Source: Ceratorhiza oryzae-sativae
Taxonomy: Eukaryota; Basidiomycota; Agaricomycetes; Cantharellales; Ceratobasidiaceae
Length of the DNA: 64,000 nucleotides
Assembly: GCA_030998015.1 (NCBI GenBank)
Contig: JARWMV010000004.1
Location: forward strand, 372,001 to 436,000
Direction of reading: 5' to 3'
Position numbers and translations under genes: made by a program
Part shown: one piece after another, positions 1 to 64,000 of the stretch
Layout: each line of letters opens with the position of its first letter
How positions within the stretch are numbered: the first letter of the stretch is position 1
Notes under the pieces: model-generated
Seen by the model: only the letters and a program-made list of their open reading frames with translations
Told to the model about the DNA's origin: nothing
Database searches by the model: none

Positions 1-200
1 GCCAGTACAAGGTGGACTTCACAGGCAGGTACGTGCACATGAAATTGATGAAGGTACGCCTGACAGTTATTCTGGGTAATAGCCAGTCAGCAATCATGAA
101 GTGTTGGTCAGACATAGAGGGGGAAGAGGGGGACTTATGGGTATCAAAAAACATAGAATGGGTGTACTCAGGAGGAAAACCATTCTTTGTATTCCCATAG
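1..200 (+). pseudogene. CRESS-type Rep, C-terminal fragment (Gypsy copy A, cut by window edge)
   Basis: The frame is open from base 3 and ends at the TAG at 198-200. It matches the last 65 or so codons of the Rep-like genes at 22934-24082 and 45413-46568. The visible part holds helicase motif C (VILGNS, the sensor Asn of superfamily 3 helicases) and the shared ending GGKPFFVFP. The endonuclease and Walker motifs lie outside the window. Downstream order (hairpin, purine tract, LTR) is the same as in the other two copies, so this is the 3' end of a third copy of the same Gypsy element. Whether the full gene is open cannot be judged here. Confidence 0.75.
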
Positions 201-317
201 AATAATTTACTGTATTGTACAACTTCTGCTATGCCCATCCAAACAGTTGGGGCATTCTGAGAAGAAGCAAATGACTCCTCACCCCTGGATAACCTCCACA
301 ACAAAGAAAAGAAAAAC

Positions 318-444
318 AATCTCATGTAACATAGAGGTTAAGGGGTCTAGCCTGACTCAGCCTCACCTCATTGAACAATACTGAATCAGCCAAAAGGTCA
401 TTGGTTCAAGTCCAGCACCCTTAACCTCCTTGGTGCATGAGATT
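318..444 (+). other. Conserved long hairpin with tRNA-like B-box (copy A)
   Basis: Arms AATCTCATG/CATGAGATT enclose a second pair, GAGGTTAAGGG/CCCTTAACCTC. The internal B-box is GGTTCAAGTCC, one CpG transition away from the perfect B-box in copy B. It lies between the Rep stop and the 3' LTR, as in copies B and C. Confidence 0.55.
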
Positions 445-510
445 CCTTTTGCATAAAGGATCTAAATCATGTCTCAAGGTCCCCCAAGACATGTCCAAAG
501 GGGGGGATAA

Positions 511-1066
511 TGTTATGACCTGTCAAACAGACATAACAGAGTAACCAAATATTTTTACAGATTTATGGCATTTTTCCTAAGTGGAACAAGCCATAAACAA
601 GGTCACATGACCTTGGTGCTTAACCAGTGCTTACAGTGGTTACCCTGAACTCACTCCAGCATTTCTCTCCCTTGTTACTTGGAGCGAGGAGCAAGTTGTC
701 ACATGATCTTGGCGCTTATGGCAGGATCACATGACCTCAGCGCTTACCCCTTGGACCTTGTGTGGCTCTATAAGATTTGGAGCCACACAAACTTAAGATA
801 AACAATTACCTAACCCATAGTACTGTATATAACCTGTACCTACTGTGGATTGTGCTTAAATAATACATCTGCAGCCACTGCAGCCACAGGCATATATAAG
901 AAGGATAAAGCAAGACTGGACACCTCAGCTTGCTTTATGTTGTCAACCACCATAGACCATAGCAAACACTGTAACTAGAACACTCAATACATACTGCATA
1001 ACATCAAACTGTCAACGCAGCCACTACTTAAGTGCTTTGCAAGGAAGCATCCAGAGGGTCACAACA
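511..1066 (+). repeat. 3' LTR of Gypsy copy A
   Basis: A 556 bp LTR running TGTTATGACC to GGTCACAACA, preceded by a purine tract (AAAGGGGGGGATAA) and matching the LTRs at 13491, 24392, 30429 and 46879. CpG sites seen in copy B are mostly TG or CA here, so it is an older or more deaminated copy. Confidence 0.9.
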
Positions 1067-1460
1067 ATAAAGTTGAATTCACCATTCCAGTTGTGAGGAT
1101 AACCATTACTTTTCATGGGAGAGTCAGCAGGTGGCTTTAGAAACATGGTCTGAAAATGCAAAGAAAATCCTTGTGACCCAGGGGACAATAGCAGCAACAT
1201 GCCCAGAGCTCAACCCCAAACTTTGTGAACACATCCACCCTCTTCATGAGCATGTTTGGCACTTCTAAAAGACATTCCCCACCTCCAAGAAGAAAGAATG
1301 TGATGCCACAAATCTGGCAGCAGATGCTGACTGTGAAGGTGCTCGTCATGTAAATGAATGTGTTTACCATCTTCACAAATGTGTTCACCATCTTCATGAA
1401 CACATTGACCAGCTTCATGAACATATAGGATAACCAAAATGTTGCCTTTTTCCTGACTTA
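1067..1460 (+). pseudogene. Remnant with heptad-type His/Leu repeats, unknown gene
   Basis: No intact gene. One frame (about 1128-1434) reads through two stops and holds repeated seven-residue units of the type EHIxxLH: CEHIHPLHEHV near 1220, then ECVYHLH, KCVHHLH, EHIDQLH and EHIG near 1354-1431. Such spacing suggests a former coiled coil. It abuts the Tc1 element at 1461, and the sequence beyond that element is also coding-like, so both sides may be parts of one gene. Function is not recognised. Confidence 0.3.
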
Positions 1461-1707
1461 CACTTGCTTACAAAACTGATGCAGCATGTGACCTTTCTCA
1501 TGGTTTCTGAGATTGGACTTGCCAGGTTGGGTGAACAAGTAGACTTGAGCACTTGGCTGTATAATGAAAGTTGTAGCCAGACATTAAATGTATATATAAG
1601 TAGAGTATTGTACAATTTGGAGTGATGCATGAGGACATGTGTGTCACTTGCCAAAAAGGTATGCTGCATCAATTATGTAACTTGGATATCATGCATGGGA
1701 ACAGCCC

Positions 1708-4060
1708 ATGTATGTGCCCACTCTCCCCCTTGCCCACAACAATTTTCAACATCAAACTGACTTGAATATGCCTGGGAGACACATTGATGAGCCTACCAAG
1801 GCATTGAGTTGCAATATGCAAGCTTGGGGGCATAGTACATACAAGATTGGGGCCCAGTTCCACATTAACCCCACTACTGTTAGCTGTATTGCAAAAGAGC
1901 CCAGAAAAACACAAAGCTCCAGCTCAAAGAAGCCTAAAGTGGGTTTCACACACAAACTTACCCCTGCTGATGCTCATTTCACTGCCCTCTTGCTTGCTCA
2001 CACTTGAAATTTTACTGCAGTTGACCTGCAGCAAGAGTTCTTCCCCTCTGTTCACCCTCAAACTGTGTGCCAAGCCCTTTGTGATGCTGGTTTACACACA
2101 CACATGCATTGGAAGGTCCCATTCATCAATCAACAGAACCAGCTTTGCTGTTTTGACTGGTCTACAGACCATGCCATATGGGACTTTGCACAATGGCTCT
2201 GAGGCATTTTGTCAGGTGAAAGTAAATTCAATATTTTTGGTTCAGACAGAAAAGCCTATACATGGCACAGGAAGGGCAAAGGCCTAGACCCTCATACACA
2301 TCAAAACTCATCAAGCATGGCAGCAGAAATGTTAAAGTATGGGGCTGCATTACATCAAGAGGAGTCAGGTGCCTCCACTGCATTGATGGAATCCTCACTG
2401 GTTTGCGCTACACTGAGATTCTTCAAGAATTGCTGCTTGGGACATTAAAAGACTATAAACTGTCCAAGAAAAACATTTTTTTTCAGCAGGATAACAACCC
2501 AAAACATACTTCTCACATTGCCAAGAAATGGCTGTCCTATCACTGCATCAATGTTTTGCCTTGGCCCTCATCTAGTCCTGGCCTAAATATTATTGAGCAT
2601 GTTTTGGACTACTTGGACAGGATGATACATGCATGAGACCACTTACCTTGCAACAAGGATGAGCTCCGGTTGACACTGGAGGAAGAATGGCATTGTATCC
2701 CACAAGACTTTATTGACCAACTGTTATGGGTCAGGGTACACTTGAATATCTAGAGCTTAAGAAAATGTAGATATGTTAATATACACTAATCATACTCAAT
2801 ACTTCTTAAGCTAGAGTAAGAAGGCTCAAAGTAGCTGCAATGCAATCAAGTAATACTCAAGGTAGTCTTAATCTTTCGCAGTGTAAACTGACTAATTTAT
2901 AGGTATAAACAGCAAGACTACTATGGTCAGGTTCCCTTAGATATCTTAAATGTAGTTCAGCCCTAGTCGCTTGGACTAACTGATACTAATCTTAATACTA
3001 GACTTATGTGATAGCTTATGGGATAGATGGTGGGCTGCCTAATGTGTGTACTTCCTCAGCTACAGGTACTTAGATTTCCTCTAATAGCTGGTACTTAATG
3101 TCACGCTCAATCAGGCAATATTGTATCCTTATATATCTCTGTATATAAGATACAATGACTCAGACAGTATATAACTAATATGGTACTTTATTCCTCAGTA
3201 CTAGTTATATAAGAAATCACACACAGACAAGAGAAATAGAAAGAGAAAAGAAACCAATAACTGGTCTGGGTTGAGTAGAGGAGGAGGATGTGGTCTGGAA
3301 GGGCCTCAGAGGAGGTCCTTTTATACCCTGAGGAGGGCACTCCAGAGCCAAATAGATGCATGCATGCCAGTGCAATCATCAAAAGAGAGTACTGCTATAC
3401 TTGGGGTACACCCTAGCCCAGTATAGGATATGAGAGTAAAGACAGGGTGTGGATTGAAGGCATTGATGCATCTGAGACCTGCTATTGGCTTGTAGATCAT
3501 ATTATCATAGTATATACATGTAATGAATGGAGGCTACATCTCAGTGAGTCAAAAAGTGAGTCAGAGAAGCTTCTGGATCAATTTGGAAGGCTCTCCTGAC
3601 TCACTGGAGTCATTAGATCTTGATTGATGGTCCAATAAGATTCTAATGATCTTCGGGCCATTCTGGCGCGAGGATCTGGTGGATCGTGACGATCTTCGGG
3701 CAGCAGATAGCGCCGAAGATTAGCTATCGATAGAGCATAAGATCGCTTTGATAGCGTAAGCGGTTGCCGAGATATGAGCGGCGCGATGTTGTAATCAATA
3801 TCTCTCTGAGCTCTTAAGATAAAATCATGATAAAATATGTGTTGGAAAGAGAAGATTTTGTACTATTCAATGGACACAAATGGTACCAATTTGGATGCAT
3901 ACAAATTCATTCAATTTCAAGAAAATTACAGAGGCATCACTTGAGGTTGGCAGAGCAGACTAAAATAATAGAACATGTTAGTAATCCATAACACCAACTA
4001 TATGCATCAATCCCAACTTGAGTTCAAAGTGTTATTGAGGGAAGGGGAGGAAATATATGA
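1708..4060 (+). pseudogene. Tc1-type transposase, decayed and split by D1
   Basis: The reading pieces join across one frameshift near 2280 and the D1 insertion at 2722. The N-terminal part (1708-2200) has the helix-turn-helix segment. The catalytic core follows: KVWGCITSRG near 2335, FQQDNNPKHTS near 2483 (second catalytic Asp) and SSPGLNIIEHV near 2570 (catalytic Glu). The first catalytic Asp is lost (LSGESKF where DESKF is expected, near 2209). The C-terminus resumes exactly across D1: FIDQL before it and YASIPT after it, as expected for this family. Several stops are present. A transposase of this family cuts and pastes between TA dinucleotides; this copy cannot. Confidence 0.8.
2722..3993 (-). 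repeat. Solo LTR, family D (D1), inside the Tc1 transposase
   Basis: 1272 bp, TGTTATGG to CCATAACA ends in minus orientation, target duplication CCAAC on both sides. It has no ORF of note. It matches D2, D3, D4 and D5 in this window. Confidence 0.85.
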
Positions 4061-4387
4061 TTTTAAACATCCTGGTGCATATGTAGTGTGTTCTGTGAGA
4101 TGGGAAGTGTGACTCATGGCTATAGAGCTGCCTTTGTTGGAAGCAGCACTTGAAGTTACATAATTGATGCAGCATACCTTTTTGGTGAGTGACACACATG
4201 TCCTTGTGCATCACTCCAAATTGTATGATAATTTACAGATATATACATTTGATGTCTGGCTACAACTTTTACTATATTGCTGAGTGCTCAAGTCTACTTG
4301 TTCACCCAACCTGGCAAGCCCAATCTCACAAACCATGAGAAAGGTCACATGCTGCATCAATTTTGTAAGCAAATGTGATGGGTGTTC

Positions 4388-5392
4388 ATGCATGAACAGT
4401 CCCAGAATCTACTCTAGTGGCTCTTTCATTATGGAGCACTTCTGTGGATACTTGCTTTGCCCAGCCCTTGCAAATCAGGTGCAGCCTTGGGAATATCTTG
4501 CAAACTTTATTCAGTGGCAAGCACAACTGCAAATCATGGCATGTGTCAATGACATGCCAGAACTCCTCTGACCAATTCCAAATCTCACACTACAGTTTGG
4601 TGAGCTGGTATCTACAAAGGAAGTAATTTATGAGTTCTGTGAGTGCCTAATACATACACTGCATACAAGAAAATCTAATAATTCCTCAGAGCTGGACTAT
4701 GTACTCAGGCAACCTGTGCAGCACAGATACCAAGCAAGCACTCAAACAAAGCAGCAAATTTACTCTTATTTCTCACTTGCAGAAGCCAGGCCAGGATTTT
4801 TGATGTCCTCCCAGGAGCTCCATGAACAAGTGATTTGGGACACTCTTACCCACTATGGTCACTTTCAACTGGCCAACATGGGAGATAGAGTGCAGGAGGC
4901 TGATCTCATTGAGAATGACATTGCACATGACAATTCATATGTCTGTGTACAACTTTTGGATTTGCCTTATTTTGTGACTGTTCAACTACTGATCTATTTT
5001 TTGTGCCAGTATGTAGGCCTCCCAGATAAGAGCACTGCTCACCCCCATGCTCCAGATATAGCAGAGGAACAGGTCTATTATGCCCTTGGGCTCAATGTTT
5101 TTTATGTGGAGTGGACTCATAATCAGGTGTAAGTCTTTTTATTTTATTTTTTGTTTCAACTTGAATTGAAAAGGTCTCATTTTATGTCAATGTCAATGAG
5201 AGGGTACCATTTCTGCTCACCCATGTCCAGGATTGTAAGACAAACAGGCTCAATGCCACACTACCCAAGAACCCCATAGTCACATACAACCAACTCAACT
5301 CTCTGGAGATCATCAACCTCAGTATGATACAGGCTGCTGTTGGAAGGATACAGGTTGGTGTCAGTCACCACACATGGGCAATTATAGACTGA
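4388..5392 (+). pseudogene. Unknown protein gene remnant (gene L), two exons
   Basis: A single frame runs from about 4392 to an intron at 5127-5173 (47 bp, GTGTAA to AAG, phase 0) and on to TGA at 5390-5392. A TGA at 4569-4571 breaks it. Exon 1 contains SFIMEHFCGYLLCPALAN and LDLPYFVTVQLLIYFLCQYVG, hydrophobic but not clearly transmembrane. Exon 2 encodes FYVNVNERVPFLLTHVQDC and ends GRIQVGVSHHTWAIID. The ending reminds me of proteins found near fungal transposons, but I cannot name a family. It starts just after the Tc1 right end and shares CpG-poor base use with 1067-1460, so it may be the rest of a gene that the Tc1 element entered. Function unknown. Confidence 0.4.
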
Positions 5393-5824
5393 AGCTGAGG
5401 TGCATGCCCAGTGTTCAACAGTGAAGATGGGCAACCCAATCCCAACTTGAACTAAGAGTTGTGTCCTGTGTTTGTTTTTATCTTATCCTTATAACACTAG
5501 CATTTGTCCCCCCTTTTTTGTTTTATTGAATGCCTCTGTTTTGTCTGTTCTATCCTTTCTCTCTGTTTGATGCTCTTACTTGCCTGTTGTTGCCAACTGT
5601 ATTTTTAGCACATTGCCTTTTGTTAGTTGTCCATTATGCTTTTTATCTGTCTGAATGCACTTTTGACACTCATAGTGTGTCTTCATACATCCCGGTTTTG
5701 TCATATAGCACACACATACACTCTCCTCAAGTCCTGGACTTGATTAAGTCCCAGCTGCTGGCCAACAGACTCCCCTTGATCCAGGACTTAATTAGGTCCC
5801 TGCATTGATTCCGATGTACTAAGA
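5393..5824. other. Gene-free AT-rich spacer with a partial palindrome
   Basis: Nothing coding is convincing. At 5730-5800 there is an imperfect inverted repeat (AAGTCCTGGACTTGATTAAG and CCAGGACTTAATTAGG) just before the MITE-like element. Confidence 0.3.
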
Positions 5825-6212
5825 GCAGTCCAGGGACTGAAAAAATGCCATTCAAATGGACTTTCAATTGCCCAAACCTCTTTGAGCCCCCCGCCAAACG
5901 GCTCAGCAAAAACCTGTGGGGGTAATGGTGTGTCATTAGGCATAAGGAGGGGTAATGAAAATGGGGGTGTAGTAATGGTGTCATTATGCCAAATTACACT
6001 TGTGTAATGGGATAATGACAGATAATTATGTGTCATTTCATGGAATTACACCATTACTACACCCCCCTGTTTCATTACACCTCAAGTTTTTCCTGAGGGG
6101 GGAAAATGGTGTCAGATGGACGTGCTCACTGAATGGATTGAATAAAATTACCGCCGGGACTGCCAGAGAAGCCAATGGTCCCTTCGCACTGACATCCAGT
6201 CCCTAGACTTGC
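5825..6212. mobile_element. MITE-like element, 388 bp
   Basis: The ends are inverted repeats: GCAGTCCAGGGACTG on the left and GCAAGTCTAGGGACTG read inward from the right. Internal GGTGTAGTAATGGTG and CACCATTACTACACC arms add a long inner inverted repeat. No coding capacity. I see no convincing target duplication, so the superfamily is open. Confidence 0.4.
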
Positions 6213-6221
6213 CACAGTGAT

Positions 6222-6602
6222 ATGTGTTCACACCAGTTATGGAAACATAACCTATCTCAAGCTCGAAAGCTAAGTCTAGTGTTTAAAGACCTTGGCCTAC
6301 CGTCTGGCCATCGCATCGACCCACTGCTTCGAGAGGGTCAGCTCCCCTTATTGGAAGTAACAATGCTAGATCTTCTCAATATTATCATTGAAGGGCTGTG
6401 TGCTCCGTCAAACGGCGAACGTGCGGCAGAGCTGCAGACCGACTCGGATTTTGCTGTCTCCAACTTAGATGAGCTTGCCGGCCTGCTGGAGGCTCCCGGA
6501 ACCAACTCAAACCAGGTGCCAGTTCAAATCTCCAAGGATGCACAAATTCTAGAGGTTAGCGACGATGGCAACGACGGAGAATGGGCGAATTGGCGCCCGT
6601 GA
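6222..6602 (+). CDS. Hypothetical protein, possibly the C-terminal part of a host gene
   Basis: A 126-codon frame with normal CpG content, unlike the surrounding repeats. It reads as a soluble, Leu-rich N-terminal half (FKDLGLPSGHRIDPLLREGQ, then LDLLNIIIEGL) and an acidic tail (EVSDDGNDGEWANWRP). The frame is open upstream of the first ATG up to the MITE-like element, so the 5' part may be lost or spliced. I do not recognise the family. It is the left edge of the only host-like island in the window. Confidence 0.35.
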   Translation: MCSHQLWKHNLSQARKLSLVFKDLGLPSGHRIDPLLREGQLPLLEVTMLDLLNIIIEGLCAPSNGERAAELQTDSDFAVSNLDELAGLLEAPGTNSNQVPVQISKDAQILEVSDDGNDGEWANWRP

Positions 6603-7326
6603 TTTTGTAGATCTTATCAATTCATCAATTTATATCATCTTATCTTATCTGGGCTTATTTACAGTTTATACTTGTAATTTAGTCGTGTCCTGAGAGCTGG
6701 TAAGTAAGAAACCGGTAAGTTACAAACTCCGGAGTTTTCCCCGAACACTATCGTGAGGCACAGTCCGTTAGATGTCATTTCTCGCCGAGTACTCGAGCTA
6801 TCAGGCTCATGATTTGCACAAAATTGACTCATAGTCTCCTCTGTCTAAGCGTGTCTTCAGAATCTCGGTGCGCTTGTTCGTTGCCGAGAATTAACTCGTT
6901 TAATCCCTCTAGGTACCGATTGTTCGCAAGTTGCGCCATCAAAAAGCGACCTATATCATCGTGTTCGCCTGAATTTTCCGCGTCGAACGGTAGAGCTCAA
7001 GTCGTGATACCGGATCTACACGAGTTGCATGTACCAGAATATATATTTTAGATTGTTTGGCCCTCCAAAAAGTTTGGTCGGCACGAACTTTTGACAACCG
7101 CAGTAAGCCACTTTGAAGCGATCTTTATCAATCCGATTCAACAAAAAATAGTGGCGCTTGGCTCCGCAAACCTTTTTGCAAACGACGATGAGGCCTATCA
7201 ACGAGGAAAAAGAGGAAGTCTACTGTATCTCGGCAAGTAAGCAAGGTGCACCGCCCGGTCACGGGGCACATCGATACAAATTTGAGATTACAAAATGACC
7301 CATATTAAGCAGGGTATTATGGCGAG
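6603..7326. other. Intergenic, host-like
   Basis: No convincing gene. Base composition and CpG content match the patatin-like gene. Short frames on both strands lack recognisable motifs. It may hold the 3' untranslated part of the patatin-like gene. Confidence 0.3.
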
Positions 7327-8673
7327 TCAAGGGATGTTTGGCCCTGATGTGGGTGACAACCAATGGAAGCCTCTGAATCGAGGGTTGGCAACTTGTTGTA
7401 CAGACGCGGCCGGCTGACGCTCTATGATTGTACGAACGACGCTCTCAATATCCTGGGCGATAGTAGAGCGTTGAATGTAGCTCCTAGTGTGAGCTCGCAC
7501 CTCCTGAACCCTCTTCCACTCCTCCAGCCCAACCTCCTCAAGTCCCTGGTCGACATTGAATCGAAAGTAAAAATTCTCGTTTTGAAAACGATCGGTGAGA
7601 AGCTGGTGGGTTTCTTCCCCGTTGACCGCCATTTTTCGCAGTAAGCTCGGAGCGCGAAATAGCGTAAGTCGAGGGAAACCTCTTGCTGGGCGTAGGCGAA
7701 TCACATTTTCTCGCCCCGTGCCTAGACTGAGAACACAAGCCACGGATCGCCCGGAGAACTGAATAGCAGCCTCGTTAACCAGTTCTAGAGTCGGGTTAGT
7801 GCCCTTTAGTCCGCTGTTTGAGAACCGCGTCGTCAAATGATCTTCCGTAGCAATGAAGGGCTTGAAAAAGTATGGTGCAGCAGTGGTTGCACAGGCAGCC
7901 TCCGCGATAGTACAGTTCATAGTGGAATTCCTGATGACGTCGTACGTCCGCAGACGTTGGTTGAAACCAAGCTTTCCGATCATTGTGGCACAAACAAAAC
8001 TAAAGACAGTTGTGTGATTCAGGAAACGAACCACTATAACATGGATACGTACACCAGGCATGAGTTTTGGGCAGAAGTTTCACGCAGCATCATTCCCATG
8101 TTGTGCTCCGGACTCGAATGCCCACTTTCACGAGAATGCCCACTTTCACGAGTGGCCGCTGGTTCAAGTGGGCTTTCGAGCGGCGTCGACGTATCGGCAA
8201 TGACGTCGCAGATCGCCCGCTTGAGTGAACTGGATTTGAATTTCCCTTCGTTCCACCACCACTTTGTCGCCGAAAATGTTTGTTGAGCAAGCCGAACGTA
8301 TGCTTGAATAGTATCGTCAACGGACATGCGCAGTCGACCGAGCATCAATGCGATCAGACTGACAACATCAACATATCAGCGAACTAGAAACGACCTAAAT
8401 AAATGAGATCATACCCCCCAGTCCCAGTCCCACAGATCATGTCGAAGACTTGCCAAGGATGGACAACTACGTGATTGTTCCCGTTCTTTGTCAACTCCCC
8501 GTTCAGGCGAAACATGATTTTCTGAAGAATAAAGAGTGACGAGAGCCCTCGGATCCCCCCTCCATCTCGAACGAAAATTAGACTTTGCGATGATGCGGTT
8601 AAGTGTGATGCAGCGAACCAAATGACAGGAGACAGATGGCGCGTGAAGTCCTATCACGAGGGCATGAGCTCAT
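7327..8673 (-). CDS. Patatin-like phospholipase homologue with substituted catalytic residues, four exons
   Basis: Proposed exons on the minus strand: 8673-8627, 8582-8415, 8358-8053 and 7999-7327. The introns are 44, 56 and 53 bp; the last two have good donors (GTATGA, GTACGT) and all phases agree, giving about 397 residues. The patatin fold is clear: glycine-rich oxyanion segment DGGGIRGLSS near residue 22, then FDMICGTGTGG, LIALMLGRLRMSVDD, CTIAEAACATTAAPYFF and VLSLGTGRE. In active enzymes the nucleophile motif is GTSTGG and the second motif is DGG/DGA. Here the Ser is Gly (GTGTGG, about 8418-8432) and the Asp-Gly is Asn-Ser (FSNSGLKGTNP). Acyl hydrolase activity is therefore unlikely. 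In fungi such domains also occur at the N-terminus of NLR-type proteins, but this one stops soon after the domain. The first exon and its weak donor (GTCATT) are the least certain parts. Confidence 0.8.
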
Positions 8674-9377
8674 GGTGCTACCACTTGAAGCTAATGGTGG
8701 ATGTTAGGCGTTCGGGCTGGTATCCTCGCGGCGACACCAAGCTCGTTCCTCAGGCAAGCATATCCAATGACAGGGGAAAAAGGAACAGCTGTACACGTTG
8801 CGAGCCTCATGCTGTGGATTGTTTATTATGGTATGTGATTCTGATGCCAGGAACGTATCACCGTGACAACAACATTCGTTATGGCAAATGACCGTCAAGT
8901 GAAAAGAGCCGCCCTTTCAGTGCCGGAACTAATGAGCGTAGCGAATAATATAAGAAACATTAAAGTCTCAGCACGAACGGAGTCGAGCTGAGGAGGAACG
9001 CGTATATATAGACAGCCATACTCCTGAGACACACACAGAACAAATAAGGGCGATAGAATCATCCCGAAAGAATGCCAACGCAAACTGGAAATGGAAACAT
9101 CCGCCACCGGAGATTCCCCTTGATGCCGCGGACACAAAGGATCACCGAATATACGGAGATGTGCTCCGGTGACCTTGTCACTTAGCAGGAGCCTCGAAAG
9201 GTAACTGGCCCAGATGTTAGTTACCACATGTTACTTACTGGTAAATAACTCCTATGCAGAACCAAATTTTAAATTCAACTGCATTTTCTATTTTCCACGT
9301 ATTTTCTACTTAGAATTCGATGACAAAGCTCGGTCATCAAAGACAATCGGGGTCCAATAAACATGAGCGCCGAGACC
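8674..9377. other. Intergenic upstream of the patatin-like gene
   Basis: Host-like composition to about 9230, then a change to AT-rich repeat sequence. No supported gene. The segment 8674-9000 would contain the promoter of the minus-strand gene; I see no clear signal. Confidence 0.3.
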
Positions 9378-11025
9378 CACTCTGCATAAGCAGAGCATCC
9401 AATTTTTTGGATGTTGAAAGTGGATGTTAGGGCCAGTTTATGTAGGCAAAGTATCCATATTGTGATGCAAAATCTTAAAATTGGGTGTTTTGCCCATTTT
9501 CTACATGCATTTGTTGGGACCAGAACAATCCCAACAACATGAATCCTAGCACAGTAACACTTGTGTTGAAGGTGCCACAGTCCAAAGGCCACCTAAAATC
9601 CAAAAGTGGACAAAATGTCTATTTTATAAGGATGTGATGCTGATTTCTGGCATGCCAGAATTAGCCTCAAGATGCAAATTTCCACCTGGAATGCTGCCGA
9701 AATTTCAGCATTTAAGCGCCAGGATTTCTATGTTATGCTAGCAAGGGAATGCAAGAATTACTGCTATGGTGGTTGCAAAGATTGTTCTGAAACTTGTCAT
9801 AATAGTTCACCTAATACACTATTAAATGCAGAAAATTTGTAGCTTTCTAATAGTATACTAAAATATATTATAATTATCTTTCCTGAGGTCATTGATGGCA
9901 AAATATGCTACAGAAATATTCAAGGGTAAGTGCAGCTGAACCCCAGGTGAGTTAATGAGCAAAGCCCCATGTAAGCAGTACCATTCCACATGTCTAAGTG
10001 AGGAGATTCCAATGGAAGTAAAAGCTAAGCTCTATGTGTACTATAGGAGGAGCAATCAGTGATTCAGGGTGGTGTAACCCCTGATCAGTGCCACAAGCAC
10101 TAGTGAATCCAGCCATACAAACCTTGCTCCCCCTATGTATTAATGTGCAAAAACTATATGTGGCAATGTGTACAAAAAATCAGCTCCTTAGAAGCAGTAT
10201 TGGGAGATGAAATCAAGGGGGGAAGCCCCCTGAAGGCCAAAAATTGCTCAGGAGACTGGTAGAGGGTGAGCTGGGAGTTTAGAGCCAGTCCAAATGCAAT
10301 GTACAGCTTCAGAAGCTCAGATAACCTATGGATAGGTGGTCACTATTCTATTTAACACAAGGCAAATATCTCAGAAGATGACTGACACTGTTTCAACTGG
10401 TTTATCACACTACATGGCTGCACCATGAACAATTCACCTTGTTGCAGGCCCTCTGTATGAAAAGCACAGAGCTGTATGAGGGTTTCTGAGGTCCAGGAGT
10501 CCATTTACAGTGCTGGATTTTCCATGAGTAGCCTCCAGTACTGAGTTCTAGGAGGTGAGCATAAGTGGGCTTATTTTTTTCACAAACAAACAATTGCACT
10601 GCTGCATATAGGGACTCTTGACCTATTGTTTCTAATACATATCTAACCTCATGATTTTGCACATTTAATGAGCCTCTGATAATAAGAATCTGGTGAGTTT
10701 GTAAAACTGGTCCCCCTTTTAATGCACTGTCACAGATACAAAATGAACTGCAATAAGCCCTATTATTTATTTTAGCCTGGAGTGCTATACATCATTTGAA
10801 AGCCCTGAACTTTCTCTATTTAATGGTGTATATATTGTACTCATGTGCCAGAATTTTGCCAAATGTCTGCATTCCTGCTTGCCAGTGCCAGTGCCAGGGT
10901 GGGAATTGGCAAATACTGATGATTTCTGGCATGCTGGTGACAATTTTCAGCAAAATATCAGTGTCACATCCTTACTATTTTAGATGCCATTGTCCAAAAA
11001 ATTTGGACATTCCCAATCTGCAGAG
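9378..11025. mobile_element. Putative non-autonomous DNA element with nested inverted repeats
   Basis: Two inverted pairs frame 1.65 kb of non-coding sequence. The outer ends both contain CTCTGC/GCAGAG next to a CCAATTTTTTGG-like block (9378-9420 and 10990-11025). The inner arms are 9608-9644 and 10958-10995 (GGACAAAATG...AAGGATGTGAT). A perfect 16 bp palindrome TTCTGGCATGCCAGAA sits just inside the left arm. No transposase is visible and no target duplication was found. Confidence 0.4.
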
Positions 11026-11201
11026 CCACTCACCCCTGTCAGACATGAAACAAACATTGCTCACAGGGCAGACAACTATGAGATATTTCTATACAATAAT
11101 TAAATACAGTTAAATCTTGAATATGTACTTTGTGGGCTTTGATAAGCTTAAAGATGCTTAGAAAGCCATAGCAAGCCACTTTGGTTCAGAAAAAAGTGAA
11201 C

Positions 11202-11819
11202 TGTCACAATGGCAAGTCAAGAGAGGGAGGTGGAGGCTGAAAGATCTTGACTATCACAACAACAAAAACAAGAGGTAACAATCTGACAACAACAACACAT
11301 TGTGCAATGAGGAGGAAGTATACTCAGGAAAATGTTGTAGGTGCAATTACTGTTCATGGAGTGTGATCAAAGTGGGGATTCATTGCTTGCAATTGCTGCA
11401 ATCAACACCAGTACATTGCTACAATGAACATTCATTTCATGCTATGAATGCATGAAGAACTCCTCACTTTAATTGCACTGACATTTTTTTCTTAAGTAAG
11501 AATTAACTTGTGTTGATGAGGAGGTCAAGTTTGTGAGGAAACCTTGTTGAGCTTGACCCAGTATATATATATCCTTTGAGCCACATCAAAACAAACACAA
11601 CTATGCTATGAGTCATATTGCTTAGTGACAGAAGCTGCTGCAGAGCAGTGGAATTTCAAATCAAAGATGAAATGCATCTTGGTCAGCAGTCTGGAATATT
11701 CCATGAGTCACATGATACAGTTGTCCCATGAAAGGAAAGTATGTTTTGAAAATGTTCTCAAAAAATGTAATAAATCTGGAAAATGTTATATAGTAGGACA
11801 TGCATGTCAGGTCATGACA
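11202..11819 (-). repeat. Solo LTR, family E (E1)
   Basis: 618 bp, TGTC/GACA ends, target duplication TGAAC on both sides. Related in sequence to the LTRs of Gypsy F (26129, 49757). It is about 165 bp longer than E2, E3 and E5, so it carries extra sequence near its left end. Confidence 0.8.
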
Positions 11820-12015
11820 TGAACTTTATGAATACTCAACCAAATTGTATGATGAAACATTCAATCCACTCCTCTATAACGTGAGAACAGGTTGTACTAG
11901 TAGTGCAAATTGCTGGGAGTCAATGTGACTCCATGGAGCTCCCCAAAACATGCAATCAATTTCTGATTGCATTTGATTACATTCAATTACAAACTTTTGT
12001 AATCTTAGGTCATGA

Positions 12016-12335
12016 TGTTGGAGGGTACAAGTGTGTCAGTGCTTATCTGGGTTACATTACTGTAGTGCAGACTTTTGTCTTTCACTTGAATGCACACTTT
12101 CTCTTCCATATATTCATTGTATAGATATGCTACACTTATGACTCAGTTGGTTAGGCTACAATAGGCTACTCACTTTTTCTCACTTGTACTTGCTGGTTTG
12201 CTCTTGTCTCTATCTCAGCTACATATGTGTAGCTTTGTCTTGTTGTATAATGTTCTGATCTTTATGTTGTAGCTAGTTGCTTGTTGAAGATACCTGTATA
12301 TTTTGCTTGTTTGCTTCACTGTGCTCTGTTATGTT
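12016..12335 (+). repeat. Decayed solo LTR related to Copia II
   Basis: It starts TGTTGGAGGGTACAAGTG like the Copia II LTR (56109-56390) and keeps recognisable blocks such as GTGTCAGTGCT and GTAGCTAGTTGCTTGTT. It is strongly diverged and the right end is approximate. No matching internal region adjoins it. Confidence 0.5.
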
Positions 12336-12479
12336 CTGCATATCAAAGTGTTTTTGCTGATGGTTTGGTGCCAAAAAATCAGGGTATCACATTCCAACTA
12401 CTTAGTCTTAAGGGAGATCTTGTATTGCTCACAATAAGAAGTCAAGTTCTTGGGGTTCTCCCTTCAAACTTAACCCTCC

Positions 12480-12557
12480 TGTTACAGGTCAGGGTAAAGT
12501 TGAATATCTAAAGCTTCAGCAAAGGTAGATTTGTTAGTATACTCTAGTTGTGCTCAA
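12480..12557 (-). repeat. Family D LTR fragment (D6)
   Basis: 78 bp matching the terminal part of D in minus orientation, cut by E2. The rest of D is not found on the other side of E2. Confidence 0.55.
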
Positions 12558-13490
12558 TGTCAGTGGCAATAAGTCAGGTGATGGTGTGAACACCTTGGAT
12601 CACAGGAGCAGAGCCTGTAGAAAACTAGGTGACAACAACAATGGGGGTAAAGGTGACAGCAACACATCAAAAGGTAGAGAGTAAGAGTAGAACAAGACTT
12701 GTATTGACAAGGAGGTCAAGTTTGTGAGGAGACCTTGTCAAACTTGACCTTGTTACAGGTCAGGGTACACTAGAATATCTAGAGCTTAAGCAAATGTAGA
12801 TATGTTAGTATACACTAATCATACTCAATACTTCTTAGACTAGAGTAAGAAGGCTCAAAGTAGTTGCAATGCAATCAAGTAACACTCAAGGTAGTCTTAA
12901 TCTTTCACAGTGTAAACTGACTAATTTATAGGTATAAACAGCAAGACTACTATGGTCAGGTTCCCTTAGATATCTTAAATGTAGTTCAGCCCTAGTTGCT
13001 TGGACTAACTGATACTAATCTTAATACTAGACTTAAGCAATAGCATATAGGATAGATGGTGGGCTGCCTAATGTGTGTACTTCCTCAGCTACAGGTACTT
13101 AGATTTCCTCTAATAGCAGGTACTTAATGTCATGCTCAATCAGGCAATATTGCATCCTTATATATCTCTGTATATAAGATACAATGAATCAGACAGTATA
13201 TAACTAATATGGTACTTTATTCCTCAGTACTAGTTATATAAGAAATCACTCAGACAAGAGAAATAGAAAGAGAAAAGAAACCAATAACCAGTCTGGGTTG
13301 AGTAAGAGTAGGAGGGTGGTCTGGAAGGGCCTCAGAGGAGGTCCTTTTATACCCTGAGGAGGGCATTCCAGAGCCAAATAGATACATGCATGCCAGTGCA
13401 ATCATCAAAAGAGGGTACTGCTATACTTGGGGTACACCCTAGCCCAGTATAGGATATGAGAGTAAAGACAGGGTGTGGATTGAAGGCATT

Positions 13491-14046
13491 TGTTATGACC
13501 TGTCAAACGGACATAACAAAACAACCAAATATTTCTACAGATTTATGGCATTTTTCCTAAGTGGAACAAGCCATAAACAAGGTCACGTGACCTTGGTGCT
13601 TAGCTGGCGCTTATGGTGGTTACCCTGAACTCGCTCCAGCATTTCTCTCCATTGTTACTTGGAGCAAGGAGCGAGTTGTCACGTGATCTCGGCGCTTACG
13701 GCAGGATCACGTGACCTCAGCGCCTACCCCTCGGACCTCGCGCAGCTCTATAAGATTCGGAGCCACACAAACTTAAGACAAACAATTACCTAACCCATAG
13801 TACTATACATAACCTACACCTACTGCGGAGTGTGCTTAGATAATACGTCTGCAGCCACCGCAGCCACAGGTATATATAAGGAGGATAAAGCAAGACTGGA
13901 CGCCTCAGCTTGCTTTATCTCGTCAACCACCATAGACCATAGCAAACACTGTAACTAGAACACTCAATACATACTGCATAGCACCAAACCGTCAACGTAG
14001 CCACTACTTAAGTGCTCCACCAGGGAGCCTCCAGAGGGTCACAACA
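13491..14046 (+). repeat. 5' LTR of Gypsy copy B
   Basis: 556 bp, TGTTATGACC to GTCACAACA. It contains three CACGTG palindromes (near 13585, 13680 and 13709), a TATA-like CTATAAGA near 13747 and TATATATAAGG near 13871. Confidence 0.92.
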
Positions 14047-14167
14047 TTATAAAGCAAGCTCTTAACTTAACTAGTGGCGAACACAAGTATACTACACAGA
14101 TACTAAGGGCTGAGTACACGAGAAAACCAGCTAACTCCTGTGATACATAAGAGAACACAAAGAAACT

Positions 14168-15934
14168 ATGTCACAGAGACCACAAACTCGATCTCAAAGC
14201 AGAGTGGCAAATAGTAGGCCACAATCACCCAAACCCATTGCTTCCCCAGAGGCGGAAGGTAACCCAGATGAGACCCTCCAAGGAATGCCAGGGGGGTTGC
14301 CACAAAACCCAACCAGTGGCTCAACCCAACCCCACTGGGCCCCCATCCTGGGAGGGGAAATAGGGGGAATACCACTCCGCAGCCCTCAACTGCCAATTCA
14401 CCTGATAAATCCAGACCCAGAAGATATCTCAAATCCAGAGAGGGATGAGGTAGAAGATATGACCCGAACCATATACGAACAAGGCACAGCCTTGGCGGAA
14501 GAGGCAAGGACACAACCCCAGCCAGGTCCCGGAACCATAGCCACTGCCAACCCTATTCACACCATTGCCAGCCATCAGGGCGGGGCTCAAGGAACTTAGA
14601 GACAATAATCATAGGGAACTAGAAAAGGCAATCACGGGTATAAATCAGTGTCAAATATCACTAACCCGACAAGAAGGAAACGTGGACTGGATGGTAAGGT
14701 CAATGGAAACATCCAACAAAAATGTCCTCTATGTGGCAAAGAACCAGGACGACCTAAAAGCAGAAATGGGGAACCTGATAAAAGAATTAAAGGACATCTC
14801 CATGGAAATAAACCGGGTACTGGGAATGCAAGAGCGAAAGCTCGAAAGCTTAGAGAAGAAAACCGAAAACACAGGGGAGATCCTAATCGCACTAGAACAA
14901 CGGGTAACCGATCTAGGAAATGAGCTCCGGAAAACAACTGAAGCAGGAAGGCCAAGGGAAAGGACAGAAGAAACCAGGGGAAGAACTAGGGTGGTCATAG
15001 GAAGCCCCTCACGATCCCCCTCAGCCTCCCCAGTACGAACACCCTTTCTGGGAAGAACCTTCCAGGCTGAGTCCACAATAAGACCCCGAACAGAACCTCC
15101 ATCCCAAGCAAACCAACCTACCCTTGCTGCAAACCACACTCCTAAGGAGGCACGAGACTAGGGAGACCCAGCAAATTTAATGGGAAAAAGGGGAAGGAAG
15201 CAGAGAACTTCATAATCAGCATGGAACTTTTCTTTGCTGACTATGACGAATCAGCCTTTGATGACCGAAAAAAGATATCTGCTGTGCTAATGAACATGGA
15301 GGATGGGGAAGCAGCAAACTGGGCACAACCTTACCGCCGGAAACTACTAGCAGGCGAACACACAGGTATTCTTGCATCCTGGAAGGATTTCAGGAAGGGA
15401 TTCCTGGATGCTTTTAATGACCCAGTCATAAAGGAAAAGACCATCCGGAAACTAAGGAAATTAACACAGACCAAGAGTGCATTGGATTATGCTACCCAAT
15501 TCCGGATCCTGATCCAAGAGGTAGACTGGAACCAGGAAGCCCTCAAGGACCAATTCAGGGAAGGGTTAAAACCCGAAGTACGACAAGAGATCTTAAGGAT
15601 TGAAGTACTGGCAAATGAGGCTGAAGGTCCATCATATACCTTAGATCAATTAATCGACTTTGCCTGCAAAATGGATGACATGCAGTTTGCAAACCAGAAA
15701 ATGAATACAAGGACCAGCAACTCATCAAATTCAACCTGGGCACCAGCGAAATACAAACAAGGGGGGAACAAGCCTTTAGGGACCAGTGGCAAACAGGGGA
15801 ACACCCAAACCAACAACATGGTAAGGATACCAAACAGTGAAAAGGACAGGCGAAGGAAAGAAGGACTCTGTATCAAATGCGGTAAATCAGGGCATGTCCT
15901 GAAGGAGTGGAGGCCAGTGGACCTACAAAGCTAA
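14168..15934 (+). pseudogene. Gag polyprotein, Gypsy copy B, frameshifted
   Basis: Gag would package the element RNA in cytoplasmic particles. It starts MSQRPQTRSQSR at 14168, the same start as copy C at 31107. A 2 bp deletion near 14565 compared with copy C, and a second break near 15150, split it into three frames. The middle part is rich in charged heptads (MGNLIKELKDISMEINRVLG) and looks coiled coil. The third part (15221-15934) is the capsid-type domain, with YATQF and LKPEVRQEILR, and a zinc knuckle CIKCGKSGHVLK whose last Cys is lost to a frame change (copy C keeps it). Non-functional as read. Confidence 0.8.
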
Positions 15935-16012
15935 GATACAAGGGAAGGCCAGCAGACAAGTTGAGGAAGAAAGCAGCTCTGAGTCGGAAAACTAATTGGT
16001 CCTACCACTTCC

Positions 16013-19000
16013 ATGTTGGAGGACCCCAATATAACCCCTACCGCAGATGTATGTTACCTCAAGAAGTCTAGTAATCAATCAATAATATACACTACGGTAG
16101 AGGGAATCATGGAACCAGCTAAGACGCTGATTGACTCAGGATCTTCAACCAACTTCATCGATAAGGCCTATTCAAGGGAAAAAGGGATTCCAACCACTCC
16201 CCTCAAACACAAGAAATCAATTGTGGCCATTGATGGAAATGAAATCAAGGATGCCATAGAAGAAAGGGCAGAACTAAACATCGAAGTGGAAGGGAAGACA
16301 CTAAAATGCTCCCTTTATGTAATGACCCTAGGTGACACAGACATAGTCCTAGGGAAAGAATGGCTTGAAGAAGCAGAACCTATCATAGATTGGAAAGACC
16401 TTACCATCTCATACCCAACGAAATCAAGGCAAGGGCAGCAAGTGAAAGCCTACAAATCCCAGAAGAATTTAGGGATTTTGAAGACCTATTTGGGGAAGAA
16501 GGTTTCCGAGAACTTCCACCCCACCGAGGTAACCTAGACTTCAAAATGGACCTGATCGAGGGAGAGCTGCCAAAGCCTGCAAAGAGGTACAGTATGTCGC
16601 CAGCAGAAACAAAGGCGCTCAGGGAGTACCTAGAGGAGGAACTAAGAAACGGGAAAATAAGGCCCAGCCAGTCAGTTGTAGCTGCACCCTGTTTCTATGT
16701 GAACAAAGCAGATGGAGGGCTTAGGTTGGTAGTCGACTACCGTAAGATGAATGACATCACCAAGCCAGACAGGTTTCCACTTCCAATCCAAATAGAATTG
16801 ATTGAGAGACTGAAGGATGCAACCATCTATTCAAAAATGGATGTTCGATGGGGGTTCAACAACATCAGGGTAAAAGAGGGAGACGAATGGAAAACAGCTT
16901 TCAGGACAGGAGAAGGCCAGTTTGAATGCTTGGTCATGCCATTCGGAGTAAAAGAAGGACCAAGAACCTTTACCAGGTTCATGATGGAAAAGTTCCGTGA
17001 TATAATAGACGATTATGTGGTAATCTACATGGACGATGTACTAGTGTTTTCCAGAAACAGGGAAGAACATGTACAACATGTCAGGGAAGTGTTAAGAAGA
17101 ATGAGGGAAAACCACCTCTTCCTCAAACCACACAAGTGTCAGTTCTTTGTGAAGGAGGTAAGCTTCATTGGAATTGTCATATCCCCAGAAGGGATATCGA
17201 TGGAAAAGGAAAAGGTAAAGGCAGTTCTAGAATGGCCAGAACCTAACACAGTAAAAGAAGTCCAAGCCTTCCTAGGCTTCGTGGGGTTCTATAGAAGGTG
17301 GATAGAGAAGTTTAGTACCTTAGCCAAACCCCTCACAGATCTCACCCAAAAAGATGTCAAATTCCTGTGGGAAAGAAAACAACAGGAAGCATTTGAAGCT
17401 ATCAAAGAAGCAGTAGCAAGAGAACCGGTCCTGATCCACCCAAACCCAAACAGGCCATACATACTGGAAACAGACGCCTCAGGAGTGGCCATGGGGGCGG
17501 TACTAAGCCAAAAGGGTGATGACAACCGATTGCATCCAATTGCCTTCCTATCGAAGAGCTTCACCCCACCAGAGAAAAATTATGACACCTACGACAAGGA
17601 GTTGCTTGCAATTGTTAGGTCCTTAGAGCACTGGAGGTTATACTTAGAAGGGACAGAGGAACCTATTGTGATATACACTGACCATAGGAACCTCCAGTAC
17701 TGGCAAAATGCCCAGATGTGGAATAGAAGGCATGCCAGATGGTATCTCACTCTGGCACCCTTCAATTTTCAGATTGTGTACAGACCAGGGAAACTCTCAC
17801 AGAAGCCAGATGCCCTTTCCAGAAGGAGCGACCATGGGGATACCCCTATGGAACCACAGATCATGATTCCAGAAGAAAGGTTCATAGGTTTCATGGCAGA
17901 AGTACAGGGGAATTTCTGGGAAGAGCTTAAAGAAGCTCAGGAAGAAGACGAATCTATCAGATCCTTAAGGCTGAGTGTGGCAAATAAAGAACAACTACCG
18001 CCCTCAGTACAGAAGGAATTTAGACGGTATGAAATGAAGGAGGGCCTATTAAGGTATGACGATAGGCTCTACATCCCAGATGACAAGGACTTGAGGTTGA
18101 GTCTCCTTGAGGAGTGCCATGACGCCCCAGTGGCAGGTCATCAGGGACAAGCCCGAACACTAGAATTACTATCAAGGGATTACTATTGGCCAGGAATGAA
18201 GGCCCAAGTAAACCGATACGTGGAATCTTGTGAAACATGTCAAAGAAGCAAAGGACACAAACAAGGCACTCCCTGAAGTCCTTACCAATCCCATGGAAAC
18301 CATGGGCAGATGTCGCATATGATTTCATCGTCAAATTACCTGTCTCAAAGGGGTACGACAGTATTTGACAGTTGTAGATCGCTTCTCCCGGCAGGCCCAT
18401 TTTGTACCATGTCTGGAGAGCACCAATGCAGAAGAACTGGCAGAAATATTCATAAGGGAAGTATGGAGACATCACGGGACCCCAGAAACCACTGTCTCAG
18501 ACCGAGGGCCAACCTTTAACAGCCAATTCCTAAAGCCCTATACAAAGGAATTGGGACAAAGCCCAGATTCTCCACTGCTTTCCATCCAGAAACAGATGGT
18601 CTGTCGGAAAGGACAAATCAATGGGTAGAAGGGTTCTTAAGAACCTTCTGCAATTATAGACAAGATGATTGGGTAAAATGGTTACCCATTGCCGAATTCT
18701 GCCATAACAACCACGTAAATGCTACAACAGGACAAACCCCATTTGAAACAGTATATGGAAAAAACCCAAGATGGGTTGTGAGAGGGAGAAGAACCATCTG
18801 AGGCACCCGCTGCAGACAACATGCGTAATCAAATGGAAAAGGTATGGGATGAGGCAAGAGCCTCAATGGAATTACACCAACAAATGGAAAAGAAAGGGAG
18901 GGAATTCAAGGTAGGAGACAAGGTTTGGCTGCTCCTAACAAACCTCTCGTCCAAGAGACCCTCCAAGAAACTGGACAACCAAAAAGGGGGGCCCTTTGAA

Positions 19001-19415
19001 ATCACAGAAAAGATCTCATCCCATGCATATCACCTGGACCTACCTAAAACCATACGTGTACACAATGTATTCCATGTAAATCTCCTCTGCCATTCACAGA
19101 AGATAAAGACTTCCAAGAAGGCAGGCCAAACCACCACCAATCATAACGGAAAAAGGAGAGGAGGAATACGAGGTGGACCACATTGCAAATTATGAATGGC
19201 GGAATGGCGAGCTGTTTTACCAAATCAGATGGAAGGGCTACGACCCAATAGAAGACACAATGGAACGTGCCAGCAAGTTTGCTGACATGAAAGAGGTTCT
19301 AAATGACTTGCAAAGGCGCTTACCAGACACACCAATGCCAGTCAAGACAAGTCAGCACTCAGGTGACTCGAAAGGCAGGCCAAAGAGAACCAAACAAGGA
19401 TCTGGAAAGCTTTAA
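16013..19415 (+). pseudogene. Pol polyprotein with chromodomain, Gypsy copy B, frameshifted
   Basis: Domains in order: aspartic protease (LIDSGSSTNF near 16125); reverse transcriptase with intact VIYMDDVLVFS near 17022; RNase H (LETDASGVAMG near 17463); integrase zinc domain (HDAPVAGH...CETCQRSK, 18118-18252) and catalytic core (18300-18700); C-terminal chromodomain (about 19170-19330, LFYQIRWKGYDPIEDTMERA), which in this class is thought to steer integration to marked chromatin. Compared with copy C, 1 bp losses near 16420, 18268 and 18362 and others break the frame, so no full polyprotein can be made from this copy. Confidence 0.88.
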
Positions 19416-19468
19416 AAAGAGCCATCCAAGATACCCAAGAAAGGCCAGAGCCTGCTCTACCACCTCAC

Positions 19469-21627
19469 TTGCACCACAACACACCTGCGAAACCCCAAAA
19501 CATGCCTTTCGTCACTCACCCAGTTGCACATCCCAACCGTTACACCCCACTTGCTGAAAATCAGGTTGCCCCACTTTGGCAGCCACCCACCACCAGGCGG
19601 CCAGCACCCTACCCTGGCAGGGAAAATCGTCCTAAACCAGGGATGTACTGCTCCAGTGTGGAAGACGCTGTTATGGATCACTAACATTTTCTATTATTTT
19701 AGTCTGCTCAGCCAACAAGCGATGCCTCTGTAATTAAATTGTGAAATACTCGAATTTGTATGCGCTCTGAATTGTACTATTTTCTGTTTCATTAAATAGT
19801 ACAAAATTCCCGCTCTCCAACGCATATTTTATTAAGTTTTTACGATAAGATCTCAGAGAGATACAGAGGTTGCGATATTTCCTCTTATCAGGAGATATTG
19901 ATTACAACATCGCACCGCTCATATCTCGGCAACCGCTTACGCTATCAAAGCGATCTTGTGCTCTATCGACAGCCAATCTTCGGCGGTATCTGCTGCCCGA
20001 AGATCGTCGCGATCCACTGGATCCTCGCGCCGGAATGGCCCGAAGATCATTAGAATCTTACTGGACCATCAATCAAGATCTAATGACTCCAGTGAGTCAG
20101 GAGAGCTTCCCAAATTGATCCAGAAGCTTCTCTGACTCACTTTATGACTCACTGAGATGTAGCCTCCATTCATTACATGTATATACTATGAATATGATCT
20201 ACAAGCCAATAGCAGGTCTCAGATGCATCAATGCCTTCGATCCACACCCTGTCTTTACTCTTTTATCCTATACTGGGCTAGGATGTACCCCAAGTATAGC
20301 AGTACCCTCTTTTGATGATCGCACTGGCATGCATGTATCTATTTGGCTCTGGAATGCCCTCCTCAGGGTATAAAAGGACCTCCTCTGAGGCCCTTCCAGA
20401 CCACCTCCCTCTACTCAACCCAGACTGGTTATTGGTTTCTTTTCTCTTTCTATTTCTCTTGTCTGTGTGTGATTTCTTATATAACTAGTACTGAGGAATA
20501 AAGTACCATATTAGTTATATACTGTCTGAGACATTGTATCTTATATACAGAGATATATAAGGATACAATATTGCCTGATTGAGCATGACATTAAGTACCA
20601 GCTATTAGAGGAAATCTAAGTACCTGTAGCTGAGGAAGTACACGCATTAGGCAGCCCACCATCTATCCTATAAGCTATCGCCTAAGCCTAGTATTAAGAT
20701 TAGTATCAGTTAGTCCAAGCGACTAGGGCTGAACTACATTTAAGATATCTAAGGGAACCTGACCATAGTAGTCTTGCTCTTGATACCTATAAATTAGTCA
20801 GTTTACACTGTGAAAGATTAAGACTACCTTGAGTGTTACTTGATCGCATTGCAACTATTTTGAGCCTTCTTACTCTAGTCTAAGAAGTATTGAGTACGAT
20901 TAGTGTATACTAACATATCTACATTTGCTTAAGCTCTAGATATTCAAGTGTACCCTGACCCATAACAGACGCCCAGAGGTACGCTGAACAACTGTTGCCA
21001 GGGGCTAACCTAGTATACATCCCAAAGAAGTTAAGGGATGAAAGGAACTGGATTGACGATGACAAGTACCTGGATCCCAGGTTAGGGGTCCTGACATGGC
21101 ATGGAAGCTGGAAGCCAACAACAAGAAACGCCTTGTTAAGAACACCAATGTATGTCGTCGACAATATCATGGGACCAACAGTCGACGTGGTGACCAAGGC
21201 AGCAAGACAACAGAGGAGGGCCACAGGCCAAATGGCAGACGGAGGGGACTGGGAGGTGGAGCGCTGGGCAAAGGCATTGCTGGAAGAATGGAAGTTGACA
21301 CCAGCTGCACTGTATGTGGGACTGCTCGAAGCAACTACCACTGATGAGATGTTTACTGCTATCAGGACAAAGCAGGCAAACATGAATGACTTCCGAAATT
21401 GGGTGAAGGTGCACCCAAACAAAAACACCAATTACGACACTGATATGACAAGCCTTACATCAAGCCTAGAATCACTGGTCGTGGCTGAGGAAGAAGCCAA
21501 GCCAGAAATAAAGGAACCCACCCTGGACCCAGCTGCAGAGGAAGCCAAACAGGACTGGGACCGGTGGGAAAACAAGCTTGTCGAAGCTCTGGAGGAGGTG
21601 CCACTGTTGGAACCAACCCCCATATGA
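19469..21627 (+). pseudogene. ORF-X, element cargo protein of unknown function, interrupted by D3
   Basis: Exactly interrupted by solo LTR D3: the frame runs 19469-19668 and resumes at 20973-21627, with codons restored across the GACGC duplication. It would give about 284 residues. The N-terminal 60 residues are Pro, Gln and basic rich. The middle part has LLPGANLVYIPKKLRDERNW and DPRLGVLTWHG, followed by a helical acidic region ending EALEEVPLLEPTPI. No catalytic motif, membrane segment or signal peptide is visible. Copy C has the same frame without D3 (43338-44210). It lies between the chromodomain and antisense ORF-Y, convergent with the latter (82 bp apart). I do not recognise the family; a structural or accessory role is a guess only. 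Confidence 0.6.
19669..20967 (+). repeat. Solo LTR, family D (D3), inside ORF-X
   Basis: 1299 bp, TGTTATGG to CCATAACA, target duplication GACGC at 19664-19668 and 20968-20972; copy C shows the empty site at 43550. It has a TATA box (GGGTATAAAAGGACC near 20366) and AATAAA near 20497, in the order expected for an LTR. Confidence 0.92.
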
Positions 21628-21708
21628 CCACTTTGCCTCCCACAAATTGTCTCCCGAATGTATAAGAGTTTTATTTTTCTTTTACACACCAAACTTAATA
21701 CATTTCTT

Positions 21709-22250
21709 TTACTCTCTATTTTTACGTTTGCCCTTGAGGGGCCGGGTATAGGGCTTCTTGCCCCTGTTATCCTTCTTATTGGTCCGAACAACTGACCGGG
21801 TAGTGGGCTGCAGCCAAGGAGCCTCCCCCCCTGGGAGGTCGGCCATGTAGTTCTGGAAACACCCAGAACCAGACGCTGCAAAGGGCGAAGCCTCATCAAA
21901 CAAGGGAGCAGAGCCCTCCTCGAAGAATTCGGCAAGAGCAGCCTGGTGAGACCGCTCCTCAAAGGACTTGTACTCCTGATCAACAAGCGCCCAGACACGC
22001 TCAAGGGTGGCCTCATGGGCCTGACCATCAAGGAGGATGTGCTCTTCTACAGAACGAGTTAGCTACGTGAGAATGACGAAGAACGAACACACATACCTGG
22101 CACCCCACAGAAGAACCAATCCCCAACACCTTGATAGAAGTCTTCAAGGGAGGCGTCGCACACAGCATCACAGTAGGCGCAGTACTCCCCCTTAGGGAGA
22201 GACCAGAAGGTGCAGTCAAGGGGATTGTAGTTAAGGGAAATAACATGCAT
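21709..22250 (-). CDS. ORF-Y, spliced antisense cargo gene of unknown function (copy B)
   Basis: Exon 1 is 22250-22097 and exon 2 is 22046-21709, with a 50 bp intron (GTATGT to TGTAG). Splicing gives about 163 residues without stops. The N-terminal exon has three Cys in SLPKGEYCAYCDAVCDAS and ends DWFFCGVP. Exon 2 is acidic and helical (ERVWALVDQEYKSFEERSHQ). The tail is strongly basic (NKKDNRGKKPYTRPLKGKRK), suggesting nucleic acid binding or nuclear import. It is antisense to the retrotransposon and diverges from Rep across a 680 bp spacer. Copy C has the same two exons and the same intron length (44288-44820). An intron on this strand would survive reverse transcription of the sense transcript, which fits its retention. 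Family not recognised. Confidence 0.65.
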
Positions 22251-22752
22251 AGTAAAGAATGGGATGAGGAAGGAAAACAACAAAACCACGAACATTAAAA
22301 AAAAATCACAGTGCAACACAATAACTTGCACAAACATCAAAACAAGGACTGGTCAGGTGACACCAACAGACACGTGACCATCTGCCAGAAAACAAACAAC
22401 AAAGCATGGGAATCACATGACTTAGCCTAGTCACGTGACCACCTGCCAGAAAACAAACAACAAAGCACAGGAATCACATGACCTAGCCTAGTCACGTGAA
22501 TATACGCTATCCCCTAACTACCGGAGGCGTCAGAGAGGGGGCACCAACCGAAGTGGGGGAGCGGAGGCCCCGAGCGTAGCGAGGATCAAGGCTGACGTGG
22601 AGGAACGGATGGGAGGGCACCCCTTGGAGATGCGTCATCACCGAAATAAGGTCATGTGATCACAACAAATGCAAGATGGAGTCATGTGACAATCAAAACG
22701 GACCTTGCAGCTTATATAGACAAGCACAAGGCCCAAGATAACCCGCACTCTC
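22251..22752. promoter_or_regulatory. Divergent spacer between ORF-Y and Rep, copy B
   Basis: 502 bp without a gene. It holds the 61 bp repeats, a poly-A run near 22297, and a TATA-like CTTATATAGACAAG near 22711 about 40 bp before the ATG at 22753. I did not find the geminivirus-type nonanucleotide TAATATTAC. Confidence 0.5.
22371..22499 (+). repeat. Two tandem 61 bp repeats in the ORF-Y/Rep divergent spacer
   Basis: The units are 22371-22431 and 22432-22492, each opening with CACGTGACC, with a third CACGTGA at 22493-22499. Copy C has one unit only (44937-44997). They could be iteron-like Rep sites or upstream activating elements. Confidence 0.7.
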
Positions 22753-22933
22753 ATGCTCTCTTCCCAGTCCCCAAACACCTCTAAAACTGTAAACGATGCT
22801 AAGCGGAAATGGATCGAACGCAGCAACACGCCAGCCAAGCGGATCAAGCGAAGGGCAGAGGTCGGCGTCGCCATCACCAGCGCCCTTGGTATCAAGCTGA
22901 GCCCCCTCGCCCGCTTCTATGCGGCCTACGCCG
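22753..22933 (+). other. Short frame upstream of Rep with a nuclear-localisation-like cluster
   Basis: An ATG at 22753 opens a frame with NTPAKRIKRRAEV, offset from the Rep frame. A 55 bp GT-AG intron (GTATCAAG to ATCAAG, ending about 22942) would join it in phase to Rep, giving a longer nuclear-targeted N-terminus. In copy C the acceptor is not conserved in place, so this is a suggestion only. Confidence 0.3.
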
Positions 22934-24082
22934 ATGGATCAAGGGTCCAAAGAGCTGACCGAAACCGCGCCGGCCCCTCGGTTCCGTGTCCAGACCAGGG
23001 CGGTGCTGCTGACCTGGTCGAAGCTACGCGATCAGCCCTCAAGTGGGCTCGTCGCCTGATACGAGGCGTTCTGCCACCAACGGCCAAATCATTGGGCGAC
23101 TTTGGCGGTGGTGGAACGCCACAACCCCGAGGAACTGCACTACGACCCGGCCCAGCCCCTCCATGTCCACGCCCTCTCCATCAGTCAGGAGCGGAAGGGC
23201 AGCTGGAACACCCAGAACACCCAGTTCTGGGACTTTGAGGGGCAACACCCCAACATCCTGCCGAAGGACCTCAAGGACGGACCAGGAGGCAACCCAGCAA
23301 GGGATGCCTTCAACTATCTTTGGAAGGACGTTGGAGCTAATGGCAAGGAGATAGAGGACCTGATGGCGGGGGACCTGACCTTGGAAAGGTTGGAGGAGAT
23401 TTTGGTAAAGGGAAAGGGCGGAAAAAGGTCAAGGATGGAGGCAGACTTGGAGGATGGGACGGAGATTGTTGCTGAGGCAACAAAACAGGAGTACTACCAG
23501 GCGTTCAAGCGCCTCTGCCCCCTCCAGATGGTGACGACGTGGAACTCGGTACAAGCATATGCCAAGTACACATACAAGGAAGACCAGGGTTGCATGCCTG
23601 CAATCCCTGTGGAGTTAGAGGTCCCGGAAGACCGGGAGCACATTGACCGAGCAGACAGATGGTTTGCCGAGGAAGTCAAGAAGAAGGGAAGAGGGGTGCG
23701 CCATCACATCCTGGTGATAGAAGGAGAAACTGGAATGGGGAAAACAGCATATGCACGATCCAAGGGCTGCCACAGCCAGATGTGCAATGTGTGGAATATG
23801 GGCAACTTGTTGGAAGATGCCGACATTTGGATCCTGGATGACATGGTCCAGTTGAACAGGAAGTACTCGCTCAAGGCCCTGAGCCAGTACGAGGCGGACT
23901 TCACAGGCAGGTACGCGCATGTGAAATCGATGAAGGTACGGCCAACAGTCATTCTGGGAAATAGCTGGTCGGCAATCATGAAATGTTGGTCAGACATAGA
24001 GGGGGAAGAAGGGGACTTATGGGTATCAAGAAATGTGGAATGGGTGTATGCAGGAGGAAAGCCATTCTTTGTATTCCCTTAG
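22934..24082 (+). pseudogene. rep-like: CRESS-DNA-type replication initiator (Rep), copy B, one premature TGA
   Basis: A 382-codon frame, normal Rep length, broken only by TGA at 23057-23059 where copy C has CAA. Motifs in order: HUH motif I VLLTWSKL (residues 24-31); motif II LHVHALS (His at 77 and 79, metal binding); motif III YLWK (Tyr128, the nicking Tyr in this family, and Lys131); Walker A GETGMGKT (264-271); Walker B DIWILDD (297-303); motif C VILGN (Asn343). Family proteins nick an origin and unwind DNA as hexamers for rolling-circle replication. Here the gene sits inside a retrotransposon, in sense, between ORF-Y and the 3' hairpin. The helicase region is fully open. It could be an endogenised viral or plasmid gene recruited as cargo. 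A later ATG (23102) would skip motif I. Confidence 0.85.
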
Positions 24083-24199
24083 AATAATTTATGGTACTGT
24101 ACAACTTCTGCTATGCCCATCCAAACAGTTGGGGCTTTCTGAGAAGAAGCAGACAAATCCTCACCCCTAAATAACCTCCACAACAAAGAAAAGAAAAAC

Positions 24200-24326
24200 A
24201 ATCTCATGTAACAGAGAGGTTAAGGGGTCTAGCCTGACTCAGCCTGACCCCATCGAACGATACTGAATCAGCCGAAAGGTCGTTGGTTCGAGTCCAGCGC
24301 CCTTAACCTCCTTGGTGCATGAGATT
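24200..24326 (+). other. Conserved long hairpin with perfect Pol III B-box (copy B)
   Basis: Outer arms AATCTCATG (24200-24208) and CATGAGATT (24318-24326); inner arms GAGGTTAAGGG (24216-24226) and CCCTTAACCTC (24300-24310). Positions 24282-24298 fold as a tRNA T-arm, GTTGG-TTCGAGT-CCAGC, and contain the exact B-box GGTTCGAGTCC. An A-box-like TAGCCTGACTC lies upstream with one mismatch. The D and anticodon arms do not fit a normal tRNA. Confidence 0.6.
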
Positions 24327-24391
24327 CCTTTTGCATAAGGAACTAAACCATGTCTCGAGGTCCCCCAAGACATGTCCAAAGGGGGGGATAA

Positions 24392-24948
24392 TGTTATGAC
24401 CTGTCAAACGGACATAACAAAACAACCAAATATTTCTACAGATTTATGGCATTTTTCCTAAGCGGAACAAGCCATAAACAAGGTCACGTGACCTCGGCGC
24501 TTAGCTGGCGCTTACGGTGGTTACCCTGAACTCGCTCCAGCATTTCTCTCCATTGTTACTTGGAGCGAGGAGCGAGTTGTCACGTGATCTTGGCGCTTAT
24601 GGCAGGATCACGTGACCTCAGCGCCTACCCCTCGGACCTCGTGCAGCTCTATAAGATTCGGAGCCGCACAAACTTAAGACAAACAATTACCTAACCCATA
24701 GTACTATACATAACCTACACCTACTGCGGAGTGTGCTTAGATAATACGTCCACAGCCACTGCAGCCACAGGTATATATAAGGAGGATAAAGCAAGACTGG
24801 ACACCTCAGCTTGCTTTATCTCGTCAACCACCATAGACCATAGCAAAACACTGTAACTAGAACACTCAATACATACTGCATAGCACCAAACTGTCAACGT
24901 AGCCACTACTTAAGTGCTCCACCAGGGAGCCTCCAGAGGGTCACAACA
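24392..24948 (+). repeat. 3' LTR of Gypsy copy B
   Basis: 557 bp, preceded by the polypurine tract AAAGGGGGGGATAA. It differs from the 5' LTR mostly by CG against TG or CA. Confidence 0.92.
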
Positions 24949-25863
24949 GCATTGATGCATCTGAGACCTGCTATTGGCTTGTAGATCATATTATCATGGT
25001 ATATACATGTAATGAACAGAGGCTACATCTCAGTGAGTCATAAAGTGAGTTAGAGAAGCTTCTGGATCAATTTGGAAGGCTCTCCTGACTCACTGGAGTC
25101 ATTAGATCTTGATTGATGGTCCAGTAAGATTCTAATGATCTTCGGGCCATTCCGGTGCGAGAATCCGGTGGATCGCGACAATCTTCGGGCAGCAGATAGC
25201 GCCGAAGATTAGCTATCGATAAAGCATAAGATCGCTTTGATAGCGTAAGCGGTTGCCGAGATATGAGCGGTGCGATGTTGTAATCAATATCTCCTGATAA
25301 GAGGAAATATTGCAACCTCTGTATCTCTCTGAGAGCTTATTGTAAAAACTTAATGAAATATGTGTTGGAAATTGGGAAATTTGTACTATTCAATGGAATG
25401 GAAAATAGTACAATTTGGAGCACATACAAATTCAAGTATTTCACAAATTAATTACAGAGGCATTGCTTGAGGTTGGCAGAGCAGACTAAAATAATAGAAA
25501 AATATTAGTGATCCATAACAGACCTGGTCTATATACAATTTTCAAGCCATATCAAAACAAGCACAACTATACTACAAGTCAAATCACTAAGTGATAGAAG
25601 CTGCTGCAGGGCTGCAGAATTTCACATCAAAGTTGAAATACATCTTGGTAAGTGGTCTGGAACATTCCATGAGTCACATGATACAGTTGTCCCATAACAG
25701 GAAAGTGTGTTTCAAAAATGTTCTTAAAAATTTTAATAAATCAAGAAAATATTATAAGGTGAATATATGTGTGTCAGGTCATGACACTCCAAGTACAGTG
25801 GACAGAAAAATGATTGCAGCACTTGACAAAAAATTGACCAATCTCAACTCTAAGGGGAATATT

Positions 25864-26128
25864 TGTTATGGATCACTAACATTTTCTAATATTTTCAGCC
25901 TGATCTACCAACCTCAATCAATTCCTCTGTAATTAAATTGCATAATACTTGAATTTGTATGCACACCAAATTGTACTATTTTGTGTTGCTTCAAATAGTA
26001 CAAATTCTCCTCTTTCCAACACATACTTTATTAAGATTTTACAATAAGATCTCATAGAGATATAGAGGTGGTGGTATTTCCTCTTATCAGGAAATATAGA
26101 TTACAAGATTGCACTGTTTGTGTCTTGG
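25864..26128 (+). repeat. Family D LTR fragment (D4), cut by Gypsy F
   Basis: It starts TGTTATGGATCACTAAC and follows D3 for 265 bp, then stops at the Gypsy F LTR. The remainder of D is not found after the F 3' LTR. Confidence 0.75.
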
Positions 26129-26490
26129 TGTCATGAACTGACATGCATATATCCATTCTATAATATTTTCTTGATTTATTACATTTTATGAGATCATTTT
26201 TCAAACATACTTGCCTTTTATGGCATATCTGTGTCATGTGACTCAAAGGATGTTCTGGACCAGTGACTGAGATGTATTTCAACTCTGATGTGAAATTCTG
26301 CAGCTCTGCAGTCGCTTCTATCTCTTATTGGTCATGACTCACTGTATGGACTTGTTTGTTATGATGTGGCTCTTATCATGTATAAAAACTGGGTCAAGTT
26401 CACAGAGGACTCCTCAAGAACTTGACCTCTCATCATATACAAGTTCTTTTCTTATCATTTTTCTCATCGCCTGACTTGTTGCTGTCGACA
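26129..26490 (+). repeat. 5' LTR of Gypsy F
   Basis: 362 bp, TGTCATGAACTG to GCTGTCGACA, with TGTC/GACA tips. Contains a TATA-like TGTATAAAAAC near 26378. Confidence 0.8.
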
Positions 26491-26611
26491 TCAGGTCAAG
26501 TTCTTTGCAATCATAAGTCTCAGTGTTGTCTGGGATACGTCTGGAATGCTGTTGGTGTTGTCTTGAGATAACACCCCATTGCCTTCCCCAATCACACTCC
26601 ACCTATCTGCA

Positions 26612-27830
26612 GCCATGAGACATCATTGCCCTATATGTGCCTCTGTGAAAACCTTGTATACCTATATCAGTTGAAGCACTACCGATCTTTGCAGATTCGG
26701 CTGCTCACTGACCAAAGGTTGGGTCCTTCACACATTGTAACAAGCTTTGGTTCTCTAATCTCTTTCGTTGACAAGAGGTGGGGTTGCTCATTGCCCTTAA
26801 GTAGTTGAGCAACAGTGGTCACCTTCCTATTCCAATAGACTTGGGAAAGGGTCTATCTTTCTTCTTGTTCTATCTTGTCCTTGCTTGAGTACATCTCTGA
26901 TGGAACACATGGCCCTCAGTGGCACAACCCTTCACAGAAGACCAGCACTGCCATTTGTGTGGGTGGTTTGGACATCTGTCTATCCACTGTTTTACCCTCA
27001 ACTCAGTTGAAGATATCCTTGAGGAGGCCAGGAACATCAACTTTAACTGTGTGAAAATTGTCAAAGTCCATCCCCAGAAAGTCAGACAAGCCCAACAAGC
27101 CTTTGTGACTGAGCCAGGTGCCCCTGAGTGCAAAAATTGCCATTGGGCAAACAGAGCCACCTTCCCTGTGTGCTGCCCCTACTGTCCTAAGAAGGACAAA
27201 TTCTTATATTACTACACCATCCCCTGTCACCAGCTATAAGCTGGCAAACCTTGGCCAACAACTCCTTTGTCACCTACTAGATACCATCAACAACTTCCAG
27301 GACAGGTATCGCCACTACCGTAATAGGTATGAAGAAACTCATGAGAAACTTCACAAAGCTGAGGCCCACTGTGCATACCTAACCTAGCAGTTGTGCAAAC
27401 ACTGGGAGGATTACCTATCCCTCCTCCACAACCATCTTGAACTACAAGCATGAGTCTGAGAAACAGCTAGACCCCACAAGTACGCCTTCCCTGTATTCTC
27501 AAAACTGTCAGACCTCCCTCACCCTACCTTTCTAATTGGCATGGGCTCACCAATTCAGGAAGAAGCACCCCTTCTGGCAGCCCAAACTGATTTTCCCCAA
27601 GGAAGCACTCCTCTGGGATCAAACTAAATTGAAGATGGTAGAACCTATGTATCATTGCCAGGACACCAAGAGTTGGGACTTGGATGATATGTGGCTGAGA
27701 TTTGGGGGGATTGAAAACTTCGAAATTTATAGACTTGTGTGGGGTACAGAAATCCTCTACTATCAAAACAACTCTCAATTTCCTGTAATTCCCTATTGCC
27801 TCCATTGTTCTTAGAATCTATCCGAGGTCT
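26612..27830 (+). pseudogene. ORF0 region of Gypsy F, zinc-motif rich, unknown
   Basis: About 1.2 kb between the 5' LTR and gag with coding character in changing frames, likely with introns or frameshifts. It begins MRHHCPICASVK at 26612. At 26919-27239 it encodes a CCHC knuckle CHLCGWFGHLSIHC and a second Cys cluster CKNCHWANRATFPVCCPYC. A coiled-coil-like stretch (NNFQDRYRHYRNRYEETHEK) lies near 27290-27360. A third part at 27536-27814 has WDLDDMWLRFGGIENFEIYRL. Standard Gypsy elements have no gene here. It may be a captured host gene or a gene the element landed beside. Function unknown. Confidence 0.4.
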
Positions 27831-27839
27831 CCCTGAAAT

Positions 27840-29227
27840 GGTGTCACAAACCCCTGCCCCTGCCTGGGCAAATATGTCAGATGGGGAAAAAGTTATCTAT
27901 GTGCTTCAGTCAATGGACGAATTGCAAGAATGAACCAGTAACCTCCAAAATGATATTGGAGATGTTGAGCACAACAATAAAACCTATACAGACTTGCTCA
28001 AAACAAGACTCACCACAAACCAGACTAAGATAGATGCCAATGTGGCTGGACTGGCCACCAATGTTAACAACCTAGTCAGTATGCTAACAATACTCCAAAC
28101 CACTATCACACGCATTGAAGCGCAAATCAATACCTCCTCAGGTGGCTCTGGCACCACCCAGGTACAACCCTCCTCCAGCATGACCCAGCCACAACTGGCC
28201 ACCACCACCTCCTCTAGCAGATCAACTGCAAGAGTTAAAATGGCTGCACCACAAAAATTTGATGGCACAAAGCGTGAAGACACTATTTTGTTTAGAATCG
28301 TGTGTGCTCAATACATCAACACAAGCATGAGTGGGCACTCTGCTGATCAGGTGGTTGCCTTTATCATGTCTTATCTTGAGGGGTCTGCTGCTGAATGGGT
28401 CAACTCATATGAGGAGTTTGAAATCCTAAACCCTGGAACCACGATCCCATGGCTCCACAATGCTAACCTGTTTTGGCAAGAATTTACTACCTGATATGGA
28501 GACTTGAACCACACCAAAAATAACCATGATAAATGGCAGAAATTGAAACAATCCAAGATGGTCCAAGACTATCTTACCTTATTCGACCTATACTCAACAG
28601 GGCTCAATTACAATGATGCAGCCATGTGCAACCAATTCTATGATGGCTTATCATCCAATGTAACAGACAGCATGGTAGCCCAAAACTATGATCCCCACAC
28701 AAAAACCTTTGCTCAGCTTACTCAGCAGGCCCTGGAAATTGACTGCCACCTCATCTTGTTCAGTAGCAAAAGGATGTCCCATGGAGGTAACAAGTCTAGC
28801 AACAATAACACCTTGTCCAGTAAACTGATGACAACATCCCAAAGTGGCCCCACAAAGAAAAAGTTCAGGAATGGGGAGTGAATATACAAAATCAAGGACG
28901 GCAGGGCAGTAAAGGGCCAAATTGTGGCCATTGGGCCCAATGCCACAGGTTTCACAGTCCCTACTGTCTGCTATGATGGTAGCAACTCCAATGTCCAAGA
29001 GTCCTTCAAGGACATAAAGAAGGATAATCACCCGCCAGTGGCCTCCAAGGCAAAGGACCCAGACACAATGGACCTGGATAGTGCAGGAAAAGGGAAAGGG
29101 ACAAGTACCTGCTACAACTGTGGAGGGCGTGGTCATATTGCTGCCAAATGTCCCTCAGCCAAGATGTCAGGATACGAGGCAGTTGTAGAGGATGTAGAAA
29201 CAACCAATGATGAGTTGGTAAAAGAAT
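27840..29227 (+). pseudogene. Gag, Gypsy F, with several stops
   Basis: One frame for most of its length, broken by stops near 27932, 28492 and 28879. Features: a Thr/Asn-rich helical N-terminus (NVAGLATNVNNLVSMLTILQ), the capsid-type region FDGTKREDTILFRIV to QFYDGLSSNV, and a C-terminal zinc knuckle CYNCGGRGHIAAKC near 29110-29151. It would form the particle and bind RNA. Non-functional as read. Confidence 0.75.
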
Positions 29228-30428
29228 GAGCTCAAACTGTGCCAGGGGGGTGGTCTTGGGTGCTATGTTACAAAGTGTGCAGAGCAAAAATAAGAATATG
29301 GAAATGGAATGTATGTCGTTAGGAACCAATCACAACTTCAGTTTTTCTTTCATGCATTTCCCCTGCACACAACCCCTGAACGCAAGTCTGCATACAACAT
29401 GAAAAAGTTCAGAGGATGGGCCATAATTGATTCAGAGGCCACATCAGTATTTATACATGAAGACCTTGTTAAACAATATTGTATCCCTATTGTTGCCCTA
29501 AAAACACCAAAGAAACTACAAGTAATCAATGGAAGGGAGATTGACTTGGGGTCTGTGACCCACTATTGCACCTTCGAGTTGTGCATTCAGGAGCACCAAG
29601 AAATTCTCAGTGCTTATGTTGTAAATGTTGGCAAAAATGATCTAGTCCTGGACATGTCATGGCTCAAATTCCATAATCCTGACATTGATTGGGAAGGAAA
29701 GGACATGAAATTCAATTCACCAATATGCTTAAAGCATTGTGTTACCAAACCCCTACACGTGCAAGTGAATGAGCGCAAGGAGCTCCAGTTGGACTCTCTA
29801 GACTTGCTTCCAGCAAAATACCAGGAATTCAAGAAAATATTCACCAAAGAAGACAATGTTCAGCCATTACCACCCCATAGAAAGTGGGATATGGAGATAG
29901 ACCTAAAACCAGATGCCAAGCCAAGGCATGGTCCCATATATAGTGTGGGTGTCAAGGAAGATGTGGAATTGCGCAAGACCTTAGATCGCCAGTTGAAAGC
30001 AGGGGCATATTAGACCCTCAAGGTCACCAATGGCATCCCCTGTTATATTTGTTAAAAAGAAGAATGGGAAGCTGCACATGTGCATTGACTACTGGCAGCT
30101 AAACGAGATGACCACCTCCAATGTATACCCACTCCCACACACCAACAATATTGTGGAGACCTTGCATGAGGCAAAGATATTCACCAAGTTTGACTTAAAG
30201 TGGGGTTTCAATCTTATACAGATTCAGGAAGGAGATGAATGGAAAGCTGCTTTCAAGACCAAGTATGGATTGTATGAGCCCTTAGTCATGCAATTTGGCC
30301 AGAAGAACACACCAGGGACCTTTATGGCTATGATCCAAGAGGAATTCCAAGACATTGAGGGCATCTATGTGGTAATTTACATGGACGACATACTAGTGTT
30401 CTCCAAAACCCAAGAAGAGCATGATGAA

Positions 30429-30986
30429 TGTTATGACCCGTCAAATGGACATAACAGAGTAACCAAATATTTTTTATGGATTTATGGCATTTTTTCCTAA
30501 GTGGAACAAGCCATAAATAAGGTCACATGACCTTGGTGCTTAACTGGCACTTATGGTGGTTACCCTGAACTTGCTCCAGCATTTCTCTCCATTGTTACTT
30601 GGAGCAAGGAGCAAGTTGTCACATGATCTTGGTGCTTACAGCAGGATCACATGACCTCAGCACTTACCCCTTGGACCTTGCATGGCTCTATAAGATTTGG
30701 AGCCACACAAACTTAAGATAAACAATTACCTAACCCATAGTACTGTATATAACCTGTACCTACTGTGGATTGTGCTTAAATAATACATCCACAGCCACTG
30801 CAGCCACAGGTGTATATAAGAAGGATAAAGCAAGACTGGACACCTCAGCTTGCTTTATCTCATCAACCACCATAGACCATAGCAAACACTGTAACTAGAA
30901 CACTCAATACATACTGCATAACATCAAACTGTCAACGCAGCCACTACTTAAGTGCTTCACAAGGAAGCATCCAGAGGGTCACAACA
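30429..30986 (+). repeat. 5' LTR of Gypsy copy C
   Basis: 558 bp, same ends as copy B. The CACGTG palindromes of copy B read CACATG here. Confidence 0.9.
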
Positions 30987-32486
30987 TTATAAAGCAAGCT
31001 CTTAACTTAACTAGTGGTGAACATAAGTATACTACACAGATACTAAGGGCTGAGTACATGAGAAACCAGCTAACTCCTGTGATACATAAGAGAACACAAA
31101 GAAACTATGTCACAGAGACCACAAACTCAATCTCAAAGCAGAGTGGCAAATAGTAGACCACAATCACCCAAACCCATTATTCCCCCAGAGGCTGAAGGTA
31201 ACCCAGATGACACCCTCCAAGGAATGCCAGGGGGGTTGCCAGAAAATCCACAACCAGTGGCTCAACCTAACCCCACTTGGGCCCCCATCCTGGGAGGGCA
31301 AATAGGGGGAATACTGCTACACAGCCCTCAACCGCCAATTCTCCTGATAAATCCAGACCTAGAAGATATCCCAAATCCAGAGAGGGATGAGGTAGAAGAT
31401 ATGACCCAAACCATATACAAACAAGGCATGGCCTTGGCGGAAGAGGCAAGGACACAACCCCAGCCAGGTTCCAGAGCCATAACCACTGCCAACCCTATTC
31501 ACACCGTTGCCACCACCATCAGGGCAGGGCTCAAGGAACTTAGAGACAATAACCATAGGGAACTAGAAAAGGCAATCACAAGTATAAATCAGTGTCAAAT
31601 ATCACTAACATGGCAAGAAGGAAACATGGACAGGATGGTAAGGTCAATGGAAACATCCAACAGAAATGTCCTCTATGTGGCAAAGAACCAGGACAACCTA
31701 AAAGCGGAAATGGGGAACCTGATAAAAGAATTGAAGGACATCTCCATGGAAATAAACTAGGTATTGGGAACACAAGAGTGAAAGCTTGAAAGCTTAGAGA
31801 AGAAAACTGAAAACACAGGGGAGATCCTGACCGCACTAGAACAATGGGTAACTGATCTAGGAAATGAGCTCCAGAAAACAACTGAAGCAGGAAGGCTGAG
31901 GGAAAGGACAGAAGAGACCAGGGGAAGAACTAGGGTGGTCATAGGAAGCCCCTCACAATCCCCCTCAGCCTCCCCAGTATGAACACCCTTTCTGGGAAGA
32001 ACCTTCCAGGCCGAGTCCACAATAAGACCCCAAACAGAACCTCCATCCCAAGCAAACCAACCTACCCTTGCTGCAAACCACACTCCTAAGGAGGCGTGAC
32101 TAGGGAGACCCAGCAAATTTAATGGGAAAAAGGGGAAGCAAGCAGAGAACTTCATAATTGGCATGGAACTTTTCTTTGTTGACTATGATGAATCAGCCTT
32201 TGACAACCAAAAAAAGATATCTGCTTTGTTAATGAACATGGAGGACAGGGAAGCAGCAAACTGGGCACAACCTTACCACCAGAAATTACTAGCAGGCAAA
32301 CACACAGGGATCCTTGCATCCTGGAAGGATTTCAGGAAGGGATTCCTGGATGCCTTTAATGACCCAGTCATAAAGGAAAAGACCATCCGGAAGCTAAAGA
32401 AATTAACACAAACCAAGAGTGCATTGGATTATGCTACCCAATTCCAGACCCTAATCCAAGAGGTAGACTGGAACCAGGAAGCCCTC

Positions 32487-32759
32487 TGTAGAATACAAAT
32501 ATACAAATACATAGATACATAGATACATATTGAACATGCCAGAATAAACTAGCAATCGCATGACTCGTGTAGTACGAATCGTGTACTTACTGTAACGTTC
32601 TACAATGTACTAGAATGTCTCTTTTCTGTGTATATAAGGAGCTCTGTTTCGCTCCGTAGGCAGACACCTGCTCACTCAAATATATTATATTTACCTGTCT
32701 TAAGCACACTGTGCTCCGCACGTATAGAGTGATATATACATATAGTTTACATTTCAACA
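32487..32759 (+). repeat. 5' LTR of Copia I
   Basis: 273 bp, TGTAGAATAC to TTTCAACA; TATA-like TGTATATAAGGAGC near 32629. Confidence 0.93.
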
Positions 32760-32771
32760 GGTTATGAGCCC
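32760..32771 (+). promoter_or_regulatory. Primer-binding site, Copia I (half-tRNA type)
   Basis: GGTTATGAGCCC is complementary to GGGCUCAUAACC, the anticodon arm of initiator tRNA-Met. Ty5 and copia use a tRNA fragment cut in this loop as primer. Confidence 0.75.
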
Positions 32772-35700
32772 CGAGCTCATTGCTTAAGATCGCATATACG
32801 TTGTACATACATAGTTGCGCACTGCGAAATATACCTTTGACATCGCATTTGCTGCTTGCATTGTTGCCCACCCAAGACAGCCCATTTAAGAAATTACACC
32901 TGAGAACCGACCATGTCAGATATGAACGTGAGCTCTGGAACGTCCGTATACCGTATCCTGTTGCTCCAAGGCATGGAGAACTTCAACACATGGCGAATCC
33001 AAATGACAGATATCCTTACGGACCTCGACCTTATTGACTATGTTACCGGCGCGAAGAAATTCCCGCCATACTCTATTGTCAGCGTCGTTCATACTCCACC
33101 GAAAGGAGAGGATGGCAAACAACCTGCCGATGTGACCATGCAGACCGAATCTAAGGAATTGAATGACGAGCAAAAGGAATGGTGTAAAGCCAATCGTAAA
33201 GCCCTATCGCAAATCCGACTGCACGTCAACGCGCATGCCCTAACGCATATACAGGGATGTACCACATCGAAGGCAGCGTGGGACTTACTCACCAATACCT
33301 TCCAAGTGCAAGGAACCGTTGGACTAATCGATCTAAGACAGAAGTTCTTTAGTCAGCAAATGACGGATGGCGAGGACATAGAAGAACATATGCGGAAGAT
33401 GCGGGACTGGTTTCAACAAATAAACATTATATCCCCTGCAGCGATTACTGAAGTAGACTGGATTACCACTTTAGTCACGAGTCTACCTGATTCATGGGAC
33501 GCATTTACCCAGTCGGTCGACTTCAACTTTGATTTCAACGATACCAACTTATTGAGCACCAAGATAGCTGACCTCCGATCACGCATACTAGCTGAAGCAC
33601 ACCGCCGGAACAATTGAGACAACTCCAGCAAGACATTTTACACAAACAGTCAGCCACATACTAACCTCAATCGAGCATTTACTCCAAATAAACAAACCCC
33701 ATGCGGTCCCGACAGGGCTAACACGAAGTGCAACAATTGTGGCCACCTTGGCCATTGGGCTGCAGAGTGCCGACAACCTGGGGGCAGTGCATACAAAGGA
33801 GGGAACAATAAACCCCAATACAAACCACAAGGTAAACTAACGTTCAATAGGTTCAAACAATTGAACAATAGGAATAATGCACCGCGTGCGCACATGGTCA
33901 CTGATAAGGGCGTTTCCTCCAGCTCACGTGACAACTTCTCATTCTCAGCGAATGATGAAGACTGGATTCTCATCAGCAGAGCTAATGACTTGTGGGTAGC
34001 AGACAGCGGCACAACGACGCATATAGCACGTGATAAGTCAATTTTTAGTGATTACAAAGACACCATAGGCACTGTACATGGCGTAACAGGAAAGAATGTA
34101 ATTTTGGGTAGAGGAACTGTTACCCTAAGATGCAAGGTTAGTCCCGGCAACACTGAATACAGGTATATTACCTTGAATGATGTCGCGCATGTACCCACAT
34201 GTCCTACTAACCTAATTAGTCTTTCACTTGCAACCGAGCAGGGCCTCGAAGTAAACATGAGTGCAAATAGACTTAGGATATCATCACCTACTGGCGAAAC
34301 CATAGCCCTGGGTGAGAAGACTAAAGAACGAGCCAAAGGTAACTTATGGCATATTCTATGCGAAGCCATCAAAAGCCCCTTGCGCATACATGCGCAGTCC
34401 GGAAAGGGAGTAACTGAGACGGTACTCACTAAACTTACAGGTCGAACATGGCTGGAATGGCACAAGATCTTGGGACATATTAGCGCGACTGCCCTCCAAC
34501 AAATTAAATCAATGGGTGCACTCAAAGGTATGGAAATTTTGGAAGGAAAAGAAGGATTGAATTTTGAATGCGAATCATGCATTAAGGCTAAAATGCATAC
34601 AAGGCCGTTTCCTAAAGAATCGCATACAGATGCAAAAGAGATAGGAGAATTAATAGTTACCGATGTATGGGGACCTGCGAGAACAGCATCTATAGGGAAA
34701 TATTTGTACTATGTATCATTTACTGATGTTGCAACTCGTTTTTCAACTGTATCTTCCATTAGGCACAAAGATGAGACAATAAACGAATACAAATCTTTCG
34801 AAGCGTTTCTAAGTACACAGAAGAATGCTAAAATTAAACATGTACGCTTTGACAATGGAGGGGAGTTTGTGAATGCGGCATGGAAGACACATACTGCAAC
34901 GAAAGGAACAATTCTGGAGACAACAGCACCATATTCATCCCAACAGAATGGGATAGCCGAAAGGCTCAATAGGACGCTCTTGGAACATGCTAGAGCAATG
35001 ATGTTTGAAGCAGGTGCTCCACAGTATCTCTGGAGTGAAGCAGTAGCATATGCGTGCTATCTGAAGAATAGAATGCCTACGCAGATCAGGGGAACCCTCC
35101 AGACAACCCCTTTTGAAAAATTTTGGGGTAAGGTACCCGATGTGAGCCAATTACGACCATGGGGGTCAAAATGCTACATACTGGATCAAGCGGAAAAACG
35201 GTCCAAGCTAGATCCAAAGGCATTTCAAGTGATATTTACAGGAATATCAGACGCACAAGGAAAGTCTTGGAGGTACTACAAACCCGGCACTATGCGCATA
35301 CTCCATTCACGGAATGTTGCGTTCATGCGCCAAGATAATGCAGCAGGGGGAGAGAATGACAACGAAGTACTAGTTCCAATCGCTCCACCTGCTGAGGGGG
35401 AGACAGTGCTAGAAGATTCCAGCAGCTGTGAGCGATTGAAAGGAAATACAGGAACAGGGGGAGACCTACTGACTATAAATGCTGAGCGGAAAATCGAACA
35501 AGAAACACCAACAGTGCATTCATCCCCGAATTCGACTGATTCTAAGCTAGATAACTCATCTACTATATCTACAATTCTCTCTGCACCGCATACAACCCGT
35601 TCAACAACTTCCCGCACTCCTAAATCATCCAAGCCACCTACAGCACCTACACGTACGTCACCTCGCACTGCCACAAAACCATCTAGTGCTAACACCGGTC

Positions 35701-36137
35701 CCTCACGCTCACTCAGTGATATGAAGCCCGGTACCACAATCACAACTCGCAGTGGCAGCACTGGCCAACCTGCCCTGCGACTTGAGTCCTTGCGCGGACC
35801 TATCAAGATTAGTGTCCTGGACGATCAAGGTAACCTACCTATAGCTCAGATACATGGAAGCGAGCTTCCAGACTTACAAAATACCGAAGATTTAACGAAT
35901 GTATGCGTCGACGATAACCAATCTGAGGGCGACAATTGTATTAGCCGACCCACCAGTCCTCCACCTCTTGCCCATCTCGTCCCTTCAGATGAAATCGCTG
36001 AACACCAGTCTAACCAGGCTGCGATTGCTACTGCCAAGGCGATCGAATATGTATTCACGCATGCATTCTATGAAGGAATTGCACACCAATCGTTGCTCAA
36101 TCGCTCGGGATTCGATGAAGATCATCTGACATATGTA

Positions 36138-37410
36138 CTCGCGCTGACATAAAGTTTATGAACACGTGATCATTCTTGCACCCAGGCTGCCCTCTCTTGC
36201 CTTGATAACTCAAAATCGTGTAACTAAAACCTTGTAGCATACATAATAGAAATTGAAGTAGACCATACGAGCTTTCATTAAAACCTAGTGTGTCCACCCT
36301 TGGCCTTCAAAACTGCCTGAACTCGAGCATCCATCTGACCCCATGCATATTCACCTCTCAATAGTAATCGAGTCCCAAGTCCTTCCTGAGCCGCAGCCCA
36401 AAGACGTTCAACACTATTGCCAGACCCCCTAATCTTCGCCACACAGGATTTGAGGATCAGCCATAGAGGCTCGATCGGGTTAAGGTCAGGGGAACTTGGG
36501 GGGTGGGGGAGCTGGGTGATGCCTAGTCGCTTCCGTGCCTGTTGTGTGACTTTTGCACGGTGTGCAGCAGCCCCATCCTCCACAACGAGCATGTCTAGAC
36601 CTTGTTCTTGCCCTACGTGCCTCAGGAAGTCGAGCAGCGGTCCTGAGAGCACTTGATCAATGTAACCCTGAGCTGTCAATCCGCCACCCTTTCTCCGTCC
36701 CTTTGCAGAGATGCTGACTGGTGCGGTTTTGAGGCGGATGAGTGGTCCCTTGTAGCCATAGGCAACACAGGACCATACGCTGAGGGAAATGCGGCCGCTT
36801 CGAAATGTGGGGACAACACATTCGGTAAGATTTTGCTCATTGGTTTTGCGTGTGACCCTCGGGCGGCTAGGTTGCTCTCCGCTCTCAATGTGAGCTTCAT
36901 CAGTCCACCCAACACCTAGCCAGTTCCTCCCTCTGTTATCCCGAGCCCATTGCAGCCGCTTACCAACCGTGGTTCGCTTCAGGTATGGTTTGCGGCGAGC
37001 AACTCTCCGGCGATAGCCCTCCTCGTAAGCGACCCTTCGGACCATTCGCTCGCTGACAAAGCCCAGTCGCTCAGCAATCATTTTGTAGGTGTCAAAACGG
37101 TTCTGGCGGATAGTCCGCATGATAGCACGGCGTGTGGTAGAGCTGATAGTTGGAGGGCGCCCAGAACGAGGCAGAGATTGGATGGAGTGGTGTTTAACAT
37201 TCCTCTCAACAGTATTGTAAGCTACACTGACAGAGACGCCCACTTTCTGCGCAATGTCGCGGTATGCGTAGCCTTCTTTCCGAAGTATAAGAATAGCCCC
37301 TCGCTGGGCCTGTGTGAGCTTGGGAGCATGACCACGCGGCATGGGAAAGGGGAGAGTGCGATGAGAATCAGTCACGTGACGCGCGTTCATAAACTTTATG
37401 TCAGCGCGAG
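36138..37410 (-). mobile_element. Mariner/Tc1 element inside Copia I
   Basis: 1273 bp flanked by TA at 36136-36137 and 37411-37412. The inverted repeats start CTCGCGCTGACATAAAG and are identical for the first 26 bp or so. The insertion lies between integrase and RT of Copia I. It is CpG rich and uninterrupted, and so the youngest-looking element here. Confidence 0.93.
36278..37342 (-). CDS. Mariner/Tc1 DD34E transposase, intact
   Basis: An intact frame of 354 residues. I chose the ATG at 37342 (MPRGHAPKLTQAQRG) because it lies inside the element; the frame extends upstream into Copia I by chance. Residues 1 to about 110 carry the paired helix-turn-helix DNA-binding region (YAYRDIAQKVGVSVSVAYNT) and the GRPP linker (SLPRSGRPPTIS). 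The catalytic triad is complete: GWTDEAHIESG (first Asp), LVVEDGAAAHRAK (second Asp) and SSPDLNPIEPLW (Glu), with 34 residues between the last two, as in Tc1-type DD34E enzymes. It would excise and insert the element at TA in the nucleus. About 68 bp lie between the right end and the start codon. Likely functional or very recently so. Confidence 0.93.
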   Translation of the reverse strand: MPRGHAPKLTQAQRGAILILRKEGYAYRDIAQKVGVSVSVAYNTVERNVKHHSIQSLPRSGRPPTISSTTRRAIMRTIRQNRFDTYKMIAERLGFVSERMVRRVAYEEGYRRRVARRKPYLKRTTVGKRLQWARDNRGRNWLGVGWTDEAHIESGEQPSRPRVTRKTNEQNLTECVVPTFRSGRISLSVWSCVAYGYKGPLIRLKTAPVSISAKGRRKGGGLTAQGYIDQVLSGPLLDFLRHVGQEQGLDMLVVEDGAAAHRAKVTQQARKRLGITQLPHPPSSPDLNPIEPLWLILKSCVAKIRGSGNSVERLWAAAQEGLGTRLLLRGEYAWGQMDARVQAVLKAKGGHTRF

Positions 37411-39122
37411 TACAGGCGATGGGTGGACCTGAGAAGGAAAAGTGGGAGAGGGCGATGCAAGAGGAAATGGCACAACTTGAGCGCATGGGGACGTTCGAAA
37501 GAGTGGAAAGACCTACTGGCATCAATGTAGTCAAGAATGGATGGGTTCTCGAACGCAAACGTGACGAATACGGTCAGATCGCTCGCTATAAGGCTCGCCT
37601 AGTTGCCAAGGGGTACAGTCAAGTTCCTGGCCAGGATTTCTATCACTCCTTCGCCCCTATTGTACATCTCGACTCCCTTCGCATCTTATGCTCGCTAGCC
37701 AACTACTTCGATCTTGACATGCGCCAACTAGACGTTGTATCGGCCTTCCTGAATGGTCACCTCGAAGAAGAAATTTATATGGAGCCAATTACTGGTTTCG
37801 ATGACGGATCTGGACTGGTACTACGCCTCAAACGCTCACTCTATGGCCTTCGACAGGCCAGCTACATATGGAATAAAACTTTTAACGAGTTACTGCTACG
37901 CCTAGGCTATACCCGACTCTTGACGGATTCATGCGTCTACAAACGCGTTATCCAAGCACCCTCTGGTCCGCTTATTTCTTTTCTGGCGATTCACGTCGAT
38001 GACTGTGTACTATTTACATCGCCGAACCACACTAAGGATGCTGTCAATGAGCTACTCCATGCTTTTGACATGTGCGATCTTGGTGAACTCTGCCATTTTA
38101 TTGGCATACAGTTTACTCGCAACAGACATCACCACACCCTCACTCTCTCCCAGCCTACCTACATCAACTCGATCGTTGAAGAGGCTGGATTACTCAGCGC
38201 ATACCCCACCGACACTCCAGCATCGACAACAATGCAACTTACCCGTCACGATGGTGCCTGACCAAATTTTCCTTATGCTCGCTTGATTGGCCGCCTCATG
38301 TATGCGGCCATCTGTACTCGGCCCGACATCACTTTTGCAGTAAACCACCTTACTCAGTTTACTAGCTGCTTCGGACAAGCTCATGTGACGGCGCTTAAGC
38401 GCATTATCTGATACCTCGCTGGTACTATCGGCCACAGATTGACCTATCGCCGTATCGGCGATAACCCACTTGACTTCGGTGAGACCGGATACTCTGATGC
38501 CAATTGGGGGACTAGCCACCTCGATCGAAAATCAATCTCCAGCAATTGCTTCACCCTTGGAGGCGCCGCGATTAGCTGGTCTTCCAGGAAACAGCCGACT
38601 GTCGCTCTATCGACTATGGAGGTGGAATATATGGCGCTTACCCATGCGACGACCCAAGCCCTCTGGATTCGACAATTCTTCGACGAACTCAGACTCAGTG
38701 CCACTGCCCCAACTCTCATTATGTCCGACAACCTCGCCGCTCTTACACTGTCCGTCGAATCGCAATACTGTGGACGATCGAAACATATCGACATACGACA
38801 CCATTTCATTCGCGATTGTATCGAAAAGCGACTCATTTCACCGCTGTACGTCAACACAAAGGACAATATCGCCGATGCGCTTACGAAGCCACTCTCGGCA
38901 ATACAATTCTATAAACTAGTCGACAAGATTATGGGAGATGAAGATAAGGATCTTGAGTATGCAATTGAGATTGAGGAAGTTGATTAATTAGGTACATATA
39001 TGCGTACCAGAATAGCTGTATTAGTCTGAAAATTTAACTTCGGTTTTTTCGACTGCTTTGTCTATACACGAATATACTCTGTTCTTGTCTAAGTTCACAT
39101 GAGCCATGCTCTTGAGGGGGAG

Positions 39123-39395
39123 TGTAGAATACAAATATACAAATACATAGATACATAGATACATATCGAACATGCCAGAATAAACTAGCAATCGCATGAC
39201 TCGTGTAGTACGAATCGCATACTTACTGTAACGTTCTACAATGTACTAGAACGTCTCTTTTCTGTGTATATAAGGAGCTCTGTTTCGCTCCGTAGGCAGT
39301 CACCTGCTCACTCAAATATATTATATTTACCTGTCTTAAGCACACTGCGCTCCACACGTATAGAGTGATATATACATATAGTTTACATTTCAACA
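39123..39395 (+). repeat. 3' LTR of Copia I
   Basis: 273 bp, same length as the 5' LTR, differing at about seven visible sites that are mostly CG against TG or CA. Confidence 0.93.
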
Positions 39396-39873
39396 CCCTC
39401 AAGGACCAATTCAGGGAAGGGTTAAAACCCGAAGTATGACAAGAGATTTTAAGGATTGAAGTACTGGCAAATGAGGCTGAAGGACCATCATATACCCTAG
39501 ATCAACTAATTGACTTTGCCTGCAAAATGGATGACATGCAGTTTGCAAACCAGAAAATGAATGCAAGGACCAGTAACTCATCAAATTCAACCTGGGCACC
39601 AGCAAAATACAAACAAGGGGGGAACAAGCCTTCAGGGACCAGTGGCAAACAGGGGAATACACAAACTAACAACATGGTAAGAATACCAGACAGTGAAAAA
39701 GACAGGCAAAGGAAAGAAGGACTCTGTATCAAATGTGGTAAATCAGGGCATGTCCTGAAGGACTGCTGAGGCCAGTGGACCTACAACAAAGCAAAGATAC
39801 AAGGGAAGGCCAGCAGACAAGTTGAAGAAGAAAGCAGCTCCAAGTTGGAAAACTAATTGGTCCTACCACTTCC

Positions 39874-42800
39874 ATGTTGGAGGACCCTGATGTAACCCCT
39901 ACTGCAGATGTATGTTACCTCAAGAAATCTAGTAATCAATCAATAATATACACTACAGTAGAGGGAATCATGGAACCAGCAAAGACACTGATTGACTCAG
40001 GATCTTCAACCAACTTCATCGATAAGGCCTATTCAAGGGAAAAAGGGATCCAGACCACTCCCCTCAAACACAAGAAATCAATCATGGCCATCAATGGAAA
40101 TGAAATCAACAATGCCATAGAAGAAAGGGCAGAACTAAATATTGAAGTGGAAGGGAAGACACTGAAATGCTCCCTGTATGTGATGACCCTAGGCCACACA
40201 GACATAGTCCTAGGGAAAGAATGGCTTGAGGAAGCAGAACCCATCATAAATTGGAAAGACCTTACCATCTCATACCCAGATGATATCAAGGCAAGGGCAG
40301 CAAGTGAAAACCTACAAATCCCAGAAGAATTTAGGGATTTTGAAGACCTGTTTGGGGAAGAAGGTTTCTGAGAACTTCCGCCCCACTGAGGAAACCTGGA
40401 CTTCAAAATGGACCTGATTGAGGGAGCGGAGCTGCCAAAGCCTGCAAAGAGGTACAGTATGTTGCCAGCAGAAACAAAGGCACTCAGGGAGTACCTAGAG
40501 GAGGAACTAAGAAACAGAAAAATAAGGCCCAGCCAGTCAGTTGTAGCTGCACCCTGTTTCTATGTAAACAAAGCAGATGGAGGGCTTAGGTTGGTAGTCG
40601 ACTACCATAAGATAAATTACATCACCAAGCCAGACAGGTTTCCACTTCCAATTCAAATAGAATTGATTGAGAGACTGAAGGATGCAACCATCTATTCAAA
40701 AATGGATGTTCAATGGGGGTTCAACAATATCAGGGTAAAAGAGGGAGACAAATGGAAAACAGGTTTCAGGACAGGAGAAGGCCAGTTCAAATGCTTGGTC
40801 ATGCCATTCATAGTAAAAGAAGGACCAAGAACCTTTACAAGGTTCATGATGGAAAAGTTCCATGACATAATAGATGATTAAGTGGTAATCTACATGAACA
40901 ATGTACTAGTGTTTTCCAGAAACAGGGAAGAACATGTACAACATGTCAGGGAAGTGTTAAGAAGAATGAGGGAAAACCACCTCTTCCTCAAACCACACAA
41001 GTGTCAGTTCTTTGTGAAGGAGGTAAGCTTCATTGGAATCATCATATCCCCAGAAGGGATATCAATGGAGAAGGAAAAGGTAAAGGCAGTCCTGGAATGG
41101 CCAGAACCTAAAACAGTAAAAGAAGTCCAAGCATTCCTAGGCTTTGTGGGGTTCTATAGAAGGTGGATAGAGAAGTTTAGCACCTTAGCCAAACCCCTCA
41201 CAGATCTCACTCAAAAGGATGTCAAATTCCTGTGGGACAGAAAACAACAAGAAGCATTTGAAGCTATTAAAGAAGCAGTAGCAAGAGAACCAGTCTTAAT
41301 CCACCCAAACCCAAACAAACCATACATACTGGAAACAGATGCCTCAGGAGTGGCCATGGGGGCAGTACTAAGCCAAAAGGGCAACAACAAGCAATTGCAT
41401 CCAATTGCCTTCCTATTGAAGAGCTTCACCCCACCAGAGAAAAAATATGACACCTACAACAAGGAATTGCTTGCAATTGTTAGGTCCTTAGAGCACTGGA
41501 GGCTATACCTAGAAGGGACAGAAGAACCTATTGTGATATACACCGACCATAGGAACCTCCAGTACTGGCAAAATGCCCAGATGTGGAATGGAAGGCACAC
41601 CAGATGGTATCTCACTCTGGCACCCTTCAATTTTCAGATTGTGTATAGACCAGGGAAACTCTCACAGAAGCCAGATGCCCTTTCCAGGAGGAGTGACCAT
41701 TGGGACACCCTTATGGAACCACAGATCATGATTCCAGAAGAAAGGTTCATAGGTTTCAAGGCAGAGCTACAGGGGAACTTCTGGGAGGAGCTTAAAGAAG
41801 CTCAGGAAGAAGACGAATCTATCAGACCCTTAAGGCTGAGTGTGGCAAATAAAGAACAACTACCACCCTCAGTACAGAAGGAATTTAGACAGTATGAAAT
41901 GAAGGAGGGCCTATTAAGGTATGACGATAGGCTCTACATCCCAGATGACAAGGACTTGAGGTTGAGCCTCCTTGAGGAGTGCCATGATGCCCCTGTGGCA
42001 GGTCATCAGAGACAAGCCCGAACACTAGAATTACTATCAAGGGATTACTACTGGCCAGGAATGAAGGCCCAAGTAAACCAATATGTGGAATCTTGTGAAA
42101 CATGTCAAAGGAGCAAAGGACACAAACAAGGGGCTTCCCTGAAGCCCTTATCAATCCTGTGGAAACCATGGGCAGATGTTGCATATGATTTCATTGTCAA
42201 ATTACCAGTCTCAAAAGGGTACAACAGCATCTTGACAGTTGTAGATTGCTTCTCCCAGCAGGCCCATTTTGTACCATGTCTGGAGAGCACCAATGCAGAA
42301 GAACTGGCAGAAATATTCATAAGGGAGGTATGGAGACATTGTGGGACACCAGAAACCACTGTCTCAGACCAAGGGCCAACCTTTAACAGCCAATTCCTAA
42401 AGGCCCTATACAAGGGAATTGGGACAAAGCCCAGATTCTCCACCACCTTCCATTCAGAAATAGATGGACTGTCAGAAAGAATAAATCAATGGGTAGAAGG
42501 ATTCTTAAGAAGCTTCTGCAATTATAGACAAGATGATTGGGTAAAATGGTTACCCATTGCCGAATTCTGCCATAACAACCACACAAATGCTACAACAGGA
42601 CAAACCCTGTTTGAAACAGTATATGGAAAAAACCCAAGATGGGTTGTCTGAGAGGGAGAAGAACTGTCCAAGGCACCTGCTGCAGACAGCATGCATAATC
42701 AAATGGAAAAGGTATGGGATAAGGCAAGAGCCTCAATGGAATTACACCAACAAATGGAAAAGAAAGGGAAGGAATTCAAGGTAGGAGACAAGGTTTGGCT

Positions 42801-43284
42801 GCTCCTAACAAACCTCTCATCCAAGAGACCCTCCAAGAAATTGGACAACCAAAAAGGGGGCCCTTTTGAAATCACAGAGAAGATCTTGTCCCATGCATAT
42901 CACCTGGACCTACCTAAAACCATATGCATACACAATGTATTCCATGTGAATCTCCTCTCGCCATTCACAGAAGATAAAGACTTCCAAAGAAGGCAGGCCA
43001 AACCACCACCAATCATAACAGAAGAAGGAGAGGAGTATGAGGTGGACCACATTGCAAATTATGAATGGTGGAATGGCAAGCTGTTTTACCAAATCAGATG
43101 GAAGGGCTACAACCCAATAGACGATGCAATGGAATGTGCCAGCAAGTTTGCTGACATGAAAGAGGTTCTAAATGACTTGCAATGGTGCTTACCAGATGCA
43201 CCAATGCCAGTCAAGACAAGTCAATCCTCAGATGACTCGAAAGGCAGGCCAAAGAGAAACAAACAAGGATCTGGAAAGCTTTAA
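39874..43284 (+). pseudogene. Pol with chromodomain, Gypsy copy C
   Basis: Protease LIDSGSSTNF near 39990. RT begins about 40400; its active site reads VIYMNNVLVFS near 40888 where copy B has YMDD, so both catalytic Asp are Asn. Stops include TGA at 40369, TAA at 40879 and TGA at 42649. RNase H (ETDASGVAMG near 41334), integrase zinc domain and core form one 589-codon frame (40882-42651). The chromodomain lies near 43040-43190 (LFYQIRWKGYNPIDDAMECA). Fewer frameshifts than copy B but more nonsense and missense changes. Confidence 0.88.
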
Positions 43285-43337
43285 AAAGAGCCATCTGGGA
43301 TACCCAAGAAAGGCCAGAGCCCACTCTACCACCACAC

Positions 43338-44210
43338 TTGCACCACAATACACCTGCAAAGTCTCAAAACATGCCCTTCATCACTCACCCAGTCACACAT
43401 CCCAACTGTTACATACCACTTGTTGAAAATCAGGTGGCCCCACTTTGGCAGCCACCCACCACTAGGCAGCCACCCACCACTAGGCAGCCAGCACCCTACC
43501 CTGGCAGGGAAAATCATCCTAAACTAGGGATGTATTGCTCTAGTGTGGAAGACACCCAGAGGTATGCCAAGTGACTGTTGCCAGGGGCTAACCTAGTGTA
43601 CATCCCAAAGAAGATAAGGGATGAAAGGAACTGGATCAACAATGACAAGTACCTGGATCCCAGGTTAGGGGTCCTGATATGGCATGGAAGCCGGAAGCCA
43701 ACAATGAGAAACACCTTGCTAAGAATGCCAATGTATGTCATTGATGATATTGTGGGACCAATGGTCGACATGGTGGCTGCAGCAGCAAGACAACAGAGGA
43801 GGGCCTCAGGCCAAATGGCAGACAGGGGGGACTGGGAGGTGGAGTGCTGGACCAAGGCATTGTTGGAAGAGTGGAAGTTGACACTGGCCGCACTGTATGT
43901 GGGACTGCTCAAAGCAACTACCACTGATGAAATGTTTACTGCTATCAGGACAAAGCAGGCAAACATGAGCAACTTCTGAAATTGGGTGAAGTTGCACCCA
44001 AACAAAAACACTAATTACGATACAGACATGACAAGCCTTACATTGAGCCTAGAATCACTGGTTGTTGCTGAGGAAGAAGCAAAGCCAGCAATAAAGGAAC
44101 CCACCCTGGACCCAGCTGTTGAGGGAGCCAAACAGGACTGGGACTGGTGGGAAAATGCACTTGTCAAAGCTCTGGAGGAGGTGCCACTGTTGGAACCAGC
44201 CCCCATATGA
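43338..44210 (+). pseudogene. ORF-X, copy C, two TGA stops
   Basis: Same protein as the copy B frame at 19469-21627 but without D3, showing the ancestral empty site. TGA at about 43572-43574 and 43977-43979 break it; at the second the copy B codon is CGA. A 12 bp-type repeat in the Pro-rich N-terminus (PPTTRQ twice) is extra relative to copy B. Both copies end EVPLLEPxPI. Convergent with ORF-Y (77 bp apart). Confidence 0.6.
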
Positions 44211-44287
44211 CCACTTTGCCTCTCACAGATTTTCTCAAATGTATAAGAGTTTTTATTTTACATATCAAACCTAATACATTTTACTCT

Positions 44288-44820
44288 CTATTTACGTTTG
44301 CCCTTGAGGGGCCAGGTATAGGGCTTCTTGCCCTTTGTATCCTTCTTATTGGTCTGAACAACTGACCAGGTGGTGGGCCGCAACCAAGGGGCCTCCCCCC
44401 CTGGGAAGTCAGCCATGTAATTCTGGAAACACCCAGAACCAGACGCTGCAAAGGGTGAAGCCTCATCAAACAAGGGGGCAGAGCCCTCCTCAAAGAATTC
44501 AGCAAGAGTGGCCTGGTGAGACTTCTCCTCAAAGGACTTGTAGTCCTGATCAACAAGTGCCCAGACACACTCAAGGGTGGCCTCATGGGCCTGACCATCA
44601 AGGAGTATGGTCTCTTCTGCAGAGCAAGTAAGTAACGTGAGACTGACAAAGAAGGGGCATATGTACCTGGCACCCCAAGGAAGAACCAGTCCCTGACACC
44701 TCCATAGAAGTCATCAAGGGAGGCATCACACATGGCGTCGCAGTAGGCACAGTACTCCCCCTCAGGGAGAGACCAGCAGGTGCAGTCAAGGGGATCATAG
44801 TTGAGGGTAGTAATGCGCAT
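44288..44820 (-). CDS. ORF-Y, spliced antisense cargo gene (copy C)
   Basis: Exon 1 is 44820-44667 (154 nt, same length as in copy B) and exon 2 is 44616-44288. The 50 bp intron (GTACAT to CTGCAG) is at the same position. About 160 residues, no stops. It keeps the Cys-bearing start (GEYCAYCDAMCDAS), the EEGSAPLFDEASPFAASGSG segment and the basic tail, ending three residues earlier than copy B. An open, correctly spliced frame in an otherwise heavily mutated copy is notable. Function unknown. Confidence 0.62.
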
Positions 44821-45206
44821 AGTAAAGACAAGATGAGGAAGGGAAACAGCAAAACCACAGACATTAAAAAATCACAGTGCAACACAATAACTTGCACAAA
44901 CATCAAAACAAAGCCTGGTCAGATGACACAAACAGACACATGACCATCTGCCAGAAAACAAACAACAAAGCACAGAAATCACATGACCTAGCCTAGTCAT
45001 GTGAATATGCACTATCCCCTAACTCCAGAGGGGTCAGAGAGGGGGCACCGACTGAAGTGGAGGAGCAGAGGCCCCAAGCGTAGCAAGGAATAAGGCTGAC
45101 ACAGGGGAACACAGGAAGGGCACCCCTTGGAGATGCATCATAACCAGCACAAGCCTACATCAGGGAACCACATGACCACAACAAACAGAGAAGGTATATC
45201 TAGGGG
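44821..45206. promoter_or_regulatory. Divergent spacer between ORF-Y and Rep, copy C
   Basis: Counterpart of 22251-22752, with one 61 bp unit (44937-44997) instead of two and with CACGTG sites decayed to CACATG or CATGTG. No gene seen. Confidence 0.5.
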
Positions 45207-45412
45207 ATGCCTTTGGGGGTAAAAGGGGCTATCATCTCATGCCCTCCCCACAAGACACATCTACCTCTAAAAACACCAACGATGCTAAGCAAAGATGTCT
45301 CAAACATGGGAACACCCCAGCCAAACAAATCAAGCACAGGGTGGAGGTTGCCATCACCATTGCTGGCACCCTTGGTATCAAGCCAAGCCCCCTCACCTGC
45401 TTCTACACAGCT

Positions 45413-46568
45413 TATGCTGACAGATCATGGGTCTGAAGAGCTGACTGAAAACACACTGGCCCCCCAATTCTGTGTCCAGACCAGGGCAGTGCTGCTGACC
45501 TGGTCGAAGCTATGTGACCAGCCCTCAAGTGGGCTCACCACCCAATACAAGGCGTTCTGCCACCACCAGCCCAATCACTGGGCGACTTTAGCTATGGTCG
45601 AATGGCACAACCTGGAGGAGCCGAACTATGACCCAACCCAGCCCCTGCACATCCACACCCTCTCCATCAGTCAGGAATGGAAGGGCAGGTGGAACACCCA
45701 GAACACAGGGTTCTGGGACTTTGAGGGGCAACACCCCAACATATGGCCCAAAGACCTCAAGGACAGGCCAGGAGGCAACCCAGCAAGGGACGCCTTCAAC
45801 TATCTCTGGAAGGACATCAGAGCTAACAGTGAGGAGATAGAGGATTTGATGGTGGGGGACCTGACCTTGGAAAGGTTGGAGGAGATCTTGGTGAAGGGAA
45901 AGGGTGGAAAACAGTCAAGGATGGAGGCAGACTTGGAGGATGGGACGGAGATTGTCACCTCAGCAATGAAACAGGAGTACTACCAGGTGTTCAAGCACCT
46001 CCGCCCCCTCCAGATGGTGATGATGTGGAACTTGGTATGAGTGTATGCCAAGTACACATACAAGGAAGACTGGGGTTGCATGCCTGCAATTGCTGTGGAG
46101 TTAGAGGTCCCAGAAGACCAGGAGCACATTGACCAAGCAGACAGATGGTTTGCCAAGGAAGTCGAGAAGAGGGGAAGAGGGGTGCACCATCACATCCTGG
46201 TGATAGAAGGAGAGACTGGAATGGGGAAAACAGCATATGCATGATCCAAGGGCTGCCACAGCCAGATGTGCAATGTGTGGAATGTGGGGAACTTGTTGGA
46301 AGACGCCGACATTTGGATCTTGGATGACATGGTCCAGTCAAATGGGAAGTACTTGCTCAAGGCCCTGAACCAGTATGAGGTGGACTTCACAGGCAGGTAT
46401 GCACATGTGAAATCGATGAAGGTATGGCCAACAGTTATTCTGGGTAATAGCAGGTCAGCAATCATGAAGTGTTGGTCAGACATAGAGGGGGAAGAGGGGG
46501 ACTTATGGGTATCAAAAAATGTAGAATGGGTGTCCTCAGGAGGAAAACCATTCTTTGTATTCCCTTAG
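45413..46568 (+). pseudogene. rep-like: CRESS-DNA-type Rep, copy C, two TGA stops
   Basis: The Rep frame is open from before 45413 to 46038 and contains motif I VLLTWSKL, motif II LHIHTLS and motif III YLWKD. TGA at 46038-46040 (copy B CAA) and 46242-46244 (copy B CGA) interrupt it, after which the helicase continues. Walker A GETGMGKTAYA lies just before the second stop; Walker B DIWILDD and motif C VILGNS follow. The ATG used in copy B (22934) is not conserved; ATG at 45413 is in frame. The premature stops of B and C are at different codons, so their common ancestor had an open frame at all three sites. Confidence 0.82.
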
Positions 46569-46685
46569 AATAATTTACTGTATTGTACAACTTCTGCTAA
46601 GCCCATCCAAACAGTTGGGGCATTCTGAGAAGAAGCAGATGACTCCTCACCCCTGGATAACCTCCACAACAAAGAAAAGAAAAAC

Positions 46686-46812
46686 AATCTCATGTAACAT
46701 AGAGGTTAAGGGGTCTAGCCTGACTCAGCCTCACCTCATCGAATGATACTGAATCAGCTGAAAGGTCATTGGTTCAAGTCCAGCACCCTTAACCTCCTTG
46801 GTGCATGAGATT
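46686..46812 (+). other. Conserved long hairpin with tRNA-like B-box (copy C)
   Basis: Same arms as in copies A and B. B-box GGTTCAAGTCC with one CpG transition. Lies 118 bp after the Rep stop. Confidence 0.55.
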
Positions 46813-46878
46813 CCTTTTGCGTAAAGGATCTAAATCATGTCTTGAGGTCCCCCAAGACATGTCCAAAGGAGGGGATAA

Positions 46879-47436
46879 TGTTATGACCTGTCAAACGGAC
46901 ATGACAGAGTAACCAAATATTTTTTATGGATTTATGGCATTTTTTCCTAAGTGGAACAAGCCATAAATAAGGTCACGTGACCTCAGTGCTTAACCAGCAC
47001 TTATGTTGGTTGCCCTGAACTTGCTCCAGCATGTCTTTCCATTGTTACTTGGAGCAAGGAGCAAGTTGTCACATGATCTTGGCACTTATGGCAGGATCAT
47101 GTGACCTCAGTGCTGACCCCTCAGACCTTGTGCAGCTCTATAAGATTCAGAGCCACACAAACTTAAGATAAACAATTACCTAACCCATAGTACTGTATAT
47201 AACCTGTACCTACTGTGGATTGTGCTTAAATAATACATCTGCAGCCACTGCAGCCACAGGTGTATATAAGAAGGATAAAGCAAGACTGGACACCTCAGCT
47301 TGCTTTATCTTGTCAACCACCATAGACCATAGCAAACACTGTAACTAGAACACTCAATACAGACCACATAACATCAAACTGTCAATGCAGTCACTACTTA
47401 AGTGCTTCACAAGGAAGCATTCAGAGGGTCACAACA
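46879..47436 (+). repeat. 3' LTR of Gypsy copy C
   Basis: 558 bp, preceded by a purine tract AAAGGAGGGGATAA; ATGAA duplication follows. Confidence 0.9.
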
Positions 47437-49756
47437 ATGAACATGTCAGAGAAGTCTTACATGGTCTCCAAAAGGCTGGCTTGTACTGTGCTCTGGAGAA
47501 ATGTGTTTTCAATGTCACCAAAGTTGACTACCTGGGAATAGTAGTGACCCCCCAGGGGATTAAAGTAGACCCAGCCAAGGTCAAAAAGGCTGTTGAGTGG
47601 CCAACCCCTACCAACCCAACTGAAGTCTTGGAAGGACTGGGATTTGCAAATTGGTTAAGGCACTTCATAAAGGACTTTTCAAAAATTACAAAATGCCTTT
47701 ATGAATTAGTCAAGAAGGACGTAAAGTGGGAATGGATGGAAGAGAGGGATCAGGCATGGAACTTACTGAAGCAAAAATTAAAAGAAGCCCCCCTCCTAAT
47801 TCAGCCAGAGCCTAGCAAACCATTTATTCTGGAAACAGATGCCTCAGGCTATGCCACAGGTGCTGTACTATTACAATATGGAGAAGACAGAATGCTCCAC
47901 CCAATCTCCTACTACTCCAAAGCTATGGTCCCAGCAGAAAGGAACTATGATATCTACAACAAAGAAATGCTGGCAATCATAAAGGCCCTCAAACACTGGT
48001 GTCACCTGCTAGAAAGGGCCGAACACCCAGTAAACATTGTTTGTGATCACAAAAACTTGGAGTATTGGAAGACAAATTGGCCACTGAATGGCTGAGTCAC
48101 ACGATGCCACAAGTTCCTATCCAGATTTGAATTCAAGATTCTTTACATCAAAGGGGCAAAGAATGGCTGGGCAGACATACTCTCTAGGCTGTCAAGACAC
48201 ATCCCTAAAGAGGGGAGTGAGAGCCAAGCTCTGCTTGTGCAAAACCAATGTTTGGAGTTAAAATCATTGTGCCTACAAGCAATCACACTGGACCATGACC
48301 TGGAACAACTCATTAGGGATGCTATCCCAGGGGACAAGCACCTATCAAAAGTTCTAAAAGCCTTATATGACAATGAGAAGGTCAAAAATTGGGAATGGGA
48401 CAAAGGACTTTTACAATACAAGGGCTGAATCTATGTCCCAAACAATAAAGAACTCCGCAAGCTGGTCATCGAAAGTTGTCATGATAACCCAGCAGCAGGA
48501 CACCCAGGGCAGTTCAGAACATATGAACTGTTAAACTGCAAATATGTGTGGTCATCAATGAAAAAATCAGTCAACAAATATATCATGCATTGCAAATCCT
48601 GCATCAGGAAGAAGCACAGCAACCAAGTTCCCCCAGGGCTCCTAAACCCAATACCAGCACCAGAAAAACCTTGGGAGGAAATCAACTATGACCTGATCAC
48701 TGGGTTACCCCTGTCAGAAGGGTTTGATGCCATATTTACAGTTGTCAACCACCTGACAAAAGTGGTCCACTTTATTCCATGTCAATCAGAAGCCAGTGCT
48801 ATGGATTGCACCAACCTGTTCCTAAATTATGTATGGAAACTTCATGGGTTACCACAAAAAACCATTTCAGACTGTGGCCCCAACTTTGCATCTAAATTCC
48901 TGAGGCACTTGTACAAATGGCTGGATATAAAACCCTCCTACTCTACAGCATATCACCCTCAAACAGATGGCCAGTCTGAAAGGGCTAACCAAGTAGTAGA
49001 TGGGTACATCAGACACCATGTATCATATTGGCAGGACAACTGGGTCTCACTCTTACCCTTGGCTGAATTTGCCTACAACAATGGTGTCAATGCCTCAACT
49101 GGCAAATCACCATTCTTTGCAAACTACAGTTTCCACCCAAGGCTGGCAGTTGGGGACAAGGAGGGACAAGAGTTTCCCCTAGCAGACAACCATGCAGAAT
49201 GGCTTCAAAAGGGTCATGACAAACTTAAGGCCGCTCTGGAAATATCAAACCAGAGGATCAAAGAATATTATGACCAGAAACACTGGACCCCAGAAGCTAT
49301 TAAGGTTGGAGACAAAGTCTGGCTTGACACCAAGAACATACAGACACAACAGGCCTCCAGGAAACTGGCCCACAAGAGAGTTGGACCATTCAAGGTGGCA
49401 GCACAACATGGCACACATGCCTTCAAACTGGACCTGCTGATAACCATGAAAATACACCCTGTATTTCATGTTTCACTCTTGACCAAATATAAAGACAACC
49501 CATATGGACGTCAGGTTTCCCTACCACCACCTGTGGTAACTCCTGAAGGGGAAGAAGATTTTGAAGTGGAACAGATCATAAAGTCGCAATACAACAAAAG
49601 GTCTAACGTCTTTGACTACTACATCAAATGGCTCGGATATGACAAGCGACAATGGTTAACTTACAATGACCTGGTAAACACACCAGAACTCATGACTGAC
49701 TATGTCAAGTCACATCCAAAGGCACCCCACAACCCCCATGCCTTGAAGGGGGGAAG

Positions 49757-50121
49757 TGTCATGAACTGACATGCATATATCCACTCAATAATATTTTCTT
49801 GATTTATTACATTTTATGAGATCATTTTCAAAACATACTTGCCTTTTATGGTATATCTGTGTCATGTGATTCATGGGATGTTCCAGACCAATAACCGAGA
49901 TGTATTTCAACTCTGATGTGAAATTCTGCAGTTCCACAGTTGCTTCTATTGCTTCTATCTCTTAACAGATATGACTCACTGTACAGACTTGTTTGTTATG
50001 ATGTGGCTTGTATCATGTATATAAACCAGGTCAAGTTTGCAGAGGACTCCTCAAGAACTTGACCTCTTGTTGAATACAAGTTCCTTCTTTTCTTACTATT
50101 TTCCTTGTCACCTGACTTGTT
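49757..50121 (+). repeat. 3' LTR of Gypsy F, end truncated
   Basis: It matches 26129-26490 until CCTGACTTGTT, then diverges; the final GCTGTCGACA is missing. Confidence 0.75.
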
Positions 50122-50618
50122 TAGACTTGCTTACCCTCCTTCCCCTTCTCCTGAATACCAGCCAGAATCACCCTCTGGCTCAATTTCTGATGGAACTGAG
50201 TCATCTGGTGACCTTCTGGTGATGGAGTTGGCCTTAGAAAGTAGGGTACAGGAGTTGAATAGGGAACTGGTGGAAGAAGTAGGAAATCTCAGAGCTGCTC
50301 AAAGACATCTGAGGGATATCTTGGAGACCAATGACATGTATTAGTTTGGTTTGCTTGGAATTTATGCTATTGTCCCCCACTTCCACCTGTGTGAACTTAG
50401 TGGTTCAACACCCTACCAGCTCTTAAGCACTTTTTCCTCCTATCTCTCTATTCTTGCACCATGCAGTCCCCTCCTATCATGCTTAATGAGGAGCAAGCCA
50501 AGGCAGTAGCAGATTCAATTCTGCTGTCCAAGTACTTTGCCTGCCTGGCAGCCTCTATGCACATGGGGGAAGGGCTATATGCCTCCAGTACTTCCATCTT
50601 GGAACAAAAGTTCAGGAA

Positions 50619-51070
50619 TGTCAACAGCAACAAGTCAGGTGACAGTGTGGATGCCTTAGATCACAGAGGCAGAGCCTGGGAGTGACTTGGCAGTGATGAT
50701 GAGGGAGGTAAGGGCAACAACAACATGTTGCAAGACAGAGCAGAAGGAGAACAAGACTTGTATTGACAAGGAGGTCAAGTTCATGAGGAGACCTTGTTGA
50801 AGTTGACCTAGTTTATATACAATCTTCAAGCCACATCAAAACAAACACAACTATACTACAAGTCATATTGCTAAGTGATAGAAGCTGCTGTGGAGCTGCA
50901 GAATTTCACATCAAAGTTGAAACACATCTCAGTAAGCAGTCTGGAACATTCCATGAGTCACATGATACAGTTGTCCCATAAAAGGAACATGTGTTTTGAA
51001 AATGTTCTTAAAAATCATAATAAATCAAGAAAATATTATATGTTGGATATATGCATGTCAGGTTGTGACA
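50619..51070 (-). repeat. Solo LTR, family E (E3), inside gene K
   Basis: 452 bp with TGTC/GACA tips; flanks AGGAA and AGGGA differ by one base. Removing it with one duplication restores the gene K frame. Confidence 0.8.
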
Positions 51071-51894
51071 AGGGATGGCATTGAAATTTACTATAGTTTC
51101 AATGAGGACTGGGGCACTGATGGATGGTATGTGCATGATCAAGTAGCCTATGCCTTGGTAGATGCACTCCTCCAAGTGCAAGATGCTGTTGGAACTTACT
51201 TGCAGAATGGGACTCTGGAAGAGGCCTACAAGTCTCATAACTTTTCAGTGGATTCACCTCTGTATGCACACTTCAGGGAAGCTGGAATAGCCTTGCCTGT
51301 AGAGCTAGTAACAGGTTTCACTGCTTGGGGCTGGCAGAATCCTTTTGAATCTCTTCCTGCCCTTATTTCTGAGGTGGTTTGATTGCAGATTTTGGCCCTA
51401 CAGATGGTTTGCAGCCTGTGCTGTTTGGCTATGTATGATGGAAGGGACAAGATAGCTGCAGGAAAGGATTTTTTCCATCTTTATTGCTCTACATTCTGCA
51501 AGAATGGATGGCTGGAGCCCAATAAGTCTGGAGTTCCTAAGACTTGGGGAGATGATATGGTAAACCCAATCCTATTACCCTTTTGTTATAAGCTGACAAC
51601 CAAGGAACAGCATGTCTACTTCACTCTGAGGCAGCAATTGTCTACCAAGAAGTTTTACATGTTCCTGAAGAGCAAGATGGAACACTTGGCTGCTGCTGCA
51701 GGGCATAAACCTGTCCCTTGGTATGCTTAAAATTCTAGTAAATGAAAGTGGCATATCCAGCTAATCAAATGTGTTACAGGTCTTCCAACCTCAAGGATAC
51801 AGGGATGATAGATGGTTGCCCTAGGGTTCATTTTGAAAATGAAGCTGGACCATCTCAATCTCTCTCTCTCTGAAGCTGATCCTGAGGCTAAGGA

Positions 51895-52174
51895 TCTTAC
51901 ACAGGGAGGTTTCCAGGCAAGCTAGTAATAATTGTACTTAGCTCAACTACAAGAGTAGAGAACTATGTATTGACTGTACCTAGTAATAATTGTACTACAG
52001 GCACAAGTAAGTGACAGGAGTAAGAGAAATGAAACAAAAACTATACCTTAGCTCAACTACAAGAGTAGAGAACTAAGGAGAAAGAAAATTTTCTGTGGAG
52101 CATATAAAAGGGGAAAAGCGCAAACAGATACAAATATTCCGCATATACACATGAACTACAATTGTATTCCAACA
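51895..52174 (-). repeat. 3' LTR of Copia III
   Basis: 280 bp, contains an internal duplicated block (AGCTCAACTACAAGAGTAGA, plus-strand reading, twice). Confidence 0.9.
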
Positions 52175-55100
52175 CACCCACTCAATCTAGTGAGTGTAGA
52201 AAGAAGAAAAATAGAAAATTTAAGCAATTCCCATCGCAGAAACGAAACGTGTGAACTTAATGCGTCCAAGTGGCTTGGTAAGCACATCGGCGACCTGGTT
52301 ATCTGTAGGGATGTACTGGAGGTCGACTTCTTTGAGTGCGATCACCTCACGAATGAAGTGGTACTTGACGCGAATGTGTTTTGTGGTCTGGTGATTGATC
52401 GGGTTCTTGGCAAGTGCTATAGCAGATTGATTATCCGAGAGCAAAGGTGTCAGACCCTCGGGCATGAGATCAAGTTCAGATAAGAATTGACGGATCCAGA
52501 TAAGCTCTCTAGCGGCGCTCGCATCTGCGACATATTCAGCTTTGGTACTAGAAAGAGAAATCGTCGACTGCTTTCGAGAGGAATAAGCGATCAGACCACC
52601 AGCAATAAAAAATGCCCATCCAGTAGTGGAGTGACTAGTGAACTTATCGCCAGCATAATCGGCGTCAACGTAGCCTTGTAAGTCTAGATTGTCCGAGTGA
52701 CGATATACAATACCTAGATCAATAGAGCCTTTGAGATAGCGCAGTACGCGCTTCGCTGCATTCCAGTGTTCATCGCCAGGACTGGCTGCGTGTTGTGCCA
52801 GGCGTCCAGTAGCATAGGAGATGTCGGCGCAAGTAGAAATCATTGCATACATGAGCGAACCGATGAGCTGCTGATAGAGAGATTGATCGATAGTAGGATG
52901 ATCGAGCTTAGGAAGATCTGGCGACTCGGACATGGGGGTATCGCATGGTTTGCAGTCGGACATGCCAAATCAAGTAAGGATATCGTTAATATAACAACGT
53001 TGTGATATCTTGAGTGTACCCGCACTACGATTGCGCTCAATTTCGATGCCCACAAACATCTTCGCCTCGCCTAGATCGACGATCTTGAGTTCCTTAGCCA
53101 AATTGGTTTTCACCTGCTCAAGAAATGAGAGAGAGGTGACAGCTAGTAGCATATCATCGACATGAGCCAGAATAATGGCGAATTCATCGCCGTCGCGCTT
53201 GTAGAACACAGCATGGTTGGTATCGCATCGCTTAAAGCCCATTTGCTTGAGAATCTCCATAAGCTTCAAGTAAAATGCTTGAGCTGCCTGTTTCAGGCCG
53301 TATAACGCCTTCCTGAGCTTCCAGACCCGCCCATTGCCTTCGACAAAGCCGTCAGGCTGCTCCATACAAATTTCTTCGTCCAGATCGCCATGTAGAAAGG
53401 CGGTTTTAACGTCGATTTGAAGTAGCTCTAAGTCCATAGCTGCGACGATACTAGCAAGTGTTCTGAATGAATCGGAGGCGGCGACAGGTGAGGAAATTTC
53501 GTTATAATCAACTCCAGGGCGCTGAGAAAAACCTTTGGCAACTAATCGGGCTTTGTAGCGAAGTACTTCGCCATCGGGACCTCGCTTGTAATCAAATACC
53601 CAGCGACATTTGACAACGTTCTTGTCAACCGGACGATCGACAAGTGTCCAGACCTTATGCTGCTCGATCAATTTCATCTCCAAGAGCATTGCAGCAAGCC
53701 AAAGATTGGCGTCTGGGCAATTCATTGCTTTGTCGAATGATTGGGGTGGCGCCTCTAGCATTGTGCTGAGTGCTTCTTCGACTCCCTCCAAGGTAGCTAA
53801 TGCGCCCACTGACACTCCGTACCGTTCTGGAGGTCTCCTCACTCGTCCGGATCGACGAAGTAGCTGGGGATCAGGCTCTAGCTCTAGGATTTCCTCGATT
53901 TCCAGCTCAAAGTCTGGGTGCGGTTCTAGCTTGGCATCTGGTTCCTTCGGCGCTTTGCGTGACTGCTCAATTTCTGGCTCTTCGGACAACGGCTTGGTGT
54001 CTGGAATTTCATCCCTATGGACTATGACCTTATGCAGCGTCTTGGGCTCTTCGACTTCGTCAACTGACTGTGTATCATTATCCTCGAGTACCACCCGCTG
54101 GCGATTTCCTGCACCTTCGTCAAAGACAACATCACATGAGGTGAGGATGCAGCGAGTCGGCTGATGGACCAGGACGTGCACCTTGCGGTTAGGGGCAAAT
54201 CCGAGGTATATGCACTCAAGTGAGTGCGCCTGAAGCTTTGTTCGCATATTATCGGGCACTCAAGCCCACGCCTTGCACCTGAAGGTACGTAAACCAGACA
54301 CATTGGGGATCTTGCCGCTAAAGACTCCATTGGGAGTTCGACCATTCAGTCGTTTCTTGGGTGTAACATTCCACAGATAAGCTGCATGCAAGATTGCATA
54401 ACCCCAGTATACATCAGGTAAGCCTGCATCGAATCGCATTGCTCGTTGATGATTGTTCAAGGTTCGGATCGCTCGCTCGGCCACGCCATTACTTGACGAG
54501 GAATCGGCTTCGGTTTTCTGGTGCTCGATCCCCTCTGAATGCAAGAACGCCTCAAATGCGTTCGACGAGTACTCTCCACCGCCGTCTGTCCGTAAGTGTT
54601 TGATTCGGCAACCAGTGAGGTTCTCAATTGACGCTTTCAGCTCCTTAAATCGGGCTGGATAATCGCTCTTGTTCCGAAGTAAGTGGACAAACATCTTGTG
54701 AGACTTGTCGTCAATTGTTACTGCAAAGTAGCGGATGCCTCCCATCGCCTGAATTGCAGTTGGACCATGTAGGTCGCTATGTAGGAGCTCTAGGACATCG
54801 GAAGTGGTCGAACTTGATGATGTAAATGGCGCTCGGGTTTGCTTGCCTTCCAGGCACGGCCAGCACTTCTCACTCGGAGGTGAGCAACTTCCAATAATGT
54901 CCATTCCTTTGACAGCACCCTTCCTGACCATATCTAGGATGTAATCATAGCTCAGATGGCCAAATCGGCAATGCCAGGTGGGCAGATCGGCTTGTGCAAC
55001 GGCACTTGCAGTGTATGCAACAAATTCTTGAGCTTGTAAGTCGTCTCCGTCGTTATAACTGTCAGGTGCGACAATGGCGGTGTGGGCCAACAGTTCGGTG

Positions 55101-56108
55101 TGGGTAACGTGAGCTTGAACCTTGTAAAGCTGACCAACTTGTTTCGCCCAGCCAATCTCCTCTCCTTGACCTTCCTCACTAATTAGGATGGTGCCGACGT
55201 TCTTTTGGAACAGGACATTTGTTCCAGACTCGGTGAGTTGATTCACAGACATCAAACTTGCATTCAGGTTCGGTACATGGAGAGCTGATCGAATAAATGA
55301 CTGAAGTTCTGTTCCTTGGCAATTCCGCATGGTGACATGGATCTGGCCAATTCCGATGGCTGGAATACTGCTACCGTCACCCACTTGGACTGGAATCGGG
55401 GGTACAATAGGCTGGTATGTGGAAAACCATGTGCGTTGAGGTGTCATGTGGCGAGATGTGCCAGAATCAAGTAGCCAGTAGTGCACGGCAGTCTGCTTGT
55501 CCACCACAGGTAGTGCATATAGGGTTGGTGGCCTACTAGGTATGTCGTCTACAGCTGTCACTGCGACTTGAGCTGATTCAACTTTTGGCACTGGTTCGCT
55601 TGTCTTCGCCTTGTCGCCTGCCTTGTTGTTCCACTTGTCCTTGTTGTTGCCTTTTGGCTGGCGGAACCCATGGCGTGGTCCCTTTCCCTCGGCGCCACCA
55701 CCCTTTGACCAACACTTGGCCTTGGTGTGCCCAGGCCACCCACAGTTTGCGCACGGATCTCTGGTGGACCTGGAGTTTGATCGGCCTTGAGCCTTTGCAT
55801 GTTTGCCTTGGGCAAGGCTGGTGAACATGGCGGTGAGCCCAACACCTTTCTTGCGTCACTCCTCTTCGGCTAAAGCAGCTTTGATGACAGCATCAGAGGA
55901 AATTGTGCCCAACTGGCTTGATGTTTGAAGGACAGTGCTGACGACAGCATAGGATGGAGGTAGGGTGTTCATAAGGATTTGAGCGAACATGGAGTTGCTG
56001 ACAGGTTTGTTTAGGGTTTTCATTTTCGACGCAATAGTGCGGAGGGCATTTACACCAGCAGTAATGTCTTGATCCTCCTCGATTTTTGTACTGACAAGCT
56101 GCTGGTAC

Positions 56109-56390
56109 TGTTGGAGATTACAAGTGCGTCAGCGCTCATGCAAGTTACGTTACTGTAACACCAACGCTTTACTCATCTCTCTCGTTTGTATGCGTTCTAT
56201 CTCATCGTCTTACTCATTGTTGTTTCGCTTGTTTTCGCTTGTTCTCTATGCGATATCTCGGCTATGTATATGCTTACTGATCGAGATGTATATATACTCG
56301 GTTTCTCATGTAGTAGCTAGTCACTCGTTTGAATACACTTGTATACATATTTTACGTGTTTTATTTCACTGCACTACGCTACGCTCAACA
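56109..56390 (+). repeat. 5' LTR of Copia II
   Basis: 282 bp, TGTTGGAGATTAC to GCTCAACA; TATA-like GTATATATACTCGG near 56288. Confidence 0.93.
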
Positions 56391-56402
56391 GGTTATGAGC
56401 CC
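56391..56402 (+). promoter_or_regulatory. Primer-binding site, Copia II (half-tRNA type)
   Basis: GGTTATGAGCCC, identical to the Copia I and Copia III sites and adjacent to the LTR. Confidence 0.75.
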
Positions 56403-56484
56403 TGCCTTGCTCTAACCTACACGACTAGCTATACTCTGATTAACCGTTCATCGCACATCGATTCACATACCTCAATCGTCCAAT

Positions 56485-59400
56485 ATGTCTGGCCAAGGCG
56501 GTACTACTAGTAGCACAACCGCCCCAAACCCCAATTCCTCACCCTCGACTGCTACGGCTGTATTGCCATCTAGCTCTGGGTCGGTCCGCATCCCACCTCT
56601 CAGGGGATCGGAGAACTGGCGCATATGGCGCGTTCGGATGGAGGACTTACTTGGAGAACTCGAGTTGCTGGATTATGTGGATGGAACAACGCCGAAGCCG
56701 TCACAAGGTGCAAACGACCTTAAAGACTGGCAGAAAACCGACCGAAAAGCGCGAGGAATCATTCGTCGCTGCATCGATGACATGATAATGACCAATATCC
56801 TCGCCTGCGAGACATCTGCCGAGGTCTGGACTCAACTTAAACAGTTGTACGAAGTTGCCGACGTTGTTGCTATCGTCGAACTTCGTCGAAATTTCTTCTC
56901 TCGTCGCATGACCGATGACACTCGCATCGACGATCATGTTTGCACTATGCGTTCTTGGTATGATCAGCTGCGTACTATCGATACCAACCTAGCCACCGAC
57001 TTCGATTGGGCTATCGCCCTTATCGCCTCACTTCCCCTTTCGTGGGATGTCTTTATACAGACACTGAGGCCCCTCCTCACCTTTAAGGATAAAACAAAGT
57101 GGCCGGAGATGGTGAAACAAGTCACCAGCTCGGTTATGGCTGAAGGCCAACGAAAGGAGCAGAGGAGTGTTGAAGCAGGACTACTAGTGAAGAAGAACGC
57201 TGCTGCCACAGCTACGTTTGGGTCTGGAGGATCGGGTGGAAAGAACACTGGAGGAAAAAAGAAGGGCGAGTGCAACTGCTGCCACAAGAAGGGTCACTGG
57301 GAGAGGGAGTGCCGAAAGAAAAAGGCAGACCAGGAGAAGAAGAAGGAATTGGCGCATATAGCCAATACCGGAGAATTGGGCGAGTCAAACCATTCCGATC
57401 AAGGAGGAGCTGTAGCTTTTGTAGCGAAAGCTCCTACCTCCTTTTCATCTCATGAATGGATCGCTGACTCTGGAGCCGGCTCGCATATAGTCGGTAATCG
57501 TGCCTACTTTAACTCCTACAAACCCATCTCAGAAGTCGTTGAAGGAATCGGCAGAGATGTCCCTATTGTAGGCCGAGGCAACGTTCGTGCTATAATGCGC
57601 AACAGAAACCAAACGAATGAATTATTACTCTGAAACGTCGCTCACGTTCCCTCATTTGCCGGCAACTTACTGTTGTGCAAGGTTATCGATCTTGCTGGAG
57701 GAGCGTGCCTCTTCAAGGGAGGGCGCTGCACTGTATTTGCACCAGATGGACGCACCCTAGGCGTTGGACCAAAGATCGGGAACTCAGCAAAAGGTAGTCT
57801 ATACCTTATGGACATGTTAGTCATTACCCCCACAAGCCAAGTAGCTGTCGCCCAAGGCGACATGGATGGAACGAAGAGCTGGGAGGATTGGCATCGCATT
57901 ATGGGCCACATTAACCAAGGCGCTCTAGAACGATTGGTTGACAAAAACATGGTAAACGGAATGAAAGTAGATCGCGACTCCCCGTGTAATTACTTCTGCG
58001 AAGCCTGTGTCCAGGCTAAGCATCATATCGCTTCCTACCCTAAGGAATCGAAATCTAAATACCATTCCGTTGGCGACCTTACTGTCACGGATGTCTGGGG
58101 ACCCGCTCGCACTCAATCGCTTCAAGGAAACTCCTATTTTGTCACATTTACTGACATGTACTCCCGCTTCACTATCGCTGGCTTTATGAAGTCGACAAAG
58201 GACGTCTTCGAACACTACAAAGCGTATGAAGCTCTCCTGGCCAACCAGTTCGGCAAGAAACTTAAACGCGTCTGTTCTGACAACGGAAAGGAGTTTGTTA
58301 ACAAGACACTTAAAGACTATGCCGCCTCGCAAGGCACTATCCTTGAGGAGACAGCGCCTCACTCGTCGGCACAGAATGGAGTTGCTGAACGAAAGAATCG
58401 CACCTTAGTCGAAGGAGCTCGAGCACAGTTGTTCGCCAAACAGCTGCCTCGCTTTCTATGGCAGGAGGCCGTCTCTTACATGGTGTATATCGCCAACCGA
58501 TCGCCTACGCATACACTAGGTGATGTTACTCCTTACGAGCGCTTTTATAGTCGAAAACCACATGTCGGCAACCTCCAAGAGTTTGGTGCCGAATGCTGGG
58601 TATTAGACCAAAGTGGCCCTAACGGAAAGCTCGATGTAAAATCAAAAAAATATCGCTTCACTGGGTTCGCCGATAACTCAACTGCCTGGCGTTACTACAA
58701 GCAGGAATCGCGCCAGATTCTTAAGTCGCGCAATATCATTTTCCCACCTTGTCCGAAGTCAGGGGGAGTGGATTGGACTGAACTCGAGCTCTATGAACTG
58801 TCACCGGCGATTTCGCCTGCTGAGGGGGAGTCAAACCCTTCACAAACCTCAAGTTCAGGTTCTTTGCAGCAGACAAAACCGGCTCCAGCTCCTGGACTAT
58901 TCACACCACCGCCCAAAAAGACTCTCGTACCTCCATTGGCACCTAAGACTGAGGAGAAGAAACCTACTCTAGAACCCCTTATGATACCTAAGTCGTCGTC
59001 TGTACCCACGTCTAGGATTCCAACTCCAATTCGCACTCCAACTCAATTCCTGAGTGGAGAACTGAGGCGTCCTCAACGCAGTTCATCTGCAACAAGACCC
59101 AATTATGTGGACCTAGATAGCGTTGGTAAACCTACTGCGGACAACGATACATCGTACCCAAAGTATGGGAAACCTATCGGAGTAGCGCATATAGAGAGTG
59201 AAGAAGACATTTCACTTGAACGCGAATGGCGTGAGTACGTATATGTGGTGATCTCAAGAAGACAGGACGACGATCATCCGTCCTATGACGAAACACTGTC
59301 ACGCTGGGATGCAGACAAGTGGTCTATTGCTCGAGATGAAGAAATGGCAGCATTCGAACGGATGGGCACTTTCAAATTAGTCGATTTACCTGACGGCTTT

Positions 59401-60807
59401 AAACCTCTTAAGCCTGGCTGGGTGAACATGATCAAACGAAATGCGGACTCTGAGATCACACGCTATCGAGCACGTCTAGTTGTCAAAGGATATGGTCAAC
59501 ACTTTGGGGTTGACTTTAACGAAGTTGTTGCTCACGTCTTATGCGCTGACTCTTGGCGCATACTCATTGCGCTGGCAGCCATCTATGACTGGGACATACA
59601 TCAACTCGACATCATCTCAGCGTTCCTCAACGGTCGAGTCGAAGAGGAGATCTATATGGTTCAGATACCTGGCTACGAAGACAGTACTAGTTGCGTTCTT
59701 CGCATCAACGGATCTCTCTACAGACTGAGACAAGCACCTCGCATCTGGATGCTTACATTCGGAAAAGCGATTAAAACTATTGGCTTTGAACCTATCGCTT
59801 CCGAACCCTCGTGCTTCATCTGTCGAACCAACAATGGCAATCTCTGTGTATTGGCTGTCTATGTTGATGACATTGCATTGTTCGCAACCAAAGGATATGC
59901 ATCTGAGGTCAAGAAGGAGCTTATGGCTCTCTTCGAGATGCGGGACATGGGGGAGTTGGGACATTTTCTAGGTCATCGGGTCACTCGCAACTGTGTGAAG
60001 CGCACAATTACTATCACCCAAAACACTTATGTGAAGAAGCTGATCGACTGTGCTGGGCTAACTGACGCCAACCCGACTACTATCCCACTACCTGCCGGTA
60101 CTCAGCTTGAACGCTATACTGGCCCTCCTGTCGACTTTCCCTATGCTCGCCACATTGGAGGTATTCTATATGCGACGCTTGCTACCCGACCTGATGCAGC
60201 TTATGCCAACCAGCACTTATCTCAGTTCAGCTCGAACCCTGGTCTGAAACACATCGCTGGCCTCAAGTCGCTATTCTGCTACCTTCAGGGTACGCTCGAC
60301 TATGGCCTCACTTACAACGGACTCAAGGCCTCATCTCAACCAGTCGGTTACTCAGACGCTGACTGGGCCCAGAACATTCTCAATCGGAAGTCGATCTCTG
60401 GAGTCGTCTTTACTCTCGCTGGTGCGGCTATATGCTGGATTTCCAAGAAACAGCTGACCATCGCTCTTTCTTCTATGGAAGGCGAATACATGGCTTTATC
60501 GCTAGCTGTTCGACATGGTCTTTGGATCAAAATGTTTTTTGAAGAACTCGGGTTTCCACTTGAGTCAACTCTGTCTATTTACACTGACAATACCGCCACA
60601 ATCGCCTTGGCGCACGACCCTCAGTTTCATGCGCGCTCAAAGCACATCGACACGTGACACCATTTCTTATGCGAACACATCACACGTAAAACAGTTGAAC
60701 TGTCTCATATTCCTGGTGATGAGAACCTTGCTGATCTTCTCACTAAAGCATTACCTTGACCACGTTTTGAGTATCTCGCTGGCAAGGTCATGGGACGACG
60801 CACTTGA
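56485..60807 (+). pseudogene. Copia II gag-pol polyprotein, three TGA stops
   Basis: One frame of about 1440 residues from ATG at 56485. Gag (WRIWRVRMEDLLGELELLDYV) with zinc knuckle CNCCHKKGHWEREC near 57270-57315. Protease EWIADSGAGSHIV near 57460. Integrase zinc domain WEDWHRIMGHIN...CEACVQAK (57880-58020), core VCSDNGKEFVN near 58270 and NGVAERKNR near 58375. RT HQLDIISAFLNGRVEEEIYMV near 59600 and VYVDDIALF near 59860. RNase H SDADWAQN near 60352 and HIDT before the stop. TGA at 57631, 60655 and 60757 break it; aligned Copia proteins usually have Arg there, so CGA>TGA is the simple reading. Otherwise uninterrupted: 994 codons are open at 57673-60657. Confidence 0.9.
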
Positions 60808-60814
60808 GGGGGAG

Positions 60815-61096
60815 TGTTGGAGATTACAAGTGCGTCAGCGCTCATGCGAGTTATGTTACTGTAACACGAACACTTTACTCATCTCTCTCGTTTGTATGCG
60901 TTCTATCTCATCGTCTTACTCATTGTTGTTTCGCTTGTTTTCGCTTGTTCTCTATGCGATATCTTGGCTATGTATATGCTTACTGATCGAGATGTATATA
61001 TACTTGGTTTCTCATGTAGTAGCTAGTCACTCGTTTGAATACACTCGTATACATATTTTACGTGTTTTATTTCACTGCACTACACTACGCTCAACA
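60815..61096 (+). repeat. 3' LTR of Copia II
   Basis: 282 bp; about nine visible differences from the 5' LTR, mostly at CpG sites. Confidence 0.93.
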
Positions 61097-61557
61097 GGTA
61101 CAGAAACGCAATAGACTGCGCTCCTTTCCCTTCCCAGCGCTCAATTGCTCGCGTCCAGGCCTCATAGGATGTCACCACATCGATGAAGTCGGCTAGCGCA
61201 TTGTCTTCCATCGCCAAGGTAATTTGGGCTAATGCCTCCTGGACGCGCTGAAGCCAATCGGCCAAAGCCTCAGTGTACTCCTCCAACTTCGCCTCGTCTT
61301 GAGCGTCTGCGCCGGTAGGTTCTGCTGGTTGGGGTTTGACTCCAAAAGCGATATCGTCTAGGCCTTGTAGGCATAGGATCATCTGCTGACAGTACTTCCA
61401 TGGGTGATAGTTGGATCCATCGCTCTTGAGAGCTGGAACTTCAAGGGACTTTTTGCTGAGATAGGTTGTCTTCTCCTTCCTTGACATCGTGGACTTGGGT
61501 AATGGGACTGTGACCAGGTCAATGGGGTTCTTGTCTTTTGTCTCTGGGGTTGCTCTG

Positions 61558-61569
61558 GGGCTCATAACC
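61558..61569 (-). promoter_or_regulatory. Primer-binding site, Copia III (half-tRNA type)
   Basis: GGTTATGAGCCC on the minus strand directly after the 5' LTR. It overlaps the start of the coding region: the ATG at 61565 lies inside it. Confidence 0.7.
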
Positions 61570-61848
61570 TCTTACGCAGGGAGGTTTCTGGCAAGCTAGT
61601 AATAATTGTACTTAGCTCAACTACAAGAGTAGAGAACTATGTATTGACTGTACCTAGTAATAATTGTACTACAGGCACAAGTAAGCGACAGGAGTAAGAG
61701 AAATGAAACAAAAACTATACCTTAGTTCAACTACAAGAGTAGAGAACTAAGGAGAAAGAAAATTTTCTGTGGAGCATATAAAAGGGGAAAAGCGCAAACA
61801 GATACAAATATTCCACATATACACATGAACTACAATTGTATTCCAACA
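61570..61848 (-). repeat. 5' LTR of Copia III
   Basis: 279 bp, near-identical to the 3' LTR; AAGGA duplication follows on the plus strand. Confidence 0.9.
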
Positions 61849-62129
61849 AAGGAGTCAGATGATGAGTCCCTAACTGTGGCTGGTGCCTCCACTCCTTCTG
61901 AACTAGCTGAGCCAAGCCAGTTGGAAGAGAGGGAGTATATTTACATCAGCTCTGATGATGAGGGATATGATTCTCTCTAATGTGAGTTGACATACCAGAC
62001 TGGGGGGGCTATGTTATGGATTACTAACATTTTCTATTATTTTAGTCCACTCTGCCAAACTCAAGCAATGCCTCTGTAATTAATTTGTGAAATACTTGAA
62101 TTTGTATGTGCTCCAAACTGTACTACTTT

Positions 62130-63127
62130 TGTCACAACCTGACATGCATATATTCATCATATAATATTTTCTTGATTTTTTACATTTTTTAAGAACATTT
62201 TCAAAACACACTTTCCTTTTATGGGACAACTGTATCACATGCCTCATGGAATGTTCCAGACTGCTTACTGAGATGTATTACAACTTTGATGTGAAATTCC
62301 ACATGTCAAGACCCTACCAAGGTATCAACACACACCTCACACTCTTAGGATAAGAGGAGGCTGGGTGCTTCAGCTAAGACTGAGCTGGAAAGACCACAAG
62401 GCTTGGTGACCAAGGGCAAGGGTTGCAATAAGATGCAGGATAAGATATTTTGAGTAAGATTGCACTTGTGCTTAAGAGCACTGGGCTAGAACTAAAGTCA
62501 GGGACCCAAAGGTATAACTAAAGGTAGGATGTGAGGAGAGGACAGGAGGTCGAGTTCTGAGGCTTAAGGCACTCAGACTCTCCCTTATATATTCAGCTAA
62601 CTACTGTGTACATATTCTCAGACAACACAGAGATGAGATGTACATGTGAGAATGTAAGTGAGCTGAGCTGCAATCAGTAGTAGTAAGCAAGACAAGGTAC
62701 AAAGTATGACAAAGCTATCCTAAGCGGTGTGGCTACAAGTGGCAATGCATATAATCTATATAAATGAATAAACTTGACTTAGAGAAAATATAAAATAGCA
62801 GAAAAATAGAATAATCCATTGTCAGTGTCTAGTGCATGACACCACAGCTCCACAGCAGCTTCTATCACTTAGCAATATGACTCGTAGTATAGTTGTGTTT
62901 GTTCTGATGTGGCTTGAAGAATGTATATAAACCAGGTCAAGTTCAACAAGGCCTCCTCACAAACTTGACCTCCTCATCAAATACAAGTTTTGTTCCCTTT
63001 CTGCTCACTGTCTTGCAACATGTCATCATCACCCTTACTTCCCTTGTCACTGCTGCCAAGTTGCTCCCAGGCTCTGCCCTCATGATCTCAGGTGTCCACA
63101 CCATCACTTGACTTGTCACTGCTGACA
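62130..63127 (+). repeat. Solo LTR, family E (E5), interrupted by G
   Basis: TGTC to GACA, about 455 bp without G; target duplication ACTTT at 62125-62129 and 63128-63132. Confidence 0.85.
62304..62841 (+). repeat. Solo LTR of a further family (G)
   Basis: 538 bp, TGTCAAGACC to GTGCATGACA, target duplication CCACA at 62299-62303 and 62842-62846. No internal region for this family is present in the window. Confidence 0.75.
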
Positions 63128-64000
63128 ACTTTGAGTTCCATTAAATAGTAAAAAATTTCTGCTTTCTGATGGATATTTTATTAAGTTTTTACACTAAGAT
63201 CTCAGAGAGATACAGAGGTTGCAATATTTCCTCTAATCAAGAGATATTGATTACAACATTGCACCACTCATATCTTGGCAACCGCTTACACTATCAAAGC
63301 AATCTCATGCTCTATTGATAGCTAATCTTCAGTGGTATCTGCTGCCCAAAGATCGTTGTGATCCACCAGATCCTCATGCCAGAATGACCCAAAGATCATT
63401 AGAATCTTACTGGACCATCAATCAGGATCTAATGACTCCAGTGAGTCAGGAGAGCCTTCCAAATTGATCCAGAAGCTTCTCTGACTCACTTTATGACTCA
63501 CTGAGATGTAGCCTCCATTCATTACATGTATATACTATGATAATATGATCTACAAGCCAATAGCAGGTCTCAGATGCTTCAATGCCTTTGATCCACACCC
63601 TGTCTTTACTCTCTTATCCTATACTGGGCTAGGGTGTACCCCAAGTATAGCAGCACCCTCTTTTGATGATCACACTGGCATGCATGCATCTATTTGGCTC
63701 TGGAATGCCCTCCTCAGGGTATGAAAGGACCTCCTCTGAGGCCCTTCCAGATCACCCTGTCTTACTCAACCCAGACCAGTTATTGGTTTCTTTTCTCTTC
63801 CTATTTTCTCTCTTGTCTGTGTGTGATTTCTTATATAACTAGTACTTAGGAATAAAGTACCATATTAGTTATATACTTTCTGATTCATTGTATCTTATAT
63901 ACAGAGTTATATAAGGATACAATATTGCCTGATTGAGCATGACATTAAGTACTGGCTATTGGAGGAAACCTAAGTACCTGTAGCTGAGGAAGTACACACA

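Follow-up and report, generated by a model that had tools for sequence, protein, structure and literature searches.

As a rule, LTR retrotransposons are regarded as copying DNA in one way and rolling-circle replicons in another. The only retroelements with a Rep gene that we found in the literature are the Terminons, giant Penelope-like retroelements of bdelloid rotifer telomeres, which can carry a rolling-circle Rep besides their reverse transcriptase and for which a review suggests circular intermediates (PMC6431247). Other systems share single traits with the element described here. In plants, the Retand, Grande and RIRE2 LTR retrotransposons have a conserved antisense gene in the region between pol and the 3' LTR, and roughly one Retand element in two also has tandem repeats there (PMC11963269), and Gypsy elements of Phalaenopsis contain a fixed AlkB-type RNA demethylase whose activity was tested (PMC9289625). 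In the fungus Tuber melanosporum, a high-copy, geminivirus-like TIR transposon accounts for 42 Rep genes or remnants (PMC3198968).

The element that we analysed, from Ceratorhiza oryzae-sativae, is a chromodomain Ty3/Gypsy LTR retrotransposon that carries, between pol and the polypurine tract, ORF-X, the antisense and spliced ORF-Y, a divergent spacer and a Rep-like gene. Its LTRs, integrase and chromodomain set it apart from the Terminons, which the review describes as Penelope-type, endonuclease-deficient, telomeric and up to 40 kb long. With Retand, Grande and RIRE2 it has in common the antisense gene between pol and the 3' LTR; nevertheless, it encodes a Rep-like protein, whereas Retand elements are described with TRP28-domain proteins without known function and, as far as we saw, no Rep, and ORF-Y here has an intron, a word absent from the main text of that paper (PMC11963269). 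With the Tuber element it shares a fungal host, a high copy number and a Rep resembling that of geminiviruses, but the former is described as a DNA transposon, which has terminal inverted repeats and contains transposase ORFs (PMC3198968). As in Phalaenopsis, an extra enzyme gene has become fixed, although there, by the published account, the enzyme acts on RNA and the host of the 25-kb element is a plant (PMC9289625).

Organization of the element in the window

The window (the whole 64,000-nucleotide stretch analysed, positions 372,001 to 436,000 of contig JARWMV010000004.1) contains copies A, B and C, all on the plus strand. Copy B is flanked by the target-site duplication GCATT (13486-13490, repeated at 24949-24953). 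Its 5' LTR (TG...CA, 13491-14046) holds a TATATAA (13873-13879) and, 34 nt further, AGCTTGCTTTAT (13907-13918), the likely RNA start region, with which the primer binding site ATAAAGCAAGCT (14049-14060), its exact reverse complement, can pair. Self-priming is the mechanism of the Tf1-type chromoviruses, which the element resembles in having a primer binding site complementary to the predicted 5' end of its RNA, together with a Tf2-type SH3 domain and a chromodomain; the difference lies in the cargo, as Tf1 is not known to have any downstream of pol.

According to the profile matches, the coding regions follow the Gypsy order: the gag region at 14168-15934 (with the domain matches in the ORF 15146-15934; Retrotrans_gag, E 2e-13; Ty3_capsid, E 3e-11), the aspartic protease at 15983-16537 (RVP_2, E 1e-10), the reverse transcriptase, RNase H and integrase start at 16369-18276 (RVT_1, E 1e-33; RT_RNaseH, 3e-36; Integrase_H2C2, 3e-23), and the integrase remainder, with the Tf2-type SH3 and the chromodomain, at 18277-19420 (SH3_Tf2-1, E 1e-18), where the frames of copy B are broken. 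The domains by which we recognised the integrase are the zinc-binding, the SH3 and the C-terminal one; the chromodomain passes the Pfam cut-off in a sister copy (Chromo, 25.8 bits versus 25.1) and was not called by Pfam in the decayed copy C. A Terminon or other Penelope-like identity does not agree with the LTRs and the Gypsy-type RVT_1, RNase H and integrase domains, and the LTRs, the 5-bp duplications and the separate small Rep speak against a Helitron (RepHel, TC...CTRR ends, no target duplication).

The preliminary description had proposed a multi-gene Rep cargo between pol and the 3' LTR. The module is real and lies inside the LTRs, with the primer binding site and the polypurine tract outside it, and its order in copy B is as described, with some corrections to its parts. 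ORF-X (19502-19668 and 20973-21627) is split by a nested solo LTR of a different family (19669-20967, not part of the element proper; GACGC duplication at 19664-19668 and 20968-20972). ORF-Y, on the minus strand, consists of two exons (exon 1, 22097-22250; exon 2, 21709-22046; 163 aa in total) separated by a 50-nt intron (22047-22096, GTATGT...GCTAAC...TAG). Beyond the divergent spacer (22251-22795), which bears a 61-bp tandem repeat, TCACRTGA sites and a TATATAG (22713-22719) and is predicted to act as an internal promoter that drives Rep in one direction and ORF-Y in the other, the Rep-like gene (22796-24082) has in-frame TGA codons at 22898 and 23057. It is followed by a hairpin (24216-24310), the polypurine tract AAAGGGGGGGATAA (24378-24391) and the 3' LTR (24392-24948).

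The same cargo order recurs in copy C (30429-47436; LTRs 30429-30986 and 46879-47436), with ORF-X at 43550-44210, ORF-Y at 44224-44813 and Rep at 45263-46568; this copy is broken by a nested insertion between 32487 and 39395. Part by part, B and C are 86-92% identical (ORF-X 89%, ORF-Y 86%, Rep 87%, hairpin region 92%), and the duplication of C is ATGAA, different from that of B, as first reported. Copy A (1-1066) retains, also as reported, the Rep end (1-200), the hairpin region (201-510) and the 3' LTR (511-1066).

Copy number and spread of the Rep-bearing family

Genome-wide, 119 Rep loci were scored among 225 candidates, and the junction patterns of the element were counted 164 (polypurine tract/LTR), 156 (hairpin) and 153 times (LTR/primer binding site), with 0 counts each for the reversed control. 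The Rep-bearing element is a large family of well over 100 copies and not a chance capture; copies thus exist besides B and C, and the lack of any others would have been one outcome speaking against the preliminary description. The other adverse outcome, cargo lying outside LTRs, was not seen in any of the 89 scored loci (out of 119) that could be checked, in all of which the hairpin or the polypurine tract and LTR come next after Rep. These comprise the 30 loci that were read, which all continue into the hairpin region and LTR, and the 79 scored matches on contigs C1-C232, which all have a listed hairpin or polypurine tract within 3 kb downstream (20 loci are common to both sets). Additionally, 27 listed polypurine-tract sites had no scored Rep; 12 of them were read and all 12 hold Rep sequence, whole or partial, so that none of the 42 element ends read (30 + 12) is without Rep cargo.

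The gene order is equally constant: ORF-Y lies antisense and downstream of ORF-X in 135 of 136 cases, Rep is accompanied by both ORFs in 95 of the 119 loci, and the divergent Rep/ORF-Y layout with its repeat-bearing spacer is found in 103 of them, with no case (0/119) of an upstream ORF-Y in the orientation of Rep. Besides B and C, perfect and mutually different 5-bp duplications flank 10 of the 16 copies with both ends found (the flanks of the other 6 do not match), and the 5' LTR was absent from its predicted place in 4 of 20 loci. Because the target duplications differ, the gene order is constant and the primer binding site and polypurine tract lie outside the module, it is clear that the module was multiplied by retrotransposition, as had been suggested.

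The Rep-like gene, its companions and the stem-loops

The Rep-like protein is 428 aa long in intact copies. Among the 30 loci fetched, 10 have its frame open from ATG to stop and two others (L026 and L027) have it fused to an alternative frame upstream; many copies, B and C among them, carry stops or frameshifts. In geminivirus/SsHADV-1-type viruses, the Rep comprises the HUH motifs I-III, a central domain and the Walker motifs A-B-C of an SF3 helicase. The fungal Rep has the same order, and its named relatives belong to Ceratobasidium; across Ceratobasidium and metagenome proteins all six motifs are conserved, namely motif I (LTWS, 22-24 of 26 rows per position), the motif II (HxH) histidines (28/28 and 27/28), motif III (YxxK; Y 26/29, K 25/30), the Walker A lysine (29/31) and, for Walker B and motif C, two aspartates (30/30 and 27/29) and the ILGNS asparagine (27/28). 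Unlike these viruses, the element has no capsid gene or nonanucleotide that we could find, and its profile scores stay below the curated cut-offs.

No curated Pfam cut-off is in fact reached by Rep. Gemini_AL1_M is matched by 10 of the 35 members (E up to 1; best E 0.001, 19.5 bits, cut-off 24) in the stretch that immediately precedes Walker A, Gemini_AL1 by one of 35 (E 0.23) and REP_ORF2-G2P by one of seven nuclease pieces (E 0.049); the weak match that recurs in a majority of members is to nSTAND3, at the P-loop (23/35, best E 0.043), and one member (P0011) weakly matches an ORC1-type model (E 0.007). Searching the own genome gave no match with Gemini_AL1 (nor did control genomes) and three sub-threshold matches with Gemini_AL1_M, none at Rep loci (control genomes, none). 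A sequence search of the PDB found no credible match, and the two AlphaFold models are of low quality (pLDDT 36.5 and 40.3) and give no usable fold. The assignment as Rep is based on the motifs and the sub-threshold profile matches.

Between subfamilies, the raw dN/dS of Rep is 0.11, and masking of CpG transitions lowers it to 0.06; both ratios are lowest in the helicase part (0.05 and 0.03); in the first 60 codons the raw ratio is 0.66, with no CpG-masked synonymous change. For ORF-Y the corresponding values are 0.15 and 0.11, and for ORF-X (273 aa in the intact copy L031) the deepest pairs give 0.14-0.22. These ratios indicate purifying selection on Rep, ORF-Y and ORF-X. Neither ORF-X nor ORF-Y matches a Pfam family.

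Several secondary structures accompany these genes. The hairpin of copy B has 11-bp arms (GAGGTTAAGGG, 24216-24226, and CCCTTAACCTC, 24300-24310) around a loop of about 73 nt, which none of 100 shuffles reached, and contains the B-box-like GGTTCGAGTCC; for short loops (3-20 nt) the region is unremarkable (68/200 shuffles) and it has no tRNA match in Rfam. In U3, a stem-loop (24531-24569, arms CTCGCTCCA and TGGAGCGAG) with TGTTAC in the loop region belongs to a repeat unit of some 113 bp that many copies have in tandem; each LTR has one to four such repeats, each with its stem-loop and TGTTAC. A second U3 palindrome, in the first subfamily, has TCACGTGA in both arms (24579-24616; 13 matched pairs, one mismatch allowed), was reached by 0 of 200 shuffles and is a candidate protein-binding or origin site. 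It is absent from the six second-subfamily LTRs examined, where other U3 stem-loops are present. CACGTG is also a common transcription-factor site.

Putative role of Rep and origin of the module

Based on these data, we think it probable that ORF-X, the spliced antisense ORF-Y and the geminivirus-type Rep are standing genes of this family, and that Rep acts on the element's own DNA, most likely in circular form. In this mechanism, some element cDNA would form circles after reverse transcription; Rep would bind, nick or unwind them, probably at the U3 stem-loops and the TCACGTGA repeats, which might yield more DNA copies or a longer persistence before integration. A bolder version, in which the element is a replicon with two modes, reverse transcription and rolling-circle multiplication of circular DNA by its own Rep nicking the LTR stem-loops (the U3 repeats then serving as origin and Rep-binding repeats), seems to us rather unlikely.

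A possible, though less than probable, alternative is that the element keeps Rep under selection for something other than initiating its replication, either to regulate the internal promoter and LTR by binding DNA or to act on the host (cell cycle, anti-silencing). Antisense and accessory ORFs of other LTR retrotransposons are thought to act in this way, and regulation was proposed for the Retand accessory proteins in the paper on that element (PMC11963269); moreover, the same TCACGTGA core is present in both the Rep/ORF-Y spacer and U3, and a 10-kb stretch of L031 holds no canonical nonanucleotide origin (NANTATTAC or TATTAC) on either strand. On the other hand, HUH and helicase motifs are both conserved, and a conserved helicase with the lowest dN/dS of the protein would be more than a plain DNA-binding regulator needs.

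The preliminary description also likened the ambisense layout of the module to a small circular ssDNA genome absorbed whole; this would have been a Rep-encoding virus or plasmid with ORF-Y on the opposite strand and the spacer as intergenic region. The layout holds, including the repeat-bearing spacer, but we consider this origin improbable: absorption of a whole circular ssDNA genome is unsupported because neither the nonanucleotide nor a capsid gene was found, and the Rep profiles are sub-threshold. Furthermore, ORF-Y is a spliced protein with a basic C-terminus, a word-limited search among 5.8 billion proteins returned nothing related to ORF-X at E up to 1, and two pattern-based IMG/VR scans and a phage collection search, in which fungal viruses are few, returned no relative.

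That the cargo is a functionless passenger, captured by chance in an ordinary family, could explain the broken copies and the raw Rep dN/dS of 0.48 within the first subfamily, but the between-subfamily ratios of 0.06-0.15 for Rep and ORF-Y and the presence of cargo in all 42 element ends read argue strongly against it, making it a very improbable reading. Practically negligible is the idea of an independent mobile element inserting at one retrotransposon site, which the promoter-like spacer and the hairpin on the 3' side might recall, given the lack of ends without the module or of Rep matches away from the hairpin/LTR side (79/79), and of empty sites or solo modules among the loci examined.

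Returning to the reading of Rep as a standing gene, the data suggest that the element keeps a selected, virus-like Rep and that a jumping gene may also handle its own DNA circles, a viral-type replication gene having been turned into a gene of a retrotransposon. With a Rep-like gene under strong selection inside LTRs, it becomes directly testable whether the DNA circles of retroelements can be replicated or lead nowhere. ORF-Y, for its part, is a clean natural example of an antisense retrotransposon gene that is spliced: its intron, whose pattern is present in 27 of the 29 distinct sequences with an ORF-Y start found, would be safe to keep, since the genomic RNA, being sense, undergoes no splicing at this place.

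Placement of the cargo within the retrotransposon and its spread

Copy B, the element carrying the Rep-based cargo, occupies 13491-24948 and is bounded by LTRs with a GCATT target duplication. Domain searches placed in it a gag region and a Tf2-type SH3 domain, together with Pfam matches to a protease, a reverse transcriptase, RNase H and an integrase zinc-binding domain, and in a sister copy (L032) the chromodomain is above the Pfam cut-off. The LTR contains AGCTTGCTTTAT 34 nt downstream of TATATAA, and the primer binding site, ATAAAGCAAGCT, matches it exactly as its reverse complement; such complementarity is the self-priming plan of Tf1. The polypurine tract (PPT), AAAGGGGGGGATAA, adjoins the 3' LTR. 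Since the cargo (ORF-X, antisense ORF-Y, a divergent spacer and the Rep-like gene) follows the chromodomain and precedes this tract, it is within the transcribed and reverse-transcribed unit, in agreement with the preliminary description, which had put it inside the LTRs of a chromodomain Gypsy element.

The copy number was assessed in the 48.8-Mb assembly (253 contigs) to which the window belongs. With the Rep of copy B as the query, at least 119 Rep loci were scored among 225 candidates (two rows of one locus being merged), and short patterns with up to three mismatches located the PPT/LTR junction at 164 places, the arm of the hairpin between Rep and PPT at 156, and the LTR/PBS junction at 153, each with zero matches for the reversed control. 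The order Rep, hairpin region, LTR was found in all 30 Rep loci read. A scored Rep lies within 3 kb upstream of 73 of the first 100 PPT sites listed and of 76 of the first 100 hairpins listed; none was scored at the other 27 and 24, respectively, and the 12 read of those 27 PPT sites all have Rep sequence, whole or partial. On the contigs reached by the junction listings (C1-C232), a listed hairpin or PPT follows within 3 kb downstream of 79 of 79 scored Rep loci, and of the 40 remaining scored hits, ten belong to the 30 loci read; among these 89 loci, cargo lying outside LTRs, a possibility raised at the outset, was not encountered.

After merging pieces, 136 ORF-X and 148 ORF-Y loci were scored (141 of 145 ORF-X rows, the four weakest short pieces being omitted, and all 150 ORF-Y rows entered the order count), and ORF-Y is antisense and downstream of ORF-X in 135 of 136. 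Upstream of the 119 scored Rep loci, ORF-Y is present at 103, ORF-X at 96 and both at 95; neither is in the scored lists for 15, and a same-orientation ORF-Y was found upstream of none of the 119. A scored Rep is within reach of at least 103 of the 148 ORF-Y and at least 95 of the 136 ORF-X loci, copies being truncated. This is a large family, and its elements have the cargo as a standing component; readings of the cargo as independently mobile, or as a passenger, are disfavoured.

Concerning the mode of spread, the predicted 5' end was fetched for 20 of the 30 Rep loci, and both LTR ends are present in 16 (in the remaining four, the 5' LTR is absent from the predicted place). Ten of these 16 have perfect 5-bp target duplications, all different (CTACC, GAAGA, CTCGA, CCAGT, AGGAA, CATAA, TGATT, ATCAG, CCTGA and CAGGG), and six have non-matching flanks, which can arise from recombination or rearrangement. 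Together with B (GCATT) and C (ATGAA) there are thus twelve separate cargo-bearing insertions. Copying by retrotransposition, first proposed from B and C only, is thereby extended to ten further copies, and their different duplications disfavour segmental duplication. The LTR pairs of the twelve insertions have 1-12 differences per 302-310 compared positions (non-repeat part), 54 of the 73 differences being CpG-type transitions; some of the insertions are therefore young.

The two LTRs of one copy are expected to be equal after reverse transcription. Comparison of the 3' LTRs of L002-L030 with their 5' counterparts (L034-L053) often showed different numbers of 113-bp U3 repeats at the two ends of a copy (as in L003, L005 and L008).

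Cargo genes and their substitution patterns

ORF-X is 273 aa long in the fairly intact copy L031; in copy B a solo LTR from another family, 1.3 kb long and flanked by a GACGC duplication of its own, interrupts it. ORF-Y, on the opposite strand, is spliced and encodes 163 aa in two exons, separated by a 50-nt intron with GTATGT, a branch-like GCTAAC and TAG. An intron survey of 32 rows (30 loci plus B and C; B is also L001, hence 31 distinct sequences) did not find the ORF-Y start in two sequences (L013 and L023), and found the intron pattern (48-52 nt) in 27 of the remaining 29, several of these 27 having the frame broken elsewhere. The other two (L028 and copy C) retain diverged yet recognisable splice-like letters at that position. 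A sense intron is expected to be lost upon reverse transcription of spliced RNA, an antisense intron being safe from this; the retention fits expression of ORF-Y from its own minus-strand promoter.

A predicted protein of Ceratobasidium sp. AG-Ba (P0030, RhiLY_12191) consists of Rep joined to an ORF-Y-like C-terminus (in one comparison, 37% identity to ORF-Y over 46 aa with E 3e-4), a hint that ORF-Y may stand near Rep in another species.

For Rep, dN/dS was obtained from nine of the 30 loci, picked for intact, equally long frames, a choice which favours functional copies (as it does in all these samples), and the pairs share history and are non-independent. The 14 pairs that set seven intact first-subfamily copies against two second-subfamily ones have a dS of 0.400 and a dN of 0.044 (ratio 0.11), or 0.277 and 0.016 (ratio 0.06) with CpG-type transitions masked. 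The helicase part is the lowest (0.05 raw, 0.03 masked), codons 61-234 have 0.20 raw and 0.11 masked, and the first 60 codons have 0.66 raw with zero CpG-masked synonymous change, for which dual coding, a frameshift or recent recombination are possible causes. Within the first subfamily the ratio is higher (0.48 raw, 0.15 masked), as expected from decay of copies after insertion. ORF-Y (16 of the 30 loci, codons 1-126 only, nine versus seven copies) has a between-subfamily ratio of 0.15 raw and 0.11 masked. For ORF-X, L031 and nine stretches chosen from the ORF-X match list, all open frames, gave unmasked ratios of 0.14-0.22 in the deepest comparisons, where dS (1.4 to 2.1) is near saturation, and of 0.19-0.53 in shallower ones; for L031 versus the decayed copy C the ratio was 0.34 raw and 0.22 masked. 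These substitution patterns indicate that the cargo genes are under selection. In two ORF-X stretches (L079 and L080) the first part is of one type and the last part of another, which we read as recombination between subfamilies.

Overlapping the Rep N-terminus is a non-Rep open frame at 22720-23238 (+), whose ATG precedes that of Rep by 43 bp. Parts of Ceratobasidium gene models are similar to it (P0036, 48% over 176 aa; P0080, 55% over 56 aa), a likeness to be expected anyway over the conserved nuclease domain, and a frame of this type is fused to the Rep frame in L026 and L027.

Identity and relatives of the Rep-like protein

The Rep-like gene encodes 428 aa and has TGA stops at 22898 and 23057 in copy B. 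Its organism-named relatives are all from Ceratobasidium, with 47 to 80% identity (69-76% for the best full-length ones), in a search which scored only candidates sharing most words. This makes a fungus from the Ceratobasidium group the likeliest host. The family has the order LTWS, PLHVHALTIS and YLWK, which we take to be motifs I, II and III, followed by GxTGTGKT, ILDD and ILGNS of an SF3 helicase, the catalytic positions being kept in 83-100% of the alignment rows with letters. Judged from these motifs, the order is that expected of a geminivirus-type Rep.

The geminivirus Rep central domain is matched over almost all of its length immediately before Walker A (best E 0.001, P0011), and reaches E up to 1 in 10 of 35 members, all below the curated cut-off; the catalytic-domain profile matches one of 35 (E 0.23), and nSTAND3, a P-loop model, gives the weak match that most members share (23 of 35, best E 0.043). 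Searches of the organism's own genome gave no match with Gemini_AL1, hence none at Rep loci, and three sub-threshold stretches with Gemini_AL1_M, none of them at Rep loci. Sequence searches of the PDB with the whole Rep, its helicase part or its nuclease part found nothing credible, PHROGs and NCBIfam returned only weak, unrelated P-loop or replication-ATPase matches, and the AlphaFold models are unusable (pLDDT 36.5 with an alignment of 23 sequences, 40.3 with 55). We hold it very probable that the protein is a true HUH/SF3 Rep; the sub-cut-off profiles, the nSTAND3 match, the lack of credible PDB matches and of Gemini matches at Rep loci in its own genome, and the unusable models are the reasons for the label "Rep-like".

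Viral relatives were sought in several ways. Two protein-pattern scans of IMG/VR, a tblastn search of a phage collection, and a U3 repeat pattern in IMG/VR gave nothing, and tblastn against a plasmid collection gave three records at E 9. A Walker-A DNA pattern gave nothing in its longer form and at least 120 stretches in a later form, of which neither the first 80 (E up to 1) nor all 120 listed (E up to 10) matched the Rep profile. No close viral relative of Rep was found in IMG/VR or the phage collection, which hold few fungal viruses.

A Rep gene within a retroelement has a precedent in the rotifer Terminons (PMC6431247), which are Penelope-like, unlike the LTR-bearing chromodomain Gypsy element here. 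Also described are a DNA transposon of the fungus Tuber with a geminivirus-like Rep (PMC3198968), antisense accessory genes between pol and the 3' LTR in plant Gypsy elements (PMC11963269) and a fixed extra enzyme in orchid Gypsy elements (PMC9289625). Searches of the open-access literature, outside which subscription journals mostly lie, turned up no Rep-bearing LTR retrotransposon.

Spacer, LTR repeats and neighbouring insertions

Between ORF-Y and Rep, the spacer looks like a two-way promoter: it contains a tandem repeat and TCACRTGA sites, and a TATATAG stands about 80 bp upstream of the Rep start. The window has 11 occurrences of the sequence TCACGTGA, whereas 20 shuffles average 0.6, and nine of the 11 are within LTRs or the spacer of the Rep-bearing family. 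In the first subfamily, the U3 part of each LTR has one to four units of about 113 bp with two stem-loops (variants were read from a match list whose anchor was found at 162 places, many unrelated to the LTR). One stem-loop, with TCACGTGA in both arms, is longer in copy B than in any of 200 shuffles; the other, with TGTTAC in the loop region, is kept in both subfamilies.

We propose that Rep would bind these stem-loop repeats and act on circular element DNA, so that binding, nicking and replication of the element would be its putative roles. Three points count against this proposal. Six second-subfamily LTRs were read, and the TCACGTGA-armed stem-loop was seen in none of them; the canonical nonanucleotide was not found in the copy stretch tested (L031); and the U3 and spacer palindromes could instead be plain transcription-factor sites. 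The missing nonanucleotide also speaks against the earlier suggestion of a circular ssDNA genome absorbed whole, and we class the element with the chromodomain Gypsy retrotransposons, as one with a standing Rep module, rather than with endogenous ssDNA viruses.

At 24216-24310 and at homologous sites, the hairpin contains a perfect B-box-like GGTTCGAGTCC; its outer parts are kept between subfamilies and its middle differs. A decayed tRNA-like or Pol III element is a possible reading, which neither ARAGORN, nor Rfam, nor the folding energy backed (z of -1.4 and -0.1, the second sequence being without the last bases of the 3' arm).

Copy B itself lies inside a reverse-oriented LTR of another family (12752-13490 and 24949-25469), a solo copy of which is the one sitting inside its ORF-X. 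Copy C is inserted in the pol of a second, different Gypsy element (27934-30428 and 47437-49769; matched protein pieces are 30-48% identical); the last pol ORF of that element ends beside its 3' LTR, and there is no Rep match there. Copy C is in turn interrupted at 32487-39395 by an insertion with 273-bp direct repeats at its ends (97% alike), the ORFs of which look copia-like by eye.
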